Shown here piece after piece: positions 1 to 64,000 of a stretch of DNA of 64,000 nt. A model generated the notes under the pieces. That model was given only the letters and a program-made list of their open reading frames with translations. It was not told the origin of the DNA and made no database searches. The DNA comes from Paraflavisolibacter caeni (lineage in GTDB: Bacteria > Bacteroidota > Bacteroidia > Chitinophagales > Chitinophagaceae). The stretch is from the NCBI RefSeq assembly GCF_025628885.1, contig NZ_JAOTIF010000025.1, positions 1-64,000 on the forward strand, written 5' to 3'. Both the position numbers and the translations under genes were made by a program. Each line of letters starts with the position of its first letter. Positions within the stretch are counted from its first letter, which is position 1.

Positions 1-182
1 TTGGAGGCGATCATGGAGGCCCCGATGGCCCACCAGGTCAGCGAACCCTCGGCCAAAAAGAAGTCGTGGGTGTCGGTGACGGCTTTTTTCTTTTTGTTGT
101 ACACCCAGTAGCCATAGGAGGCCACAATAACAAAATAAACAATGAATACAAGGTAGTCAGCGAAAACTAAGTTCTTTTCCAT
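1..182 (-). CDS. Sodium/solute symporter (SSS family), N-terminal fragment
   Basis: The gene starts at an ATG complementary to 180-182 and runs off the left edge of the window, so only about 60 residues are visible. They read MEKNLVFADYLVFIVYFVIV, then a short charged stretch, then DFFLAEGSLTWWAIGASMIAS. A first hydrophobic helix followed by a FFLA-G-L-WW-IGASMIAS motif is the usual start of SSS transporters in Bacteroidota. It lies 79 bases downstream of araA on the same strand, so it is probably the L-arabinose importer of this module. The substrate is inferred from context only. Confidence 0.85.
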   Translation of the reverse strand, partial: MEKNLVFADYLVFIVYFVIVASYGYWVYNKKKKAVTDTHDFFLAEGSLTWWAIGASMIAS

Positions 183-261
183 ACAAGCAAAGAAGGTTTT
201 TGGAATGACGAATAAGTAAATGACTCGTTGTCCTAAACCTATCCGTCATTCATCATTCAGA

Positions 262-1764
262 TTATTTAGATTTTAATTGATAATAGAGGTCGTTCCAACG
301 CAATTCGTTTTTGAAAGAATGCAGTTTTGTTTCCTTATCAATCAAAACAAATTCAACTCCTGCCATTTCTGCAAAATCTTCCAGGTGTTCTGAAGTAAGG
401 TTTTGAGAATAGCAAGTATGGTGAGCACCACCCGCTAAGATCCAGGCAGCGCAACCAGTTTTCATATCAGGATAAGGTTTCCACAAAGCACGGGCAACAG
501 GAAGTTTAGGAAGTTCCTGAGTTACATCCACAGCTTCTACATCATTTACCAATAAACGGAAACGACCGCCCATATCAACTACAGAAGCATTCAGCGCTGG
601 ACCGCCGGCAACATTAAATACCAGGCGTACTGGATCAGCCTTGCCACCAATACCTAATGGGTGGATCTGGCAAGAAGTTTTTCCATTGGAAATACTTTCG
701 CAGATCTCGAGCATGTGCGCACCCAGTACCATTGGATTGCTAGGATCGAAATGGTAAGTATAGTCTTCCATGAAGGAGTTCCCTCCAGGTAAACCTGCGG
801 CCATTACTTTCATAACACGTACGAGTGCAGAAGTTTTCCAGTCACCTTCACCACCGAAGCCATAACCTTCTTTCATTAAGCGTTGAGAAGCGATACCTGG
901 CAACTGAGCCATGCCATGGAGGTCTTCAAAAGTATCAGTGAAACCTTTGTAATTACCTTGTTGCAGGAAGTAACGCATGCCGGCTTCAATCTTTGCTGCT
1001 TCACGCAGGGAAGCATGTTGCGCGCCGCCTTTTCTCAGGCTTTCCTGTAGTTCATAGCTATCAGAGTACTCTTGAATTAAAGCATCAACAGTAGCATCGC
1101 TCACTTCATTGATCACTTTTACCAAGTCGCCAATGCCGTGTGTATTTACTGAGTAGCCAAAAATCATTTCGGCTTCTACTTTGTCGCCTTCGGTTACAGC
1201 AACATAGCGCATGTTGTCGCCAAATCGAACGAAACGGGCCCCCTGCCAGTCATTCCAGCCAGCAGCAGCTCTAGCCCAGACATTGATCTTATTCAGAACT
1301 TCTTCATCCTGCCAGTGGCCAACAACTACTTTGCGGTTTTGGCGCAGGCGCGTCATCATGAAACCGAATTCGCGGTCACCATGAGCAGATTGGTTCAGGT
1401 TCATAAAGTCCATGTCGATACTATCCCATGGGATATCGCGATTAAATTGAGTGTGCAGGTGTAATAAGGGTTTCTGCAAGGTCTTCAATCCACCGATCCA
1501 CATTTTAGCGGGGGAGAAAGTGTGCATCCAGGCGATGATACCGATACAGTTTTTGTCGGTATTCGCTTCTACACAGATGTTGTAAATCTCTTCCGGTGAT
1601 TTTACGGTAGGTTTAAATACAACCTGAACTGGAATTTGTTTTGCATTGTTCAACGCAGTGGCGATCGTTTTGGAATGTTCAGCCACCTGTTTCAATGTTT
1701 CTTCTCCATAAAGGTGCTGGCTTCCAGTAACAAACCACACCTGCAATTGTTTCAAATCTGTCAT
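262..1764 (-). CDS. araA: L-arabinose isomerase
   Basis: This cytoplasmic enzyme interconverts L-arabinose and L-ribulose, the first step of the isomerase route. The 500-residue length is standard for AraA. The start [20 protein letters not shown] is the classic family N-terminus. Expected metal-site regions are present: GEGDWK (Glu near 306), SFMEDYTY (Glu near 333), LGAHMLE (His near 350) and GGAHHTCYS (His near 450). It lies downstream of araD on the same strand, but across a 375-base gap that contains a terminator. It may therefore have its own promoter or be expressed partly by read-through. The arabinose could come from the GH43-type enzyme encoded further along. The identification is secure. 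Confidence 0.97.
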
Positions 1765-2096
1765 TTTATGAGATTGTGAATTGTGATTGGTGTACGATCA
1801 ATATTCAACGAAACATAGAACATACACTTGTATTTATTAAGTAAAGAATGTTGTTATAAGATTTATTGCACTACCGCTTTTTAAGACATAAAGTGGATAA
1901 TGCAGTTATGGACTGTTAGCCTGGGTGAAGGATAAGACCAGTAATAGAAAATAAGCTCTTTCTTTTGAAGAGATGTTTTGTAATAAACAGTAAAAAAGAA
2001 GTGATCAGTTTTTTCATGGTAAAAGAAATCGTTAGCAGACGTCAAATATCAATGGGTTATATTTTGATAGGTTGTTTTCAATGTACCAGAAATGAA
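1765..2096 (-). other. araD-araA intergenic region, no gene seen
   Basis: No open frame with coding character is visible on either strand. A weak promoter-like octamer, TATGTTTC, lies on the minus strand at 1817-1810, about 45 bases before the araA start, and resembles the Bacteroidota -7 box. A matching -33 element is not obvious. Together with the terminator at 2097-2130, the space suggests araA may be transcribed separately from araBD. Confidence 0.4.
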
Positions 2097-2130
2097 ACTT
2101 GCCAGTGATCATTACAGATCACTGGCAAGT
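2097..2130 (-). terminator. Intrinsic terminator after araD
   Basis: The 14-base arm ACTTGCCAGTGATC at 2097-2110 is the exact reverse complement of 2117-2130, with a six-base loop. It begins 10 bases after the araD stop codon. Read on the minus strand it is followed by a T-rich tract, as in an intrinsic terminator. It separates araBD from araA. Confidence 0.8.
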
Positions 2131-2139
2131 AGTTATTTA

Positions 2140-2838
2140 TTATTGACCATAATATGAATGTGGGCCATGCTTTCTTTCATAATGCTTCCTGATCAGGGAA
2201 TCCTGCAATTTAGGGACGTCTTTCCTGATTTGTTCGGTCAGGTAAGCCATTTGGGCTACTGTTTCTAAAACAGCACTGTTGTACACTGCTTTTTCAGGTG
2301 TTTTACCCCAGGTGAAAGGAGCGTGGTTTCCTACCAGGATCATTTCTACTTCTTCGTAGCTCAATCCTTTTTGTTCCAGGCATTCCATAATCTGGAAACC
2401 GGTCTGGTATTCATAATTTCCTTTGATCATTTCATCATTCATAGGAGGAGCACAAGGGATATCCACGGTTAAGTGATCGGCATGTGTTGTACCAAAGATG
2501 GGAATATCTCTTTGAGATTGAGCCCATGCTGTTCCATAGGTAGAGTGCGTATGCACAATGCCGCCAATTTTTTCCCAATGCTTATATAAGACTGCATGGG
2601 TCAAAGTATCTGATGATGGGCGCAATTTGCCTTCAACTGTATTTCCGTCGAAGTCAACAATCACCATTTTCCCGGGAGTGAGGTCTTCATAAGGAACACC
2701 GCTTGGCTTGATGGCAAAAACGCCGAGATCCCTGTCTGCGGCACTTACATTGCCGAAGGTAAAAAGTACCAGGCCTAGCTTAGGCAGTTGCATATTTGCC
2801 TCGTAAGCAGCTTGCTGTATGTGTTGGTATTTGCTCAT
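2140..2838 (-). CDS. araD: L-ribulose-5-phosphate 4-epimerase
   Basis: This enzyme converts L-ribulose 5-phosphate to D-xylulose 5-phosphate, the last step of arabinose entry into the pentose phosphate pathway. The 232-residue length fits the class II aldolase/epimerase family. Zinc-ligand and active-site motifs are visible: GNVSAADRD near the N-terminus, HTHSTYGTAWAQ near residues 96-107, GTTHADH near 117, and GNHAPFTWG near 170. It sits 79 bases downstream of araB, probably in the same transcript, and is closed by a strong hairpin immediately after the stop. The start MSKYQHIQQ is the first ATG and matches normal family length. Confidence 0.96.
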   Translation of the reverse strand: MSKYQHIQQAAYEANMQLPKLGLVLFTFGNVSAADRDLGVFAIKPSGVPYEDLTPGKMVIVDFDGNTVEGKLRPSSDTLTHAVLYKHWEKIGGIVHTHSTYGTAWAQSQRDIPIFGTTHADHLTVDIPCAPPMNDEMIKGNYEYQTGFQIMECLEQKGLSYEEVEMILVGNHAPFTWGKTPEKAVYNSAVLETVAQMAYLTEQIRKDVPKLQDSLIRKHYERKHGPHSYYGQ

Positions 2839-2917
2839 GATGCGTGAAATGTCAAGCGTTACTGACTATTGATTGATTAATTATTGTTTTATGATTATTG
2901 TTGTTCAAATTTTATAG

Positions 2918-4615
2918 TTAGACAGCAGCCAATTCAGATACAGATGGTATTTGATTTTCCACGAAGCCACCCAATTCTTTGTATTGCAGGTAGCGTTTTG
3001 CATAGATAACAGCACGCTCTGAATTAGGATAGTATTCTGCATCGAAGCCTTGTCCCATTACTTCCATAGCCTGTTCAACATTTTGGTAAATACCTGCGGC
3101 TGTAGCAGCAAACATGGCAGCGCCCAAAGCGCAGGTTTGTTCTGATTTATGGACACGAATCGGCATGTTAATGACATCTGCCATCATTTGCATGATGAAA
3201 GGAGATTTTTTAGCAACACCACCCAGGGCGATCAGGCCTTTAACAGGGATACCTTCATCAACAAAGCGTTCAACGATTGCTTTAGCGCCGAAGCAAGTTG
3301 CTTCTACGATAGAACGGAATATTCTAGGAGCATCACTTCCCAGGTTAAGACCAGTCAAGGCTCCGGTCAATAATTGGTTTGCATCAGGTGTGCGACGACC
3401 ATTGAACCAGTCAACGGCCAGTTCGCCATCTTCTTCTAAAGACAGAGCGGCTGCTTGTTTGCTGAGTTCAGGGATGATCTTTTCAGTAGCTTCTTCAATG
3501 AGCTTTTTGATGGTATCGGCATCAACCAGTTTGGATTGGGAAAGGATGTTTTGCATAGGCCAGGCAAGAACATTCTTAAACCAGGCATAAGCATCACCAA
3601 AAGCAGACTGGCCAGCCTCCATACCGATCATACCAGGAATTACAGAACCAGGAACTTGTCCACAAATACCTTTTACCAATGTATCTTTTACTTCTTCAAC
3701 CGGGGCTACGAGGATGTCGCAGGTAGAGGTGCCCATGACCTTGCTGATGTAATAGGGTTCAATTTGGCCACCTACTGCACCCATGTGGCAGTCGAAAGCA
3801 CCTACACCAATCACTACGTTTGTTGTCAGGCCAAGACGGTTCGCCCATTCCTGGGAAATGATACCGGCTGCTTTATTGGAACAAGACGCATCTGCGAAAA
3901 GTCTTTGAGTAAAGCCTTGAAGCAATGGATCAAGAGATGTAAAGAAGTCTTCAGGAGGTAATCCGCCCCATTCAGCAGCATATAAGGCTTTGTGGCCAGC
4001 AGCGCAAATGCTGCGTTTCATTTCTGAAACTTGCTGTCCGCCGGTAAGTATATAAGGAATCCAGTCGCAATGTTCTACCCAGGAATAGCAGGCATTACGC
4101 ACTTTTTCATCTACTCTTAAAATATGAAGGAGTTTCGCCCAGAACCATTCAGAAGAATAAATGCCTCCAACATACTGGAGGTAGTTGATATTGAATTTCT
4201 CCGCATGCATGTTGATTTCTGCAGCTTCCTGAACTGAGGTGTGGTCTTTCCATAGTACGAACATCGCATTTGGATTTTCCTCAAAGCCTGGAAGAAGGCA
4301 AAGCGGTGTTCCGGATTCATCTACAGCTATAGGAGTGGAGCCGGTAGTATCAACCGAAATAGCGCGCACTTGTGCAGCTACTTCAGGACCAGCTTTAGCC
4401 AAACAATCTTTTATAGTTGCTTCCAGACCTTCAACATAATCCAGCGGGTGCTGGCGGAATTGGTTGGCAGCGGCATCGCAGTATAAACCTTTTTTCCAGC
4501 GAGGATAATAAAATACAGAGGCAGCAATCTCTTGTCCTGTATTGGCATTTACAAGGAGTGAACGTACCGAGTCAGTACCATAATCCACACCGATAACGTA
4601 TTGATTCTCTTTCAT
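2918..4615 (-). CDS. araB: L-ribulokinase
   Basis: This FGGY-family kinase phosphorylates L-ribulose with ATP. The 565-residue length is typical of AraB. The N-terminal ATPase motif GVDYGTDSVRSLLVN is at about residues 9-23. A second nucleotide-binding region, GVGAFDCHMGAVGG, is near 270, and the C-terminal FGGY-type segment ALGGVAKKSPFIMQMMAD is near 465. It is the first gene of the minus-strand arabinose module. A promoter-like TAGTTTTA box and a dyad lie within 40 bases upstream. No arabinose regulator gene is visible in the window. Confidence 0.96.
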   Translation of the reverse strand: MKENQYVIGVDYGTDSVRSLLVNANTGQEIAASVFYYPRWKKGLYCDAAANQFRQHPLDYVEGLEATIKDCLAKAGPEVAAQVRAISVDTTGSTPIAVDESGTPLCLLPGFEENPNAMFVLWKDHTSVQEAAEINMHAEKFNINYLQYVGGIYSSEWFWAKLLHILRVDEKVRNACYSWVEHCDWIPYILTGGQQVSEMKRSICAAGHKALYAAEWGGLPPEDFFTSLDPLLQGFTQRLFADASCSNKAAGIISQEWANRLGLTTNVVIGVGAFDCHMGAVGGQIEPYYISKVMGTSTCDILVAPVEEVKDTLVKGICGQVPGSVIPGMIGMEAGQSAFGDAYAWFKNVLAWPMQNILSQSKLVDADTIKKLIEEATEKIIPELSKQAAALSLEEDGELAVDWFNGRRTPDANQLLTGALTGLNLGSDAPRIFRSIVEATCFGAKAIVERFVDEGIPVKGLIALGGVAKKSPFIMQMMADVINMPIRVHKSEQTCALGAAMFAATAAGIYQNVEQAMEVMGQGFDAEYYPNSERAVIYAKRYLQYKELGGFVENQIPSVSELAAV

Positions 4616-4623
4616 AAAACAAG

Positions 4624-4655
4624 AATTGTAAAAATAACAATTATTCCTAAAACTA
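4624..4655 (-). promoter_or_regulatory. araB: Candidate araB promoter and operator
   Basis: On the minus strand, TAGTTTTA at 4655-4648 resembles the Bacteroidota -7 box and would give a leader of about 26 bases. Just downstream, AATTGT at 4624-4629 and ACAATT at 4637-4642 form a dyad with a seven-base centre, near the expected transcription start. That is a sensible place for a repressor site. The dyad is seen directly; its function is inferred. Confidence 0.4.
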
Positions 4656-4992
4656 GGACAATTTTATTAATGCGAAATAAATTTTATTCCGCGCTCAAAT
4701 TGATTTATGAAAATGTTTGATTTACAATGCTTTGTAGCTTTCTAAATTATTATATAGAATAGCTGGTTTTCGGAGCTTTTTTAATGGAAGAGTTGGTTGT
4801 TTATCTATTTTTGGAGCCTAAAATAAATGCCATGAAGGGATATTATATAAATGAGTGAATTATTGGATTATGCTGTTCAGGTGCCTTGTTTTCATCTGTC
4901 TATGGAAATTCGAAGCAGGCTGATTGCTGTTTCGGACTTTATCTTGGAGGTCGCCAAAAGAATAATGTAAAAAGCAGAAAATAGCAAAATGT
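4656..4992. other. Divergent intergenic region, nothing further recognised
   Basis: This is the remainder of the AT-rich space between araB and the DUF3826 gene. No coding frame, RNA gene or strong hairpin is visible. It should hold the outer regulatory sites of the two divergent transcripts. Confidence 0.5.
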
Positions 4993-5048
4993 TCCATCAT
5001 GAAAGTAAATCCTGACATTGCAGGAGGTATGAGCCAATTTTACCTTTA
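4993..5048 (+). promoter_or_regulatory. Module 1 promoter, copy A (DUF3826 gene)
   Basis: TCCATCAT at 4993-5000 is followed by AGTAAA, then CTGACATTG, and by a -7-like TACCTTTA box at 5041-5048. The distance from the first base of TCCATCAT to the -7 box is 48 bases, identical to copies at 5955 and 25785. The ATTG lies 20 bases before the -7 box, the usual place of the -33 element. The more distal TCCATCATnnnAGTrAA is then a likely activator site. The -7 box overlaps an in-frame ATG at 5048, which rules against that codon as the translation start. Confidence 0.65.
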
Positions 5049-5080
5049 TGCCTCGTTTTTTATTCCTTAAACAAATATTC

Positions 5081-5812
5081 ATGAAATTTAGTCTTTCATC
5101 TATAGCAAAGGCTTCAATAATTAGTCGCTTTGCTTTGATGGTTTGCTTGTCTTCCTCAGTTATTGCGCCTGCATTTGCGCAGGATAGCCAAACTAAAAAG
5201 GAAGCTGATACCGCTTATTATAATGTAGTAAAACAAAGAGCCGGCAAAATTGTAGTCAACCTGGGTATTGAAGATGCTGCAAAAGCTGAGCGTGTGCAAA
5301 CAATTATTGCCAGGCAGTATCAGAATCTGAATAACATTCACACCAGCCGCGATATTCAGATAAAAGCCGAAAAGGCAAAAGCAGATCAAAGCAAGGAAGC
5401 TATTGCTGCTAGTGTGAAGAAGATTGAAGATAAGGCCAGTAAGCAATTGGCAAAACTACACAAGAAATACCTGAAACAATTAGGAAAACAATTGACAGGT
5501 GAGCAAGTGGTGAAAGTAAAAGATGGAATGACTTATGGCGTGGTGCCCTTAACTTATAATGGCTACATGCAGATGCTTCCCAATCTTACAGAGGAGCAAA
5601 AGAAGCAGATCATGGCCTGGTTGGTTGAAGCCCGCGAAAAGGCTATGGATGCGGAATCTTCTGAGAAAAAGCATGGGTGGTTTGGTAAGTACAAAGGCCG
5701 GATCAATAATTATCTTTCAGCTTCAGGTATTAATATGAAGCAGGCGGGAGAGGAGTGGCAAAAACGCATTAAGGCAGAACAGGAAGCGAGGAAGGGGAAT
5801 AAGGCATCTTAG
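5081..5812 (+). CDS. Secreted DUF3826 family protein
   Basis: The product is about 243 residues, with a signal peptide (MKFSLSSIAKASIISRFALM and a hydrophobic stretch ending AFA before QDS). The mature protein is lysine- and alanine-rich and mostly helical. It resembles DUF3826, a Bacteroidota family of unknown function often found near pectin-degradation genes. Motifs include GVVPLTYNGYMQMLPNL and a KKHGWFGKYKGRINNYL segment. The start at 5081 is preferred because the upstream in-frame ATG at 5048 lies in the -7 box. It shares a promoter module with SusC1 and the second pectate lyase, so it probably works with them in the periplasm. Its biochemical role is unknown. Confidence 0.8.
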   Translation: MKFSLSSIAKASIISRFALMVCLSSSVIAPAFAQDSQTKKEADTAYYNVVKQRAGKIVVNLGIEDAAKAERVQTIIARQYQNLNNIHTSRDIQIKAEKAKADQSKEAIAASVKKIEDKASKQLAKLHKKYLKQLGKQLTGEQVVKVKDGMTYGVVPLTYNGYMQMLPNLTEEQKKQIMAWLVEAREKAMDAESSEKKHGWFGKYKGRINNYLSASGINMKQAGEEWQKRIKAEQEARKGNKAS

Positions 5813-5854
5813 TATGATAAAAGCCTTTATTCATCTTTAACGATACGAAACAGG

Positions 5855-5885
5855 AAAAGCTTACCGTAAGGTGAGCTTTTTTATT
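5855..5885 (+). terminator. Intrinsic terminator after DUF3826 gene
   Basis: AAAAGCTTACC at 5855-5865 pairs with GGTGAGCTTTT at 5870-5880 with one wobble and a GTAA loop, followed by a T tract. It ends the DUF3826 transcript before the SusC1 promoter. Confidence 0.8.
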
Positions 5886-5954
5886 ATTCCTGCCATTTAA
5901 GAGATGAAAGTACAACAATGAAATAATGGGATAATATATGAAATAGCAGGATTG

Positions 5955-6010
5955 TCCATCATGTCAGTGAAACTTGACATTGTCCCAGGGGGCGGGCAAA
6001 TGTAATTTTA
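5955..6010 (+). promoter_or_regulatory. Module 1 promoter, copy B (susCD1)
   Basis: TCCATCAT at 5955-5962 is followed by AGTGAA and TTGACATTG, and by TAATTTTA at 6003-6010. Spacing from TCCATCAT to the -7 box is again exactly 48 bases. The predicted leader to the SusC1 ATG is about 65-70 bases. See copies at 4993 and 25785. Confidence 0.7.
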
Positions 6011-6084
6011 ACAATTATATGACCCCCTAATAGCCATAGGAATCAATTTACTTCCAATTAAAAGATTTTTAAACGACACAGCTT

Positions 6085-9000
6085 ATGAAGCATTTATTGC
6101 TTGCCTTGGGGACGACACTCGTTGTGGGTGTGCCCTCCATGGCTTCTCCAAATTTTAAGAGTGATCCTTCGTTCAGACATGCATATTTCAATGCAGGGCC
6201 AATTACTGGTAGAGTGACCGATGACAAAGGGCAGCCTTTGGCAGGTGTGACTGTGCAGGTAAAAGGTCTGAAAACTTCTGCTGTAACTGATGCAGATGGC
6301 TCTTTTACCATTAATGCACCAAGCGGTGCTTCGACACTTGTTTTTTCCTATGTTGGTATGGAGCGAAGGGAAGTGAGTATTGGGGGAAAAACAGACTTTC
6401 AGATTCAGTTAAAAACTGCTAATGCTTCGTTAGATGAAGTTGTTGTTGTGGGCTATGGTACACAAAGAGCGAAAGCTGTTACCGGATCAGTGGCAACAGT
6501 TGATGTGAAGAAGTTGGAGAATATACCAACGGCTACGATCACAGAAGCATTGTCAGGACAAGTGCCAGGTTTAAGTATTTCTGGCGTTAGTTCCCGCCCT
6601 GGTGTGAAGCCTTCAATTGATATTCGTCAGCAGTTTGGCTGGAGTAAAGATGGAAGTAGTACAACTCCTTTGATTGTAATTGATGATGTGATCCAGATTA
6701 ATCCGGAAGATGGCAAGCCTTCTATGGATGCGTTCAATAATTTGGATGTGTCTGAGGTGGAAAGCATTACTGTGCTGCGTGATGCAAGTGCTGCCATCTA
6801 TGGTTCTAGGGGGTCTCAGGGTGCTATCGTTGTAAAGACGAAAAGAGGAAAAGCTGGCGCTCCTAAGATCTCTTATTCTGGTAGATTCCAATATAACGAT
6901 GCCGTGAGTCATCCAAAGGTGATGAGTGCTTATGAGTATGGTATATTCACAAACAGGTACGGGCGTGCCGCAGGTTGGGCCGCTGCTAACTTGTTTGACG
7001 AAACTGAGTTGGAAAAAATGAAATCCCTGGATTATGACTGGCGTAAAGAAGCCTGGAAAGCTGCTGGTACAATGCAACATTCAGTTAATGTGAGTGGTGG
7101 TGCAGAGAAAGCTACTTATTTTGCCGGTGCCTCCTACTATAGCCAGGGTGCTAATATGGGTAGCCAGGATTATGAAAGGTGGTCATTCCGTACAGGTGCA
7201 GATGTTAAGGTGGCTAATAATTTGAAATTGAGTGCTACTGTTGCAGGTAATAACACGGATATTGAAAAATCGTTTACAAAAGTAACGCTTAATGATGGTG
7301 TTTATACAAGGCAATCAGAACAAACCGATTATGCAGCATTGGCCCACATGCCCAAATATATTCCCTGGCAATATAACGTAAATGGTGTTGATCAGTTCAT
7401 ATCTCCTGCTTTGGGTACTAAAAGCGCGAGCACCTCGGTAAATAATAATAACATTACCGGTTGGAACTATTTTGCGCTGTTGAAGAATGGGTCTAAGACT
7501 GTAACAAACACTTTCAATTATAATACGAACTTTTCATTGCAATATGATTTGCCTTTCATCAAGGGTTTGTCTGTAAAAGGTTCATACGGATTAAGTTATT
7601 CTGCGGACAACAATGAGCAAGTGATGCTGCCTCAGACACTTTCTGTGGCAACAAATACAGATAAAGCAGGAACGCACTTGTATGATCCTGCAACTTCTGT
7701 TTGGTTTACAGGGATCAGTAACGGTAGAACGCGTGTTGGATATACTGATAGGATTGGAAAAATGCAGCAGGCAAACTTCTTTGTTAACTATGATAACACG
7801 TTTGGTCTCCATAACATTTCTGCAGTAGCTTCTGTTGAGAAAAGCCAACAGGATTTTCAGAATAAAACGATTCTTTATGAAAGTACAACAGATGGTTATA
7901 ATGGAGCCTCTTCTTCAGCTGGTATATTGAATACCTCCAATACCATTGTGGGTAGGAGTATAGGCGGTAGCCTTTCTTACCTGGGTCGTGTAAACTATAA
8001 CTACGATAGTAAGTATTTGTTGTCGTTCTTGTTCCGTTCAGATGCATCCACCAAATTTGCTCCTGAAAACTACTGGGGTTTCTTCCCAAGTCTTTCTGCT
8101 GGTTGGGTAGTGTCTAAAGAAAAATGGTTTAATGACAAATTTGACTGGGTGAACTATTTGAAACTTCGTGCTTCTATTGGTAAAACCGGTATTGATAATG
8201 TTAAGCCATGGAGATGGGCGCAATTATATAGCTATGCAGCTGATAAGGGGTTGGGATTTGGATCTGCTAATGGCGGCATGTTAGTGTCTGGAGTGAATCC
8301 GGATGTTACTCCGAATAGGGACCTGACTTGGGATCAAACGATTAAACGCAATATTGGTATAGATGCCTCTTTCCTGAAAAGCAGGCTTTCTATTACCATA
8401 GACCAATACTATGATCATATAACCGATATGTTAACAGTGATGGGTGCCCAGGTTGGTACTCCTGTTACTGTAGGTGGTGCTTTTGCTGAACAAAACTTTG
8501 GTGCAATTAAAACCTGGGGTACTGAGTTGAGTGCGACCTGGAGGGATAAAGTTGGTGCATTTGATTATAGTGTAGGAATGAACTTTGCAACCGAGAACAA
8601 CAAGGTTACAAAATATCCGACTGCTGCTTTTGATTATCCATCAAAGATTGACAAACAAGTAGGATATTCTACCATTCGTCCCGCTTATGGCTTTATCACC
8701 TGGAAAGGTACTTCAACCGGGGATGGACTATTGCGTACCCAGGAAGATATTGATGCTTATTGGACTTACCTAACCGATTTGGCTACAAAAGCTGGTACTA
8801 CTCCAAAATACTTTAGCGGAGATAAAACAAGCATTAAAACAGGTATGCTGGCTTATGAAGATAGAGCAGGAGCGCTTGATGCTACAAATAAAACAATTGC
8901 CGGGCAAAATGGTCAAATTAACGAGTACGAAGATTATGCGGAATTAGTTCATAAAAATAGAGCCTATAGCGTTAATACGAATCTGGGTGCTTCCTGGAAA

Positions 9001-9438
9001 AACTTAAGCTTACAGGCTCAGTTGGCAACTAGCTGGGGTGGATACAATTCCATTGATTACCTGAAACAGCCAACAAGTAGTGGTCAAATGTTCTGGTCTC
9101 GTGAGAGTTATCTGAATGATATGTTCGATGCTGCAGATAACGTAAATGGTAAATATCCTAATCTGTTCTATAATGACTTTAAAATTGGTAATCCATCTGA
9201 TTTCTGGCAAATTTCATCATTCCGTTGTTATGTACGCAGCCTGAGCTTTGGTTATAATCTGCCTAAGGAAATTGCTCGTAAAATTCGTATGGATGGTGTT
9301 AAGCTTTCTCTGTCAGGTGTAAACATGTGGGATTTTTACAATCCATATCCGGATCATTATCGTAACATGTATGATAGCCCAAGCTCGGATTATCCAACAT
9401 TGAGAACCTGGACATTCGGTGTGAATGCTACTTTTTAA
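6085..9438 (+). CDS. susC: SusC/RagA-family TonB-linked outer-membrane transporter 1
   Basis: This is an outer-membrane barrel that imports oligosaccharides with its SusD partner. At 1117 residues it is of normal length. A signal peptide covers about residues 1-20. A carboxypeptidase-regulatory-like domain spans about 39-112 (GRVTDDKGQPLAGVTVQVKG). The TonB-box region DEVVVVGYGTQ is at 117-127, followed by a plug with ITEALSGQVPGL and the YGSRGSQGAIVVKTKRG signature. The C-terminus ends in the aromatic outer-membrane signal TFGVNATF. The partner lipoprotein follows after 47 bases, then a pectate lyase, so the likely substrates are pectic oligosaccharides. A module 1 promoter lies just upstream. 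Confidence 0.95.
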   Translation: MKHLLLALGTTLVVGVPSMASPNFKSDPSFRHAYFNAGPITGRVTDDKGQPLAGVTVQVKGLKTSAVTDADGSFTINAPSGASTLVFSYVGMERREVSIGGKTDFQIQLKTANASLDEVVVVGYGTQRAKAVTGSVATVDVKKLENIPTATITEALSGQVPGLSISGVSSRPGVKPSIDIRQQFGWSKDGSSTTPLIVIDDVIQINPEDGKPSMDAFNNLDVSEVESITVLRDASAAIYGSRGSQGAIVVKTKRGKAGAPKISYSGRFQYNDAVSHPKVMSAYEYGIFTNRYGRAAGWAAANLFDETELEKMKSLDYDWRKEAWKAAGTMQHSVNVSGGAEKATYFAGASYYSQGANMGSQDYERWSFRTGADVKVANNLKLSATVAGNNTDIEKSFTKVTLNDGVYTRQSEQTDYAALAHMPKYIPWQYNVNGVDQFISPALGTKSASTSVNNNNITGWNYFALLKNGSKTVTNTFNYNTNFSLQYDLPFIKGLSVKGSYGLSYSADNNEQVMLPQTLSVATNTDKAGTHLYDPATSVWFTGISNGRTRVGYTDRIGKMQQANFFVNYDNTFGLHNISAVASVEKSQQDFQNKTILYESTTDGYNGASSSAGILNTSNTIVGRSIGGSLSYLGRVNYNYDSKYLLSFLFRSDASTKFAPENYWGFFPSLSAGWVVSKEKWFNDKFDWVNYLKLRASIGKTGIDNVKPWRWAQLYSYAADKGLGFGSANGGMLVSGVNPDVTPNRDLTWDQTIKRNIGIDASFLKSRLSITIDQYYDHITDMLTVMGAQVGTPVTVGGAFAEQNFGAIKTWGTELSATWRDKVGAFDYSVGMNFATENNKVTKYPTAAFDYPSKIDKQVGYSTIRPAYGFITWKGTSTGDGLLRTQEDIDAYWTYLTDLATKAGTTPKYFSGDKTSIKTGMLAYEDRAGALDATNKTIAGQNGQINEYEDYAELVHKNRAYSVNTNLGASWKNLSLQAQLATSWGGYNSIDYLKQPTSSGQMFWSRESYLNDMFDAADNVNGKYPNLFYNDFKIGNPSDFWQISSFRCYVRSLSFGYNLPKEIARKIRMDGVKLSLSGVNMWDFYNPYPDHYRNMYDSPSSDYPTLRTWTFGVNATF

Positions 9439-9485
9439 GTGAGTAAATAAATTTTATTGACAATCATAGATATAAATCTAAGAAA

Positions 9486-11459
9486 ATGAAAAAAATATTA
9501 GGATCCATCTGCTTAGCTGCGGTAATGTTTACCGGTTGTAAGCAGGATTTCCTCGAGGATATGAAGAGCTACGATAAGTTTGATGAGAACTTATTCAAAA
9601 ACCAGGCACAGACAGGCTGGTATATCGACAGGGTGTATTATGATTACTTTTCTGCCTATAAATCGCCAATTGTTACCTTGGTTGGGACATATGACGATGC
9701 TCGTACAAAAATGACGGAAGAGATCGGTGGAACTGTTGGCAATTACATTAATCCTCAGAAGACTTTGGTGAACTCGCAGGATGCAGATGCCTATTATGGC
9801 GCTCCTCTTGCAGCTAGTTTATCGAATAATCCTTATACTCGTATTCGTAACTGTAATGTCCTGTTATCTAAAATAGACTCAGTAGGAAAAGACCTGCCTC
9901 TTTCATTTAGAAAAACATCCCGTGGACAAATGTTTTTACTCAGAGCGCTTCAGTATTTTGATCTGGTACGTGTTTATGGTGGTGTTCCCATCATAACAAC
10001 CGTTCAGGATACCAAAGATGCGCCTGAAACAATTCAAGTGCCTCGTGCAAAATCTTCAGAAGTTTTTGCTCAAATTGTAAAAGACCTTGATTCTGCTGCC
10101 GCTTTATTGCCTATGCAATGGGATGGTGCTAATTTTGGTCGGTTCACAGGTGCAGCTGCGCTGGCTATGAAGAGCCGTGTGTTGCTCACTGCTGCCAGCC
10201 CTTTATTTAATACTAATTGGGATAATTCAAGTGATGCTAAATGGCAAGCGGCATTGGATGCGGGTCTGGCTGCTGAAACAGCGTTGACTAATGCCGGATA
10301 TGGCTTGTATGGTGCTGGTACTACTAAAGGTAAAGATTGGGCTGAAATGTGGTATAAGAATGATAATGCTTTCAACAAAGAAGCTATCATGGTGCAGTTG
10401 TTAACCAATTCTACTTTAAACACAGGCACGAATTTGAATGGTTGGGAAAAATCGATCAGGGTAGCTAAGCAAAAAGGTAGTGGCGGTATTGCTGCTCCTA
10501 AAGAAATGATCGATCTGTTCCCACTGGCAGACGGTACCCGTCCTACTGCTGCAAATGGATACGATGCGCTCAACTTCTTCATGAACAGGGATCCCAGGTT
10601 CTACCGCACGTTTGCTTTCTCTGGTTCTAAGTGGCCAATAGCAGAGACCGATGTACCTTCTGTAATTTGGTTGTACAGATGGAAAAATGGATCCACCCCT
10701 GTTTATAGCGATGGTAACTCCGTGACTAGCCCTGCTGTAGTTTCTAAAATGACAACTCCGAAAGCTAGTTATCTTGTCGGCCTGGATCGTACGGGTACCG
10801 ATATTATGGAATACCGCTATGCAGAGTTGTTATTGAACATTGCTGAATGTTATGCTGCTAAAGGTGATATTGCTAATTGTGTTATTTATCTTGGAAAGAT
10901 TCGTAATCGTGTAGGTATCCCTTCTGCCAACAATTATGGCATTGGCCCCTTAGCTGATAAATATGCTGCTATTGAAGCATGTTTGTACGAGCGTCGTGTT
11001 GAGTTGGCTTATGAAGGCAAACGCTTCTGGGATATTCAACGTTGGATGCTGTATAATGATGACGCTGCCGCAGGTAATAACACCTGTGCCAAATTAGGAA
11101 TTGCTCCAATTAATGGTACCGCTCGCACTGGCCAGCATTGGCAGTATAAAACTACTACTACGAGCAATACTGATCCATTGACGGCTGCAAGGGGTACGAT
11201 CTCTATTGACCCGGATGCTGCTGATTTCCAAACACAATTGCAGGCTCTGAAAACTTTTGTTCAAAACAACATAGTGCTTTCTTCTCCGGATAAACCGATG
11301 GATAATATCAATGGTACATCAGTATCAATTAACTTCAGACAGAACTATTATCTTTCTGGAATAAAAGATAATGTACTTTCTGTGAATCCATGGTTGACAC
11401 AAACTATTGGATGGAATGATTATAGTGGTGCTCTTGGAACATTTGATTATAAACAATAA
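9486..11459 (+). CDS. susD: SusD/RagB-family surface glycan-binding lipoprotein 1
   Basis: This surface lipoprotein captures glycan and caps SusC1. The signal MKKILGSICLAAVMFTGCKQ has its lipobox Cys at position 18. The protein has 657 residues. Typical SusD/TPR features include RGQMFLLRALQYFDLVRVYGG near residues 145-165, YRYAELLLNIAECYA near 445, and the RRVELAYEGKRFWDIQRW motif near 505. The C-terminal NPWLTQTIGWNDY resembles other SusD ends. It is co-transcribed with susC1, and a hairpin follows the stop codon. Confidence 0.94.
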   Translation: MKKILGSICLAAVMFTGCKQDFLEDMKSYDKFDENLFKNQAQTGWYIDRVYYDYFSAYKSPIVTLVGTYDDARTKMTEEIGGTVGNYINPQKTLVNSQDADAYYGAPLAASLSNNPYTRIRNCNVLLSKIDSVGKDLPLSFRKTSRGQMFLLRALQYFDLVRVYGGVPIITTVQDTKDAPETIQVPRAKSSEVFAQIVKDLDSAAALLPMQWDGANFGRFTGAAALAMKSRVLLTAASPLFNTNWDNSSDAKWQAALDAGLAAETALTNAGYGLYGAGTTKGKDWAEMWYKNDNAFNKEAIMVQLLTNSTLNTGTNLNGWEKSIRVAKQKGSGGIAAPKEMIDLFPLADGTRPTAANGYDALNFFMNRDPRFYRTFAFSGSKWPIAETDVPSVIWLYRWKNGSTPVYSDGNSVTSPAVVSKMTTPKASYLVGLDRTGTDIMEYRYAELLLNIAECYAAKGDIANCVIYLGKIRNRVGIPSANNYGIGPLADKYAAIEACLYERRVELAYEGKRFWDIQRWMLYNDDAAAGNNTCAKLGIAPINGTARTGQHWQYKTTTTSNTDPLTAARGTISIDPDAADFQTQLQALKTFVQNNIVLSSPDKPMDNINGTSVSINFRQNYYLSGIKDNVLSVNPWLTQTIGWNDYSGALGTFDYKQ

Positions 11460-11472
11460 ATAATCAGCAATG

Positions 11473-11510
11473 CAAGGGGAATGTTTAGCATTCCCCTTGT
11501 TGTAACTTTT
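11473..11510 (+). terminator. Hairpin between susD1 and pectate lyase (possible attenuator)
   Basis: CAAGGGGAATG at 11473-11483 is the exact reverse complement of 11489-11499 with a TTTAG loop. The following sequence is only moderately T-rich (TTGTAACTTTT). The next gene is on the same strand with no module 1 site of its own. The hairpin may therefore be a leaky terminator that lowers lyase expression relative to SusCD. Confidence 0.6.
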
Positions 11511-11583
11511 AATAGACGGTTTTGCTTGCTTGCCGGGATTTTATTGATTTACAAACTTTAAAACAAGTAAACCGAATTTGAAG

Positions 11584-13239
11584 ATGAAAATGAATTTTGT
11601 CAAGTCTTTATTGTTTGCCTCGGCTATCGGAGCAGTACAAACCGTTTCTGCCCAATATCCTGATATCCCAAAGGATGTGAAAGCATGGTCTGATTCGTTG
11701 ATGGAAGCGGCCCGTTTGCATTCCGATTCTGCATGGGAAAAGGCAAAGCCCATCATGGAAAAAGAAGCCATGGAAGGCAAACCTTTTATTCCATGGGCTT
11801 CACGTTATGATGAATTACCTCAAGCCAGTATCCCAGCTTTTCCCGGTGCAGAAGGCGGTGGTAAATACTCCTTCGGCGGTCGTGGTGGTAAAGTATACGT
11901 AGTGACAAATTTGAACGATGATGGTCCCGGAAGTCTGCGTTGGGCATGCGAACAAGGCGGCGCCAGAACCATTGTTTTCAATGTGGCGGGGATCATCCGC
12001 CTGAAAACGCCGTTGATCATCCGTGCTCCTTACATTACCATTGCCGGCCAAACGGCTCCCGGTGATGGAGTTTGTATTGCAGGAGAATCTGTTTGGATCA
12101 ATACCCATGATGTGATCATTCGCTATATGCGTTTCCGCAGGGGCGAAACAAATGTTGGTAGAAGAGATGATGCCATTGGCGGTAACCCAATTGGTAATAT
12201 CATGATTGACCACGTATCTGCCTCCTGGGGATTGGATGAAAACATGTCCATGTACCGGCATATGTATAACGACAGCACCGGCAAAATTGAAGACAAGTTC
12301 GGAACCGTTAATATTACGATCCAGAACTCAATTTTTTCTGAATCATTGGATACCTGGAACCATGCATTTGGCAGTACGCTGGGTGGAGAGAATTGTACGT
12401 TCATGCGCAACCTTTGGGCGAACAATACAGGACGTAACCCATCTGTGGGTTGGAATGGCATCTTCAATTTTGTGAACAACGTGGTTTTCAACTGGGTACA
12501 CCGTTCAATTGATGGAGGAGATTACCGTGCTCAGTTCAATATCATCAACAATTATTTCAAACCAGGTCCTGCTACCCCTAAGAATACACCTGTAGGACAC
12601 CGTATCCTGAAACCTGAGTCTGGTCGTAGTAAACTGAAATACCATGTATATGGAAGGTGCTATGTAAATGGTAATATTATGGAAGGTTATCCGGAGATTA
12701 CAAAAGATAACTGGAATGGTGGCGTTCAGGTGGAAGAAGAAAACAATGCAGGTAAATACACTCCGTTCATGAAGGTGAACAAACCTTTGCCCATGACTGA
12801 GTTGACTATTCTATCTGCACAAGATGCTTTCAATTATGCCATCAATAATGCGGGAGCTACTTTACCAAAAAGGGATGCTGTAGATAAGAGGATTGCTGAG
12901 CAAATCAGAACCGGTAAAATAGATTATAAAGAAGGAGTGAAGTTGCCTGAGACTCAATTCAAGCACCGTCGTTTACCTATCGATTCTTATAAGATTGGCA
13001 TTATCACTGATCCAAGCCAGGTGGGTGGATATCCTGAATATAAAGGAACACCTTACAAAGATTCTGACAACGATGGTATGCCTGATGCATGGGAGATTAA
13101 AGTGGGCTTGAATCCAAACAATGCAGCAGATGCAGGCCTGGATAAAAATAAAGATGGTTATACCAATATTGAAGAATATTTGAATAGTGTAGTAGATCTG
13201 AAAAATGTAAAACCTGTGGTGGCGAAAAAGTCTATTTAA
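11584..13239 (+). CDS. Secreted pectate lyase, PL1-like, with calcium-repeat tail
   Basis: This enzyme probably cleaves homogalacturonan or pectate by beta-elimination outside the cytoplasm. The start used is the ATG at 11584 (551 residues); an in-frame TTG six bases earlier is less likely. A signal peptide spans about 1-23 (AVQTVSA before QYP). The catalytic parallel beta-helix begins at FPGAEGGG (86-93) with SFGGRGGKVYVVTNLND. Family motifs include IAGQTAPGDG, NTHDVIIRYMRFRRGE and IMIDHVSASWGLDENMS. A C-terminal aspartate-rich repeat (DSDNDGMPDAWE, then DKNKDGYTNIEEYLN, from about 493) looks like a thrombospondin-3/dockerin-type calcium site. A close paralogue lies at 25888. Confidence 0.88.
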   Translation: MKMNFVKSLLFASAIGAVQTVSAQYPDIPKDVKAWSDSLMEAARLHSDSAWEKAKPIMEKEAMEGKPFIPWASRYDELPQASIPAFPGAEGGGKYSFGGRGGKVYVVTNLNDDGPGSLRWACEQGGARTIVFNVAGIIRLKTPLIIRAPYITIAGQTAPGDGVCIAGESVWINTHDVIIRYMRFRRGETNVGRRDDAIGGNPIGNIMIDHVSASWGLDENMSMYRHMYNDSTGKIEDKFGTVNITIQNSIFSESLDTWNHAFGSTLGGENCTFMRNLWANNTGRNPSVGWNGIFNFVNNVVFNWVHRSIDGGDYRAQFNIINNYFKPGPATPKNTPVGHRILKPESGRSKLKYHVYGRCYVNGNIMEGYPEITKDNWNGGVQVEEENNAGKYTPFMKVNKPLPMTELTILSAQDAFNYAINNAGATLPKRDAVDKRIAEQIRTGKIDYKEGVKLPETQFKHRRLPIDSYKIGIITDPSQVGGYPEYKGTPYKDSDNDGMPDAWEIKVGLNPNNAADAGLDKNKDGYTNIEEYLNSVVDLKNVKPVVAKKSI

Positions 13240-13264
13240 AACCCGTTTTAATCATTCTATAAGG

Positions 13265-13296
13265 AAAACAGCCTGTCAGCAATGACAGGCTGTTTT
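13265..13296. terminator. Bidirectional terminator between pectate lyase and gntR
   Basis: AAAACAGCCTGTCA at 13265-13278 pairs exactly with TGACAGGCTGTTTT at 13283-13296 with a GCAA loop. The A/T flanks give a T run on either strand. It separates the convergent pectate lyase and regulator genes. Confidence 0.9.
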
Positions 13297-13297
13297 A

Positions 13298-14329
13298 TTA
13301 TAAAGAGTTCCTTAAGTTCAAATAGAAGTTCACTTCAACTTGTTTTATTGCCTGGCTGAGAATTAATTCAGCTGTTTTTTCGCCCAACATTTGAAAATCT
13401 GTGGAGATGGTTGTAATACCATTAAGGAGCACTTTTTTGATAGAGGTTTCATTATAGGAGATGATGCCAATGTCTTCTCCAATAACAAGATTTTCTTCAA
13501 GCGATTTTTCAATCAGTGTTACCAGGTCATCTTCAAGAAGGTTGATATAAACCTCGCCGCGTGCAAGGGGTACTTTTTTAATATCAGAAATGATGTTGTA
13601 ATTAAAGGCATATTCCTGGCAAAAAGCAGTAAAGCCTGTAATGATTTCAGAAGGATAATAAGTATATTCCGGGAATATAATATTAAGAGCATGGTATTTA
13701 CTCAACCTGGGTAAAGCCTGTTCCAAAGAACGATAAATGTCTTTTTCAAAGTTTTCATATACTGCTCTGAAATTTCCTGTTACACGGGGAATAATTTTAT
13801 CTAACAGGATCAATTTATCTTTTGGAATGGTATTGATGAATTTATGAGCGTTTTCCGATCCCTCCAAAAAGTGAGGCATAATAATGTAATAATCATAGTC
13901 CTCCTTACAGTTCAGTAATAGCTTTTTGAATAAGGTAAAATTATTATTATAAACATACATGTCTATAGTGGCTGCATCTCCCAATTTATTGGCAAGGGAT
14001 TCATAAATAATTTTCTTGTGAGCACTAAGCTTATTGAACAACAAGAATATCTTGATGATTTTATCAACGTTAGTATTTTTTACGTAATAACCCTTTCCCG
14101 GAAAAGAACCAATAATGCCAGTTTTCTTTAAATGCTTATAGGCTTTTTCTACACTGTCTCTTGAAATTTCAAACTCAAAACTTAATTCATTGATAGATGG
14201 CAGTGGGTCATCAATATTCAGCTTCTCTGTTGCAATAGCTTTGATAATTGAGTTAACTAACTGCTGGTATTTTGGCATCGCAGAATATTCATCTATATGA
14301 ATCAATTTATAGAAAGGATGAGAGGTCAT
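13298..14329 (-). CDS. GntR-family transcriptional regulator with sugar-binding-type sensor
   Basis: The product has 343 residues. The N-terminal winged helix-turn-helix (about residues 15-85) contains MPKYQQLVNSIIKAIATEKL, DPLPSINELSFEFEISRDSV and EKAYKHLKKTGIIGSFPGKG, the classic GntR layout. The remaining 250 residues resemble the periplasmic-binding-protein/LacI-like sensor found on GntR regulators in Bacteroidota (GEDIGIISYNETSIKKVLLNGITTISTDFQMLG near the C-terminus). It is divergent from the aldolase/kinase operon, so it probably controls that operon in response to an intermediate or the substrate. The module 2 site at 14443 and its twin at 20615 are the best operator candidates. Activator or repressor cannot be told from sequence. 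Confidence 0.9.
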   Translation of the reverse strand: MTSHPFYKLIHIDEYSAMPKYQQLVNSIIKAIATEKLNIDDPLPSINELSFEFEISRDSVEKAYKHLKKTGIIGSFPGKGYYVKNTNVDKIIKIFLLFNKLSAHKKIIYESLANKLGDAATIDMYVYNNNFTLFKKLLLNCKEDYDYYIIMPHFLEGSENAHKFINTIPKDKLILLDKIIPRVTGNFRAVYENFEKDIYRSLEQALPRLSKYHALNIIFPEYTYYPSEIITGFTAFCQEYAFNYNIISDIKKVPLARGEVYINLLEDDLVTLIEKSLEENLVIGEDIGIISYNETSIKKVLLNGITTISTDFQMLGEKTAELILSQAIKQVEVNFYLNLRNSL

Positions 14330-14430
14330 ACCATAAATGTATTTCTGGTAAAAAGTAGAATTTTACCTCTGCTAAAATAGAAAATATTCCAGGTGTAATT
14401 GAAATAAAATGCAAGAGTGGTAAACAATTG

Positions 14431-14480
14431 CAGGTACCGAAAGTACAGGATGGTTACGCTTTTTTTCAAAGTTAAATTTG
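14431..14480 (+). promoter_or_regulatory. Module 2 promoter/operator, copy X (catabolic operon)
   Basis: GTACAGGATGGTT begins at 14443 and the -7 box TAAATTTG is at 14473-14480, 30 bases later. The same words at the same spacing occur upstream of SusC2 (20615 and 20645). Weaker similarity extends upstream, with a second GTAC in GGTACCGAAAGTAC. The conserved block covers the -33 region, a place where a GntR regulator could act. The predicted leader to the ATG at 14601 is about 115 bases. Confidence 0.6.
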
Positions 14481-14600
14481 GTAATTGTGAATGTAGTGTG
14501 TTACTCGCCATCAACAAAGAATGGTAGAAATTTTTACCGGCGCATGCCAGGATAAAAAGGATTTAAAAACTTTCATAGATAAATCGATTGTAAAGAAATT

Positions 14601-15812
14601 ATGCTGATTGACATTTTGCCTGTTAAGGATAAACAGAATTTAAAAGAGCTGTTGCCGAATGTAGAAATTCCTGAATTAAAAATACACTTTCCGGGGAAAG
14701 TGGTTTTTGGAAATGATTCATTGAAATACTTACCCGATGAATTGCTTCAGCTTTCCGCATCCAGAGTATTTATCTTAACTATAGCACCGTTACTTCCGCA
14801 AATACAGGATTGTACAGCAAAGCTGAAAGACCTGGGAGTGGAGGTATATACAGATACCAGTATAATCAAAGAGCCATATTTTAGTGACTTTGATAGCATC
14901 ATGAAAAAGGTTGAGTTGTTACATCCAGATGTTGTAGTAGGTATAGGTGGCGGAAGTGTACTGGATGTCGCCAAGCTGATTGCCGCTCAACTGGAAAATG
15001 AGCAATCTCTTCAGGAGTATGTTGGTATTAACTTACTAAAAAGCAGAAAGAAAAAACTGGTTTGTATACCGGCAACATCCGGAACTGGAAGTGAAGTTTC
15101 TCCTAATGCTATATTAGTTGATGATTTGGATAATCAAAAAAAAGGGATCATTAGTCCATATCTGGTACCAGATATGGTATTGGTTGATCCTTTATTGACC
15201 ATTTCAATGCCGCCTGATATTACGGCTGCAACCGGACTGGATGCATTAACACACTGTTTGGAAGCTTATACCAATAAGTTTGCTCATCCATTAATAGATG
15301 TATATGCTTTTGAAGGCATGCGGCAGATAGTTGCTAACCTGGAACTGGCAGTAAAAGAGGGGTCGAATAAGGATGCAAGAGCAGCTGTTGCGATGGGAAG
15401 TTTATTGGGGGGATTTTGTTTAGGTCCGGTTAATACTGCCGGTGTGCATGCATTGTCGTATCCCCTTGGCAGTAATTTTCATTTGCCTCATGGTCTTTCT
15501 AATGCCATACTTTTACCCTATGTAATGGAGTTTAACCTGCCTTCAGCCATTAGCCGGTATGCTCAAGTAGCTATTGCTTTAGGCTGTTGCAGAGAGGAGA
15601 GCGAGGAGGCCACGGCTTATAAAGGTATTGAAAGAATAAAGCGTTTAATAGAAGCATGTGGAATACCTGCAAGGCTACGTGACGTAGGTGTGCCGGAGCA
15701 GGCTATTCCGGAAATGGCTACGGCAGCATTGAAAATAACACGGTTGTTGAAAAACAATCCTCGTACTATAACCATAGAAGATGCCATTGGCATTTATCAA
15801 GCAGCTTATTAA
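14601..15812 (+). CDS. Iron-containing alcohol dehydrogenase
   Basis: This is a cytoplasmic group III (iron-dependent) alcohol dehydrogenase of 403 residues. The nucleotide motif GIGGGSVLDVAK is at about 114-125. CIPATSGTGSEVSPNAILVD follows, and the metal-site segments TGLDALTHCLEAY, HALSYPLGSNFHLPHGLSNA and LPYVMEFN are present. It is the first gene of an operon with an aldolase two bases downstream. Family members reduce or oxidise small hydroxy-aldehydes, including lactaldehyde and succinate semialdehyde. Here I infer that it reduces the four-carbon aldehyde-acid released by the aldolase to a tetronate. A role on lactaldehyde from deoxysugars is the main alternative. Confidence 0.92.
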   Translation: MLIDILPVKDKQNLKELLPNVEIPELKIHFPGKVVFGNDSLKYLPDELLQLSASRVFILTIAPLLPQIQDCTAKLKDLGVEVYTDTSIIKEPYFSDFDSIMKKVELLHPDVVVGIGGGSVLDVAKLIAAQLENEQSLQEYVGINLLKSRKKKLVCIPATSGTGSEVSPNAILVDDLDNQKKGIISPYLVPDMVLVDPLLTISMPPDITAATGLDALTHCLEAYTNKFAHPLIDVYAFEGMRQIVANLELAVKEGSNKDARAAVAMGSLLGGFCLGPVNTAGVHALSYPLGSNFHLPHGLSNAILLPYVMEFNLPSAISRYAQVAIALGCCREESEEATAYKGIERIKRLIEACGIPARLRDVGVPEQAIPEMATAALKITRLLKNNPRTITIEDAIGIYQAAY

Positions 15813-15814
15813 CT

Positions 15815-16750
15815 ATGCGTCCGAAAAAATATACAGGTGTTTTTGTCCCGGTAGTTACTCCTTTAACCGCAGATCATCAATTAGATGAAAATGCAGTGGA
15901 AAAATTGTTGCGCAATTTTCAGCAGGAAAATGTTGTACCATTTATCCTGGGTACTACTGGTGAAGTTGCTTCACTGCCGTTAAGTGTGAAAAGGAATTAT
16001 ATAAAGAAGGCTGTAAGCCTAAAAAGAAGGGATGATCTCATTTTTGCGGGTGTTTCTTCCAATTGCCTGCAGGAATCTGTAGAACTGGCTAAATATTGTT
16101 TTGATTCTGGTATAGATGCGGTGGTGGCTACACTGCCAGCTTATTTTAGTCTTACAGAAAATGAGATGCTGAATTATTTTGAAACTTTGACAGAAAAAGT
16201 GGCTGGTCCGGTGATCATATATAACATTCCTGCAACCACACACATGTCCATCCCTCTGAAAATAATCGAAACATTGAGTTATCATCAGCATATTGTTGGT
16301 ATAAAAGATTCTGAAAGAAGTGAAGATCGGTTACTGGAATCGCTCCAGCTTTGGTCTCAACGTGAGGACTTTTCCCATTTGATCGGCTGGGCGGCTAAAT
16401 CAGCCAAAGCCCTTTTGAATGGCAGTGACGGATTGGTGCCCAGTACAGCAAATTTTTGTCCGGGGCTTTACCGGCAGTTGTATGAGGCAGGGCGCAAGGG
16501 CAATCAGGAAATAACTGAGGCCCTGCAACGTGTATCTGATGATCTTGGGAATATTTATCAGAGTGGGCGAACATTAGGTACCTCATTATGGGCATTAAAA
16601 GTGATTCTACAGGAAGAGGGGCTATGCCAGCCTTATGTGATGCCGCCGCTCCTTGATCAGGATGAAAAAGAAGCAGAAATTGTAAAGTTGCAGTGGAAGC
16701 AAATAAAAGAGCATTTATTAATAAACAAAGAAAAAGTGCAAATTGTATAA
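15815..16750 (+). CDS. DHDPS/N-acetylneuraminate lyase-family aldolase
   Basis: This class I pyruvate-type aldolase has 311 residues. The pyruvate-binding GTTGE is at 46-50, the catalytic Tyr is in IIYNIPATT (Tyr136), and the Schiff-base Lys is in IVGIKDSE (Lys164). The family catalyses aldol addition to, or release of, pyruvate. In an operon with an alcohol dehydrogenase, a tetronate-type kinase and PdxA2, biosynthetic DapA is unlikely and cleavage of a 2-keto-3-deoxy sugar acid is more likely. A C7 diacid such as Dha would yield pyruvate and a C4 aldehyde-acid. It begins two bases after the preceding stop codon, so translation is probably coupled. Confidence 0.9.
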   Translation: MRPKKYTGVFVPVVTPLTADHQLDENAVEKLLRNFQQENVVPFILGTTGEVASLPLSVKRNYIKKAVSLKRRDDLIFAGVSSNCLQESVELAKYCFDSGIDAVVATLPAYFSLTENEMLNYFETLTEKVAGPVIIYNIPATTHMSIPLKIIETLSYHQHIVGIKDSERSEDRLLESLQLWSQREDFSHLIGWAAKSAKALLNGSDGLVPSTANFCPGLYRQLYEAGRKGNQEITEALQRVSDDLGNIYQSGRTLGTSLWALKVILQEEGLCQPYVMPPLLDQDEKEAEIVKLQWKQIKEHLLINKEKVQIV

Positions 16751-16760
16751 AAATATTGGT

Positions 16761-17795
16761 ATGTCATTAAAACCAATTATTGGTATTACCATGGGTGATC
16801 CGGCTAGTATCGGACCCGAAATCGCCGTAAGGGCTTTGCTCGAAGAAAAGATATACAATATCTGCAGGCCTTTAATAGTAGGTGATGCTGGTGTTTTTCA
16901 ATATATTATTGACCATTTGCAGCTGGACGTTTCCATTCGTCCTGTGCAAAATGTAGCTGAGGCAAAGTTTGAAAGAGGCGTGATCGACGTATTGGATCTG
17001 CATAATGTTGACCTGCAAAATTTGGAATGGGGAAAGATTTCAGCCATGGCAGGTAATGCTTCGTTTGAGGCAGTAAAGACAGTTATTGACCTGGCATTAA
17101 ATGGTGAAGTAGATGCGACAGTAACTGGGCCTATCAATAAAAAATCAATCAATGAGGCTGGTCATCATTTTGCCGGGCATACCGAAATTTATGCGCATTA
17201 TACCGGTACGAATAAATATGCCATGTTGCTTGTAGAAGACAACATGAAAGTGATCCATGTCTCAACACATGTTTCGCTACGCCAGGCCTGTGACCTGGTT
17301 AAAAAAGAACGCATTCTGGAAGTGGTTCATCTGCTGCATGATGGTTTGCTGCAATTAGGTGAATCGAATCTGAAGATTGGCGTTGCAGGTTTAAACCCGC
17401 ATGCTGGTGATTCCGGGTTGTTTGGTACAGAGGATGAACAGGAAATTGAACCAGCCGTGCAGGAAGCCAGAATTCAAGGTTTTGATGTTGAAGGTCCTGT
17501 TCCTGCTGACACGTTATTTTCAAAAGCGGCTACAGGTCATTTTGGAGGTATTGTGGCCATGTATCACGACCAGGGGCATATACCCTTTAAACTCTCTGGC
17601 TTTAAATGGAATGCTCAAAAAGGACAGATGGAAAGTGTAAAAGGAGTGAACATTACTATGGGCCTGCCTATTATCAGAACATCTGTAGATCATGGAACTG
17701 CATTTGAAATTGCAGGCAAAGGTGTCGCTAGTCCCGATGCAATGATCTTAGCCATTGAATCTGCTGTTCAGTTATGTCAAAATAAAAAAAATTAA
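16761..17795 (+). CDS. pdxA2: PdxA2-like 4-phospho-D-threonate dehydrogenase
   Basis: The product belongs to the PdxA family, about 344 residues from the ATG at 16761; an upstream TTG at 16743 overlaps the preceding gene. Family motifs are GITMGDPASIGPE at the N-terminus, the metal-site HFAGHTEIYAH near 132-142, GLNPHAGDSGLFG and MYHDQGHIPFKL. PdxA makes a vitamin B6 intermediate, but PdxA2 paralogues next to DUF1537 kinases oxidatively decarboxylate 4-phospho-D-threonate to DHAP. The next gene here is that kinase, so the catabolic PdxA2 role is favoured. Confidence 0.85.
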   Translation: MSLKPIIGITMGDPASIGPEIAVRALLEEKIYNICRPLIVGDAGVFQYIIDHLQLDVSIRPVQNVAEAKFERGVIDVLDLHNVDLQNLEWGKISAMAGNASFEAVKTVIDLALNGEVDATVTGPINKKSINEAGHHFAGHTEIYAHYTGTNKYAMLLVEDNMKVIHVSTHVSLRQACDLVKKERILEVVHLLHDGLLQLGESNLKIGVAGLNPHAGDSGLFGTEDEQEIEPAVQEARIQGFDVEGPVPADTLFSKAATGHFGGIVAMYHDQGHIPFKLSGFKWNAQKGQMESVKGVNITMGLPIIRTSVDHGTAFEIAGKGVASPDAMILAIESAVQLCQNKKN

Positions 17796-17805
17796 ATATC
17801 AAACA

Positions 17806-18963
17806 ATGATTGTTGTACTTGCCGACGATCTGACCGGGGCTGCAGAATTAGGGGGTATTGCTTTACATTATAATCTGGATATTGAAATAAACATGTCCGT
17901 GAATCCCCGATCCAACGCCAATTTCCTGATTATCTCTACTGATACCCGTGCGATGCCCAAAGAAAAAGCTGGAGTGGAAGCGGCTAAGGCTACTGCCAAA
18001 GCCATGAAGTTGAAGCCCAAAATGATTTTTAAGAAAATCGACTCAGTATTGAGGGGGCATATATTACCAGAAATAAATGCTCAATTGAAACAATTGAATT
18101 TGCATAAAGCTTTACTGGTACCGGCTAATCCTGCTTTGGGCAGAACCCTTACAAATGGGATGTATTATATCAATGGTCAACCGATTCATGAGAGCGGTTT
18201 TTCCAAGGACCCCGAGTTTGCCATAAAAAGTTCAAGAGTGGCAGATATGCTGCATGCACATGATGAACCTTTATATGTGATAAGCAACCAGGAGCCTTTA
18301 CCGGAATCTGGTATCATAGTGGGTGAAGCCCAAACAACTGATGATTTAAATAGATGGGCATCTCAAATAGACACAGATACATTGATCGCTGGTGCTGCAG
18401 GTTTCTTTTCTGCGCTATTAGATAAAATGAATCTAGAACCTAGAACCAGTATTGAAAGCGAGGATACAATTTTTGGCAAACCTGCCTTGTTTGTTTGCGG
18501 AACAGCTTTTGGAAAAAGTGTTGAAGCAATAAAAAGTATAAAAAAGAAAGGTGGACCGGTGAGTTATATGCCTAAAGAAATTATAGCATCCTCCAATCCG
18601 GCAGATTCTTATTACCAGCAATGGAGTGATGAAGTGGTTTCTTTACTGGCTGCTAAAGGAAAGGCCATCATCGCTATTGATGAAAAAACCACTAAGGATA
18701 TTGACTTAAGTACCGCTGATTTACGGGAAAAGACAGCCCAGGCAGTTGAATACATCCTGGAGAAAGTGTATGTCCGTGAACTGTTGGTAGAAGGAGGATC
18801 TACGGCATCCACCATTATTAAAAAGCTGCAGTTCAATCGCTTTTTCCCAATCAAAGAATTAATGCCTGGTGTGATCCGTATGAGTGTAGAAGGGAAGGAT
18901 GATTTTTACCTGACCCTTAAGCCAGGAAGTTATGACTGGCCTGCTCACATCTGGAAGTTTTAA
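17806..18963 (+). CDS. dtnK: DUF1537 four-carbon acid-sugar kinase (D-threonate kinase-like)
   Basis: The start used is the ATG at 17806 (385 residues). A TTG-led extension from 17755 overlaps pdxA2 and is unlikely. The N-terminal IVVLADDLTGAAELGG is the DUF1537 hallmark. The C-terminal domain carries LLVEGGSTASTIIKKL and GVIRMSVEGKDDFYLTLKPG, the nucleotide-binding part. Characterised members phosphorylate D-threonate, L-threonate or D-erythronate at O4. Pairing with PdxA2, and the absence of OtnI/OtnC partners, points to D-threonate. Confidence 0.87.
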   Translation: MIVVLADDLTGAAELGGIALHYNLDIEINMSVNPRSNANFLIISTDTRAMPKEKAGVEAAKATAKAMKLKPKMIFKKIDSVLRGHILPEINAQLKQLNLHKALLVPANPALGRTLTNGMYYINGQPIHESGFSKDPEFAIKSSRVADMLHAHDEPLYVISNQEPLPESGIIVGEAQTTDDLNRWASQIDTDTLIAGAAGFFSALLDKMNLEPRTSIESEDTIFGKPALFVCGTAFGKSVEAIKSIKKKGGPVSYMPKEIIASSNPADSYYQQWSDEVVSLLAAKGKAIIAIDEKTTKDIDLSTADLREKTAQAVEYILEKVYVRELLVEGGSTASTIIKKLQFNRFFPIKELMPGVIRMSVEGKDDFYLTLKPGSYDWPAHIWKF

Positions 18964-18983
18964 CTATAGATTAATTGCACCAT

Positions 18984-20576
18984 ATGAATACCTCTTTACA
19001 TCTGATTGATTATTCAATCATAGTCCTTTTGTTGTTGGTAACTCTTTCGTTCGGTTTGCGATTTGCGAAACGGCAGAAGAGTACGCAAAGCTATTTTCTC
19101 GCCAAGGGTAGAATTCCCGCCTGGGCTATTGGCATGTCCTTGTTGGCAACATTGATTAGTTCGGTTACTTTTTTTGCCTATCCTGCTGAAGGATATACCT
19201 CTAATTGGATTCTGCTGGTGCAGGGGCTGATGGTACCCATTGCATTAATGGGTACTATATGGTTTATTGTGCCTTTGTACCGCAAGGTGATCCGGTTAAG
19301 CACATATGAATATTTCGAAAAACGTTTTGGCCTGTTTGCCAGGTACTACAGTTCTGTGGCCTTTGTATTAAGGCAGTTTTCAGGTATGGGCACTGTTTTT
19401 TTTCTTTTAGGACTTGCGTTATCCCAAATGACCGGAGTCAATACAATGGGCATTATTATCCTTGTAGGACTGATCATAATTGCAGTAAACTTATTAGGGG
19501 GGATTGAAGCAGTGATTTGGCTGGATGTATTTCAAGGCTTTATGTTGTTTGCCAGCGGGTTGATATGTATCGGAGTCTTACTATTTTCTGTTGACGGTGG
19601 ACCGGCTGCCGTATGGCAGATTGCCAAGGCCAACAATAGAACAGGTTTTGGTCCATATAAGCTGGATTTTACGCAACTCACATTTGTGGTTATGGCAATT
19701 AACGGGCTCTTTTATGCTATTCAAAAGTATGGCACTGATCAAACAGTTGTACAACGTTACTTAACAGCCAAAACAGACAAAGCAGCGATCCGCGCTTCCC
19801 TGCTGGGTATATTGCTGACTGTGCCGGTTTGGATGCTATTCATGTTTATAGGTACGGCATTATTTGTTTTTTACAAGCAAAACGCATTACCTGGACATAT
19901 ACATGACGCAGCTGTTTTCCCTCATTTTATTATAACACAATTGCCCACCGGAGCGATTGGATTTATTATGGCTGCTATGATCTCTGCCGCTATTTGCAGC
20001 TTAAGTGCAGACTTGAATTCACTGGCCGCAGTTGGTGTAGAAGACTATTACAAAAAAATCAGGTCCAACAGGAATGAAAAAGAGTATCTGTTTGCTGGAA
20101 AGCTGATCGTTGTGTTTTCAGGAATATTAGCTATTGGAATAGGTTGCCTTTACTTGTTAGCTGGTAATGAAGGTGTTCTGGGTATTGTATTCACGCTTTA
20201 TGCCATTTTCTCAGGTGGCATAGTCGGAATATTTTTACTGGGGCTATTCAGTGCCCGAGCCAACCGGCAAGGCGTAACTATCGGAATTATTGTGTGTATA
20301 CTTTTTACCGCCTATGCATTACTTACTTCAACAAAGATGGGCTTAGGTGAAAATAAATCATTACTACTTGACTTGGGTGCATATAATTTCAGTCATCATA
20401 AGTTGATGTTAGGGGTATATAGTCACCTGATTGTGATAGGTGTTGGTTATGTAGCAAGCCTTTTCTTTCCTAAGCCAGTTTTAGATAAAAATCTATTGTA
20501 TAGCGGTTGGCGGGAAGGCCGAAAGAAAGAACGGCTAATAAAAAATACAGCTGAAAAGAAAAAAGTAACTGTTTGA
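18984..20576 (+). CDS. Sodium/solute symporter (SSS family) of the acid-sugar operon
   Basis: This inner-membrane transporter has about 530 residues from the ATG at 18984, with roughly 13 hydrophobic helices. Typical SSS motifs are YFLAKGRIPAWAIGMSLLA near 35-53, SSVTFFAYPAEGY, GGIEAVIWLDVFQG near 175, FYAIQKYGTDQTVVQRYLTA and AAMISAAICSLSADLNSLAA. It is the last gene of the operon, so it probably imports the monomeric acid sugar, which is inferred to be Dha or a tetronate. A lysine-rich tail ends the protein. No clear terminator follows. Confidence 0.9.
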   Translation: MNTSLHLIDYSIIVLLLLVTLSFGLRFAKRQKSTQSYFLAKGRIPAWAIGMSLLATLISSVTFFAYPAEGYTSNWILLVQGLMVPIALMGTIWFIVPLYRKVIRLSTYEYFEKRFGLFARYYSSVAFVLRQFSGMGTVFFLLGLALSQMTGVNTMGIIILVGLIIIAVNLLGGIEAVIWLDVFQGFMLFASGLICIGVLLFSVDGGPAAVWQIAKANNRTGFGPYKLDFTQLTFVVMAINGLFYAIQKYGTDQTVVQRYLTAKTDKAAIRASLLGILLTVPVWMLFMFIGTALFVFYKQNALPGHIHDAAVFPHFIITQLPTGAIGFIMAAMISAAICSLSADLNSLAAVGVEDYYKKIRSNRNEKEYLFAGKLIVVFSGILAIGIGCLYLLAGNEGVLGIVFTLYAIFSGGIVGIFLLGLFSARANRQGVTIGIIVCILFTAYALLTSTKMGLGENKSLLLDLGAYNFSHHKLMLGVYSHLIVIGVGYVASLFFPKPVLDKNLLYSGWREGRKKERLIKNTAEKKKVTV

Positions 20577-20602
20577 TATCTCCATTTAAAAGTTAGTGCA
20601 AA

Positions 20603-20652
20603 AGTGTAGCTACAGTACAGGACGGTTTGGGTAAAAGCGTTTTTTAAATTTG
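20603..20652 (+). promoter_or_regulatory. Module 2 promoter/operator, copy Y (susCD2)
   Basis: GTACAGGACGGTT begins at 20615 and TAAATTTG is at 20645-20652, again 30 bases apart, matching copy X at 14443/14473. A GTAG word nine bases before GTAC mirrors the GTAC in copy X. The predicted leader to the SusC2 start is long, about 215 bases. The rest of this 298-base intergenic region shows no gene. Confidence 0.6.
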
Positions 20653-20874
20653 ATCTATAATTAAAAGATACTAATAATAGCATTATGGCTTTTACTGTTC
20701 TGCTGGCCAATGTATTTAGTATCAATTGGATGTAACTGCTTAATATTTTTTCTAAACAATTAATGGTTTTGGTGTTGACAAACCTGTTAAAGAATACAAT
20801 AGGTTAATGGCCGAGATATGTAATGTGTTGAATTAAATAATTGTTTTCTATTCTTTTTTAAATGCAACTGTCAT

Positions 20875-23859
20875 ATGATTCAAAAATTGAAAAGAAGCTT
20901 TCTTTGCTTCATGCTTTTATTGGGCTGTAATTGTTTGTTTGCACAGCAAAAAACAGTGTCTGGTAAAATCATTGACCAGGAAACCGGGCAACCTCTAACG
21001 GGAGTAACAGTTAATGTAAAAGGTTCAACCCAAAATGTACTTACTAAAGAAGATGGTTCCTTCTCTATTACTATACCATCTAATCAATCCGTACTGCTTG
21101 TAAGCTATGTTGGTTATGGGAGTCAGGAATTGCCTGTTGGCAATAAATCTACTATTACGCTTACCATGACGAATACCAATAAGAAGTTGGATGAAGTAGT
21201 AGTGATTGGTTATGGAACTGTGAGAAAGCGTGATTTAACAGGGGCTGTTGTTTCTGTAAAAGGAGAGGAGGTAACGAAAGTGCCTGCTACCACCCCGATG
21301 GAAGCGATCCAGGGAAAAATTCCAGGAGCTGACATTTACAGGGATAATGGGTACGCGGGACAAGGTGCGAATGTTAGAATTCGTGGTACGCGTTCTATAG
21401 GGAACCCCGGAAGTTCAAACAATGTATTATACATTGTTGATGGCGTGCAGGGAGTTAATATGGCTGATATCAATCCTAATGATATCCAATCTATAGAGGT
21501 GTTGAAAGATGCTTCTTCCACTGCTATTTATGGTTCCCGTGGTGCCAATGGAGTGGTGATTATTACTACCAAAAGAGGTACAACTGGTAAAGCCAAATTG
21601 TCTTTTAATACATATTCAGGTATATCCAAAGTGGCCGGTTATGGCGAGTTTCAGAATGGACCTGAATATGTGGCATTCAAAAGAGAGGCTTTTAGAGCTG
21701 CAGGTACCTGGAACAGTCCTGCCGATGATTCCAAGATTTTTAATGCGGCTCAGTTAGCTGCCATTCAAAATGAGCAATATGTGGACTGGCAGGATCTGCT
21801 TCAGAATAAAGGAGCACAGCAAGACTACCAAATCGGTGTTGCAGGCGGTACTGATAAAACCAAAGTATATTTTTCTGCAGGCTATTTTCATGAGAAAGGA
21901 ATTCTGAAGTTGGATGAATACAAACGGTATACAGGTAGATTTAATATCGACCAGACCATTAACAACTGGATGAAAGTAGGGATCAACTCACAATTAGCTT
22001 ATATTGACAATGATATCAGACGCGATCCTTTCAACCAGGCATCTAAAACGCCGCCTATTGGTTCCGCTTATGATTCTGCTGGTAATTTTATTCTTTATCC
22101 TAATGGAGGCAGTGAAATTAATCCGCTTGCTGATCAACAGCCAGGGCAATGGGACAGGAATACAAAAACAACCCGTTTTTCTGCTGCTACTTATCTTGAA
22201 TTGACCCCAATCAAAGATTTAAGCATTAAGTCTACTTTCTCTACAACCCAATCAAGTGCAGCAGCAGGCTGGTTTTATGGAAAAAACACGATTGATGGCA
22301 AAGGAGCCAACTCTCAATCACAAATTACCAATTCGCAAAGCAGCTTTATCAGCTGGGAAAATCTGCTGAATTATAAAAAACAAATAGGTGATCATTCGAT
22401 TACATTAACAGGTGTGACCAGCTACTTGCAAACAATCAATACCAGCAGTTTTGCAGGAGGTAAAAATCAAATATTCGAATCGCAATCATTTTACAACATT
22501 GGAAGTGCTTCTCAACAACCTTTCTGGGGAAGTGGCTACAATAAACAGAACCTGGTTTCCTTTACTGGCAGGGCTAATTACAGTTATTTAGGTAAATACC
22601 TGCTGACACTTACGGGACGCAGTGATGGTTCTTCAAAATTGGGAACAGGTAATAAATGGGCGTTTTTCCCTTCTGCAGCTTTAGGTTGGAGAATTGTTGA
22701 TGAAGGATTTATGGATAATCAGGATTTATTCAGCGATCTGAAATTAAGAGCTAGCTATGGTATTTCGGGAAATGATGTGATCTCTCCCTACGCTACACAA
22801 AATTCTCTAACCCTGATTCCTTTCTCTTATAATGATGCCAATGCTGCTGTTGCTTATGGTATTAACACAACTATTGGCAATGATGCATTAGAGTGGGAAT
22901 TGACAGCAACAAAGGATCTAGGATTGGATTTCAGTATTTTGAAAAACAGGATAAGTGGAAATATAGATTATTATGATGCATTGACTTCAAATCTTATATT
23001 CCCATATACTTTGCCAGGTTCAACAGGTGTTTCTACGATCAACCGCAATGTAGGAAAAACAAGGAACCGCGGTATTGAGGTTGGTATCACCACACATAAT
23101 ATTACCAATAAGGCATTTACATGGTCCAGCAATGTCACCTTTACGAAGAATAAGGAGAAAATTGTTGAATTGCCCAATGGAGATGTAATTGACAATGATT
23201 ACCGCAAGTCATTGATTTTGGGGCAGTCTCCAACTATTTACTATGATTATAAGAAAATTGGCATCTGGCAGTTGGGTGAAGAAGCTGAGGCAGCAAAATA
23301 CAATGCAATTCCGGGAGATATTAAGATAGCCGATATATCCGGACCAGACGGTAAGCCTGATGGAGCCATTACTTCGGCTGATCGTACCTATATTGGAACT
23401 AGAGTGCCTAAATGGACTGGAGGCTTGAATAACGATTTCAAATACAAAGGCTTTGATTTGAACGTTTTCATCTTTGCCCGCGTTGGCCAGTGGATGAGCT
23501 CTGATTATTATGCAAAATTTGTTCGCAACGGAAGTCAGAATAGTGCTCGAGTTGACTACTGGACACCAGAAAATCCAACCAACGCCTATCCTCGCCCGCA
23601 TGCAACAAGGAGTTCTTCTTATGTAACCACATTGACTGAATTTGAAAATTCATATGTAAAACTCAGGAATGTTACATTGGGTTATACGTTGCCCAAAGAC
23701 ATCAGCAGCAGGTTTAAAATGGACAATTTAAGAGTGTATGTATCAGGTAAAAATCTTGGCTGGATCTCCAACAAGAAAGACTTTGACCCTGAAAGTGAAG
23801 GCATCATTGATCAGCCATTGTCCAAATTATTTGTTGCCGGTTTGAATGTTACTTTCTAA
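20875..23859 (+). CDS. susC: SusC/RagA-family TonB-linked outer-membrane transporter 2
   Basis: This is a 994-residue outer-membrane transporter. Its signal peptide ends at FAQ (about residue 24). A carboxypeptidase-regulatory-like domain spans about 27-100. The TonB-box region DEVVVIGYGT is at 106-115, the plug has TPMEAIQGKIPGADI, and the YGSRGANGVVIITTKRG signature is present. The C-terminus ends in VAGLNVTF. It is clearly a different lineage from SusC1 (123 residues shorter). A promoter shared with the aldolase operon suggests its ligand yields the sugar that operon consumes. Confidence 0.95.
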   Translation: MIQKLKRSFLCFMLLLGCNCLFAQQKTVSGKIIDQETGQPLTGVTVNVKGSTQNVLTKEDGSFSITIPSNQSVLLVSYVGYGSQELPVGNKSTITLTMTNTNKKLDEVVVIGYGTVRKRDLTGAVVSVKGEEVTKVPATTPMEAIQGKIPGADIYRDNGYAGQGANVRIRGTRSIGNPGSSNNVLYIVDGVQGVNMADINPNDIQSIEVLKDASSTAIYGSRGANGVVIITTKRGTTGKAKLSFNTYSGISKVAGYGEFQNGPEYVAFKREAFRAAGTWNSPADDSKIFNAAQLAAIQNEQYVDWQDLLQNKGAQQDYQIGVAGGTDKTKVYFSAGYFHEKGILKLDEYKRYTGRFNIDQTINNWMKVGINSQLAYIDNDIRRDPFNQASKTPPIGSAYDSAGNFILYPNGGSEINPLADQQPGQWDRNTKTTRFSAATYLELTPIKDLSIKSTFSTTQSSAAAGWFYGKNTIDGKGANSQSQITNSQSSFISWENLLNYKKQIGDHSITLTGVTSYLQTINTSSFAGGKNQIFESQSFYNIGSASQQPFWGSGYNKQNLVSFTGRANYSYLGKYLLTLTGRSDGSSKLGTGNKWAFFPSAALGWRIVDEGFMDNQDLFSDLKLRASYGISGNDVISPYATQNSLTLIPFSYNDANAAVAYGINTTIGNDALEWELTATKDLGLDFSILKNRISGNIDYYDALTSNLIFPYTLPGSTGVSTINRNVGKTRNRGIEVGITTHNITNKAFTWSSNVTFTKNKEKIVELPNGDVIDNDYRKSLILGQSPTIYYDYKKIGIWQLGEEAEAAKYNAIPGDIKIADISGPDGKPDGAITSADRTYIGTRVPKWTGGLNNDFKYKGFDLNVFIFARVGQWMSSDYYAKFVRNGSQNSARVDYWTPENPTNAYPRPHATRSSSYVTTLTEFENSYVKLRNVTLGYTLPKDISSRFKMDNLRVYVSGKNLGWISNKKDFDPESEGIIDQPLSKLFVAGLNVTF

Positions 23860-23876
23860 CGATTAACTAAAAAAAT

Positions 23877-25520
23877 ATGAAAATCAATATAAAGAAGTTA
23901 TTGCCATTTTTACTTGTAGTATCCTTAACGGAGTCTTGTAAAAAAGAATTAGAGGAATATAATCCAAGCGGTGCAACTGTAGAGAGTTTATTTAAAACAC
24001 CAGAAGGGTTTGAGTCTGCTGTAAATGCCACCTATACTTATAATAGGAATTTATATGGTAAAGAAGAAGGCTATGCCATGCTTGAAATGGGAACTGATAT
24101 TTGGACGAATGCTGCCTTTAATGGCAGCACAGGTATCAATGGAATTTTTCCACAGACACCACTAACGACTTACCAGGGATTGATTTCTGACAATTTATGG
24201 GTGAATACCAAAATGTGGCAACCTTGTTATTCAGCGATTAATTTGTGCAATACCGGGTTGAAATACATTGATAACGCAGGATTGAATGCCGCAAGAAAGC
24301 CTGTACTTGAAGCGGAAATGCGTTTCATGAGGGCATGGTATTATTATCACCTGGTAGAAACATTTGGTGATATCCACTTTACGCTGGAACCAACTGAAGG
24401 GATGGTTACTACAGCTAATCGCACCTCTGTTGAAACTATCTACAAACAGATTTTTGAAGACGTAGAATCTGCTGTAGCTAATCTTCCTGTCACTACCAAT
24501 GATTATGGCAGGATTACCAAGCCTGCTGCAGAGGCGTTCCTTGCAAAATTGTATTTAACCAGAGGCAGAAACCAGGAAGCGAGTGATTACGCGAAAAAGG
24601 TAATCACTGGTTATAATTTTAAATTGTTGACTAATTATGCCGATCTGTGGAATATCAACAATCAAAAGAATGCAGAAGTGCTTTGGGCAGTGAATTATTC
24701 TACCAACCTGGCCAATAATGCCGGTAGCAATTTAGGACATAGTTTATTTTTAATGGAGTATAATACCTTACCAGGCATGTTACGTGATGTGGCCAATGGA
24801 TTTCCCAATGTGCGCTATATGCCTACAAGATCACTCATTCAGATGTTCGATGACCAAAACGATGCTCGCTATAATGCTTCATTTAAATCGGTTTGGTACG
24901 CAAATGAGCCTGATGCCAGCAAACGCCCGGCAGGCATGAATGTAGGAGATACTGCTATTTTTGTATCAAAGAATGTTATATCTGCTGCCGAACGGACCAG
25001 TAAGAAATATAAAGTATATGATATTAATGATGTCTATGATGCCAATGGCTTACCTAAAGATCGTTTTCACTTCCTTTCTTTAAAGAAATTTGATGATCCA
25101 ACCAGGGGTTCTGCTACAGAAACCCAAAGCTCCAGGGATGCTTTTATACTCCGTCTTGCTGACATGTATCTTGTAGCTGCTGAGGCTCAATTCAAACTAG
25201 GCAAATTAGATTCTGCTGCCTACTTTGTGAATGAGGTAAGAAAACGTGCTGCTTTGCCTGGTAAGCAAGCTGCAATGCAGATAGCACCAGCAGATGTGAA
25301 TATGGACTTTATTTTAGATGAAAGGGCCCGCGAATTTGCTGGAGAACAGATGCGCTGGTATGATCTGAAAAGAGCTGGTAAATTGGTGGAAAGAGTTAAA
25401 AAATACAATCCTGATGCGGCAGTTAATATTAAGGACTTCCATATTTTAAGACCGATTCCTCAGGCTCAGCTGGACGCGGTAACCAATAAATCTGAGTTCA
25501 AGCAGAACCAGGGTTATTAA
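23877..25520 (+). CDS. susD: SusD/RagB-family surface glycan-binding lipoprotein 2
   Basis: This is the 547-residue partner of SusC2, starting 17 bases after its stop codon. The lipobox LTESC places the lipidated Cys at 21. Typical SusD helices are AEMRFMRAWYYYHLVETFGD near 145-165 and LRLADMYLVAAEAQFKLGK near 425. The C-terminal ERAREFAGEQMRWYDLKR-type motif and the ending IPQAQLDAVTNKSEFKQNQGY are standard for the family. A terminator follows about 58 bases after the stop. Confidence 0.95.
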   Translation: MKINIKKLLPFLLVVSLTESCKKELEEYNPSGATVESLFKTPEGFESAVNATYTYNRNLYGKEEGYAMLEMGTDIWTNAAFNGSTGINGIFPQTPLTTYQGLISDNLWVNTKMWQPCYSAINLCNTGLKYIDNAGLNAARKPVLEAEMRFMRAWYYYHLVETFGDIHFTLEPTEGMVTTANRTSVETIYKQIFEDVESAVANLPVTTNDYGRITKPAAEAFLAKLYLTRGRNQEASDYAKKVITGYNFKLLTNYADLWNINNQKNAEVLWAVNYSTNLANNAGSNLGHSLFLMEYNTLPGMLRDVANGFPNVRYMPTRSLIQMFDDQNDARYNASFKSVWYANEPDASKRPAGMNVGDTAIFVSKNVISAAERTSKKYKVYDINDVYDANGLPKDRFHFLSLKKFDDPTRGSATETQSSRDAFILRLADMYLVAAEAQFKLGKLDSAAYFVNEVRKRAALPGKQAAMQIAPADVNMDFILDERAREFAGEQMRWYDLKRAGKLVERVKKYNPDAAVNIKDFHILRPIPQAQLDAVTNKSEFKQNQGY

Positions 25521-25578
25521 ACGCGCGCTCATTTAATATAGAAATATTGAAAAATTTCATACAGCAATTATAGTGTAC

Positions 25579-25609
25579 GGGGGATTGGTTTTCCATTTTC
25601 CCCCTTTTT
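25579..25609 (+). terminator. Intrinsic terminator after susD2
   Basis: GGGGGA at 25579-25584 pairs with TCCCCC at 25599-25604, with inner GG/CC pairs, and is followed by five T. It ends the susCD2 transcript ahead of a separate promoter for the next gene. Confidence 0.75.
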
Positions 25610-25784
25610 AATATGAGCAGATAGAAGTCTGCAAAACACTTATAAAACCATTATCTGATCTTTAGGGGAATATCAAAGGCTAATTTGAAGTAATATGTTT
25701 TAAGGGATCTTAACCCTGATGAAAGTAGATGTTAATATAATATTTAAGATTTTAACAACTCACTGATTAGTAATAGTAAAATCA

Positions 25785-25840
25785 TCCATCATCTTAGTGA
25801 ATGGTTCTATTGTTCAGGGATTTTCTCACTTCTAATTTTA
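25785..25840 (+). promoter_or_regulatory. Module 1 promoter, copy C (second pectate lyase)
   Basis: TCCATCAT at 25785-25792 is followed by AGTGAA, then CTATTG, and by TAATTTTA at 25833-25840. The 48-base spacing to the -7 box is identical to copies A and B. The leader to the ATG at 25888 would be about 40 bases. Confidence 0.68.
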
Positions 25841-25887
25841 GCAATCCGTACTCCCCATTTAAATGCTAATAAAACTTTGATTTAATA

Positions 25888-27546
25888 ATGAAAAGTAAGC
25901 TACTACCGATTGCATTGTTAATGACATCCATTGGTGTTACTACTGCAAGTTTTGCACAATATCCTACCATACCTCCTGACGTAGAGGCAAAAGCTGACTC
26001 CTTCTTAGCTGAGGCTCAACGCAGGTCTGATCTTGTATGGGAAAAAGCATTACCAATTATTGAAAAGGAAGCCAAAGAAGGCAAACCTTATATTCCATGG
26101 GCATCTAAACCAGAGCATTTACCTCAAGCAAAAATCCCGGCTTTCCCCGGTGCAGAGGGGGGCGGCGCTTATTCATTTGGAGGACGTGGCGGCAAAGTAT
26201 ATGTAGTGACCAGTTTAGCAGACAGTGGTCCGGGAACCCTACGTGAAGCTTGTGAAAAAGGCGGTGCAAGAATCGTTGTGTTTAATGTAGCCGGTATCAT
26301 TCGCCTGAAAAGTCCTATAGATATCCGAGCTCCCTATATTACCATTGCAGGACAAACGGCTCCTGGTGATGGCATTTGTGTAGCAGGAGAGTCTGTGTGG
26401 ATCAATACACATGATGTGGTGATCCGGTATATGCGTTTTCGCAGAGGTGAAACGAATGTTGGACGCAGGGATGATGGACTTGGTGGCAACGGTGTTGGAA
26501 ATATTATTATCGACCACGTATCTGCTTCCTGGGGATTGGATGAAAACATGTCCATGTACAGGCATGTATACGATCCAAAAGACGGTTCAAAGCCGCAGAA
26601 ATTACCAACTGTAAATGTTACAATACAGAATTCCATATTCTCTGAAGCCTTAGATACTTATAACCATTCATTTGGCAGCACTATTGGTGGGCTGAACAGC
26701 ACCTTCATGCGTAATCTGTGGGCCAATAATATTTCCCGCAATCCTTCGATTGGCATGTATGGGGATTTTGGTTTTGTAAACAATGTTGTGTTCAACTGGT
26801 GGAACCGTTCTGCCGATGGAGGTGATCATCTTTCCCTCTTCAATTTTATCAACAACTATTATAAGCCAGGTCCAATGACGCCAACCGACAAGCCAGAAGG
26901 TTACCGCATCTTAAAGCCTGAGTCAAACAGGGACAGAAAAGCTGGTCTCCAGTTTGGTAAGGCATATGTTGCAGGTAACATCATGGAAGGAAATGAAAGA
27001 ATTACTAAAGATAACTGGGCTGGAGGTGTGCAGATAGAAGATAATCCCGATGTACAAAAATACCTGGACCAGATTCGTGTGGATAAGCCATTTCCAATGG
27101 CGCCAGTAGTTACATTGACAGCGCAGGAAGCTTACCAGTATGTATTGAACAATGTGGGTGCTTCATTGCCTAAACGTGACCCGGTTGATAACCGTATCAT
27201 TGAAGAAGTGAAGACTGGAAAAATCGTTTATAAAGAAGGTGGCCGGACAGGCATCGGCAGCGAGTATATCAAACGTCGTCTTCCAGTAGATTCTTACAAA
27301 AAAGGTATTATTTCCGACATAAGCCAGGTAGGTGGTTATCCTGAATATAAAGGAACAGCTTACAAAGACGCAGATAAGGACGGTATGCCAGATTCCTGGG
27401 AAAAGAAAGTGGGTTTAAATCCTAACAATGCTGCTGATGCCACCAAGGATCGTAATCATGATGGTTATACCAACATTGAAGAATATTTAAATAGTGTTGT
27501 TCCGGTACAAAGTGTGAAACCTCAGCCTGGTTTAGCTAAGAAATGA
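25888..27546 (+). CDS. Secreted pectate lyase, PL1-like, second copy
   Basis: The product has 552 residues and is a clear paralogue of the lyase at 11584 over its whole length. A signal peptide ends near residue 23 (ASFA before QYP). The beta-helix starts at FPGAEGGGAYSFGGRGGK, followed by IAGQTAPGDG, NTHDVVIRYMRFRRGE and IIIDHVSASWGLDENMS. The same C-terminal calcium repeat is present (DADKDGMPDSWE and DRNHDGYTNIEEYLN). It differs in loops, for example KDGSKPQKLPTVN. It has its own module 1 promoter and a perfect palindrome after its stop codon. The two copies may differ in preference for methylation or chain position. Confidence 0.88.
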   Translation: MKSKLLPIALLMTSIGVTTASFAQYPTIPPDVEAKADSFLAEAQRRSDLVWEKALPIIEKEAKEGKPYIPWASKPEHLPQAKIPAFPGAEGGGAYSFGGRGGKVYVVTSLADSGPGTLREACEKGGARIVVFNVAGIIRLKSPIDIRAPYITIAGQTAPGDGICVAGESVWINTHDVVIRYMRFRRGETNVGRRDDGLGGNGVGNIIIDHVSASWGLDENMSMYRHVYDPKDGSKPQKLPTVNVTIQNSIFSEALDTYNHSFGSTIGGLNSTFMRNLWANNISRNPSIGMYGDFGFVNNVVFNWWNRSADGGDHLSLFNFINNYYKPGPMTPTDKPEGYRILKPESNRDRKAGLQFGKAYVAGNIMEGNERITKDNWAGGVQIEDNPDVQKYLDQIRVDKPFPMAPVVTLTAQEAYQYVLNNVGASLPKRDPVDNRIIEEVKTGKIVYKEGGRTGIGSEYIKRRLPVDSYKKGIISDISQVGGYPEYKGTAYKDADKDGMPDSWEKKVGLNPNNAADATKDRNHDGYTNIEEYLNSVVPVQSVKPQPGLAKK

Positions 27547-27559
27547 TTGAATTTTTCTC

Positions 27560-27609
27560 ATTCTACTCCGGAAACCCTGAATAATTATTCAGGGTTTCCG
27601 GAGTAGAAT
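27560..27609. terminator. 50-base perfect palindrome after second pectate lyase
   Basis: Bases 27560-27584 are the exact reverse complement of 27585-27609, giving 25-base arms with no mismatch and no spacer. It begins 13 bases after the lyase stop and ends in AATTTT. As RNA it would form a very stable hairpin, probably a terminator or mRNA-stabilising end. Confidence 0.8.
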
Positions 27610-27652
27610 TTTGCGTTAACGTTTACATTCATAGAAAATAAAAGATCTCGTT

Positions 27653-30600
27653 TTGACCACTTATTGCTCAATAACCAATTCTACGCTGAAAAGGTTCTTT
27701 TCTTATTGCCTTATTGCCAGTCTTGTGCCTGGATTATCCCCTGTATATGCTCAAAAAGGAAAAGTGAAGCCACTGCCTCCGGTTTCAGTGAATACAGGCC
27801 AATTGATTTATACGCCTGATGCTCAGGGGAACAGGGTTCCTGACTTTTCCTATTGCGGTTACAAAGGGAGCAACGAAGTCATTCCTTTTGCCCCAGTACG
27901 TGTTGTTGTTCCCATTGTGAATGGTGATGCTACTTTAAGGATTCAGTCTGCCTTAAATTATGTTGCTTCATTACCAGCTGGAAAAGACGGGATCAGGGGC
28001 ACTGTTTTATTGGAGAAAGGTATTTACAAAATAGCTGGTGGCTTAACTATCAATGCATCTGGTGTTGTTCTTCGTGGTAGTGGAATGGGTGAAGAAGGAA
28101 CCGTGCTGTTAGCTGAAGGGAAAGATCGTCAAACGCTGATTACAATTAAAGGTAAGAATGACCGCACGGTTGATGTTGAAGGTGATATTTCTGATACCTA
28201 TGTGCCTGTTAATGTTAACAAATTAAAAGTGAAGACTCCTTACTCCATTAAAGTGGGAGATGCCGTTCTTGTACGCAGGCCTTCAACGCTTAAATGGATT
28301 CAGGAGCTGGCTACAGACCATTTTGGTGGTGGCATTACTGCGTTGGGATGGAAACCCGGAACACGTGATATTTTCTGGGACAGGAAAGTGGTTGCCGTTG
28401 ATGGCGACCAGATCACCCTGGATGCACCCCTGACAACTGCATTGGATACTACCTATGGTGGTGGAAAGATCGCCCGGTATCAATGGCAGGGACGCATTCA
28501 GCAGGTGGGTGTTGAAAACCTCCGTTGCGTTTCCACCTATGACAATTCGAATGTAAAAGATGAGGCCCATCGCTGGATGGCCATCACTTTAGAAAATATA
28601 TCTGATGCCTGGGTTCGCCAGGTTGTTTTTGAACATTTTGCCGGATCAGCCGTTTCTGTTTATGAAACCGCCAACAGGATAACAGTAGAAGATTGTAAAT
28701 CATTAGCACCTGTTTCAGAAATTGGAGGGCAACGTCGTTATACCTTTTACACAAATGGCCAGCAAACACTTTTCCAGCGCTGTTACGCTGAATTTGGTTA
28801 CCACGATTTTGCCGTTGGATTTATTGGTAACCTGAATGCATTTGTGCAATGTGAATCTCATTTGCCTTTCAGCTTCAGTGGTACCATTGATAGCTGGGCA
28901 TCCGGAGTTTTGTTTGATGTTGTGAATGTTGATGGCAATGCCTTGCGTTTTGCCAACAGGGGTCAGGATGGACAAGGGGCAGGATGGAGCGCTGCCAACT
29001 CTGTTTTTTGGCAATGTTCTGCTGCAATGATCGAGTCGCAGAAGCCTCCGACAGCCAACAATTGGGCTTTTGGTTGCTGGGCTCAATTCTCCGGAGATGG
29101 TTTTTGGGACCAATCAAACGAACATATTCAACCTCGCAGTTTGTTTTATGCGCAATTAGCAAGCAGACTCGGCGACAGCATTTTAAAAAGAGCTTATTTA
29201 GTTCCAGTGGAGTCTGAAGCTTCCAGCAGTCCTTCTGTGGCTGTTGCTGCTTTGTTGACATCTCAAGCTGTAAATCCTGCACCGCTTTTGACTGATTGGA
29301 TAGACCTTTCATCAAAAAGGATTAAAATTCCTACGGCAACAGTAGGCATTAAGACCATCGACCAGGTTGGCATTCATAAACCAACTGTCATTCCTTTTGT
29401 TGCAGCCATGCAGGTACAAAACGGTTGGCTAGTACGCGGTTCCTCCATCGTAACAGGTGGTAGAAATGATGTAGACTGGTGGAGAGGCGATATTCGTCCT
29501 GCTGGTAGAAAAGATGCAGGTCTTGGGATCACTCGTTATGTGCCAGGACGCGTAGGATCTGGTCTCACTGATGATCTGAATGAGTTGACTGATTCCATGA
29601 AAGCCCAAAACCGGGTGCTGTTGGATCACAATTATGGTCTTTGGTATGAGCGTCGCCGTGATGATCACGAGCGTATCCGTCGCATGGATGGTGAAGTATG
29701 GGCTCCTTTTTATGAACAACCTTTTGCTCGCAGTGGACAGGGATTTGCCTGGGACGGTTTGAGCAAATATGATCTTACCAAATACAACTATTGGTACTGG
29801 AATCGCCTGAAAACCTTTGCTGATTATGCAGATCAGAAAGGACTGGTACTGATTCACCAAAATTATTTCCAGCATAACATTATAGAAGCAGGTGCACACT
29901 ATGCCGATTTCCCCTGGCGTCCTGCCAATAACATCAATGCAACAGGCTTTCCTGAACCGGTTCCTTTTGCTGGTGATAAAAGGATCTTCATGGCTGAACA
30001 GTTTTATGATGTGAGTCATCCTTTAAGAAGGGCTTTACACCGCGCATATATTCGCCAGTGCCTAGACAACTTTTCAGAAAACAGTGGCGTCATTCAAATG
30101 ATCGGTGCAGAATTTACAGGACCTGTGCATTTTGTGCAGTTTTGGTTAGATGTGATCGCTGAGTGGGAAAAAGAAACCGGAAAGCACCCGTTGATTGGTC
30201 TGAGTACAACAAAAGATGTTCAGGATTCTATCCTGGCTGATAAGCAAAGAGCTGCTGTTGTTGATGTTATTGATGTCCGTTACTGGCACTACCAGGAAGA
30301 TGGTAAAGCATATGCGCCGGAAGGTGGTCAAAACCTGGCGCCTCGTCAGCATGCTCGTTTACTGAAGCCAAAAAGAAGTTCAGCAGACCAGGTATATCGC
30401 GCTGTTAAAGAATACAAGCAGAAGTATCCCGAAAAGGCAGTAATATATTCAGGCGATAGCTTTGATCGTTTTGGCTGGTCTGAATTTATGGCAGGAGGGT
30501 CGCTGGCGGTGATTCCTAAAGTGAACAGCGAAGAGTTCCTCAAGAAATCTTCCCAGATGCAGCCAGTTGATTTAGCTGGCGAAAATGCAAAGTATTGGGC

Positions 30601-30817
30601 CTTGGGTAATAAGGAAGGCGAATTGATCATCTTTGCTGATGCAAAAGATGCAGTATCCATTGATCTTTCAAAAACACCCGGCTCTTTCCTCATTCGTTGG
30701 ATTGATCCAAAGAATGGTAATATTTTAAAACAACAACAAAACCTGAAAGGCGGAAAAGTTGTGGATGTGAAGAAACCTCAAGGTGGCGAGTTGGTAATCT
30801 GGGTAAGTAAAAAATAA
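27653..30817 (+). CDS. Large secreted DUF6298-type protein (beta-helix plus glycosidase-like domain)
   Basis: The product has 1054 residues. The only usable start is a TTG at 27653, followed by a signal peptide ending PVYAQ. The N-terminal half resembles a pectate-lyase-like beta-helix: NGDATLRIQSALNYVASLPA, GTVLLEKGIYKIAGG and VVLRGSGMGEEGTVLLAEG. The C-terminal half, from about residue 590, looks like a TIM-barrel hydrolase (LLDHNYGLWYERRRDDHERI, KGLVLIHQNYFQHNIIEAG, and VIDVRYWHYQ). I match it to DUF6298 proteins of Bacteroidota carbohydrate loci from memory. No activity can be assigned. It opens a long same-strand cluster. Confidence 0.7.
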   Translation: MTTYCSITNSTLKRFFSYCLIASLVPGLSPVYAQKGKVKPLPPVSVNTGQLIYTPDAQGNRVPDFSYCGYKGSNEVIPFAPVRVVVPIVNGDATLRIQSALNYVASLPAGKDGIRGTVLLEKGIYKIAGGLTINASGVVLRGSGMGEEGTVLLAEGKDRQTLITIKGKNDRTVDVEGDISDTYVPVNVNKLKVKTPYSIKVGDAVLVRRPSTLKWIQELATDHFGGGITALGWKPGTRDIFWDRKVVAVDGDQITLDAPLTTALDTTYGGGKIARYQWQGRIQQVGVENLRCVSTYDNSNVKDEAHRWMAITLENISDAWVRQVVFEHFAGSAVSVYETANRITVEDCKSLAPVSEIGGQRRYTFYTNGQQTLFQRCYAEFGYHDFAVGFIGNLNAFVQCESHLPFSFSGTIDSWASGVLFDVVNVDGNALRFANRGQDGQGAGWSAANSVFWQCSAAMIESQKPPTANNWAFGCWAQFSGDGFWDQSNEHIQPRSLFYAQLASRLGDSILKRAYLVPVESEASSSPSVAVAALLTSQAVNPAPLLTDWIDLSSKRIKIPTATVGIKTIDQVGIHKPTVIPFVAAMQVQNGWLVRGSSIVTGGRNDVDWWRGDIRPAGRKDAGLGITRYVPGRVGSGLTDDLNELTDSMKAQNRVLLDHNYGLWYERRRDDHERIRRMDGEVWAPFYEQPFARSGQGFAWDGLSKYDLTKYNYWYWNRLKTFADYADQKGLVLIHQNYFQHNIIEAGAHYADFPWRPANNINATGFPEPVPFAGDKRIFMAEQFYDVSHPLRRALHRAYIRQCLDNFSENSGVIQMIGAEFTGPVHFVQFWLDVIAEWEKETGKHPLIGLSTTKDVQDSILADKQRAAVVDVIDVRYWHYQEDGKAYAPEGGQNLAPRQHARLLKPKRSSADQVYRAVKEYKQKYPEKAVIYSGDSFDRFGWSEFMAGGSLAVIPKVNSEEFLKKSSQMQPVDLAGENAKYWALGNKEGELIIFADAKDAVSIDLSKTPGSFLIRWIDPKNGNILKQQQNLKGGKVVDVKKPQGGELVIWVSKK

Positions 30818-30844
30818 AAATTAAAACCGAATAATAATTTAAGC

Positions 30845-32242
30845 ATGTTGAAAAAGATTGCTGCAACCATTTTAGTTTGCTTTTTATCTAGTCTTAGTTT
30901 CTCGCAAACTGCAATAAAACCGTTGCCTAAGTTGAAGGTGTCTGCAAATGGACGTTACCTCGTTACTGAAAAAGGAGAACCTTTCTTTTGGTTGGGTGAT
31001 ACAGGTTGGTTATTGTTTGGTAAGCTGACACGCGAAGAAGCTGAGAAATATTTGGAAGACCGCAGGATGAAGGGTTTTAATGTGATCCAGGTGATGACAT
31101 TGCATACAGTAAGTGCTGTCAACGTATATGGAGATAAAGCTTTGAATAATAGAGATGTCGCTGCTCCAATAACTACACCAGGTAATTCATTTGCAGATGC
31201 AGAACAATATGATTTCTGGGATCATGTGGATTACATTATCAAAAAGGCTGAGGAAAAAGGTATTTATATGGCCCTTGTACCAGTGTGGGGCACTAATGTG
31301 AAAGAAGGATACGTCAACCAACAGCAAGCCCAAAAATATGCTTCATGGTTGGCAGATAGATATAAAAACCAGTCAAACATCATTTGGATGAATGGTGGTG
31401 ATATTCCTGGCGCTGATTCCCTGGATGTTTGGAAAACAATCGGTTCCACATTACGTGCACACGACCCCAATCACTTGATAACATTCCATCCCAGAGGCCG
31501 CACCACTTCTTCCATTTGGTTTCATAAAGAGCCTTGGTTGGATTTCAATATGTTTCAATCCGGGCACCGTAGGTATGACCAGGATACTACTGCTGGAGAG
31601 CAATTTCATTATGGAGAAGACAATTGGAAATACATCCAGACCGACTTCCGTTTGTCTCCTGTAAAACCGAGCATCGATGGAGAACCTTCTTATGAAAGGA
31701 TTCCCCAGGGTTTGCATGATACTACAGAGAAACTGTGGACAGATGCTGATGTAAGAAGATATGGTTACTGGTCGGTTTTTGCTGGTGGCTTTGGTTACAC
31801 TTATGGTCATAATGCGGTAATGCAAATGCACAAGCCAACAGATAAAGGGAGCGCTTATGGCTCTAAGGATTACTGGTATGATGCGATTGATCATCCGGGT
31901 GCAAGGCAAATGTTATATCTGAAAAACCTGATGCTTTCTAAACCATACTTGGAACGTGTTCCAGATCAGTCTTTGATCGCTTCAGGCCAGGGTGAAAAGT
32001 ATAATCACCTGGTCGCCACAAGAGGAAAGAACTATGCTTTCATTTATACTTTCAATGGCCGTAACATGAATATTGCGATGGGTAAGATTAAGGGCAGTAA
32101 GGTGAAAGCTTCCTGGTATAATCCACGTAATGAGGAACAAACTGTAATTGGCACTTTTGCCAACAAAGGAGTACAATCATTTAGCCCTCCAGGTGAGCAA
32201 CAAGATGGAAATGATTGGGTGTTGGTATTGGAAACAATATAA
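30845..32242 (+). CDS. GH140-like (DUF4038) glycoside hydrolase
   Basis: The product has 465 residues with a signal peptide ending LSFSQ. The DUF4038 hallmark is FFWLGDTGWLLFGKLTREEA near residue 53. KGFNVIQVMTLH, ADRYKNQSNIIWMNGGDIPG and WSVFAGGFGYTYGHNAV follow. The family includes the endo-apiosidase type that acts on rhamnogalacturonan-II (GH140). A small C-terminal beta domain (FTFNGRNM to VLVLETI) is typical. It starts 27 bases after the DUF6298 gene and overlaps no other gene. Activity on apiose linkages is inferred from the family. Confidence 0.78.
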   Translation: MLKKIAATILVCFLSSLSFSQTAIKPLPKLKVSANGRYLVTEKGEPFFWLGDTGWLLFGKLTREEAEKYLEDRRMKGFNVIQVMTLHTVSAVNVYGDKALNNRDVAAPITTPGNSFADAEQYDFWDHVDYIIKKAEEKGIYMALVPVWGTNVKEGYVNQQQAQKYASWLADRYKNQSNIIWMNGGDIPGADSLDVWKTIGSTLRAHDPNHLITFHPRGRTTSSIWFHKEPWLDFNMFQSGHRRYDQDTTAGEQFHYGEDNWKYIQTDFRLSPVKPSIDGEPSYERIPQGLHDTTEKLWTDADVRRYGYWSVFAGGFGYTYGHNAVMQMHKPTDKGSAYGSKDYWYDAIDHPGARQMLYLKNLMLSKPYLERVPDQSLIASGQGEKYNHLVATRGKNYAFIYTFNGRNMNIAMGKIKGSKVKASWYNPRNEEQTVIGTFANKGVQSFSPPGEQQDGNDWVLVLETI

Positions 32243-32245
32243 TTT

Positions 32246-33163
32246 ATGCTGAAGAAGAATTTTTTCTACGCTGCCTGCCTTTTGCTTTTAGGAGGATGTA
32301 AAGCCGGAAAGGAGGTCTATATGTTCACTTCTTTCCGCGAACCGGCCAATGAAGGCTTGCGTTTATTGTATAGTAAAGATGCTTATCACTGGAAAGAACT
32401 CAATGGTGTTTTCCTGAAACCGGAAGTAGGTAGTAAGATCATGAGGGATCCTTCTATCGCTCAAGGTCCAGATGGTACTTACCACCTGGTATGGACATCT
32501 GCCTGGAGAGGTGATAATGGGTTTGGTTATGCTTCCTCTAAAGACCTGGTTCATTGGTCTGAACAGCAATTCATTCCTGTGATGAAAAATGAGAAGGATG
32601 TTGTGAATGTATGGGCTCCTGAATTGTTTTATGATGATGCGCAAAAGCAGTTTGTTATTGTTTGGGCATCTACCATTCCTTTCCGCTTCCCTAAAGGGGT
32701 AGAAGAGGAGAACAACAACCATAGGTTGTATTATACCACTACAAAAGATTTCAAAATCTTCTCTGATACCAAACTATTTTTTGATCCTGGCTTTAGTGCC
32801 ATTGATGCTGTGATCGTGAAGGAAAAGAAAGATCAGTATATACAGGTGTTAAAAGACAACACGCGTCCGAACCGCAACCTGAAAGTGGCTTTTGCCAACA
32901 ATGCATTGGGGCCGTATTCTAGTGCGTCGCAACCATTTACTGGCAACTTTATCGAAGGGCCCAGTGTTGTGAAGAAAGGTGACGAGTGGCTGATCTACTT
33001 TGATGTGTACCAGGAAAAGATTTATGGTGCTATGAAGACAAAGGATTTTAAAACGTTCACGGATATCACTAAGGAAGTTTCAGTGCCTGAAGGTCATAAG
33101 CATGGGACGATCTTTATGGCAAAGGAGAAATTGGTGAAGCAGTTGGAGAAAAGAAGAAAATAA
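32246..33163 (+). CDS. GH43-like five-bladed propeller lipoprotein
   Basis: The product has 305 residues. The lipoprotein signal has a LLLLGGCKA lipobox. The fold is that of GH43/GH117-type propellers: MRDPSIAQGPDGTYHLVWTS holds the likely catalytic base Asp, VNVWAPELFYDDAQKQFVIV follows, and IDAVIVKEK and FIEGPSVVKKGDEW supply further acidic positions. Members are often arabinofuranosidases or related exo-enzymes. It starts four bases after the GH140-like stop, so translation is coupled. The exact substrate is unknown. Confidence 0.75.
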   Translation: MLKKNFFYAACLLLLGGCKAGKEVYMFTSFREPANEGLRLLYSKDAYHWKELNGVFLKPEVGSKIMRDPSIAQGPDGTYHLVWTSAWRGDNGFGYASSKDLVHWSEQQFIPVMKNEKDVVNVWAPELFYDDAQKQFVIVWASTIPFRFPKGVEEENNNHRLYYTTTKDFKIFSDTKLFFDPGFSAIDAVIVKEKKDQYIQVLKDNTRPNRNLKVAFANNALGPYSSASQPFTGNFIEGPSVVKKGDEWLIYFDVYQEKIYGAMKTKDFKTFTDITKEVSVPEGHKHGTIFMAKEKLVKQLEKRRK

Positions 33164-33192
33164 AACTAAGTATTACAGTTATTTTATACAAA

Positions 33193-35064
33193 ATGAAAAA
33201 TAGTTTTATAAAGATATCAGCATTGGCCTTTTGCGGTTTATTATCCGCTTCTGTTCATGCTCAGGATACAGTCCGCTATACAGGTACTACGTTAAGCAAC
33301 GTGGACTATCATCATGGCCAGTTAGCTCCAGCTATAGGAGTGCACAATATACAAGTGATGCGTGCTAACAGGGAATTTCCGGAGAAAAGCGATGGCTTTG
33401 GCTGGACATACAACCATGCGCCCATGATCGCATACTGGAATGGTACTTTTTATGTTCAGTATTTAAGCAATCCTGTAGGTGAACACGTACCTCCCGGGCA
33501 AACATTGCTGTTGACTTCAAAGGATGGATACAATTGGTCCAAACCTGAAGTTGCTTTTGGATTGTACAAGATTCCGGATGGTACAACAAAGGAAGGCATC
33601 AAAACGGTAGCCAAAGACCTGTACGCGGTAAATCACCAACGTATGGGCTTTTTCGTATCTAAAAAGAGCCGTTTGTTAACCCTTGCATTTTATGGTACTG
33701 TTTTGGAAAAAGGCGATGATCCTAACGATGGAAATGGTATTGGTCGTGTGGTAAGGGAAATTTATAAAGATGGTAAAATGGGGCCTGTTTATTTCATCCG
33801 TTACAATCATGGTTGGAATGCAAAGAATACCGCGCATCCTTTTTATACTTCCAGCAAGGATAAAGGATTTGTTGAGGCCTGCAATGAATTATTGGCCAAC
33901 CCCCTCATTACCCAGCAATGGAATGAAGAAGCTGACAGGAATGATCCGCTGATTCCCTTGAAGAAAGATTATAAAGCTTTCAGCTTTTATCACCTTCCTG
34001 ATGGTCGTGTAGTTGGCCTATGGAAAAATGCCTTAACAGCCATCAGCACCGATAATGGTAAATCATGGCCTGCTAATGCCGTGCGGGCTCCAAGATTTGT
34101 TAATAGTAATGCGAAAATCTGGGGGCAACGTTTATCAAACGGTATGTATGCAACTGTGTATAATCCATCAGAGTTTCGCTGGCCTCTGGCTGTTTCAACC
34201 AGTCCTGATGGTTTGAATTATACCAACCTGTTGCTGGTTAACGGAGAGATCACTTCTATGCGTTATGGTGGTGCTTATAAATCTTATGGCCCTCAATATG
34301 TGCGTGGTATCGTTGAAGGAAATGGAACACCTCCGGATGGCAACATGTGGGTTACTTATAGCATGAACAAAGAGGATATCTGGGTTTCTAAGATCCCAGT
34401 CCCTGTAACAGAAAAAGCAACCAGTCAAGCAGATGATGTGTTCCAAAACATAAAGGATGGCGATGAGTTGAAGTTGTGGAATGTCTATAGTCCGCTTTGG
34501 GCCCCGGTGACAATTGAAAAGATGGCTGACGGAGTTAAGGCTTTGACAATGAGTGACTGGGATCCATTTGATTATGGTAAAGCAGAAAGGGTGATTCCTG
34601 CCGCAAAGAGATCAAGTGCAGAGTTCTCCATTACGCCTGCCCAAAATGATAAAGGTCAGCTGGATATTGAATTCCAGAATGCCAAAGGAAATGCTGCGAT
34701 CAGGCTGTCTTTTGACTCAACTGGAACTTTGATTTCTAAAGCTGGTTATCGCAATAGGGGAGTTGCCCCATACAAAGCAGGTGAAGAATACAAGATCAAG
34801 GTGGAATGGAATGTTGATACCCGTTTTTATACCATCTCTGTGAATGGAAAGACGCCTAGCAACAACATTATGTTTGCTCCTGCAGAAAGCATCGAAAGGA
34901 TCGTTTTCCGCACAGGTGGTGTACGTCGTTTCCCCGATGCTGATACCCCAACAGACCAGATATACGATCTGCCGAATGGTGGTTTTTCTGCTCCTAAGGC
35001 AACATTCTATATCAAGTCTTTGAAGACAGGAAGCGAATACCTGGCGAATGCGAATAAACAATAA
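33193..35064 (+). CDS. Secreted sialidase-fold propeller protein with C-terminal concanavalin-like domain
   Basis: The product has 623 residues with a signal peptide ending SVHAQ. The N-terminal 400 residues look like a beta-propeller (MIAYWNGTFYVQYLSNPVGE, LLTSKDGYNWSKPEVAFGLY, TAISTDNGKSWPANAVR, AVSTSPDGLNYTNLLLVNGE). The C-terminal 190 residues look like a jelly-roll (AEFSITPAQNDKGQLDIEFQ, EYKIKVEWNVDTRFYTISVN, RIVFRTGGVRR). It sits among RG-degrading genes. True sialidase activity is doubtful. A GH143-like role (release of Dha from RG-II) is possible but I cannot verify it from sequence. Confidence 0.7.
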   Translation: MKNSFIKISALAFCGLLSASVHAQDTVRYTGTTLSNVDYHHGQLAPAIGVHNIQVMRANREFPEKSDGFGWTYNHAPMIAYWNGTFYVQYLSNPVGEHVPPGQTLLLTSKDGYNWSKPEVAFGLYKIPDGTTKEGIKTVAKDLYAVNHQRMGFFVSKKSRLLTLAFYGTVLEKGDDPNDGNGIGRVVREIYKDGKMGPVYFIRYNHGWNAKNTAHPFYTSSKDKGFVEACNELLANPLITQQWNEEADRNDPLIPLKKDYKAFSFYHLPDGRVVGLWKNALTAISTDNGKSWPANAVRAPRFVNSNAKIWGQRLSNGMYATVYNPSEFRWPLAVSTSPDGLNYTNLLLVNGEITSMRYGGAYKSYGPQYVRGIVEGNGTPPDGNMWVTYSMNKEDIWVSKIPVPVTEKATSQADDVFQNIKDGDELKLWNVYSPLWAPVTIEKMADGVKALTMSDWDPFDYGKAERVIPAAKRSSAEFSITPAQNDKGQLDIEFQNAKGNAAIRLSFDSTGTLISKAGYRNRGVAPYKAGEEYKIKVEWNVDTRFYTISVNGKTPSNNIMFAPAESIERIVFRTGGVRRFPDADTPTDQIYDLPNGGFSAPKATFYIKSLKTGSEYLANANKQ

Positions 35065-35135
35065 TAATAAAAACCTTGTGAAAAATACCAGGAACTAATG
35101 CTATCAAAGGATTTAAACCTTTTAAAAATTCAATT

Positions 35136-37940
35136 GTGAGAAAATTCTGTCTTTCCATCTTTGCTGTTGTCGCTATTGCTCTCCTGATCGCATTTCAGAA
35201 GAAGGATGCAGTTCAGTTAGTGAACCTTAGGTGTGAAATGCTGTTAAATCCTGAAGGTATAGAAACAAAATCGCCTCGTCTGAGCTGGGAACTGGAATCA
35301 AAAGAAAGGAATGTAGAACAGACTGCTTACCAGGTCTTAGTGGCTTCTTCAGAAGCTAAATTAAAAGCCGGGGAAGGAGATTTGTGGAACTCTGGGAAAG
35401 TGGCTTCCGATCGATCTATTCACATATACTATAAAGGGAAACCTTTGGCGAGCAGAACCAATTGTTTCTGGAAAGTAAAAGTATGGACCAATAAAGGTGA
35501 ATGCTCCTGGAGCGAACCTGCTCATTGGAGCGTAGGTTTATTGAAAGAAAGTGACTGGAGTGCAAAATGGATTGGCATGGATAGCGCTTTTGCATGGGAT
35601 TCTGTTTCCAAATTTGCGCGCCTTTCTGCCCGTTATTTCAGAAAGGAATTCAATGCTCCTGCTCAAATTAAAAAAGCAACTTTATATATAGCTGGTCTTG
35701 GTTTGTACGAACTATACATCAATGGCCAACGTGTAGGAAATCATGTTCTGGCGCCTGCACCTACAGAATACAGCAAAACGGTTAAGTATAATACGTTTGA
35801 TGTAACAGCCCTGGTAAAAGTAGGGGGAAATGCTTTTGGAACTGTTTTAGGTAATGGTCGCTTCTTTACTATGCGCCAGAATTACAAACCGCAGAAGTGG
35901 CACACCTTCGGCTTTCCCAAGATGTTGCTTCAATTGGAAGTTGAATATGCTGATGGCCGCAAGATGCAAATCAAGAGTGATGAGAGCTGGAAGATGACTG
36001 CTGATGGTCCTATACGCACTAATAATGAATATGATGGTGAGGAATATGATGCAACAAAAGAGTGGCCAGGTTGGAACACGGCTGGATTTAACGATGGTAA
36101 ATGGTTACAGTCTCAATTGGTAAAAGCTCCTGGAGGTAAACTTGAAGCCCAGATGAACGAACCAATGAGAGTGGTTGAAAATATTCAGCCTGCTTCTGTG
36201 AAGCAATTAAAGCCCCGCACTTTTATCATGGATATGGGCCAGAACATGGCCGGCTGGGTAAAAATGAAAGTGCGCGGAAAGAAAGGCGAACAAGTAACAC
36301 TTCGTTTTGCCGAAACACTGCAGAACAATGGCGAGTTGTATGTTGCCAACCTGCGTGATGCAAAGGTGACAGATATTTATACCTTGAAGGGTGAAGGCGA
36401 AGAAGTATGGGAGCCAACATTTGTTTACCATGGCTTCCGCTACGTTGAAATTACCGGGTATCCAGGCACACCAACGACAAAGGACTTTGAAGGCAGGGTG
36501 GTTAATGATGATCTGAAGACAATTGGCACATTTGAAACTTCAAATAGCATCATCAACCAGATCTTTAAAAACTCTTTCTGGGGTATCCGGAGCAATTATA
36601 AAGGAATGCCTGTTGATTGCCCGCAGCGTAATGAACGCCAACCCTGGTTAGGCGACCGTTCTACAGGCGCCTACGGTGAAAGCTTTATTTTCGACAATGT
36701 AAAGCTGTATGCAAAATGGTTGGATGATATTCACCAATCGCAAACCGAAGAAGGAAGTATCCCTGACGTTGCGCCTAACTTCTGGTATTACTATAAAGAT
36801 AACATGACCTGGCCGGGAACATACCTGATGATCGCCAATACGCTGTATGACCAGTTTGGAGACAAGGAGCCAATTGTAAAACACTATAATTCGATGAAGA
36901 AGTGGCTGGCCTATATGCGTAAAAAATACATGACGGCCGATTATATTGTGACCAAGGATAGCTATGGTGATTGGTGTGTGCCACCTGAATCGAAAGAGCT
37001 GATCCACTCACAGGATCCAGCCCGGAAAACAGATGCGCAAGTGATTGCAACGGCCTATTATTACTACATGTTGCAACTGATGCAACGCTTTGCAACTATG
37101 CAAAACATGTCACAGGATGTCAAAGAATATGCGGCCTTAAGTATAAAGATCAAGGATGAGTTCAATAAGAAGTTCTTTAACAGGAGCACTTTCCAATACA
37201 GTAATAATACAGTAACTGCAAACCTGCTCCCACTGAGCTTTGGCATGGTGCCTGAAAATGCAAAGGCAAGGGTGTTTCAAAATGTTGTTGATAAGATATT
37301 AATCGAAAACAAAGGACATATTAGTACTGGTGTTATCGGCACACAATGGCTGATGCGTGGCCTTACAACAATGGGGCGTCCAGATGTGGCATATGGAATT
37401 GCTGCTGCTAAAGACTATCCAAGTTGGGGCTACATGGCAGAAAACGGTGCAACCACCATTTGGGAACTGTGGAATGGTAACACTGCTAATCCTAGCATGA
37501 ACTCTGGCAATCACGTGATGCTGCTAGGTGATTTAATTGTGTGGTATTATGAAAACCTGGCTGGTATTAAATCCAGTAAAAAATTCCCAGGCTATAAAAG
37601 AATTGAAATGAAGCCCGTTACTGTAGATGGATTGGATTATGTAAAGGCTTCTTATCAATCTATTCATGGGGTGATCAGGAGCGAATGGAAAAAAGAAGGC
37701 GGCCAGTTTATCTGGAATATCACCATACCAGCTAATACAAAAGCAGAAGTGCATATTCCAGCCAATTCTAAAGATGATGTAAGGGAAGGCGGCAGAAAGA
37801 TAGCTGCTGGTGCTGATATCAAATTTATACGTATGGAAGATGGCCGGGCTGTTTTCCAGGTTGGATCAGGAAGTTATGCATTTGTTGCGCCGCACCCCCA
37901 GTCCGCCAAAGGCGGAGAGCGTGTCGCTTCAAGGCCTTAA
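35136..37940 (+). CDS. Alpha-L-rhamnosidase (GH78)
   Basis: The product has 934 residues and starts at a GTG; no in-frame ATG fits the signal peptide MRKFCLSIFAVVAIALLIAF. The N-terminal fibronectin-like GH78 domain begins LRCEMLLNPEGIETKSPRLS. The catalytic (alpha/alpha)6 barrel includes the acidic motif PVDCPQRNERQPWLGDRSTG near residues 493-512, and NGATTIWELWNG near 770. It removes terminal rhamnose from rhamnogalacturonan. The final 15 or so residues (APHPQSAKGGERVASRP) are encoded by a dispersed palindromic repeat that has been read into the frame. The native end is probably just before. Confidence 0.9.
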   Translation: MRKFCLSIFAVVAIALLIAFQKKDAVQLVNLRCEMLLNPEGIETKSPRLSWELESKERNVEQTAYQVLVASSEAKLKAGEGDLWNSGKVASDRSIHIYYKGKPLASRTNCFWKVKVWTNKGECSWSEPAHWSVGLLKESDWSAKWIGMDSAFAWDSVSKFARLSARYFRKEFNAPAQIKKATLYIAGLGLYELYINGQRVGNHVLAPAPTEYSKTVKYNTFDVTALVKVGGNAFGTVLGNGRFFTMRQNYKPQKWHTFGFPKMLLQLEVEYADGRKMQIKSDESWKMTADGPIRTNNEYDGEEYDATKEWPGWNTAGFNDGKWLQSQLVKAPGGKLEAQMNEPMRVVENIQPASVKQLKPRTFIMDMGQNMAGWVKMKVRGKKGEQVTLRFAETLQNNGELYVANLRDAKVTDIYTLKGEGEEVWEPTFVYHGFRYVEITGYPGTPTTKDFEGRVVNDDLKTIGTFETSNSIINQIFKNSFWGIRSNYKGMPVDCPQRNERQPWLGDRSTGAYGESFIFDNVKLYAKWLDDIHQSQTEEGSIPDVAPNFWYYYKDNMTWPGTYLMIANTLYDQFGDKEPIVKHYNSMKKWLAYMRKKYMTADYIVTKDSYGDWCVPPESKELIHSQDPARKTDAQVIATAYYYYMLQLMQRFATMQNMSQDVKEYAALSIKIKDEFNKKFFNRSTFQYSNNTVTANLLPLSFGMVPENAKARVFQNVVDKILIENKGHISTGVIGTQWLMRGLTTMGRPDVAYGIAAAKDYPSWGYMAENGATTIWELWNGNTANPSMNSGNHVMLLGDLIVWYYENLAGIKSSKKFPGYKRIEMKPVTVDGLDYVKASYQSIHGVIRSEWKKEGGQFIWNITIPANTKAEVHIPANSKDDVREGGRKIAAGADIKFIRMEDGRAVFQVGSGSYAFVAPHPQSAKGGERVASRP
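37895..37920. repeat. REP-like palindromic repeat, copy 1 (inside GH78 end)
   Basis: CCCCCAGTCCGCC at the left end leads into AAAGGCGGAGAGC. The core TCCGCC and GGCGGA are inverted around three bases. The 26 bases match copy 2 at 40752 except for one base. The copy lies in the 3' end of the GH78 frame. Confidence 0.8.
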
Positions 37941-38024
37941 TTATTAAACAGATGTTAATTGAACATAAACGATCATTGATTGAATCATATCTAAGTTGTT
38001 GATTAAAGAATGACAAGAAGAACT

Positions 38025-39152
38025 ATGAAAAAAATAACAATAGCATTGGCTTTTATGGTGTTGGGAAGCATAAACTTCCTTTCTGCTCAAAGCCAGAGAT
38101 GGAAGAGTGGAATACTGGTGGATGAATTTATTTTTGAAAAAGCACCTTTCCCGGAAAGTCACGCAGCTACGATTGCATTGACACCAAAAGGGTTGATCGC
38201 TTCATGGTTTGGTGGTACCAAGGAAAGAAATCCCGACGTATGTATTTGGGTGAGCCGTAGGGTAAACAACAGGTGGACAGAACCTGTAAATGTTGCCAAC
38301 GGTATTGTCAATGATACTTTAAGATATGCATGCTGGAATCCTGTATTGTACCAGGTGCCGGGCGGTGACTTGTTATTGTTCTACAAAACCGGTCCTAAGG
38401 TATCTGCCTGGAAAGGATGGATGAAAACCTCAAAGGATGGTGGCATCACCTGGTCTGAAGCACAGGCGCTTCCGGAAGGTTTGATCGGGCCTGTGAAAAA
38501 CAAACCTGTGATGCTGAAAAACGAAAGGCTGTTAGCTCCCTCAAGCACAGAAGGTGATGGTTGGAAACTCCATTTCGAAGTTTCTGACGACAAAGGCAAA
38601 ACCTGGACGAAGATTGGCCCCATCAATGATGGTAAAACTTTGAATGCCATTCAGCCAAGTATATTGTTTCATAAAGGTGGTATTCTCCAGGTGTTGGCAA
38701 GAAGCAGGAACAGAGCCATCCTGGAATCCTGGTCTTATGACAACGGAAAAACCTGGACTCCATTATCCAAAACAAACCTGCCTAACAATAATTCAGGAAC
38801 TGATGCCGTGACTTTAAAAGACGGCAGGCAATTGCTGGTGTACAACCACGTATTGCCACCAGATACGTTGGCTAAAGGACCTCGCACTCCTTTGAATGTT
38901 TCTGTTTCTAAAGATGGTAAAAGATGGTATGCGGCATTAGTATTGGAGGATTCTCCGATCAGCCAGTATTCCTATCCTTCTGTGATCCAAACGCCTGATG
39001 GCATGGTTCATATTGTTTACACCTGGAGGAGACAAAAAATCAAGTATGTAAAGGTTGATCCTTCCAAACTGAAGTTAACAGAGATCAAAGATGGTGTATG
39101 GCCAGGAGGGAATCCTGTAAAGCCAATAGCTGGGAAAGCAGAAGAGGAATAA
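38025..39152 (+). CDS. Sialidase-fold (BNR/Asp-box) exo-enzyme-like protein
   Basis: The start used is the ATG at 38025 (375 residues), giving a clean signal peptide (MKKITIALAFMVLGSINFLS before AQ); an ATG at 38010 adds five residues. Four Asp-box-like motifs are visible: SKDGGITWSEA, SDDKGKTWTKIG, SYDNGKTWTPLS and SKDGKRWYAAL. Other conserved segments are SHAATIALTPKGLIASWFGG and YSYPSVIQTPDGMVHIVYTW. This family is usually annotated as exo-sialidase, but in pectin clusters it probably acts on another sugar acid. Substrate unknown. Confidence 0.75.
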   Translation: MKKITIALAFMVLGSINFLSAQSQRWKSGILVDEFIFEKAPFPESHAATIALTPKGLIASWFGGTKERNPDVCIWVSRRVNNRWTEPVNVANGIVNDTLRYACWNPVLYQVPGGDLLLFYKTGPKVSAWKGWMKTSKDGGITWSEAQALPEGLIGPVKNKPVMLKNERLLAPSSTEGDGWKLHFEVSDDKGKTWTKIGPINDGKTLNAIQPSILFHKGGILQVLARSRNRAILESWSYDNGKTWTPLSKTNLPNNNSGTDAVTLKDGRQLLVYNHVLPPDTLAKGPRTPLNVSVSKDGKRWYAALVLEDSPISQYSYPSVIQTPDGMVHIVYTWRRQKIKYVKVDPSKLKLTEIKDGVWPGGNPVKPIAGKAEEE

Positions 39153-39210
39153 TTTGTGAAGGTATCATTTCCTTCTTCCTATCTATTCATCCTTCATTTC
39201 TGGAGCATAC

Positions 39211-39276
39211 ATGGTGTATGGATGGTGTATAGATGAAGCATAGATGGTGTATGGATAGTGTATGGGGAGTGTATGA
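39211..39276 (+). repeat. 11-base tandem repeat array 1
   Basis: Six consecutive 11-base units run head to tail: ATGGTGTATGG, ATGGTGTATAG, ATGAAGCATAG, ATGGTGTATGG, ATAGTGTATGG and GGAGTGTATGA. They lie between two cluster genes. A related array on the opposite strand is at 54710. The 11-base period is close to one helical turn. The GTG-led extension of the next gene starts inside the array, which argues against that start. Confidence 0.85.
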
Positions 39277-39350
39277 AAATGGTTCCGGCGCAGTCAGGCC
39301 CAATTGAAAAATATAGTAGACTGCAGATGCTAAAAAATCATATATCTAAG

Positions 39351-40739
39351 ATGAAAAAATACTTATTAATCCTTTGTTTCTTTCTCCTTGGCAAGGCTGT
39401 GCTCTTTGCTCAGACTTCAGATGATGCATTTAAGAAGCCTTTGAAGGAAGTGATTGCAGATGTAGAGAAACAGTTTGATGTTAAAATCAGGTACCCGGAG
39501 GAATTGGTAGCTGGCCGTATGATTACCTATGCCGGTTGGCGGTTCAGAGCAGGTAATTTGGAAAAGACGTTGACTAACATTCTTTCGTCACAGGATCTCA
39601 CTTTTGCGCCGGATGGAGATAAGCGATATAAGATACAGGCTTTTCAATACCATTTAAAGACAGTTGAAGAAGGTAAACAGCAGTTGGAATACCTTGCTTC
39701 ACTGTACAGCAACCAGGTAGAATGGGAAAAGAGGAAAGATGAATTAAAAGCCTGCATGCTTTCTGCCTTGCATCTTTCGCCATTACCAGCTAAGCCTGCA
39801 TCACAACCTATCAGAACCCCAGTTCGCAAGATGGATGGTTATACAGTCGAAAATATTGCTTTTGAAGTTTTGCCAGGTGTGTACATCAATGGTTCACTTT
39901 ACAAGCCTACAAAGATCAAAGGGAAGATCCCTGTTATCCTGAACCCAGATGGACATTGGGGCGGTCACCGTTTCCGTCCGGATGCACAAATCCGTTGTGC
40001 TATGCAAGCTCGTATGGGAGCAATGGCAGTTAGTTTTGACCTTTTTGCATGGGGCGAATCTTTATTACAATTCAAGCCTGAAGATCACCGTAAAAGTCTT
40101 GCTCAGACAGTACAAGTGCTGAGTGGTATGCGTATTCTTGATTACCTGCTTTCTTTGAAAGAGGCTGATAAAAACAGAGTTGCTATCACAGGAGGTTCTG
40201 GTGGTGGCAGTCAGACTATGATGACAACAGCCATTGATGACAGGATTACATTGAGTGTTCCAGTTGTTATGCTTTCATCTTATCATAGTGGAGGTTGTCC
40301 TTGTGAAAGCGGTATGGGGGCACATCTTTGCGGAGGTGGTACTAACAACGTCGAAATTGCTGCTATGGCAGCCCCAAGACCGCAACTGGTGATTTCTGAT
40401 GGTAAAGACTGGACACAGAATGTTCCGAAAAATGAGTTTCCTTTCCTTCAAAGAGTTTATGGATTTTATGGCAAACAGGATATGGTAAAAAACGTACACC
40501 TTCCTGAGGAAGGACATGATTATGGATTGTCCAAGCGCCTGGTTTTATATGAATTCCTGGCACAATACCTTGGATTGAACATTAATGCCGTTAAAGATCA
40601 AAATGGTAAAATAGATGAGTCGAAGGTGACCATTGAGAAAGAAAGTGATATGTATGTATTTGGGGAGAAGGGAGAGCGGTTACCTGCAAATGCTATTAAA
40701 GGGTATGAGGCGTTGCAAAAATTAATTGAACAGAAATAA
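39351..40739 (+). CDS. STN-like domain fused to alpha/beta-hydrolase (acetyl esterase-like)
   Basis: The start used is the ATG at 39351 (462 residues), which gives the signal peptide MKKYLLILCFFLLGKAVLFA. A GTG-led version from 39258 begins inside the tandem repeat. Residues about 22-100 resemble an STN/secretin-type domain (LKEVIADVEKQFDVKIRYP, then GWRFRAGNLEKTLTNILSSQ). The C-terminal part is an alpha/beta hydrolase with nucleophile motif ITGGSGGGSQT, SDGKDWT for the acid, and EEGHDYG for the His. NPDGHWGGHRFRPDAQIR is a family-like oxyanion segment. It may deacetylate pectic sugars. The fusion is unusual. Confidence 0.75.
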   Translation: MKKYLLILCFFLLGKAVLFAQTSDDAFKKPLKEVIADVEKQFDVKIRYPEELVAGRMITYAGWRFRAGNLEKTLTNILSSQDLTFAPDGDKRYKIQAFQYHLKTVEEGKQQLEYLASLYSNQVEWEKRKDELKACMLSALHLSPLPAKPASQPIRTPVRKMDGYTVENIAFEVLPGVYINGSLYKPTKIKGKIPVILNPDGHWGGHRFRPDAQIRCAMQARMGAMAVSFDLFAWGESLLQFKPEDHRKSLAQTVQVLSGMRILDYLLSLKEADKNRVAITGGSGGGSQTMMTTAIDDRITLSVPVVMLSSYHSGGCPCESGMGAHLCGGGTNNVEIAAMAAPRPQLVISDGKDWTQNVPKNEFPFLQRVYGFYGKQDMVKNVHLPEEGHDYGLSKRLVLYEFLAQYLGLNINAVKDQNGKIDESKVTIEKESDMYVFGEKGERLPANAIKGYEALQKLIEQK

Positions 40740-40751
40740 CTGCCCAGCACG

Positions 40752-40777
40752 CCCCCAGTCCGCCTAAGGCGGAGAGC
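40752..40777. repeat. REP-like palindromic repeat, copy 2
   Basis: CCCCCAGTCCGCC is followed by TAAGGCGGAGAGC. The TCCGCC/GGCGGA core is a perfect inverted repeat. It lies 12 bases after the esterase stop and differs by one base from copy 1 at 37895. Confidence 0.8.
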
Positions 40778-40856
40778 ATCAGCTCACAGGAACATTTGTT
40801 TTGAACTTTTTAAACAGAGCGTATAACAGTATTTTTAAAATTTATCTATAAAGATC

Positions 40857-41822
40857 ATGAAAGAGAAAAATAGAGGGTTGAGTATGGTTGAAAATTCTTT
40901 TTCAAGGAGGAAGTTTCTTTCATCGGCAGCATTGGTAGCCACAGGATTAGTTGTAGCCAGGAACTTTTCATGGGCATCAGCTTTTAGTAATAGATTGGAG
41001 GCTTTTCCTGCTGCTCCCACTGTGCAACGTTACAAGATCGCTGTTGTTGACTTGATGATCTTAAAAAGGCAAAAATTGAGTGCGTTTCAATTGACAAAAG
41101 AGTTAGGTGCAGATGGAGTAGAAGTTGATATGGGTGGTCTTGGTAATCGAGAGACCTTTGATAATAAATTGTCTGATCCGGTTACCCGCCAACAATTCTT
41201 AGATAAGGCTAAAGAATTGAACCTGGAGATCTGTTCCCTGGCTATGACCGGATTTTATGCCCAGTCCTTTGCTACGAGGCCAACGTACAACCGGATGATC
41301 CAGGATTGTATTGAGACTATGAAAGCCATGAATGTAAAAGTGGCGTTTTTGCCACTAGGCATACAAGGAGATTTAAAGAAGAATCCTGAATTGCGACCGG
41401 CAATTGTGGAGCGACTGAAGGTTGCTGGTAAAATGGCTGAAGAAGCAGGTGTTGTGATTGGTATCGAAACGTCTTTAAGTGCAAAAGAAGAAGTTCAATT
41501 ATTAAAAGAAATTGGATCTCCTGCCATTAAAATTTACTTTAACTTTTCTAACCCACTGAAGGAAGGAAGAGACCTTTGCAAGGAGTTACGTATCTTAGGA
41601 CGGGAACGTATCTGCCAGATTCATTGTACCGATGAAGATGGTGTTTGGTTGCAGAACAACACCAGACTAGATATGAAGAAAGTGAAGAAAACCTTAGATA
41701 AAATGAAGTGGCGTGGTTGGTTGGTTATTGAACGTTCACGTGATGCAAAAGAGCCAACGAATGTAAGGAAGAACTTTAGTGCGAATACAGCTTACATGAA
41801 ATCCATTTTTCAATCTGCATAA
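40857..41822 (+). CDS. Xylose-isomerase-like TIM-barrel protein, Tat-type signal
   Basis: The product has 321 residues. The N-terminus carries SFSRRKFLSSAALVATGLVV, a twin-arginine signal (RRKFL), so it is probably exported folded. The barrel has ELGADGVEVDMGGLG, NLEICSLAMTGFYAQ, EEAGVVIGIETSLSAKE and RICQIHCTDEDGVW, typical of sugar-phosphate isomerase/epimerase-like proteins (AP-endonuclease 2 fold). The Glu/Asp/His metal ligands are plausible. It may epimerise or isomerise a free sugar in the periplasm. The substrate is not known. Confidence 0.78.
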   Translation: MKEKNRGLSMVENSFSRRKFLSSAALVATGLVVARNFSWASAFSNRLEAFPAAPTVQRYKIAVVDLMILKRQKLSAFQLTKELGADGVEVDMGGLGNRETFDNKLSDPVTRQQFLDKAKELNLEICSLAMTGFYAQSFATRPTYNRMIQDCIETMKAMNVKVAFLPLGIQGDLKKNPELRPAIVERLKVAGKMAEEAGVVIGIETSLSAKEEVQLLKEIGSPAIKIYFNFSNPLKEGRDLCKELRILGRERICQIHCTDEDGVWLQNNTRLDMKKVKKTLDKMKWRGWLVIERSRDAKEPTNVRKNFSANTAYMKSIFQSA

Positions 41823-41831
41823 ATTATCCAG

Positions 41832-43751
41832 ATGGTTATTTGTAAACGATTGATTGTCGTATCACTGGCTTCTATTATTTCTCTATTCTCTGACATTGCT
41901 ATTGCATCGGACATATATGTAGCACCTGGTGGTGTGGACACTAATCCCGGAAGTGTTCAGCAGCCTAAGGCCACTTTGGCTGCAGCTTTACGCCAGGCAA
42001 GAGAATTACGCCGGCTTAATGATCCTTCAATAAAAGATGGCATACGAATTATTGTAAAAGGTGGTACTTATTTTCTTAATGAATCTCTCTTTATTAGACC
42101 AGAAGATTCCGGAACTGAGAACAGTCCAACGATTATTGAAGCCGCACAAGGAGAAAGTCCAGTACTCAGCGGTGGAGTAAAAGTTAGTGGATGGAAAAAA
42201 GTATCTTCTGTTCCGGGATTACCTGTTTCAGCTCAGGGCAAAGTGTGGATGGCTGATATGCCAATGTTTGAGGGACGACCATTGGAATTTCGTCAGCTTT
42301 GGGTTAATGGACAGAAAGCCATTCGAGCAAAGGATACCTATGGCGATAGCATGAACCGGATCCTTTCCTGGAATCACCAAACAGAAAGCTGCTGGATACC
42401 GAAGCCAAAAGCAGGCGACCTATCATCCGCGGAAGGATTGGAAATGTTTATTCATCAGTGGTGGGCCATTGCCAATTTAAGAGTGAAGTCGGTGAACGTA
42501 CAAGGAGACAGCGCGCAGCTTACTTTTTACCAGCCTGAGGGCCGCGTACAATCAGAACATCCCTGGCCCGCACCCTGGATCTCTAAAAAGACGGGTAATT
42601 CTGCATTTTACTTAACCAATGCCATCCAATTTTTAGATAGTCCCGGTGAATGGTATTTAGACCAAAGGGCCCGTAAGGTTTATTATTGGCCTCGAAACAA
42701 TGAAAACATAAGCAATGCCAATGTGATTGCTCCGGCTTTAGAAACATTGGTAAGGGTAGAAGGCTCGATCGACCGTCCTGTGTCGCATTTCTATTTCAAG
42801 GGCATTTCTTTTCAAAATGCTACCTGGTTGCGTCCTTCCAAAGAAGGGCATGTGCCTCACCAGGCTGGTATGTATATGCTGGATGCCTATAAGCTGAAAA
42901 TACCGGGCACTCCAGATAAGAAAGGTCTGGAGAACCAGGCATGGGTAGGGAGGCCAGCAGCCGCAGTAGTAGTGAAATTTTCCAATCATACAGGCTTTGA
43001 ATCCTGCCGCTTTGAGCACCTTGCTTCTACAGGATTGGATTATGAAAGAGGCAACCATGCAGATGAAATCAAAGGCAATCTATTCAGGGATATTGGTGGC
43101 ACAGCTATACTAATAGGAGTTTTCTCTGACGAAGGTATAGAAGCGCATCTTCCTTATAATCCTGCAGATGAAAGAGACGTAAGCACCAATACATATATCT
43201 CGAATAACTTGATTACCAATGTTACCAATGAGGATTGGGGATGCGTTGGTATCGGGGCTGGTTATGTTAAAGGAATCCGTATAGAACATAATGAGATCTA
43301 CAATGTTTCCTACACTGGAATCAGTATGGGATGGGGGTGGACCAGGACTATTAATGTCATGCGAAGCAACTCTATTATTGCCAACAGCATTCATCATTAT
43401 GCAAAACACATGTACGATGTAGCAGGAATTTATACCTTATCTGCTCAACCAGGTTCCCTGATACAGTATAACTACATTGACAGTATTTACAAGGCGCCTT
43501 ATGCTCATGATCCCAACCATTGGTTCTACCTCTATACGGATGAAGGCTCTTCCTACATTACTGTAAAAGATAACTGGTGTCCGGCTGAAAAGTTCCTTCA
43601 GAATGCTAATGGGCCTGGGAATACCTGGGAAAACAATGGTCCCAAGGTTGCGGATAGCATCAAGAATGCTGCTGGTATACAAGCGAAGTACCAGTACCTT
43701 TTAAAGGAAAAAGAACATGGAAAGACAGCCTGGCCTATTAACCAAATGTAA
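41832..43751 (+). CDS. GH141-like right-handed beta-helix hydrolase
   Basis: The product has 639 residues with an N-terminal signal (VVSLASIISLFSDIAIASD). DIYVAPGGVDTNPGSVQQPK is the common start of secreted parallel beta-helix proteins. GPENSPTIIEAAQG-type sequence and WVNGQKAIRAKD follow. The C-terminal half is helix repeats (HTGFESCRFEHLASTGLDYE, YISNNLITNVTNEDWGCVGI, GISMGWGWTR, KHMYDVAGIYTLSAQPGSLI). The GH141 family includes an alpha-L-fucosidase active on RG-II and a xylanase. It starts 9 bases after the previous gene. Family assignment is from memory and moderately certain. Confidence 0.72.
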   Translation: MVICKRLIVVSLASIISLFSDIAIASDIYVAPGGVDTNPGSVQQPKATLAAALRQARELRRLNDPSIKDGIRIIVKGGTYFLNESLFIRPEDSGTENSPTIIEAAQGESPVLSGGVKVSGWKKVSSVPGLPVSAQGKVWMADMPMFEGRPLEFRQLWVNGQKAIRAKDTYGDSMNRILSWNHQTESCWIPKPKAGDLSSAEGLEMFIHQWWAIANLRVKSVNVQGDSAQLTFYQPEGRVQSEHPWPAPWISKKTGNSAFYLTNAIQFLDSPGEWYLDQRARKVYYWPRNNENISNANVIAPALETLVRVEGSIDRPVSHFYFKGISFQNATWLRPSKEGHVPHQAGMYMLDAYKLKIPGTPDKKGLENQAWVGRPAAAVVVKFSNHTGFESCRFEHLASTGLDYERGNHADEIKGNLFRDIGGTAILIGVFSDEGIEAHLPYNPADERDVSTNTYISNNLITNVTNEDWGCVGIGAGYVKGIRIEHNEIYNVSYTGISMGWGWTRTINVMRSNSIIANSIHHYAKHMYDVAGIYTLSAQPGSLIQYNYIDSIYKAPYAHDPNHWFYLYTDEGSSYITVKDNWCPAEKFLQNANGPGNTWENNGPKVADSIKNAAGIQAKYQYLLKEKEHGKTAWPINQM

Positions 43752-43760
43752 ATGTGTATC

Positions 43761-44492
43761 ATGAAAGCAAATGTGTTTTTTGGAATTGTTTTCCTGATTG
43801 TTTCATGTTTGGGCTCTTGTGTTAGCCGTGAGGCTCATGCAGTTCAAAATGTTACATTTAAAGATACTGCAAGCATTGTGAAGGGAAGTTCCTTTATCAT
43901 TGAATTGGTTGAAAAGCCTTGGGTTAAAGTAGATCTTTCAAAATTAAGGGCAATATGTGAGGAGAATGGTTTGCAACATCCCAATATTCATCAATGGAAG
44001 GATCATTTTGTAGTATTTGATACAGCTTCATATGCAGCAGGTTTGGAAAGTAAAATAAGTACAGCCTTTCAAGGTGCAGTTGTAAAGACATACAGGAATC
44101 CATTTTATGAATTTAACAGGTCGCACTGCGGGAATGATCCTGTTGCCAAGGTGTGGGATCATGTAATATTAACAGCAAACCTGGTAGAAGATACAGTGCT
44201 ACAGAAGGAATACATGGATTATCATGCTACCCAGTTTCAAAAGTGGCCGGAAGTATCCAAAGGATTTTGTAATGCTAATTTCCAGCAGCTTTTAGTTTTT
44301 AGAAATGGAAGGCAGTTGATGTTGGTCATAAGTATTCCTAAGGGAAGCAGTTTAGATGAACTGAATCCAAAGACTACAGAGAATAACCCAAGGGTTGATG
44401 ATTGGAATGCACTCATGAAAAAATACCAGGAAGGAATTGAAGGGACAAAGCCGGGAGAGGTGTGGGTGTTTTTGGAGGAAGTAGGCAAATAG
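43761..44492 (+). CDS. L-rhamnose mutarotase-like lipoprotein with extra N-terminal half
   Basis: The start is the ATG at 43761; an ATG nine bases earlier is also possible. About 243 residues are predicted. The lipobox LGSC places the lipidated Cys near position 19. The C-terminal 105 residues match the rhamnose mutarotase (RhaM/DUF718) dimeric alpha/beta barrel: VWDHVILTANLVEDT, KEYMDYHATQFQKWPEVSKG, QQLLVFRNGRQLMLVISIP, NPRVDDWNALMKKYQEG. The first half (SSFIIELVEKPWVKVDLSKL, HFVVFDTASYAAGLESKIST) looks like a second, diverged barrel. Cytoplasmic RhaM is about 105 residues, so this is a two-barrel exported version. It may speed anomer exchange at the cell surface. Confidence 0.7.
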   Translation: MKANVFFGIVFLIVSCLGSCVSREAHAVQNVTFKDTASIVKGSSFIIELVEKPWVKVDLSKLRAICEENGLQHPNIHQWKDHFVVFDTASYAAGLESKISTAFQGAVVKTYRNPFYEFNRSHCGNDPVAKVWDHVILTANLVEDTVLQKEYMDYHATQFQKWPEVSKGFCNANFQQLLVFRNGRQLMLVISIPKGSSLDELNPKTTENNPRVDDWNALMKKYQEGIEGTKPGEVWVFLEEVGK

Positions 44493-44537
44493 GAAAGGAT
44501 TGAAACTTTATTTCATCATTATTTATAATTGAAACCG

Positions 44538-45653
44538 ATGCAACGATTAGGCATTTTAGGGTTGGGGGAAGGCAGGAGTACCATGTCTGCTGCCTTGCAA
44601 AGTAAAAAATGGGAACTGAAGAAAATTTGCGATGTAAAGGCGGAATTATGTCACCAGCGAGCAAAAGAGTTTGATTTTCATCAGTATACAAATAGTTACC
44701 AGGAATTGTTGGATGATCCTGAAATTGATGTCATTGCTATATATACTCCCGATCATTTACATGCGGAACATGTGAAACTAGCCTTACAGCATGGAAAACA
44801 TGTGGTGTGTACAAAGCCATTTATTGATGATTTGTCAAAAGCAGCCGAACTGCTGCGGCTCAGTGAACAAACAGGAAAGAAGGTATTTATAGGACAAAGC
44901 TCCCGTTTCTTTGAGCCTGCAAAAAGGCAAAGGGCTGATTTTGAAGCTGGTATCATAGGAGACTTGATTACTATTGAAGCCTACTATCACGCTGATCACC
45001 GATGGTTTTTAGAGAAGGGGTGGGCATTGCAAGAATCATTTAAATGGTTGTATGGAGGACTCAGTCATCCTGCAGATTTCATAAGGTGGTATTTGCCCAA
45101 TATTGAAGAAGTGATGGGATATGGAATGATCAGCAGTAATGGTAAAAATGCTGGATTAAAAAATGAAGATACCATGCATTTCATTTTTAAAGCGACAGAT
45201 GGGAGGATTGCAAGGGTAAGTGGAGCTTATACGGGGCCCACTCAACCTGCGGCCAGAGATAGTGGTATGAGCACCATACTGAGATGTACTGAAGGTGCCA
45301 GCCAGGCAGATTACCATGAATTGCGGTACTCTGTTACGACCAATACTGGCGAAGAAAAGATCATTCATTGGGGGGATGCTTACCTGAAACATTATTTCAG
45401 GTTTGAGGGACAAAGTCATCATGCTGGTGAATACCAGAACTACCTTGAATATTTTGCAGATTCCATTGAACAAGGATTTACAGCATATCCTGATATCAAG
45501 GAAGGTATAGGAACAGTTGCCCTTCTTCAAGCAATGGATAAAAGCTTATCTACAGGAATGCCTGTTAAAATTGTTGATGTATTAAAGGAACATGGATTAG
45601 AGGAATTGATTTACTCAAATGAGCGGTCATTGGCCGGGGTGAATGAAAGGTGA
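44538..45653 (+). CDS. Gfo/Idh/MocA-family oxidoreductase
   Basis: The start used is the ATG at 44538 (371 residues); a TTG nine bases earlier is possible. The Rossmann motif RLGILGLGEGRST is at the N-terminus, followed by DVIAIYTPDHLHAEHVKLAL and GKHVVCTKPF. The usual EKP motif reads TKP here, an odd change at a position normally important for catalysis. The C-terminal GFO domain includes WFLEKGWALQESFKWLYGGL and SHPADFIRWY. It has no signal peptide, so it acts in the cytoplasm, perhaps on a sugar lactone or acid imported by the next gene. Confidence 0.85.
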   Translation: MQRLGILGLGEGRSTMSAALQSKKWELKKICDVKAELCHQRAKEFDFHQYTNSYQELLDDPEIDVIAIYTPDHLHAEHVKLALQHGKHVVCTKPFIDDLSKAAELLRLSEQTGKKVFIGQSSRFFEPAKRQRADFEAGIIGDLITIEAYYHADHRWFLEKGWALQESFKWLYGGLSHPADFIRWYLPNIEEVMGYGMISSNGKNAGLKNEDTMHFIFKATDGRIARVSGAYTGPTQPAARDSGMSTILRCTEGASQADYHELRYSVTTNTGEEKIIHWGDAYLKHYFRFEGQSHHAGEYQNYLEYFADSIEQGFTAYPDIKEGIGTVALLQAMDKSLSTGMPVKIVDVLKEHGLEELIYSNERSLAGVNER

Positions 45654-45700
45654 TGACTGATAAAACTTAATAACGCTTAAAGAAACGAACGATAATTGCC

Positions 45701-47293
45701 ATGGGGAATAACATCATTGAACGACTAACCACGTTAGATTACCTAATTGTCATTGCTTATCTAATTATTTTATTGGTGATTGGTTACAGAGCAAGTTTTT
45801 CACAGAAGAAGAAAACAGGTGAATCGCTTTTCCTTGCGAATAAATCCCTGGGATGGCCAAGTATTGGGTTCAATATGTGGGGCACCAATGTAGGACCTTC
45901 CATGCTTCTAGCTTTTGCCAGTATTGGGTATAGTACAGGAATTGTAGCAGTCAATTTTGATTGGTATGCTTTTGTGTTCCTGTTTTTGCTGGCCATGGTA
46001 TTTGCGCCACGTTACCTTTCCGCTAATGTGACCACCATGCCTGAGTTTATGGGGAATCGTTATGGAGATTCTACCCAGAACATCCTTGCCTGGTATGCCC
46101 TGATCAAGATACAGATCTCCTGGCTTTCCCTTGGCTTGTTTGCTGGTGGATTCTTAGTGCGTCAAATATTAGGTATTCCCATGTGGCAATCTGTTATTGC
46201 TTTGGTGTCGTTTGCTGGCTTGTTTGCATTTGCAGGAGGCTTAAAAGCAATAGCAAAAGTGAATGTTTTCCAAATGATCCTGTTGATTATTGTTTCTTTA
46301 ACGCTCACCATTATGGGCGTGCAAAAGGTCGGGGGATTGTCTGAGGTTTACAGCAGTGTACCAGGTCATTATTGGAATTTGATACACCCAGCGAGTGATA
46401 CTAAATATCCCTGGTATGCGATTCTTCTTGGATACCCGGTGTCTGCTGTGGCTTTCTTCTGCACAGACCAGGCGATGGTGCAATCAGTGCTGGGCGCCCG
46501 TAACCTGGAGAATGGTCAACTAGGTGTCAATTTTATCGGGTGGCTTAAGATATTGTCCCTGCCTCTTTTTATTCTTACTGGTATTTTGTGCTATATTCTT
46601 TTCCCAGGCTTAAAAGACCCCAGTGAGGCTTATATGACAATGGTTACTAATCTTTTTCCTGCAGGGATGAACGGGTTGGTGATTGTTGTGTTGATCGCTG
46701 TTTTGGTGGGAACAATCGGATCATCACTTAATTCATTAAGCACGGTTTTTACCATGGATGTATATGCCAAGAAGATCAATCCGAATGCAACCAATGAAGA
46801 GATCATTAAAGTTGGGCGAATGACTGTTGTGGCGGGTTGTTTGTTTGCCATTATGATGGCTATAGCTATTGACAGTATTAAAGGGTTGAATCTTTTTGAT
46901 GTGTTCCAGTCGATACTTGGTTTTATAGCTCCGCCACTTTCGGTTGTCTTTCTTTTGAGTGTATTCTGGAAGAGAACAACCAGAAGAGCCGTAAACCTGA
47001 TACTGTCTGCCGGATCGGCTTTTAGCTTGGGGATAGGTGTATTATACTTGTGGGTATTTACACCAGATCAATATGATTTCTGGCCACATTACCTGCTTTT
47101 ATCTTTTTACATATTCGTCGTTTTATTACTGGTTGCAGTGATCACTTCTTTGCTTGATCCTTCGCCAGTTGTAACGGATCATTCTAAACATGGTGGTAGT
47201 GGATTGCCAAAGCCAACAAAGCGTGTATGGATAGCATGGGTATTATTGATCATTACCATGGTTGGCCTGTATTTAGTTTTCAATGGTCATTAA
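45701..47293 (+). CDS. Sodium/solute symporter (SSS family), third copy
   Basis: The product has 530 residues and about 13 helices. Family motifs are LFLANKSLGWPSIGFNMWGT near 44-63, TNVGPSMLLAFASIGYSTG, GGLKAIAKVNVFQM near 180, SAVAFFCTDQAMVQSVLGA and GTIGSSLNSLSTVFTMDVYA. It is placed between an oxidoreductase and a rhamnosidase. It probably imports the monosaccharide released by the cluster, such as rhamnose or another sugar. Sequence alone does not set the substrate. Confidence 0.9.
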   Translation: MGNNIIERLTTLDYLIVIAYLIILLVIGYRASFSQKKKTGESLFLANKSLGWPSIGFNMWGTNVGPSMLLAFASIGYSTGIVAVNFDWYAFVFLFLLAMVFAPRYLSANVTTMPEFMGNRYGDSTQNILAWYALIKIQISWLSLGLFAGGFLVRQILGIPMWQSVIALVSFAGLFAFAGGLKAIAKVNVFQMILLIIVSLTLTIMGVQKVGGLSEVYSSVPGHYWNLIHPASDTKYPWYAILLGYPVSAVAFFCTDQAMVQSVLGARNLENGQLGVNFIGWLKILSLPLFILTGILCYILFPGLKDPSEAYMTMVTNLFPAGMNGLVIVVLIAVLVGTIGSSLNSLSTVFTMDVYAKKINPNATNEEIIKVGRMTVVAGCLFAIMMAIAIDSIKGLNLFDVFQSILGFIAPPLSVVFLLSVFWKRTTRRAVNLILSAGSAFSLGIGVLYLWVFTPDQYDFWPHYLLLSFYIFVVLLLVAVITSLLDPSPVVTDHSKHGGSGLPKPTKRVWIAWVLLIITMVGLYLVFNGH

Positions 47294-47372
47294 GAAGAAA
47301 GCAATAAGGAAAAGTTGAGAGATTCAGCAATTGAAAAATATTAAAGAAGCATATAATCAATTATAAACGCTC

Positions 47373-49622
47373 ATGAACAGGTACAGTACAAAAGATATTT
47401 TCAAGAGGTTGGGATTAGCCGCTGTTATGGTATTGTCTGCAATGGTAAGCGAGGCTCAACAAAAAGCAACCTGGATCTGGTATCCCGGGGATTATGAGAT
47501 CTGGCTTGCCAATAAGATGCAAAACCGCCGTACTGAGCGAGGATCTTTCTTTCCTCCATTCTGGCGATTAGATAATCATTATGTACTGATGGATTTCCAC
47601 AAGGTATTTGACCTGGCTCAACCAGAGGAGGTAGAACTTCTTGTGGAAGGTGATTACAATGTGAAGTTGGACGCCAAGCTGATTTCGGGAGCTCCAAAGA
47701 AAATAACGATCCCAGCCGGAAAGCATAAGGTCAACATCAAAGTGCATAACCAGCAATATGTACCTGCCATTTTTGTGCAGGGTAAAACTATTGTTTCTGA
47801 TTCATCCTGGCAGGTAACTTATGAAGATAAAGAGTGGATTGATGAAACTGGAAAGGTTTCAGATCAATCCGGTACTAAATGGTTGAATGCGGGTTATTGG
47901 AATTTTAATGATCCCCAAGTAAGGCCTTCAGCATTTCAGCTGAACAGGGAGCCACAGGCTGCTGTTAGCAATGTCCGCCAACCTCAATCCCTGTTCGTTG
48001 ACTTTGGTAAGGAAACATTCGGCTTTGTAAAACTGCATGGTTTAAAAGGTAAGGGTAAAATATCTATTTATTACGGTGAATCAGCAGAAGAGGCTAAGGC
48101 TACTGAAACCTGTGAGACCCTAGATCACCTGGCAATTGACCTTTCCAGCAAGAAAGATTCTGTTATGAATCTTTCCAAGGCATTCCGTTTTGTCAACATT
48201 CAAATGGATAATGGTGTCAGCCTGGATTCTGTTTCCATGTTATATGAATATCTTCCATTGAGTGATCGTGGGCAATTCCGTTGTTCAGATGAACAGATCA
48301 ACAAGGTCTATGATGTAGCTAAGTATACGATGCACCTGAGTACACGTGAATTTTTTATTGATGGTATCAAACGTGATCGCTGGATCTGGAGCGGTGATGC
48401 TTATCAAAGTTATTTGATGAATTATTACTTGTTCTTTGACTCACCCACGGTATCAAGAACATTAGCAGTTTTGAGAGGGAAAGATCCTGTCACCAGTCAT
48501 ATCAATACCATCATGGATTATACTTTTTATTGGTTCCTGGGAATCTATGATTATTACCAATATACTGGAGATAAAACATTCATACAACAGTTCTATCCAC
48601 GCATGCAGAGCCTTATGGATTATTGTCTTGGCCGCCGCAATAAAAATGGACTGATGGAAGGACTAGCCGGTGACTGGGTGTTTATTGACTGGGCCGAGGG
48701 GTTGAGTAAAAAGGGTGAAGTGAGCTTTGAACAACTGTTGTTTGCCAGGAGCCTTGAAACCATGGCTCTTTGCGCAGGTATTGTGAACGACGCTGAAGGC
48801 GCTGCAAAGTATAAGGGCCTTGCTGCTGATGTGAAGTCTAAACTGTTTGCCAACTATTGGAATGAACAAAAGGGCGCATTGGTGCATAGCCGGGTGAATG
48901 GTGTGCAGACAGAAAATGTTACCCGTTATTCCAATATGTTCGCCATCTTCTTTGATTACCTGACCAATGCGCAGAAACAATCAGTTAAGAAGAATGTATT
49001 GTTGAATGACCAGGTGCAGAAGATCACTACACCCTACATGCGCTTTTATGAACTGGAAGCATTTTGTGCATTAGGTGAACAAAAGTATGTGTTGAAAGAG
49101 ATGAAGGATTACTGGGGAGGCATGCTGAACCTTGGTGCCACTTCATTTTGGGAAGAATACAACCCTAACAGGAAAGGGGCAGAGCACTATGCCATGTATG
49201 GCCGTCCATTTGGTAAAAGTTTATGTCATGCCTGGGGCGCCAGTCCGATCTATTTATTAGGGAAGTATTACTTAGGTGTAAAGCCAACATCTGCAGGATA
49301 TGCTACTTATATTGTAGAACCTGTGTTGGGCGGGCTGAAATGGATGGAAGGAAAAGTGCCCACGCCTCATGGTAATGTCTCTGTTTATTGCAGTAACAAG
49401 CAGATCAAGGTAAAAGGAGATGAAGGAAGGGGGACGTTGCGATTTAAGAGTAAGAAAAGGCCAGATGTTAAAGGTGGTATTATCGAGGCTAAAGGTGATG
49501 GAATATACGAGTTGACTATTGAACCAGGGAAAGAATATGTTGTGGACTATGTTCCTGTTGCAGAGAAGATCAGTACTGGTACAGTTAAAAGCAAAGAGAA
49601 TCAAAACGGAAAAGGAATTTAG
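47373..49622 (+). CDS. Alpha-L-rhamnosidase-like six-hairpin hydrolase (GH78-type), second copy
   Basis: The product has 749 residues with a signal peptide ending MVSEAQ. It lacks most of the N-terminal fibronectin-like modules seen in the copy at 35136 and is much shorter. The catalytic barrel has STREFFIDGIKRDRWIWSGD near 325-345, GHINTIMDYTFYWFLGIYDYY-like sequence, GLAGDWVFIDWAEG, GATSFWEEYNPNR near 590 and SLCHAWGASPIYLLGKYYLG. The acidic residues in DRWIWSGD fit the GH78 general acid region. Substrate is likely a rhamnosyl linkage but could be another 6-deoxysugar. Confidence 0.82.
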   Translation: MNRYSTKDIFKRLGLAAVMVLSAMVSEAQQKATWIWYPGDYEIWLANKMQNRRTERGSFFPPFWRLDNHYVLMDFHKVFDLAQPEEVELLVEGDYNVKLDAKLISGAPKKITIPAGKHKVNIKVHNQQYVPAIFVQGKTIVSDSSWQVTYEDKEWIDETGKVSDQSGTKWLNAGYWNFNDPQVRPSAFQLNREPQAAVSNVRQPQSLFVDFGKETFGFVKLHGLKGKGKISIYYGESAEEAKATETCETLDHLAIDLSSKKDSVMNLSKAFRFVNIQMDNGVSLDSVSMLYEYLPLSDRGQFRCSDEQINKVYDVAKYTMHLSTREFFIDGIKRDRWIWSGDAYQSYLMNYYLFFDSPTVSRTLAVLRGKDPVTSHINTIMDYTFYWFLGIYDYYQYTGDKTFIQQFYPRMQSLMDYCLGRRNKNGLMEGLAGDWVFIDWAEGLSKKGEVSFEQLLFARSLETMALCAGIVNDAEGAAKYKGLAADVKSKLFANYWNEQKGALVHSRVNGVQTENVTRYSNMFAIFFDYLTNAQKQSVKKNVLLNDQVQKITTPYMRFYELEAFCALGEQKYVLKEMKDYWGGMLNLGATSFWEEYNPNRKGAEHYAMYGRPFGKSLCHAWGASPIYLLGKYYLGVKPTSAGYATYIVEPVLGGLKWMEGKVPTPHGNVSVYCSNKQIKVKGDEGRGTLRFKSKKRPDVKGGIIEAKGDGIYELTIEPGKEYVVDYVPVAEKISTGTVKSKENQNGKGI

Positions 49623-49629
49623 TAGGAGG

Positions 49630-49662
49630 CTTGAACGGGAACTAGCCCTTCAAGCTATTTTA
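49630..49662 (+). terminator. Weak hairpin after second GH78
   Basis: CTTGAACGGG at 49630-49639 pairs with CCCTTCAAG at 49646-49654 with a one-base bulge, followed by CTATTTTAATC. It may be a weak terminator or a processing site inside the cluster. Confidence 0.4.
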
Positions 49663-49672
49663 ATCATTAATC

Positions 49673-50746
49673 ATGTATCATATTAAAAACTACACTGTTT
49701 ATTCTGCCAAGAGAAAGTTAGAGCAATCCATATCCGATGCCACACACACTTTGACCGAGATCTCATTTCTGGTACTCAGAATTGAAGTGGCCAACGGTGT
49801 GGTCGGTGAATCGTATCTATTGAGTTTTCAATACAGTCCCAATGCCATTGCCGGTGCCATGAAGGATGTGGGAGAAATGATTATTGGTGAAAAGGTTTAT
49901 GACACTGTCAAAGTTTTCGAAAAGATGAACCATGCCAATGAATACTTTGGTATGGAAGGTATCAATCGCTGGGCACAAGGCGCATTCAATATTGCGATGT
50001 GGGATGCCTGGTGCAAGATCCTGGGACAACCTATATGGAAGGTGTTAGGTACCTCCAGGACAAGTGTTCCCATTTATGGCAGTGGCGGATGGATCTCTTA
50101 TACTGTTGATGAATTGATCAATGAGGTAAGCAATTATAAAAAGAGGGGATTTAAAGCTGTTAAAATCAAAGTAGGTAAGCCGGATTGGAAGGAAGACCTG
50201 GAACGGTTAAAACTTGTACGGGAAGCTGTTGGGAATGAGATCAACATCATGATGGATGCCAACCAAGGTATGACTGTACCTACCGCCTTGCAATTATCCA
50301 AGGCTGCGCATGAACTCAATATCCATTGGTTTGAGGAGCCTATCGATCATACTGATTTTGAAGGATATAAACTCCTGAGGTCGCAAGCAGGTATTTCACT
50401 TGCCATGGGCGAGCGTGAATATTCAACTACGCCTTTACGTGAATTACTTGTTCGCAATGCATTGGACATTTGGCAGCCAGATATACTTCGTTTAGGAGGT
50501 GTAGAGCCTTGGCGTAACAGTGCAGCATTGGCCGCAAGTTTCAATATACCTGTATTGCCGCACTATTATAAAGATTATGATATCCCATTGTTGTGTACCA
50601 TTCCGAATGGTGTTGGAGCAGAATCATTTGACTGGATCGATCCGCTCATTGATCATCCTTTACAGATCATTGAAGGGATGGCAACACCTCATGACAGACC
50701 AGGCTGGGGCTTTTCATTTAAAGATGAGTTTTTAACCAGCATATAA
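49673..50746 (+). CDS. Enolase-superfamily dehydratase/racemase (mandelate racemase subgroup)
   Basis: The product has 357 residues and is cytoplasmic. The catalytic KxK motif is KAVKIKVG near residues 163-170. Metal ligands are in MMDANQG, HWFEEPI and AMGEREYS. The His-Asp dyad is in QPDILRLGG and LPHYYKDYD. These features fit acid-sugar dehydratases such as rhamnonate or galactonate dehydratase. No lactonase or 2-keto-3-deoxy-rhamnonate aldolase is adjacent. The SDR remnant just downstream suggests a former oxidative sugar pathway. Substrate unknown. Confidence 0.85.
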   Translation: MYHIKNYTVYSAKRKLEQSISDATHTLTEISFLVLRIEVANGVVGESYLLSFQYSPNAIAGAMKDVGEMIIGEKVYDTVKVFEKMNHANEYFGMEGINRWAQGAFNIAMWDAWCKILGQPIWKVLGTSRTSVPIYGSGGWISYTVDELINEVSNYKKRGFKAVKIKVGKPDWKEDLERLKLVREAVGNEINIMMDANQGMTVPTALQLSKAAHELNIHWFEEPIDHTDFEGYKLLRSQAGISLAMGEREYSTTPLRELLVRNALDIWQPDILRLGGVEPWRNSAALAASFNIPVLPHYYKDYDIPLLCTIPNGVGAESFDWIDPLIDHPLQIIEGMATPHDRPGWGFSFKDEFLTSI

Positions 50747-50757
50747 TCGAGTCTGAA

Positions 50758-50940
50758 ATGACACAACAAGTAATGGATGAAGACAGGAAAGCCAAGATCT
50801 TAAACCGAATGCCTTTACACAGGTTTGGCAAGCCGGGAGAATTGGCATCCATGATTTGTTTTTTAGCCTCACCAGCAGCCTCATACATCACCGGACAGGA
50901 TTTCAGTGTTGATGGAGGTGCTTTGGCTTATGAATATTAG
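50758..50940 (+). pseudogene. Remnant of a short-chain dehydrogenase/reductase
   Basis: The 60-residue frame starts with ATG but contains only the C-terminal quarter of an SDR: RMPLHRFGKPGELASMICFL, then SPAASYITGQDFSVDGGALA. That is the standard end of a 250-residue SDR such as gluconate 5-dehydrogenase. The NAD-binding TGxxxGIG and YxxxK active site are absent. The fragment lies 11 bases after the enolase-family gene. It is the relic of a deleted gene. Confidence 0.82.
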
Positions 50941-50995
50941 GAAATTAAGTTATCGGGATAGAGGAATAATGATTGCTGCCAGAAATAAGAATTAG

Positions 50996-54325
<3,330 letters not shown>

Positions 54326-54344
54326 TCTGGAGCAGTCATATTTT

Positions 54345-54384
54345 AAAGCCGTGCTTCTATAATTGGAAGCGCGGCTTTTTGTTT
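54345..54384 (+). terminator. Intrinsic terminator after GH2
   Basis: AAAGCCGTGCTTC at 54345-54357 pairs with GAAGCGCGGCTTT at 54366-54378 with one wobble, followed by a T tract. It ends the long utilisation cluster. Confidence 0.85.
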
Positions 54385-54486
54385 TCGTGTGCTTTTCTTT
54401 TTAATCCTTTGGCCTTGAAGTTTTTATTCATTGATTAGGAAGTCCGGGAAAGTTGTAAGTTTAAAGAACAATAAAACCTTCAGTTT

Positions 54487-54663
54487 ATGCTTACTGCTGC
54501 AAGAATAGCAAGAATAGCCATGTGGGTGATGGTTGTAGCTATTTTAGCCACCTTTTTCACTTCTGCAGCATGGGTAAAGATTGTTTGGGTAGTAGCGGCT
54601 GCAGTTTGCCTGATTAGTATATTGATTGTTGCCTACCAAAAAAACAGGAATCGTTATAGATAA
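54487..54663 (+). CDS. Small membrane protein, 58 residues
   Basis: The frame begins at the ATG at 54487 with MLTAARIARIAMWVMVVAIL and ends with a basic QKNRNRYR tail. Two hydrophobic stretches (about 11-25 and 33-50) predict two membrane helices. No family is recognised. It is in a small gene-poor region and is followed by an 11-base repeat array. Coding status is plausible from composition and clean start and stop, not certain. Confidence 0.5.
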   Translation: MLTAARIARIAMWVMVVAILATFFTSAAWVKIVWVVAAAVCLISILIVAYQKNRNRYR

Positions 54664-54709
54664 GGCTATCTTATTTTTAAAATGGGAGGATATTTCTGTT
54701 TCGTGCACT

Positions 54710-54808
54710 AAGTGTACTTGAAGTATGCTTGAAGTGTGCTTGATCTATACACCATCCCTACTTAAGGTATACTGTAGCCCTACTTTAAGTATACTTAAAG
54801 TATACTGA
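54710..54808 (+). repeat. 11-base tandem repeat array 2
   Basis: Nine consecutive 11-base units follow one another: AAGTGTACTTG, AAGTATGCTTG, AAGTGTGCTTG, ATCTATACACC, ATCCCTACTTA, AGGTATACTGT, AGCCCTACTTT, AAGTATACTTA and AAGTATACTGA. The fourth unit with flanks is the reverse complement of a unit and flanks in array 1 (39211), so the two arrays are the same family in opposite orientation. The array lies in the 236-base gap between the small membrane protein and the TonB-like gene. Confidence 0.85.
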
Positions 54809-54899
54809 AGCAACGAAGGATGACTGGCTGTTCCGGACTGTAATTATGAATATAAATCCTCATAGTCAAACGAGGAATTGGATCTTATTGTCCTATTTA

Positions 54900-55439
54900 T
54901 TAAAACAGCCGTCTCTTTTTCCGTTTTTCTTCTTCGATGACAAATGTAATCGGCTGTTTACGGTAGGCTTTTACAGGACGGCCATATTGTATTGCCGGTT
55001 TCCATTTTGGGCTAAGCTTGATTGCCCGTATGAGTTCCTGCTCCATACCGAATCCACAGTTGGTTAGTGCTTTCGCATTTGTAACGGAGCCATCTATATC
55101 TATTATAAATTGGGCCACGACCTGATACTTGCCTGCAGGTGCACCCTTATTAATCGGTACATCCGGATTCAAGTGATTATTTAAAAAGTTTGTAAACTCC
55201 GTTACACCTCCAGGGAAATCGGCTTCCACTTCTACACTATCCGGGGGGGCAAGTTGGCCTGATACAGTTTGAAAAACAGAGTCACTTTTATTGGGAATGG
55301 TGTTGCTTTTAACAGGAATGGTATCATTAGACAAAAGCTGGTTCCTTAAAGGATTAAAGGATATTGCCTGTTGACCGAAAAGATCTGTATTGCTGCTTAG
55401 TACGATAAATAGGAAGAAAACAGGGAGAATAATTTTCAT
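54900..55439 (-). CDS. TonB C-terminal domain protein
   Basis: The product has 179 residues with a signal peptide (MKIILPVFFLFIVLSSNT, cut near FGQ). The C-terminal 90 residues match the TonB_C domain: VEVEADFPGGVTEFTNFLNN, KYQVVAQFIIDIDGSVTNAK and IKLSPKWKPAIQYGRPVKAY. The usual membrane anchor and proline-rich spacer of a true TonB are missing, so it is a secreted TonB_C-like protein of a kind common in Bacteroidota. A role in energy transduction is doubtful. Confidence 0.8.
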   Translation of the reverse strand: MKIILPVFFLFIVLSSNTDLFGQQAISFNPLRNQLLSNDTIPVKSNTIPNKSDSVFQTVSGQLAPPDSVEVEADFPGGVTEFTNFLNNHLNPDVPINKGAPAGKYQVVAQFIIDIDGSVTNAKALTNCGFGMEQELIRAIKLSPKWKPAIQYGRPVKAYRKQPITFVIEEEKRKKRRLF

Positions 55440-55823
55440 GAGTTTTGGTTCAATATTGAAAGTTCAAATATAAGACTTTGCCAAAAAGAGAGGACAGCAA
55501 GAAGAAATAATTCCGCTTAATCTAAATAGAATGATTGTATAATTTGGGGTAGACTTGAAGCCGGCTGTGGGTGCTCGTTGGTTTATCATTTTCTACATTA
55601 AATAAGAAATGGTTTTTGGGTGGTTGAAGGTGCATGATGACGAGGGCGATCAAAGCAGATGCCTCCTGCATAAAAGGTATGAGGAATATAATTGATGGAG
55701 TAGAGGGATTACTGTTTTGGAAGTTGTGAGGAGCTTTGTGCTGTTAAAGCTGGTTGTGATGTGGGTAAAGAGGTAGTGTTGGAGCTGACGGGAGTAAGAA
55801 AATGGTGTTGTTGATGGGTTTAC
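55440..55823. other. Gene-poor region, no gene recognised
   Basis: About 380 bases, G-rich on the plus strand in its second half, without a convincing frame. Short peptides of 16 and 28 codons exist but have no support. A small RNA ending at the hairpin at 55824-55861 is possible. Confidence 0.4.
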
Positions 55824-55861
55824 AATAAATTATCCCCTTCGTTTGAAGGGGATAATTTATT
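55824..55861. terminator. Orphan 17-base perfect hairpin
   Basis: AATAAATTATCCCCTTC at 55824-55840 is the exact reverse complement of 55845-55861 with a GTTT loop. It looks like a bidirectional terminator, yet no gene ends nearby. It may end an unrecognised RNA or small gene. Confidence 0.6.
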
Positions 55862-55880
55862 CAGGCGTTCAGACGGTTTA

Positions 55881-56115
55881 GTTTTCATAGGATTAATTAA
55901 ACGCCATAGTTTTTCAAGGATAGGATGTTTTCAGTTTTTCAAGGGTACCATGTTTTCACAAGAGTACAAAGTTTTCAATAGTGATACGGATGTTTTCATA
56001 AGTGGTACGGATCAAAAATCAAAAATTCAAAGAAAAAAGCAAACAGTTAGTTTTCAAATAGGTTATTGGATTGTTTAGTTTTCTAAGGTCATTGTATGGT
56101 TTTCATAGGTTATTG
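55881..56115 (+). repeat. Degenerate GTTTTCA repeat array
   Basis: GTTTTCA or a one-base variant occurs at 55881, 55909, 55927, 55934, 55952, 55971, 55992, 56050, 56078 and 56099. Most units are 18-21 bases, with a rough consensus GTTTTCATAGGTTATTGAT. The units are not identical and no spacers are recognisable, so it is not a CRISPR. Confidence 0.65.
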
Positions 56116-56718
56116 ATTCATTGGAGACACAAAGCTAAACCTGAATATTCGCCTTTGAGGGTGAGATTCGGTAAAAAGGCATAAGAACGGGCTCAAAACC
56201 GGATTTATAGGGTTATAATTTTTGGTAGTTTTTATTAGCAATCAATGAGTTAGTGATTACACTTAGTAGTCATACTTAGGAATGAGTATTGATTCTAAGC
56301 TAATTAATGAGTGCCTAAAAGTGGATTATAAGATCTCTTCTATAGGTTTCTTCAGCCTTTACCCGCATGATCTGTTGTACTGCATCGATATTATAGTTCT
56401 CGATCTGTCTAATGCCGGTAAAGGGCGCCCTTCGCTGTGCGGTCCATATAACGATTCTGTAGTAAGGAAATTGCTAAAATTGTTAGTAAAGTTAAGAAAA
56501 ATTTACAACACTCTCATTAATACAGCTGCTCTTTCATGACTTCTATTCCTCCTGTTGTTAATAGCAGAGAGCATGAAGGACAATTCGATTTTATATATTC
56601 ATTAAAAATGGATATATTCAGAGTGTCAATCCCTTAATCAACTTCCAGTCTTTTAAAAAATATTCAAGCTGTTTTTTAAAGTTGACAATAGATAGATAAT
56701 TCACCTAATAAATTAAGC
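56116..56718. other. Gene-poor region upstream of the radical SAM gene
   Basis: An 85-codon frame at 56282-56539 (MSIDSKLINECLKVDYKISS at its start) matches no family known to me and has no clear promoter. It could be a decayed or spurious frame. Otherwise nothing is seen. The promoter of the radical SAM gene should lie in the last 200 bases. Confidence 0.4.
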
Positions 56719-58260
56719 ATGACTAAGCTAAAAATCGGTGTTATTGATCTGGTCGGCAAAGGCACGTCAACTACTTTGTGGGCTAAGATCATGCATGCCA
56801 ACCTGGCCAGTATCATGCCCCAGGTGGTGGCTACCTGGTGCGAACAGGAAGGACATGAAGTCAAGTTGATTTGTTATACGGGCAGAGAGGACCTGCACAA
56901 TGCATTACCTAAAGATGTTAACCTTGTTTTTATTTCTTCTTTCACACAAGCTGCCTTGTTGGCTTATGCGATAAGCAACTATTTTCGAAGTCAGGGCGCC
57001 ATAACTATTCTAGGTGGACCCCATGCCCGTTGTTACCCTGATGATGCTGTCAAATACTTTGATTATGTGTTGGGCTTTACCCATCAATCAACCATACTGG
57101 AAATTCTAAATAATTGTGAAGCGCATTATTTTCCTGGGAAGCATCTTTCAGCCAAGGGACAGCCATCCAAACTGCCCGGAGTTAAGGAAAGGTGGAAGTT
57201 TATGGAGCCCACGCTGAATAAAGCACCTTTTTTAAAGATTGTGCCCATGTTAGGGAGTGTAGGCTGCCCTTATACTTGTTCTTTCTGTATTGATTCAGTG
57301 GTGCCTTACCAACCTTTGGAATTTGAAGTCATTAAAGAAGACCTGCGTTTCCTGCTGACCAAATTTAAGAAGCCTATGGTGGTTTGGCATGATCCCAATT
57401 TTGGAGTACGCTTTCATGATAACCTGGAAGCCATTTCTTCTGCAGTACCGCCAAAAAGTTTCCGGTTCATTGCTGAAAGCAGCCTTTCCATCCTTACAGA
57501 AGACCACCTGAAAGTGATGGCGCAAAATGGTTTTGAGGCATTACTGCCAGGTATAGAATCATGGTATGAATTGGGCAATAAATCACGAACCGCGCATATA
57601 GAAGGACTGGAAAAAGTAAATCGCATTTCGCAACATGTCAACATGATGTTCCAGTATATACCCTACGTTCAAACCAACTTTGTGCTTGGGCTTGACAGTG
57701 ATGCCGGGGATGCGCCTTTTGAGCTTACCAAGCGGTTTGTTGACTTGACGCCTGCGGCCTTTCCCGGTTATTCTTTATTAACTGCATTTGGAGAGGCTGC
57801 CCCCCTTAACCTGGAATATCAAAGAGCTGGCCGTGTGTTGCCATTTCCTTTTCACTTTTTGAACAACCACCTGGCGATGAATCTAAAACCGAAGAACTAT
57901 GAATGGGTGGACTTTTATAACAAGGTTATTGACCTGACGGCTTATACATTTTCGAAGAAGGCCCTCTACCGACGTTTTATGGCCACGCCTAATTTTACTT
58001 CCAAGTGGATGAATTTCATGCGTGCTGTTTCTTCAGAGGGCTATGGTCGCCTTACTTTTTACCACCAGGTACGGAAAAATTTGATTAAGGATAGAGCCTT
58101 TAGAATGTATTTTGAAGGTGAAACTACTCAATTACCTGCCTTTTACAGGAACATTATTCAAAAAGACTTAGGAATATGGTGGCAATGGCTGCCAAAGGGT
58201 GCACTGGAGCATAATCCAAATGCCTATCTTCAAAAAACAGAGCAAAAGTTAACAGCTTGA
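56719..58260 (+). CDS. Radical SAM protein with cobalamin-binding-like N-terminus
   Basis: The product has 513 residues. The N-terminal 140 residues look like a Rossmann domain of the B12-binding type (VVATWCEQEGHEVKLICYTG, DVNLVFISSFTQAALLAYAI, GAITILGGPHARCYPDDAVK). A clear DxHxxG cobalamin motif is not seen. The radical SAM cluster motif is GCPYTCSFC with Cys183, 187 and 190, followed by barrel segments VVWHDPNFGVRF and FEALLPGIESWYELG. It is flanked by gene-poor DNA and appears monocistronic. It might act on a lipid, cofactor or natural product; the substrate is not known. Confidence 0.8.
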   Translation: MTKLKIGVIDLVGKGTSTTLWAKIMHANLASIMPQVVATWCEQEGHEVKLICYTGREDLHNALPKDVNLVFISSFTQAALLAYAISNYFRSQGAITILGGPHARCYPDDAVKYFDYVLGFTHQSTILEILNNCEAHYFPGKHLSAKGQPSKLPGVKERWKFMEPTLNKAPFLKIVPMLGSVGCPYTCSFCIDSVVPYQPLEFEVIKEDLRFLLTKFKKPMVVWHDPNFGVRFHDNLEAISSAVPPKSFRFIAESSLSILTEDHLKVMAQNGFEALLPGIESWYELGNKSRTAHIEGLEKVNRISQHVNMMFQYIPYVQTNFVLGLDSDAGDAPFELTKRFVDLTPAAFPGYSLLTAFGEAAPLNLEYQRAGRVLPFPFHFLNNHLAMNLKPKNYEWVDFYNKVIDLTAYTFSKKALYRRFMATPNFTSKWMNFMRAVSSEGYGRLTFYHQVRKNLIKDRAFRMYFEGETTQLPAFYRNIIQKDLGIWWQWLPKGALEHNPNAYLQKTEQKLTA

Positions 58261-58574
58261 CCTTCTAATGATGTGTTGTTACCAGTAATAAATTGATCAC
58301 CTTTCAAAAATCAACCTTAAGCTAATAGTTTCATAAAGTCCCTAGTACATATAGTAAAAAAAGAGCAAATAGACTTATCTTTGAACAAGTTCCAGAGGTC
58401 TGAGCACTCAGCAATTAATCATTTCCATATTTTCCGATTTTTCTGTCTTGCTTATGACTCAATCATTTCAATAGACAAAAAAGAACATTACTATTTCCAA
58501 ATGAAATGAAAGTAGATAAGTTCTGTAAGTAATTGAATGAGGCTGACAAATGATAATTTAAATTTCTATTTACT
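58261..58574. other. Intergenic region, possible promoter
   Basis: No gene is seen in these 314 bases. TATCTTTG at 58376-58383 matches the Bacteroidota -7 box but lacks a clear -33 partner. If real it would give a leader of about 180 bases to the next gene. Confidence 0.35.
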
Positions 58575-58850
58575 ATGAATAGTGAAGACATACAAAAGTT
58601 CCTGGATTCCAAGACAACTGAAACAAATAAATATGTAAAGATTTCATTTAAAAATCGCAGTCCTATTTTTGGATTGTTTGTAAAAGGACATAATGATTAT
58701 TCTGATCTAAGGTCTAAGAACTTTTGGAGAATAGTTACACAAAGTCAATTTGATTCATATAACCAGTCAAAGAATATTAATCTCGCAAAGATATTCAGCG
58801 GTTCAGAGTTCTCAAAACTTACCATCCATAATGATAGCTTTGATCTTTAA
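58575..58850 (+). CDS. Small conserved-looking hypothetical protein, 91 residues
   Basis: The sequence starts MNSEDIQKFLDSKTTETNKY and contains VKISFKNRSPIFGLFVKG, DYSDLRSKNFWRIV and NLAKIFSGSEFSKL. It is charged, soluble and has no signal peptide. It resembles small cytosolic proteins common in Bacteroidota genomes whose function is unknown. A small beta-barrel is possible from the alternating hydrophobic pattern, but that is a guess. Confidence 0.65.
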   Translation: MNSEDIQKFLDSKTTETNKYVKISFKNRSPIFGLFVKGHNDYSDLRSKNFWRIVTQSQFDSYNQSKNINLAKIFSGSEFSKLTIHNDSFDL

Positions 58851-58962
58851 AAAAGACTTTATTCCTACATAGAGGAACCTGAGGCTGCTATATCAGCAAA
58901 ATGCACATATTAAAATCTGCACTGGTCTTAAACTTATTAAGATCAACTACATGGTACCGTTG

Positions 58963-59177
58963 TCAGCAGCTGTCATCGCTCACTAGTTTGCCAGTTTTGC
59001 CTTTTACAACGGTAAACTCCTCATCCTGGAGGAAATGGGTGTACATGATAGGCCCGTGCCCTGGCGTAACAAAGTTCTCAACTATGACTTTATCGCCGCC
59101 AGGATCTTTATGCACAGCATGAAAAATTATTTTTCGCCAAGGCAATTTTCTATAGCATGAGTATAGGTGATATTCAT
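58963..59177 (-). pseudogene. Decayed cupin-domain gene
   Basis: From the ATG at 59177 the frame reads MNITYTHAIEN and then meets a stop; a one-base shift continues LPWRKIIFHAVHKDPGGDK, followed by ENFVTPGHGPIMYTHFLQDE and EFTVVKGKTGKLVSDDSC before a stop. The GP-MYTH-QDE-F-V-KG pattern is the first cupin motif. The second cupin motif is absent. This is a frameshifted and truncated relic. Confidence 0.7.
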
Positions 59178-59418
59178 GTTGTGAATTTTTATTTATTTAA
59201 AGCTGCATACTTATTATTTACCAATAGGGATTCGCAGCTTTGATAAGGCAGGATAAGAGGGCTAGTTATGGGTCTATCCAGCTTAACTTTTGTCTAAAAT
59301 GAAGAAGCTGACCCAAATAGAACAATTTCGATGAGTTGGGGTTATTTTTGTTTTTTAATTAGAAAATCAGGGCCTCGTAAATATATATTATAAAAAAATA
59401 TTGAATATTTGATTTTTA
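59178..59418. other. AT-rich intergenic region, no gene seen
   Basis: The space before the HAD phosphatase gene is AT-rich, without coding frames, repeats or strong hairpins. Its promoter probably lies here. Confidence 0.4.
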
Positions 59419-60039
59419 ATGAATAATGGTTCTATTGATAGTGATAAGCTTTTACTATTAAACAAGCTTAGTGCAGGAGATTATAAAGCATTTTTATACG
59501 ACTGTGATGGTACACTTGCCGATAATATGGCTGCGCATAAGGAGGCTTTTGTGAAAGTTGCCGCAAATTTTGATATTGAATTAGACGATTCTATCATAGA
59601 TGAACTGGCAGGTTGTCCCACTCATATTGTGGTTCAGGAGATCAGTAACAGGTATCAAAAGGCTTTTGACTTAGATCAATTTGTCAACCTGAAAAGAGAG
59701 ATGTTCTTTGATGAATTTATCCAACATACCAAACCCATTCAATTTGTTGTAGATCATTTGAAGACTAATGGAACCAATGTAAAAATTGGGGTTGTTTCCG
59801 GTGGCAACAGAAAGACCGTTCAAAAAACGCTCACTGTACTGGGAATTATTGATATGATTGATGTTTTGGTTTGTGCCGGAGAAACACCTAATGGAAAACC
59901 TTTTCCTGATCCATTTTTATTGGCAGCAGAAAAGCTTGGTGTCTCACCTGAGCAATGCATGGTATTTGAAGATGGTGAGCCGGGTGTGCAGGCTGCGGAG
60001 GCTGCCGGTATGAAGTGGATCCGGGTTGATAAAATTTAA
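59419..60039 (+). CDS. HAD-superfamily phosphatase (beta-phosphoglucomutase-like)
   Basis: The product has 206 residues. Motif I is FLYDCDGTLADNM (Asp28 and Asp30). Motif II is in IGVVSGGNRKTV, Lys is in GKPFPDP, and motif IV is MVFEDGEPGVQAAEAAG. The cap is alpha-helical, so it belongs to the beta-phosphoglucomutase/phosphatase group. The C-terminal stop overlaps the convergent nosF stop by four bases. Substrate unknown. Confidence 0.88.
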   Translation: MNNGSIDSDKLLLLNKLSAGDYKAFLYDCDGTLADNMAAHKEAFVKVAANFDIELDDSIIDELAGCPTHIVVQEISNRYQKAFDLDQFVNLKREMFFDEFIQHTKPIQFVVDHLKTNGTNVKIGVVSGGNRKTVQKTLTVLGIIDMIDVLVCAGETPNGKPFPDPFLLAAEKLGVSPEQCMVFEDGEPGVQAAEAAGMKWIRVDKI

Positions 60040-60767
60040 CTCTGAAAGGAACTGTTATACTCATGCTTCATCAACCAGGCTATGGCTTTGCCCAGGCGGT
60101 CTTCGCCTGTATGGTTTTTTAAATGAGTAATGGTATCAAAGAAACGGAGTTTTCCTTCCTGTAAATAGACGATATGAGTGGCCAATTCATCGAGGTCACT
60201 CATTACGTGACTAGTAATTAGTACCAGTTTATTTTTTTCCTTTTCCTTAAAGATCTTATCCTTGAGGATTTCTGATGCCAATGGGTCAAGGCCGGCGGTA
60301 GGTTCATCCAATATCAATACTTCTGGGTGAAATAAGAATGCAAGAGCCGCACTCACTTTTTGCCTTGTGCCGCCGGACAGGCTTTGCATTGTTTTGTGTT
60401 CTATGCTTTTAAGGTCAAAGTTGTCAAAGAGTTCAGCATCGATGGCGTCTTTTTCATTGCGAATATCTTTCAGCATCTCAAATACCTGCCTGACTTTCAT
60501 GTTGTGTGGGTATTGACTGATCTGTGGCATATAGCCAATCAGTTTGCGGTAATCCACCTTGTTTTTTACCAGCTGATTATCGAATAATATTCGTCCTTTG
60601 TCTGGCTTCACCATATTCAGGATACATTTGATCAGCGTGGTTTTACCAGAGCCATTTGGTCCAATCAGAGCAACAACATCTCCCTTGTTGAAACTTACAC
60701 TTACATCGTCCAGTGCCTTCAGTTTTTTATATCGTTTACTCAGGTGCTCTATTTGAATCATGGTCAA
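60036..60767 (-). CDS. nosF: NosF-like ABC transporter ATP-binding protein
   Basis: The product has 243 residues. Walker A is GPNGSGKTT at about 36-44, the signature is LSGGTRQK, Walker B is VLILDEPTAGLDP, followed by ITSHVMSDLDELATHIV. The RKLIGYMPQISQYPHNMKVR segment and overall pattern fit NosF, which works with NosD and NosY to mature the copper site of nitrous oxide reductase. It is the last gene of the cluster here. No nosD or nosY is present in the window. Confidence 0.85.
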   Translation of the reverse strand: MTMIQIEHLSKRYKKLKALDDVSVSFNKGDVVALIGPNGSGKTTLIKCILNMVKPDKGRILFDNQLVKNKVDYRKLIGYMPQISQYPHNMKVRQVFEMLKDIRNEKDAIDAELFDNFDLKSIEHKTMQSLSGGTRQKVSAALAFLFHPEVLILDEPTAGLDPLASEILKDKIFKEKEKNKLVLITSHVMSDLDELATHIVYLQEGKLRFFDTITHLKNHTGEDRLGKAIAWLMKHEYNSSFQS

Positions 60768-60823
60768 TGGTGAATGGGAATGGGCAATGGTGAATACAGG
60801 ATTTGTTATAAGAGTTTATTCAA

Positions 60824-61429
60824 TTAATATTTTTTAAGCCGGATTTTATTTTTGCTTCTTTGCCATTCGAAAAGCCAAACGGCAAAGCAAATAACTGTAG
60901 CTATAACAACTACCCAGCCGCCAGCAGCGGGGTAAGAATAAGCATCGAAATTCAATAATTTTTTATGTCCAATAATTGGAGGTTGATATGAAAAGTTTGG
61001 TATTTGTATGGGTGCTGAGGGATCGAGGTTGTGACCATAGTTGTAGCCCCAGATATAATAGTCTATTAAAGCAGCAATGCCAGTTATTACTGATAAAACA
61101 AGATATGTGAATAATAGTTTTCGACTGCCCGTAATTGCGACTGTCAAACCGATTAGGATAAAAAATGCTACGATATAGATCATAAAACCAAATTCAGGGA
61201 ACATTTCTTCGCTGATGTGTTTCATGCCTATATAGTGATTCAAACCATTGATCACATCCACTTTTCCAGTGATTTTGGTCAGCCATATCCACATATTTAG
61301 TCCTTCCGGGTATTGCGGTGCAATCATGTAAATATTCCATAAGGGAAGATAATATGTTGCTATTAGTCCCAAAGCAGCGATGGCAATCACAATCCTGGAT
61401 ATTATATTCATTTTTCCTCTTCTATCCAT
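60824..61429 (-). CDS. Nos-cluster membrane protein (NosB-like)
   Basis: The product has 201 residues with four to five hydrophobic helices (IISRIVIAIAALGLIATYYL, FMIYIVAFFILIGLTVAIT, LVLSVITGIAALIDYYIWG, WVVVIATVICFAVWLFEW). It lies between nosZ and nosF on the same strand. Clade II clusters often carry an uncharacterised membrane protein in this position (NosB in Wolinella). An internal ATG at about 61411 is also a possible start. Function is inferred from context. Confidence 0.7.
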   Translation of the reverse strand: MDRRGKMNIISRIVIAIAALGLIATYYLPLWNIYMIAPQYPEGLNMWIWLTKITGKVDVINGLNHYIGMKHISEEMFPEFGFMIYIVAFFILIGLTVAITGSRKLLFTYLVLSVITGIAALIDYYIWGYNYGHNLDPSAPIQIPNFSYQPPIIGHKKLLNFDAYSYPAAGGWVVVIATVICFAVWLFEWQRSKNKIRLKKY

Positions 61430-61470
61430 TTTGATGAAGCGTTACAATAGTTAATATAAAATAATAAAAT

Positions 61471-61524
61471 GAACATTGAGCACCCTATATTTTAAAGTTT
61501 CAGTTAAGGGGGTGCCCAATGTTC
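61471..61524 (-). promoter_or_regulatory. Inverted repeat between nosZ and membrane protein gene
   Basis: GAACATTGAGCACCC at 61471-61485 pairs with GGGTGCCCAATGTTC at 61510-61524 with one mismatch and a 24-base loop. It may attenuate transcription or stabilise the nosZ message. No T run follows. Confidence 0.5.
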
Positions 61525-61551
61525 AAAGCTCTGTATTTCGTGAACCTATTA

Positions 61552-63579
61552 TTACCTACTCGGCTTTGCACCAGTGTCCGTTGGTTTGGCGCCGGATGCC
61601 GCTGCTGAATCTGATGGATTTTTCTTACCAGTACTAAAAGCAAGCGGTACGTTGCTTCCAACTGGTGATACTCTCAGGTATCCTTGCATTTCCTGGTGAA
61701 GGGCAGAACAAAAGTCCGTGCAATAGAACGGGTAAATGCCCGGTCTATCTGGTTTGAATGCAAGTGTTTGGGTTTCTCCAGGCATAATCAGTATCTCGGC
61801 ATTATTGGCGTGTTTAATTGCAAAACCATGTGGTACATCCCAATCCTGTTCCAGGTTCGTTAAGTGGAAGTAAACAGAATCACCAACCTTGACGCCTTCA
61901 ATATTATCCGGTGTAAGGTGGGAGCGAATGGCAGTCATATATACATGAACTATATTACCATTCCTTGTTACTTTCGCTAATCCCTCGCCTTTGGTAGCAT
62001 AGGGGTGAGCATTTTCTTCGATCTTATAAATTTTTACATTTTTCTTCACGATCAGGCTGGCAGGCAAGGCTTCTGCATAATGCGGCTCGGCTACGGTGGG
62101 AAAATCGAGCAATAATTTCATCTTATCACCGCTGATATCATACAACTGAGCACTTTGTGCCAGCTCTGGTCCGGTAGGCAAGTAACGATCCTTGGTGATC
62201 TTATTGTAAGCCACCATGTATTTGCCATAAGGTTTCTTAGTTGGCCCGCCCATTACCGATAGGTGTCCAATAGAATAATAAGTAGGAACCCTGTCCAATA
62301 TTTTCAGGTCTTTCACCCTCCATTTAACAATTTCAGAAGAAACAAACATGGAAGTGTATGCATTGCCCTTTTCATCAAATTCGGTGTGTAACGGCCCTAA
62401 GCCTGGTTTTTGAACTTCACCGTGCAATACAGCATCATATTTTAGAACCGGAATGCCTTCAAAAGTTCCTTCAAAGTTCTTGGCAGCAATTGCTTGTTCC
62501 ATCTTTGTGAAAGAAAACACGGGTATGGCTGCTGCCAGTTTTCCGCTACCTACAATGTATTCCCCGCTTGGATCCACGTCGCATCCATGAGGAGATTTAG
62601 GACAAGGCATGAAGTACACCATATCGGGGCAATCCTTCGGGTCGAGCACAAGCACCTCTTTGATCATGGTTGAAGTAGCTGTGTGTGTTTTTTCATCATA
62701 AATATTATGTGCATACGAAACTGGCCAGTTTTTACCTTTACCTGCTTTTGCGTATTCTTCAGCTTTTTTCCAATTTATTGCCATGATGAAGTCTTTGTCT
62801 TTTGCCGACGCATTCACTTCCAAAAGTGTATTTGCCCTTTCTGAGTTATAACAACTAAAGAAAAACCAGTCGTGTGATTTATTTTTACCACCACGCGCCA
62901 GATCGAAGTCAATGCCAGGGGTTAAAATCTGGAAAGCAATGTTCATTCGGCCGCTATTGGGATCTACTTTGACAAAGCTTACTGTGCCTTTGAAATTTTG
63001 TTTATATGTATTGATGGGCACATCCACCTTATCCCCAATAGGTACACTGAAACGGGTGCTGCCAACTACGTATTCTGTGTTTTCCGTAATGTATGGTGAT
63101 GAGTGGTTACCAGCGCTATTGGGAAGTTCAATAATTTCCATAGTCTTGAAGTTCGCAAGATCAAGCCGGGCTATACGGGGCGTATTAACTCCATTAGTAA
63201 AAACCCACCTTCCATCATGTTCGCCATTGGTAGTGGAAAGTGAAACGTGATGCAGATCATCCCAAGGCACAAATCCATGAGATGAATTTAACATGGCCTT
63301 TGTTTCTTCACTGTACCCATAACCATTTTCGGGAAATACAGAAAAAACAGGGAGTATCTTCAGCAGCCGGCCAGAAGGTAAGCCATAAACACTCAACTGA
63401 CCATTAAAGCCTCCCGAAACAAAATCGTAATACTCATCATATTTTCCAGGCGGTACATAAACTGCTTTTGCGGCTTCGCTGCTAACGGCTGCACTAGCGC
63501 CTTTGGGCTGACAGCTTTGCATGCTTAATAAAATAAAAGTAAGAGAAGCACAACTTAATAAAACAAGATAGGATTTCAT
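61552..63579 (-). CDS. nosZ: Nitrous oxide reductase, clade II
   Basis: This periplasmic copper enzyme reduces N2O to N2. It has 675 residues. The signal is of Sec/lipoprotein type (LLSMQSCQ, Cys23) and has no twin-arginine, as expected for clade II. Propeller His ligands for the CuZ site are visible (DDLHHVSLS with His110-111, HDGRWVF with His121, NHSSPY, SPHGCDV, HTEF, EPHYAEA). The CuA domain carries CTDFCSALHQEM (Cys620, Cys624, His628, Met631). The alanine- and proline-rich tail is a common extension. The identification is secure. Confidence 0.96.
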   Translation of the reverse strand: MKSYLVLLSCASLTFILLSMQSCQPKGASAAVSSEAAKAVYVPPGKYDEYYDFVSGGFNGQLSVYGLPSGRLLKILPVFSVFPENGYGYSEETKAMLNSSHGFVPWDDLHHVSLSTTNGEHDGRWVFTNGVNTPRIARLDLANFKTMEIIELPNSAGNHSSPYITENTEYVVGSTRFSVPIGDKVDVPINTYKQNFKGTVSFVKVDPNSGRMNIAFQILTPGIDFDLARGGKNKSHDWFFFSCYNSERANTLLEVNASAKDKDFIMAINWKKAEEYAKAGKGKNWPVSYAHNIYDEKTHTATSTMIKEVLVLDPKDCPDMVYFMPCPKSPHGCDVDPSGEYIVGSGKLAAAIPVFSFTKMEQAIAAKNFEGTFEGIPVLKYDAVLHGEVQKPGLGPLHTEFDEKGNAYTSMFVSSEIVKWRVKDLKILDRVPTYYSIGHLSVMGGPTKKPYGKYMVAYNKITKDRYLPTGPELAQSAQLYDISGDKMKLLLDFPTVAEPHYAEALPASLIVKKNVKIYKIEENAHPYATKGEGLAKVTRNGNIVHVYMTAIRSHLTPDNIEGVKVGDSVYFHLTNLEQDWDVPHGFAIKHANNAEILIMPGETQTLAFKPDRPGIYPFYCTDFCSALHQEMQGYLRVSPVGSNVPLAFSTGKKNPSDSAAASGAKPTDTGAKPSR

Positions 63580-63624
63580 GATTGGTTAAGTTTTGTTTTG
63601 GAATAGAGAAGGTGGGAAAGATGT

Positions 63625-63697
63625 AAAAAAAACATCAAATGCCAGTTGATCGTAGTTCAGTGGGATAATCAGGTTTTTTGAACAGGCATTTGATGTT
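63625..63697 (-). terminator. Inverted repeat with T run between cytochrome c gene and nosZ
   Basis: AACATCAAATGCC at 63631-63643 and GGCATTTGATGTT at 63685-63697 are exact reverse complements, 41 bases apart. On the minus strand the hairpin is followed by eight T. It may partly terminate the cytochrome transcript before nosZ. Confidence 0.55.
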
Positions 63698-63731
63698 ACA
63701 TATAGGTTCATATTAGCAAGCGCATTTTCGT

Positions 63732-64000
63732 TTATTTTTCTCCATCATTGTTGCGCATATATTCCAGGACCTTCCTGGCATCTTCTTTAGTTAGATTCTG
63801 GTTGGGCATACGCACTAAACATAGTTCCAGCAGTTTTTGTGCTTCAGGGTCGCTTTCCAGCATCATATCAACATTTGTGATCATGTTCATGATCCAATCG
63901 GGCGTGCGTCTTTTGGTAACTCCTTTCCAACCAGGGCCGACCAGCCTTTCTTCATTCAATCTGTGGCAGGACTGGCATTTCATTTCGTAAATGCCTTTCC
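63732..64000 (-). CDS. c-type cytochrome, C-terminal part
   Basis: The frame is open to the window edge, with GIYEMKCQSCHRLNEERLVG holding a CxxCH heme site. VGPGWKGVTKRRTPDWIMNM and LVRMPNQNLTKEDARKVLEY follow, with Met as the probable distal ligand. An ATG at 63983 is internal to the frame and is not the start. It is upstream of nosZ on the same strand and probably donates electrons to it. Confidence 0.88.
   Translation of the reverse strand, partial: KGIYEMKCQSCHRLNEERLVGPGWKGVTKRRTPDWIMNMITNVDMMLESDPEAQKLLELCLVRMPNQNLTKEDARKVLEYMRNNDGEK

Follow-up and report, generated by a model that had tools for sequence, protein, structure and literature searches.

D-threonate is reportedly catabolised by the DUF1537 kinase DtnK together with PdxA2 (Zhang et al. 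2016); DtnK and DenK are summarised in PMC10971088. Sialic acid catabolism uses the NanA aldolase, the NanQ anomerase and SSS-type transporters. For RG-II, a component of primary plant walls and of human food, a degradation locus with BT1020/GH143 and other enzymes is reported from Bacteroides thetaiotaomicron (Ndeh et al. 2017), and a D-apionate pathway is reported to use OiaK and a RuBisCO-like protein (Carter et al. 2018). A pdxA-like cluster has been described in region GR 6 of E. coli BEN2908 and in S. meliloti, with a vitamin B6 reading of the E. coli kinase/PdxA pair (PMC12928451); the sections of that paper bearing on the cluster hold no Dha or RG-II interpretation. No catabolic route for Dha, and no account of its fate after release, was found in the literature searched, and the preliminary description of this locus had known of no such route either.

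Here we analyzed a window of 64,000 nt (the whole stretch, positions 1-64,000 of the forward strand of NZ_JAOTIF010000025.1, assembly GCF_025628885.1) from Paraflavisolibacter caeni, order Chitinophagales, Bacteroidota. It carries a five-gene operon which very probably breaks down the seven-carbon RG-II sugar acid Dha through D-threonate; the enzyme activities are inferred and there are no activity data. Like the DtnK/PdxA2 system, the operon has a kinase and PdxA pair, an expected entry at DHAP and a clustered transporter, but its proteins miss the curated cut-offs and it adds an aldolase and an iron-containing alcohol dehydrogenase (Fe-ADH), so that D-threonate would be an intermediate and not a nutrient. 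As in sialic acid catabolism, a sialidase-fold enzyme would release a 2-keto-3-deoxy acid, from which a class I lyase with the NanA fold would cut off pyruvate; the other half, however, would be a C4 aldehyde acid and not an aminosugar, the downstream enzymes differ, and the positions of NanA Asp191/Glu192 are aligned with Ala193/Ala194 of the window aldolase. The B. thetaiotaomicron locus shares with the window GH143, GH141, apiosidase, rhamnosidase-like and esterase-like genes and SusC/D-type pairs, but the window encodes monosaccharide catabolism inside the locus; the genome used for comparison was Bacteroides ihuae and not B. thetaiotaomicron. The D-apionate pathway also has a DUF1537 kinase for one RG-II sugar and lies beside RG-II genes in some relatives, but that kinase is of another subfamily, a RuBisCO-like protein replaces PdxA, and aldolase and Fe-ADH are absent. 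The BEN2908 and S. meliloti cluster shares Fe-ADH, DHDPS-family, DtnK and PdxA2 genes and also a sialidase-like gene with the window, but differs in gene order, transporter and aldolase subfamily.

Operon and surrounding RG-II locus

All five genes which the preliminary description had placed at 14601-20576 on the + strand were confirmed there (Table 1). The intergenic gaps are 2, 10, 10 and 20 bases when ATG starts are used for PdxA, kinase and symporter; the program-called ORFs of these three start at TTG 16743, 17755 and 18975, respectively. The family searches of PdxA used the protein from 16764, one codon after its ATG. The adjacent GntR gene, also named earlier, is real and divergent from the operon; of 80 related loci only one has a homologue of it, and it is therefore not a conserved part of the operon. 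All five operon genes are present at 69 of the 80 loci drawn by the aldolase, which argues that the combination is not due to chance. Among the remaining 11, six are cut by contig ends, four are without the symporter (L060, L064, L105, L128) and one (L100) has aldolase and symporter with no match for ADH, PdxA or kinase. Genome G316 gave no ADH match. Homologues of the symporter were found at 72/80 loci, or 71/80 when matches above 50% identity alone are counted.

Table 1. Features of the window, with family scores
Feature	Position	Strand	Evidence
First SusC/SusD-type pair (ORFs 6085-9438, 9486-11459)	6085..11459	+	judged from sequence, without Pfam scan
Pectate-lyase-like protein	11578..13239	+	NCBIfam PelZ 138.3 bits, cut-off 840
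GntR-type regulator, divergent, possible local regulator	13298..14329	-	PF00392 43 bits
Fe-ADH	14601..15812	+	PF00465/PF25137
DHDPS/NAL-type class I pyruvate aldolase	15815..16750	+	PF00701 143.7 bits
PdxA paralogue (PdxA2 type)	16761..17795	+	PF04166 347.4 bits
DUF1537 four-carbon acid sugar kinase	17806..18963	+	PF07005 128.4 bits (cut-off 25), PF17042 34.8 bits (cut-off 28.3); both passed
SSS sodium:solute symporter	18984..20576	+	PF00474 121.8 bits; TIGR00813 209 bits, cut-off 184
Second SusC/SusD-type pair, directly downstream of operon (ORFs 20875-23859, 23877-25520)	20875..25520	+	judged from sequence, without Pfam scan
Second pectate-lyase-like protein, similar to the first	25888..27546	+	NCBIfam PelZ 138.5 bits, cut-off 840
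Apiosidase-like enzyme	30845..32242	+	PF13204 393 bits
GH143-type Dha hydrolase homologue (BT_1020 N-terminal beta-propeller + CBM-like domain)	33193..35064	+	PF24067 415 bits
Sialidase-fold protein (BNR_2), signal-peptide-like start	38010..39152	+	PF13088 307 bits
Esterase-like protein	39258..40739	+	PF22244 29.6, PF05448 25.6 bits, just above cut-offs
GH141-type enzyme	41832..43751	+	PF21231 243 bits

The aldolase has the Schiff-base lysine, catalytic tyrosine, GxxGE motif and TIM barrel of the DHDPS/NAL class I enzymes, and all 92 aligned rows (87 distinct) share K164, Y136 and GTTGE (46-50). Its AlphaFold model (pLDDT 94) is nearest to N-acetylneuraminate lyase 5c54, B. theta DHDPS 4xky and YagE, with TM scores (query) of 0.82-0.89 over 50 listed NAL/YagE/DHDPS structures. 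It does not belong to DapA by score (139.3 bits against a dapA cut-off of 206.15), and the position of E. coli Arg138, which we take to be the DapA-defining arginine, is Thr141 in 92/92 rows; further conserved cations in the alignment are H/R143, R168 and R172. The motifs of Fe-ADH (GLDALTHCLE, HALSYPLGSNFHLPHG), of PdxA (GHTE, MYHDQG) and of the kinase (ADDLTGA, KKIDSVLRG, GGSTA) are all intact, with catalytic or metal-ligand meanings which we take to be those of the families. The best NCBIfam matches of Fe-ADH, ErcA (263 bits) and lactaldehyde reductase (230 bits), are both far below cut-off.

One qualification concerns the earlier naming of kinase and PdxA as a D-threonate pair. The window kinase reaches 119.9 bits against the cut-off of 450 for the DtnK equivalog NF047819, which judging by its name models a gamma-type enzyme; D-threonate kinase is still its best NCBIfam match, 3-oxotetronate kinase scoring 71 bits. 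The window PdxA likewise fails the D-threonate 4-phosphate dehydrogenase (PdxA2) equivalog NF002891 (322 bits, cut-off 583). The counterparts in E. coli CFT073 pass both models, with 533 bits for the kinase and 681.6 bits for E. coli PdxA. By position the window protein is of PdxA2 type, as it adjoins a DUF1537 kinase and a separate pdxA lies elsewhere in the genome, which has two PF04166 genes (the second at G000:C1:32442).

With GH143, GH141, apiosidase and rhamnosidase-like enzymes and SusC/D-type pairs co-located, the window qualifies as an RG-II degradation locus. Homology of the GH143 gene to the N-terminal beta-propeller of BT1020 is shown: residues 22-614 align to 5mqr/BT1020 (E 6.5e-233), and it is the only match in the genome to the Dha-hydrolase domain; the release of Dha is inferred. 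We take the N-terminal domain of BT1020 (PF24067) to be the GH143 one; the bimodular enzyme is described in PMC6811678, without the GH143 name in the relevant passage. The sialidase-fold protein (AlphaFold pLDDT 83, Foldseek top matches mostly sialidases) shares 30% identity across 365 aa with its sialidase-like counterpart in the E. coli cluster and is a candidate 2-keto-3-deoxy acid glycosidase, its activity being inferred. A homologue of the esterase-like protein lies near the operon at 43/80 loci, and the two pectate-lyase-like proteins gave no Pfam match at E 0.001.

Proposed Dha route and its distribution with GH143

In the proposed route Dha would enter through the SSS symporter, the putative inner-membrane importer (substrate inferred). 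The aldolase would form a Schiff base through its lysine and split Dha into pyruvate and D-threuronate (2,3-dihydroxy-4-oxobutanoate), as inferred from fold, catalytic residues and stereochemistry. Fe-ADH, its substrate also inferred, would reduce D-threuronate to D-threonate with NADH. The DUF1537 kinase would then phosphorylate D-threonate, and the PdxA paralogue would convert 4-phospho-D-threonate to DHAP by oxidative decarboxylation, regaining NADH; both reactions are known for the families and inferred for the window proteins. The net reaction would be Dha + ATP to pyruvate + DHAP + CO2 + ADP, redox-neutral, and on paper the atoms of Dha, pyruvate, DHAP and CO2 balance. The stereochemistry worked out in the preliminary description held, as retro-aldol cleavage of 3-deoxy-D-lyxo-2-heptulosarate and reduction of the resulting four-carbon fragment give D-threonate. 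Its interpretation, reached through chemistry, is now strongly supported.

The comparison it had suggested, of operon occurrence with GH143 or RG-II loci, was run and was strongly positive. Among 396 genomes of the order, 31 have strong GH143, and the 13 which carry the aldolase all belong to these (Fisher p 2.7e-16 by genomes; 9/16 vs 0/148 by genera, p 6e-11). In 11 of these 13 genomes aldolase and GH143 are 13-26 kb apart; against the proposal, the operon is 0.65 and 1.9 Mb away from GH143 in G047 and G187. A second scan, which shares at least five genomes with the order sample, yielded 80 genomes with the aldolase, of which 79 have GH143; among these 79 are all 37 in which the sialidase-like gene is missing from the fetched stretch. 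At 19 of the 80 loci, however, none of nine RG-II-locus markers lies within the fetched stretch. GH141 goes with the operon no less closely than GH143: it is strong in 28 order genomes, all inside the 31 with GH143, and is present in all 13 with the aldolase; the association thus cannot single out Dha among the RG-II sugars. Nor does GH143 require this route, because 18 of the 31 genomes are without the aldolase and in the control genome Bacteroides ihuae GH143 and GH141 are present and DUF1537 was not found. Of ten operon-free RG-II loci examined, eight are collinear in their remaining genes, and the operon therefore looks like an optional cassette for one sugar. Genomics ties the operon to RG-II in general; that the substrate is Dha is inferred from chemistry and from the sialidase-linked clusters.

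Alternative explanations

The operon may serve RG-II through another acid, Kdo or aceric acid, with DUF1537 and PdxA acting on a non-threonate product. In favour, the operon co-occurs with RG-II in general, the sialidase-fold gene which adjoins it in many relatives could release Kdo, and aceric acid cleavage could by inference yield lactaldehyde, lactaldehyde reductase being the second-best, though far below cut-off, match of Fe-ADH. We consider this unlikely: aldol cleavage of Kdo gives pyruvate and D-arabinose and leaves DUF1537 and PdxA no role, a second cassette of DHDPS-like and SSS genes, present in 3/10 RG-II loci without the operon, is a freer candidate for Kdo, and the E. coli counterparts are curated D-threonate enzymes.

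Also unlikely is that the substrate is a different 3-deoxy-2-ulosaric acid, or a C4 acid such as D-erythronate or L-threonate, derived from pectin or from the breakdown of plant ascorbate, with incidental RG-II neighbours. Members of the DUF1537 and PdxA families are also active on D-erythronate and further tetronates; DenK is named in PMC10971088. On paper 3-deoxy-D-xylo-heptulosarate would likewise yield D-threonate. Against this, importer, kinase and PdxA would suffice for a tetronate pathway, without aldolase or Fe-ADH; ADH is nevertheless found at 78/80 aldolase-drawn loci, and GH143 accompanies the aldolase in nearly every genome of the second scan (79/80).

An apiose/apionate module is very unlikely and largely refuted. 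Apiose is an RG-II sugar with a known pathway through OiaK, a DUF1537-family kinase, and the window holds an apiosidase-like gene. The operon, however, was rejected as such a module, which should have an OiaK-like kinase and a RuBisCO-like protein: the window kinase has no OiaK match in the NCBIfam search and the operon has no RuBisCO-like gene. Apiose has its own DUF1537 cassette of apionate type in the same genome, an OiaK-like kinase (469 bits, below the cut-off of 700) and RuBisCO-like protein at G000:C23, which in G047 lies beside RG-II genes.

That the genes are housekeeping dapA-, pdxA- and adh-like paralogues for lysine or vitamin B6 synthesis fits the family names, the vitamin B6 reading of PMC12928451 and the ability of PdxA2 to perform the PdxA reaction (PMC9997740), but is very unlikely, as the genome has another DHDPS gene (276 bits, C1:912385) and the second pdxA (C1:32442), the aldolase is without the DapA arginine and misses the dapA cut-off (139 vs 206), and the operon follows RG-II genes.

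Clusters in other bacteria and their possible meaning

The proposed Dha route apparently exists also in E. coli and in root-nodule bacteria, where it is built from a partly different set of enzymes. The same enzyme set lies together with a sialidase-like gene in E. coli CFT073, Comamonadaceae and Azospirillum, the four enzymes stand beside such a gene also in rhizobia and a gut Clostridium, and the set was present at 9 of 10 opened sialidase loci. Of 5426 complete E. coli genomes 1044, about a fifth, have the cluster; in E. coli and Pantoea it also has a YhcH-family gene. Against the proposal, the E. coli and window aldolases are only 25.5% identical, and GH143 was not found on five proteobacterial plasmid records.

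A bolder reading, to which we incline by a small margin and only as a joint claim, is that catabolism of Dha by way of D-threonate is widespread and was assembled more than once from different DHDPS-family aldolases. It would occur in two settings: in soil and plant Bacteroidota as a cassette within RG-II loci or next to them, and elsewhere, namely in plant-associated Proteobacteria, roughly one in five complete E. coli genomes and a gut Clostridium, as scavenging clusters in which the cytoplasmic-looking sialidase-like protein would be a Dha glycosidase.

A redox-neutral route of five genes with a named intermediate makes the fate of Dha directly testable with purified proteins. If true, the proposal would give a function to clusters of Bacteroidota and rhizobia whose genes carry lysine or vitamin B6 names, and to the E. 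coli cluster too, and would suggest that Dha is exchanged as a nutrient between pectin degraders and other bacteria of plants and gut. If the bolder reading is also true, RG-II fragments or free Dha would feed bacteria which are unable to degrade RG-II.

The operon and its locus

The preliminary description had proposed a five-gene operon of an iron alcohol dehydrogenase (Fe-ADH), an aldolase, PdxA, a DUF1537 kinase and a transporter, and this held: all five genes lie on the + strand as described, with intergenic gaps of 2, 10, 10 and 20 bases under the ATG starts chosen here. The families were assigned by Pfam and NCBIfam, and the catalytic motifs of the enzymes are intact.

By its gene content the window contains an RG-II degradation locus, in which the SusC/D-type pairs were judged from sequence. 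The locus includes pectate-lyase-like, DUF6298, apiosidase, GH43-like, BT_1020 beta-propeller, rhamnosidase-like, sialidase-fold, esterase-like, GH141 and other genes along with two SusC/D-type pairs, and the operon has a pectate-lyase-like gene on one side and the second of these pairs on the other. The GH143 homologue aligns to the N-terminal half of BT1020 (5mqr) at E 6.5e-233 and is the sole such gene found in the genome. The family GH143 was created for the Bacteroides thetaiotaomicron enzyme which removes Dha (3-deoxy-D-lyxo-2-heptulosaric acid) from RG-II via a five-bladed propeller site (PMC6811678).

Several other genes of the locus were recorded. The two pectate-lyase-like proteins flanking the operon are similar to each other, each follows a SusC/D-type pair, and Pfam at E 0.001 gave no family for either. 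An enolase-superfamily gene and a xylose-isomerase-like gene are also present; homologues of the latter occur near the operon at 36 of the 80 loci of the second survey, and it may serve another RG-II sugar.

Positions of the operon, of the surrounding genes and of the loci compared with them
Feature	Position	Content or remark
Putative Dha operon	window 14601-20576	Fe-ADH, DHDPS-family aldolase, PdxA (start placed at 16761), DUF1537 kinase, sodium:solute symporter
Pectate-lyase-like genes	window 11578-13239; 25888-27546	
DUF6298 protein	window 27653-30817	1054 aa; DUF6298 836 bits
GH143 homologue	window 33193-35064	
Sialidase-fold gene	window 38010-39152	
Esterase-like gene	window 39258-40739	
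Xylose-isomerase-like gene	window 40857-41822	
GH141-type gene	window 41832-43751	
Enolase-superfamily gene	window 49673-50746	
Best other DHDPS-family gene, same genome	C1:912385	
Second pdxA, same genome	C1:32442	
Putative apionate (apiose) cassette	G000:C23 about 115129-119900 (L048 8330-13101); L047 6855-11679	OiaK-like kinase, RuBisCO-like, Asp/Glu racemase-like, SBF-type transporter
Second DHDPS-like cassette	L036 3928-6544; L041 3238-6653	with symporter; L041 also FAA-hydrolase-like gene
Segetibacter MAG locus	L100 around 10001-10885	aldolase and symporter homologues beside RG-II-type genes
E. coli CFT073 cluster (L004)	NC_004431 738713-747692	SLC13 permease, YhcH, sialidase family, TerC, DHDPS, Fe-ADH, D-threonate kinase, D-threonate 4-phosphate dehydrogenase
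Pantoea ananatis pPANA10 kinase	L053 near 8375	67-aa match
Roseomonas gilardii kinase	L151 3085-4346	split in two pieces
Subdoligranulum variabile plasmid row	L153 4474-10134	SLC13-, Fe-ADH-, aldolase-, PdxA-, sialidase-like genes, consecutive

Distribution with RG-II degradation genes

The occurrence of the operon was compared with that of GH143 and RG-II loci in 396 evenly drawn genomes of the order, taking over 340 bits as strong GH143 and E 1e-60 as the aldolase threshold. Strong GH143 was found in 31 genomes (36 at E 0.001) and the aldolase in 13, all of them within the 31, so that the RG-II linkage supposed in the preliminary description was strongly supported (13/13). Fisher's test gave p 2.7e-16 by genome and p 6e-11 by genus (aldolase in 9 of the 16 genera with GH143 and in none of the other 148); both values ignore relatedness and overstate independence, because the sampled genomes are related. 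The aldolase lies 13-26 kb from GH143 in 11 of the 13 genomes and 0.65 and 1.9 Mb away in the other two. DUF1537 exceeded its cut-off in 21 genomes, 16 of which have strong GH143. Thirteen short-type DUF1537 genes besides that of the window were followed into their regions: eleven regions hold all five genes in order, one (G316) holds four without a detectable ADH, and one (G392), in a genome without GH143, holds only a distant kinase (30%) and PdxA (50%), with no aldolase or ADH. GH141 was strong in 28 genomes, all inside the 31 and including every aldolase genome; as the two families nearly coincide, GH141 is of no help in separating Dha from other RG-II sugars. The co-occurrence ties the operon to RG-II degradation, and alone it is unable to pick among the RG-II sugars.

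In the second survey, named GTDB genomes were searched with the aldolase alignment, the best 80 of 160 relatives were kept (among them Mucilaginibacter, Pedobacter, Sphingobacterium, Spirosoma, Pontibacter and Lacibacter), and up to 10 kb per side was fetched. The two surveys overlap and are thus only partly independent: identical aldolases show that at least five of the 80 genomes had also been drawn in the order sample. Matches were obtained for ADH at 78 loci, PdxA at 79, the kinase at 76, the symporter at 72 and all five genes at 69. Of the 11 loci where the set is incomplete, six are truncated by contig ends and four (L060, L064, L105, L128) miss the symporter; the Segetibacter MAG locus has no ADH, PdxA or kinase match, though its stretch is not cut there. 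The fetched stretches contain the sialidase-fold gene at 43 loci, the esterase-like gene at 43, GH143 at 14 and GH141 at 14, and at 19 of the 80 none of nine RG-II-locus markers was found. Genome-wide, GH143 was found in all 50 genomes tested first, which include all 37 without a sialidase-fold gene in the stretch and one partial match at a contig end (G415), and in 29 of the remaining 30. It was not found in L111, a 3.1 Mb MAG whose locus has GH78-, sialidase-, esterase- and GH141-type genes. Nothing clear could be read from the genes flanking the operon in L099, whose stretch shows no RG-II markers, or in G047 (L033).

The aldolase is absent from 18 of the 31 GH143 genomes, and ten of these were examined. 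The order sialidase-fold, esterase, sugar-isomerase-like is kept in eight of the ten, and this slot is the site of the operon in many relatives; the operon of the window occupies a different place in its locus. In the eight collinear loci, nothing was matched in the slot of five and another cassette fills it in three (G095, G195, G201); of the other two stretches, that of G391 has no esterase and that of G107 neither the sialidase-fold gene nor the esterase. Judged from gene order, such a pattern would be expected if the operon were an optional cassette dedicated to a single released sugar. Nine of the ten stretches have a homologue of the DUF6298 protein close to GH143.

Choice of substrate

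DUF1537 with PdxA2 is reported to convert D-threonate to DHAP (Zhang et al. 2016); DtnK and DenK are named in PMC10971088. The stereochemistry of the preliminary description held in a Fischer check, by which retro-aldol cleavage of 3-deoxy-D-lyxo-2-heptulosarate and reduction lead to D-threonate; the D-xylo isomer gives the same product. The Dha route closes by atom balance to pyruvate + DHAP + CO2. The NADH spent by the Fe-ADH as reductase would be returned by PdxA, and each operon gene would have one job. We consider it likely that the operon is a Dha pathway, its enzyme activities being inferred.

Kdo as sole substrate was rejected since its cleavage product is D-arabinose. A second gene of DHDPS type, whose two aligned copies both lack GTTGE, was matched at 23 of the 80 loci, with the sialidase-fold gene on one side and the operon on the other, and with its symporter it occupies the operon-less slot in G095, G195 and G201, without the Dha cassette. 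It might serve Kdo or another RG-II sugar, Kdo being a guess.

Apiose was rejected because it has its own cassette elsewhere in the genome. Longer-type DUF1537 kinases in G000:C23 of the same genome and in the RG-II region of G047 score best against OiaK (3-oxo-isoapionate kinase; 469 and 378 bits, missing the cut-off of 700) and adjoin a RuBisCO-like gene. An OiaK-like kinase with a RuBisCO-like gene fits the known apionate route. This set, which in G047 adjoins RG-II-locus genes, is probably an apionate cassette separate from the window operon.

Lysine or B6 housekeeping was rejected, since the genome has three further genes of the DHDPS family (276 bits for the top-scoring one, 143 for the operon copy) and a second pdxA, and the operon copies are therefore extra.

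The aldolase was inspected in an alignment of 92 rows (87 distinct, 5 duplicates). K164, Y136 and GTTGE are common to all rows. The position of the DapA arginine is Thr in 92/92, whereas the aldolase of the E. coli cluster retains the arginine; position 143 is H or R in 91/92 and Gly in DapA, NanA, YagE and YjhH; R168 (90/92) and R172 (92/92) come after the catalytic lysine; and the positions of NanA Asp191 and Glu192 are mostly Ala (86/92 and 76/92). As a hypothesis from the alignment, the window-type aldolase may have lost polyol contacts and gained positive charge for a distal carboxylate. Its AlphaFold model (pLDDT 94) is nearest to N-acetylneuraminate lyases, a B. theta DHDPS and YagE; that of the sialidase-fold protein (pLDDT 83) matched first an uncharacterised protein, then sialidases. 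PDB sequence searches with the aldolase, kinase and sialidase-fold protein gave distant relatives only.

Parallel clusters in other bacteria

E. coli genes for CitT-like, NanQ-like, sialidase-like, DapA, Fe-ADH, DtnK-like and PdxA2-like proteins are described in PMC12928451, which interprets the kinase/PdxA pair in terms of vitamin B6. In CFT073 this pair passed the curated equivalog cut-offs for D-threonate kinase (533 vs 450) and D-threonate 4-phosphate dehydrogenase (681.6 vs 583). The cluster occurs in 1044 of 5426 complete E. coli genomes; the relevance of its TerC-family gene is unclear.

The window aldolase matched plasmid proteins at below 60% identity throughout (about 26-32% for the 40 listed). 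The E. coli aldolase was found in 235 plasmid records, of which five were examined. Comamonadaceae and Azospirillum plasmids carry every enzyme of the set plus a sialidase-like gene, and Pantoea ananatis pPANA10 has the set with the kinase seen only as a short match; Roseomonas mucosa (L056) has only the aldolase and Fe-ADH, and Chelatococcus (L057) lacks the full set and any sialidase match. A search of these five plasmid records, which did not extend to the E. coli record, found no GH143. The E. coli sialidase-like protein was matched in 303 records. Ten of them were examined, and in nine the gene is accompanied by aldolase, Fe-ADH, PdxA and kinase matches: S. meliloti, two Rhizobium, Agrobacterium, Roseomonas gilardii, Qingshengfaniella (PdxA in two pieces), Subdoligranulum (kinase match at the locus edge), a phycosphere Sinorhizobium and Pararhizobium. 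The archaeal Halomontanus record (L157) has only the sialidase-like match (28%), the rest of the set being absent. In L053 and L151 the partners of the short or split kinase are annotated as whole genes. The row on the plasmid of Subdoligranulum, a gut Clostridium, hints at Dha use in gut Firmicutes.

A signal-like N-terminus is absent by alignment from seven proteobacterial sialidase-like proteins and present in the Bacteroidota ones; the former may act in the cytoplasm, an inference from sequence alone. The annotated transporters vary (SLC13, SSS, ABC), the window and E. coli aldolases share 25.5% identity, and in the nine sialidase records the best aldolase match is the E. coli protein, at 42-45% in five and at 25-29% in four. 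As the set recurs with differing transporters and aldolases, it is apparently kept together by function. No catabolic route for Dha was found in the literature searched, which leaves out most subscription papers; the component families are already known, and what is likely to be new is the gene combination, its assignment to Dha and its distribution.
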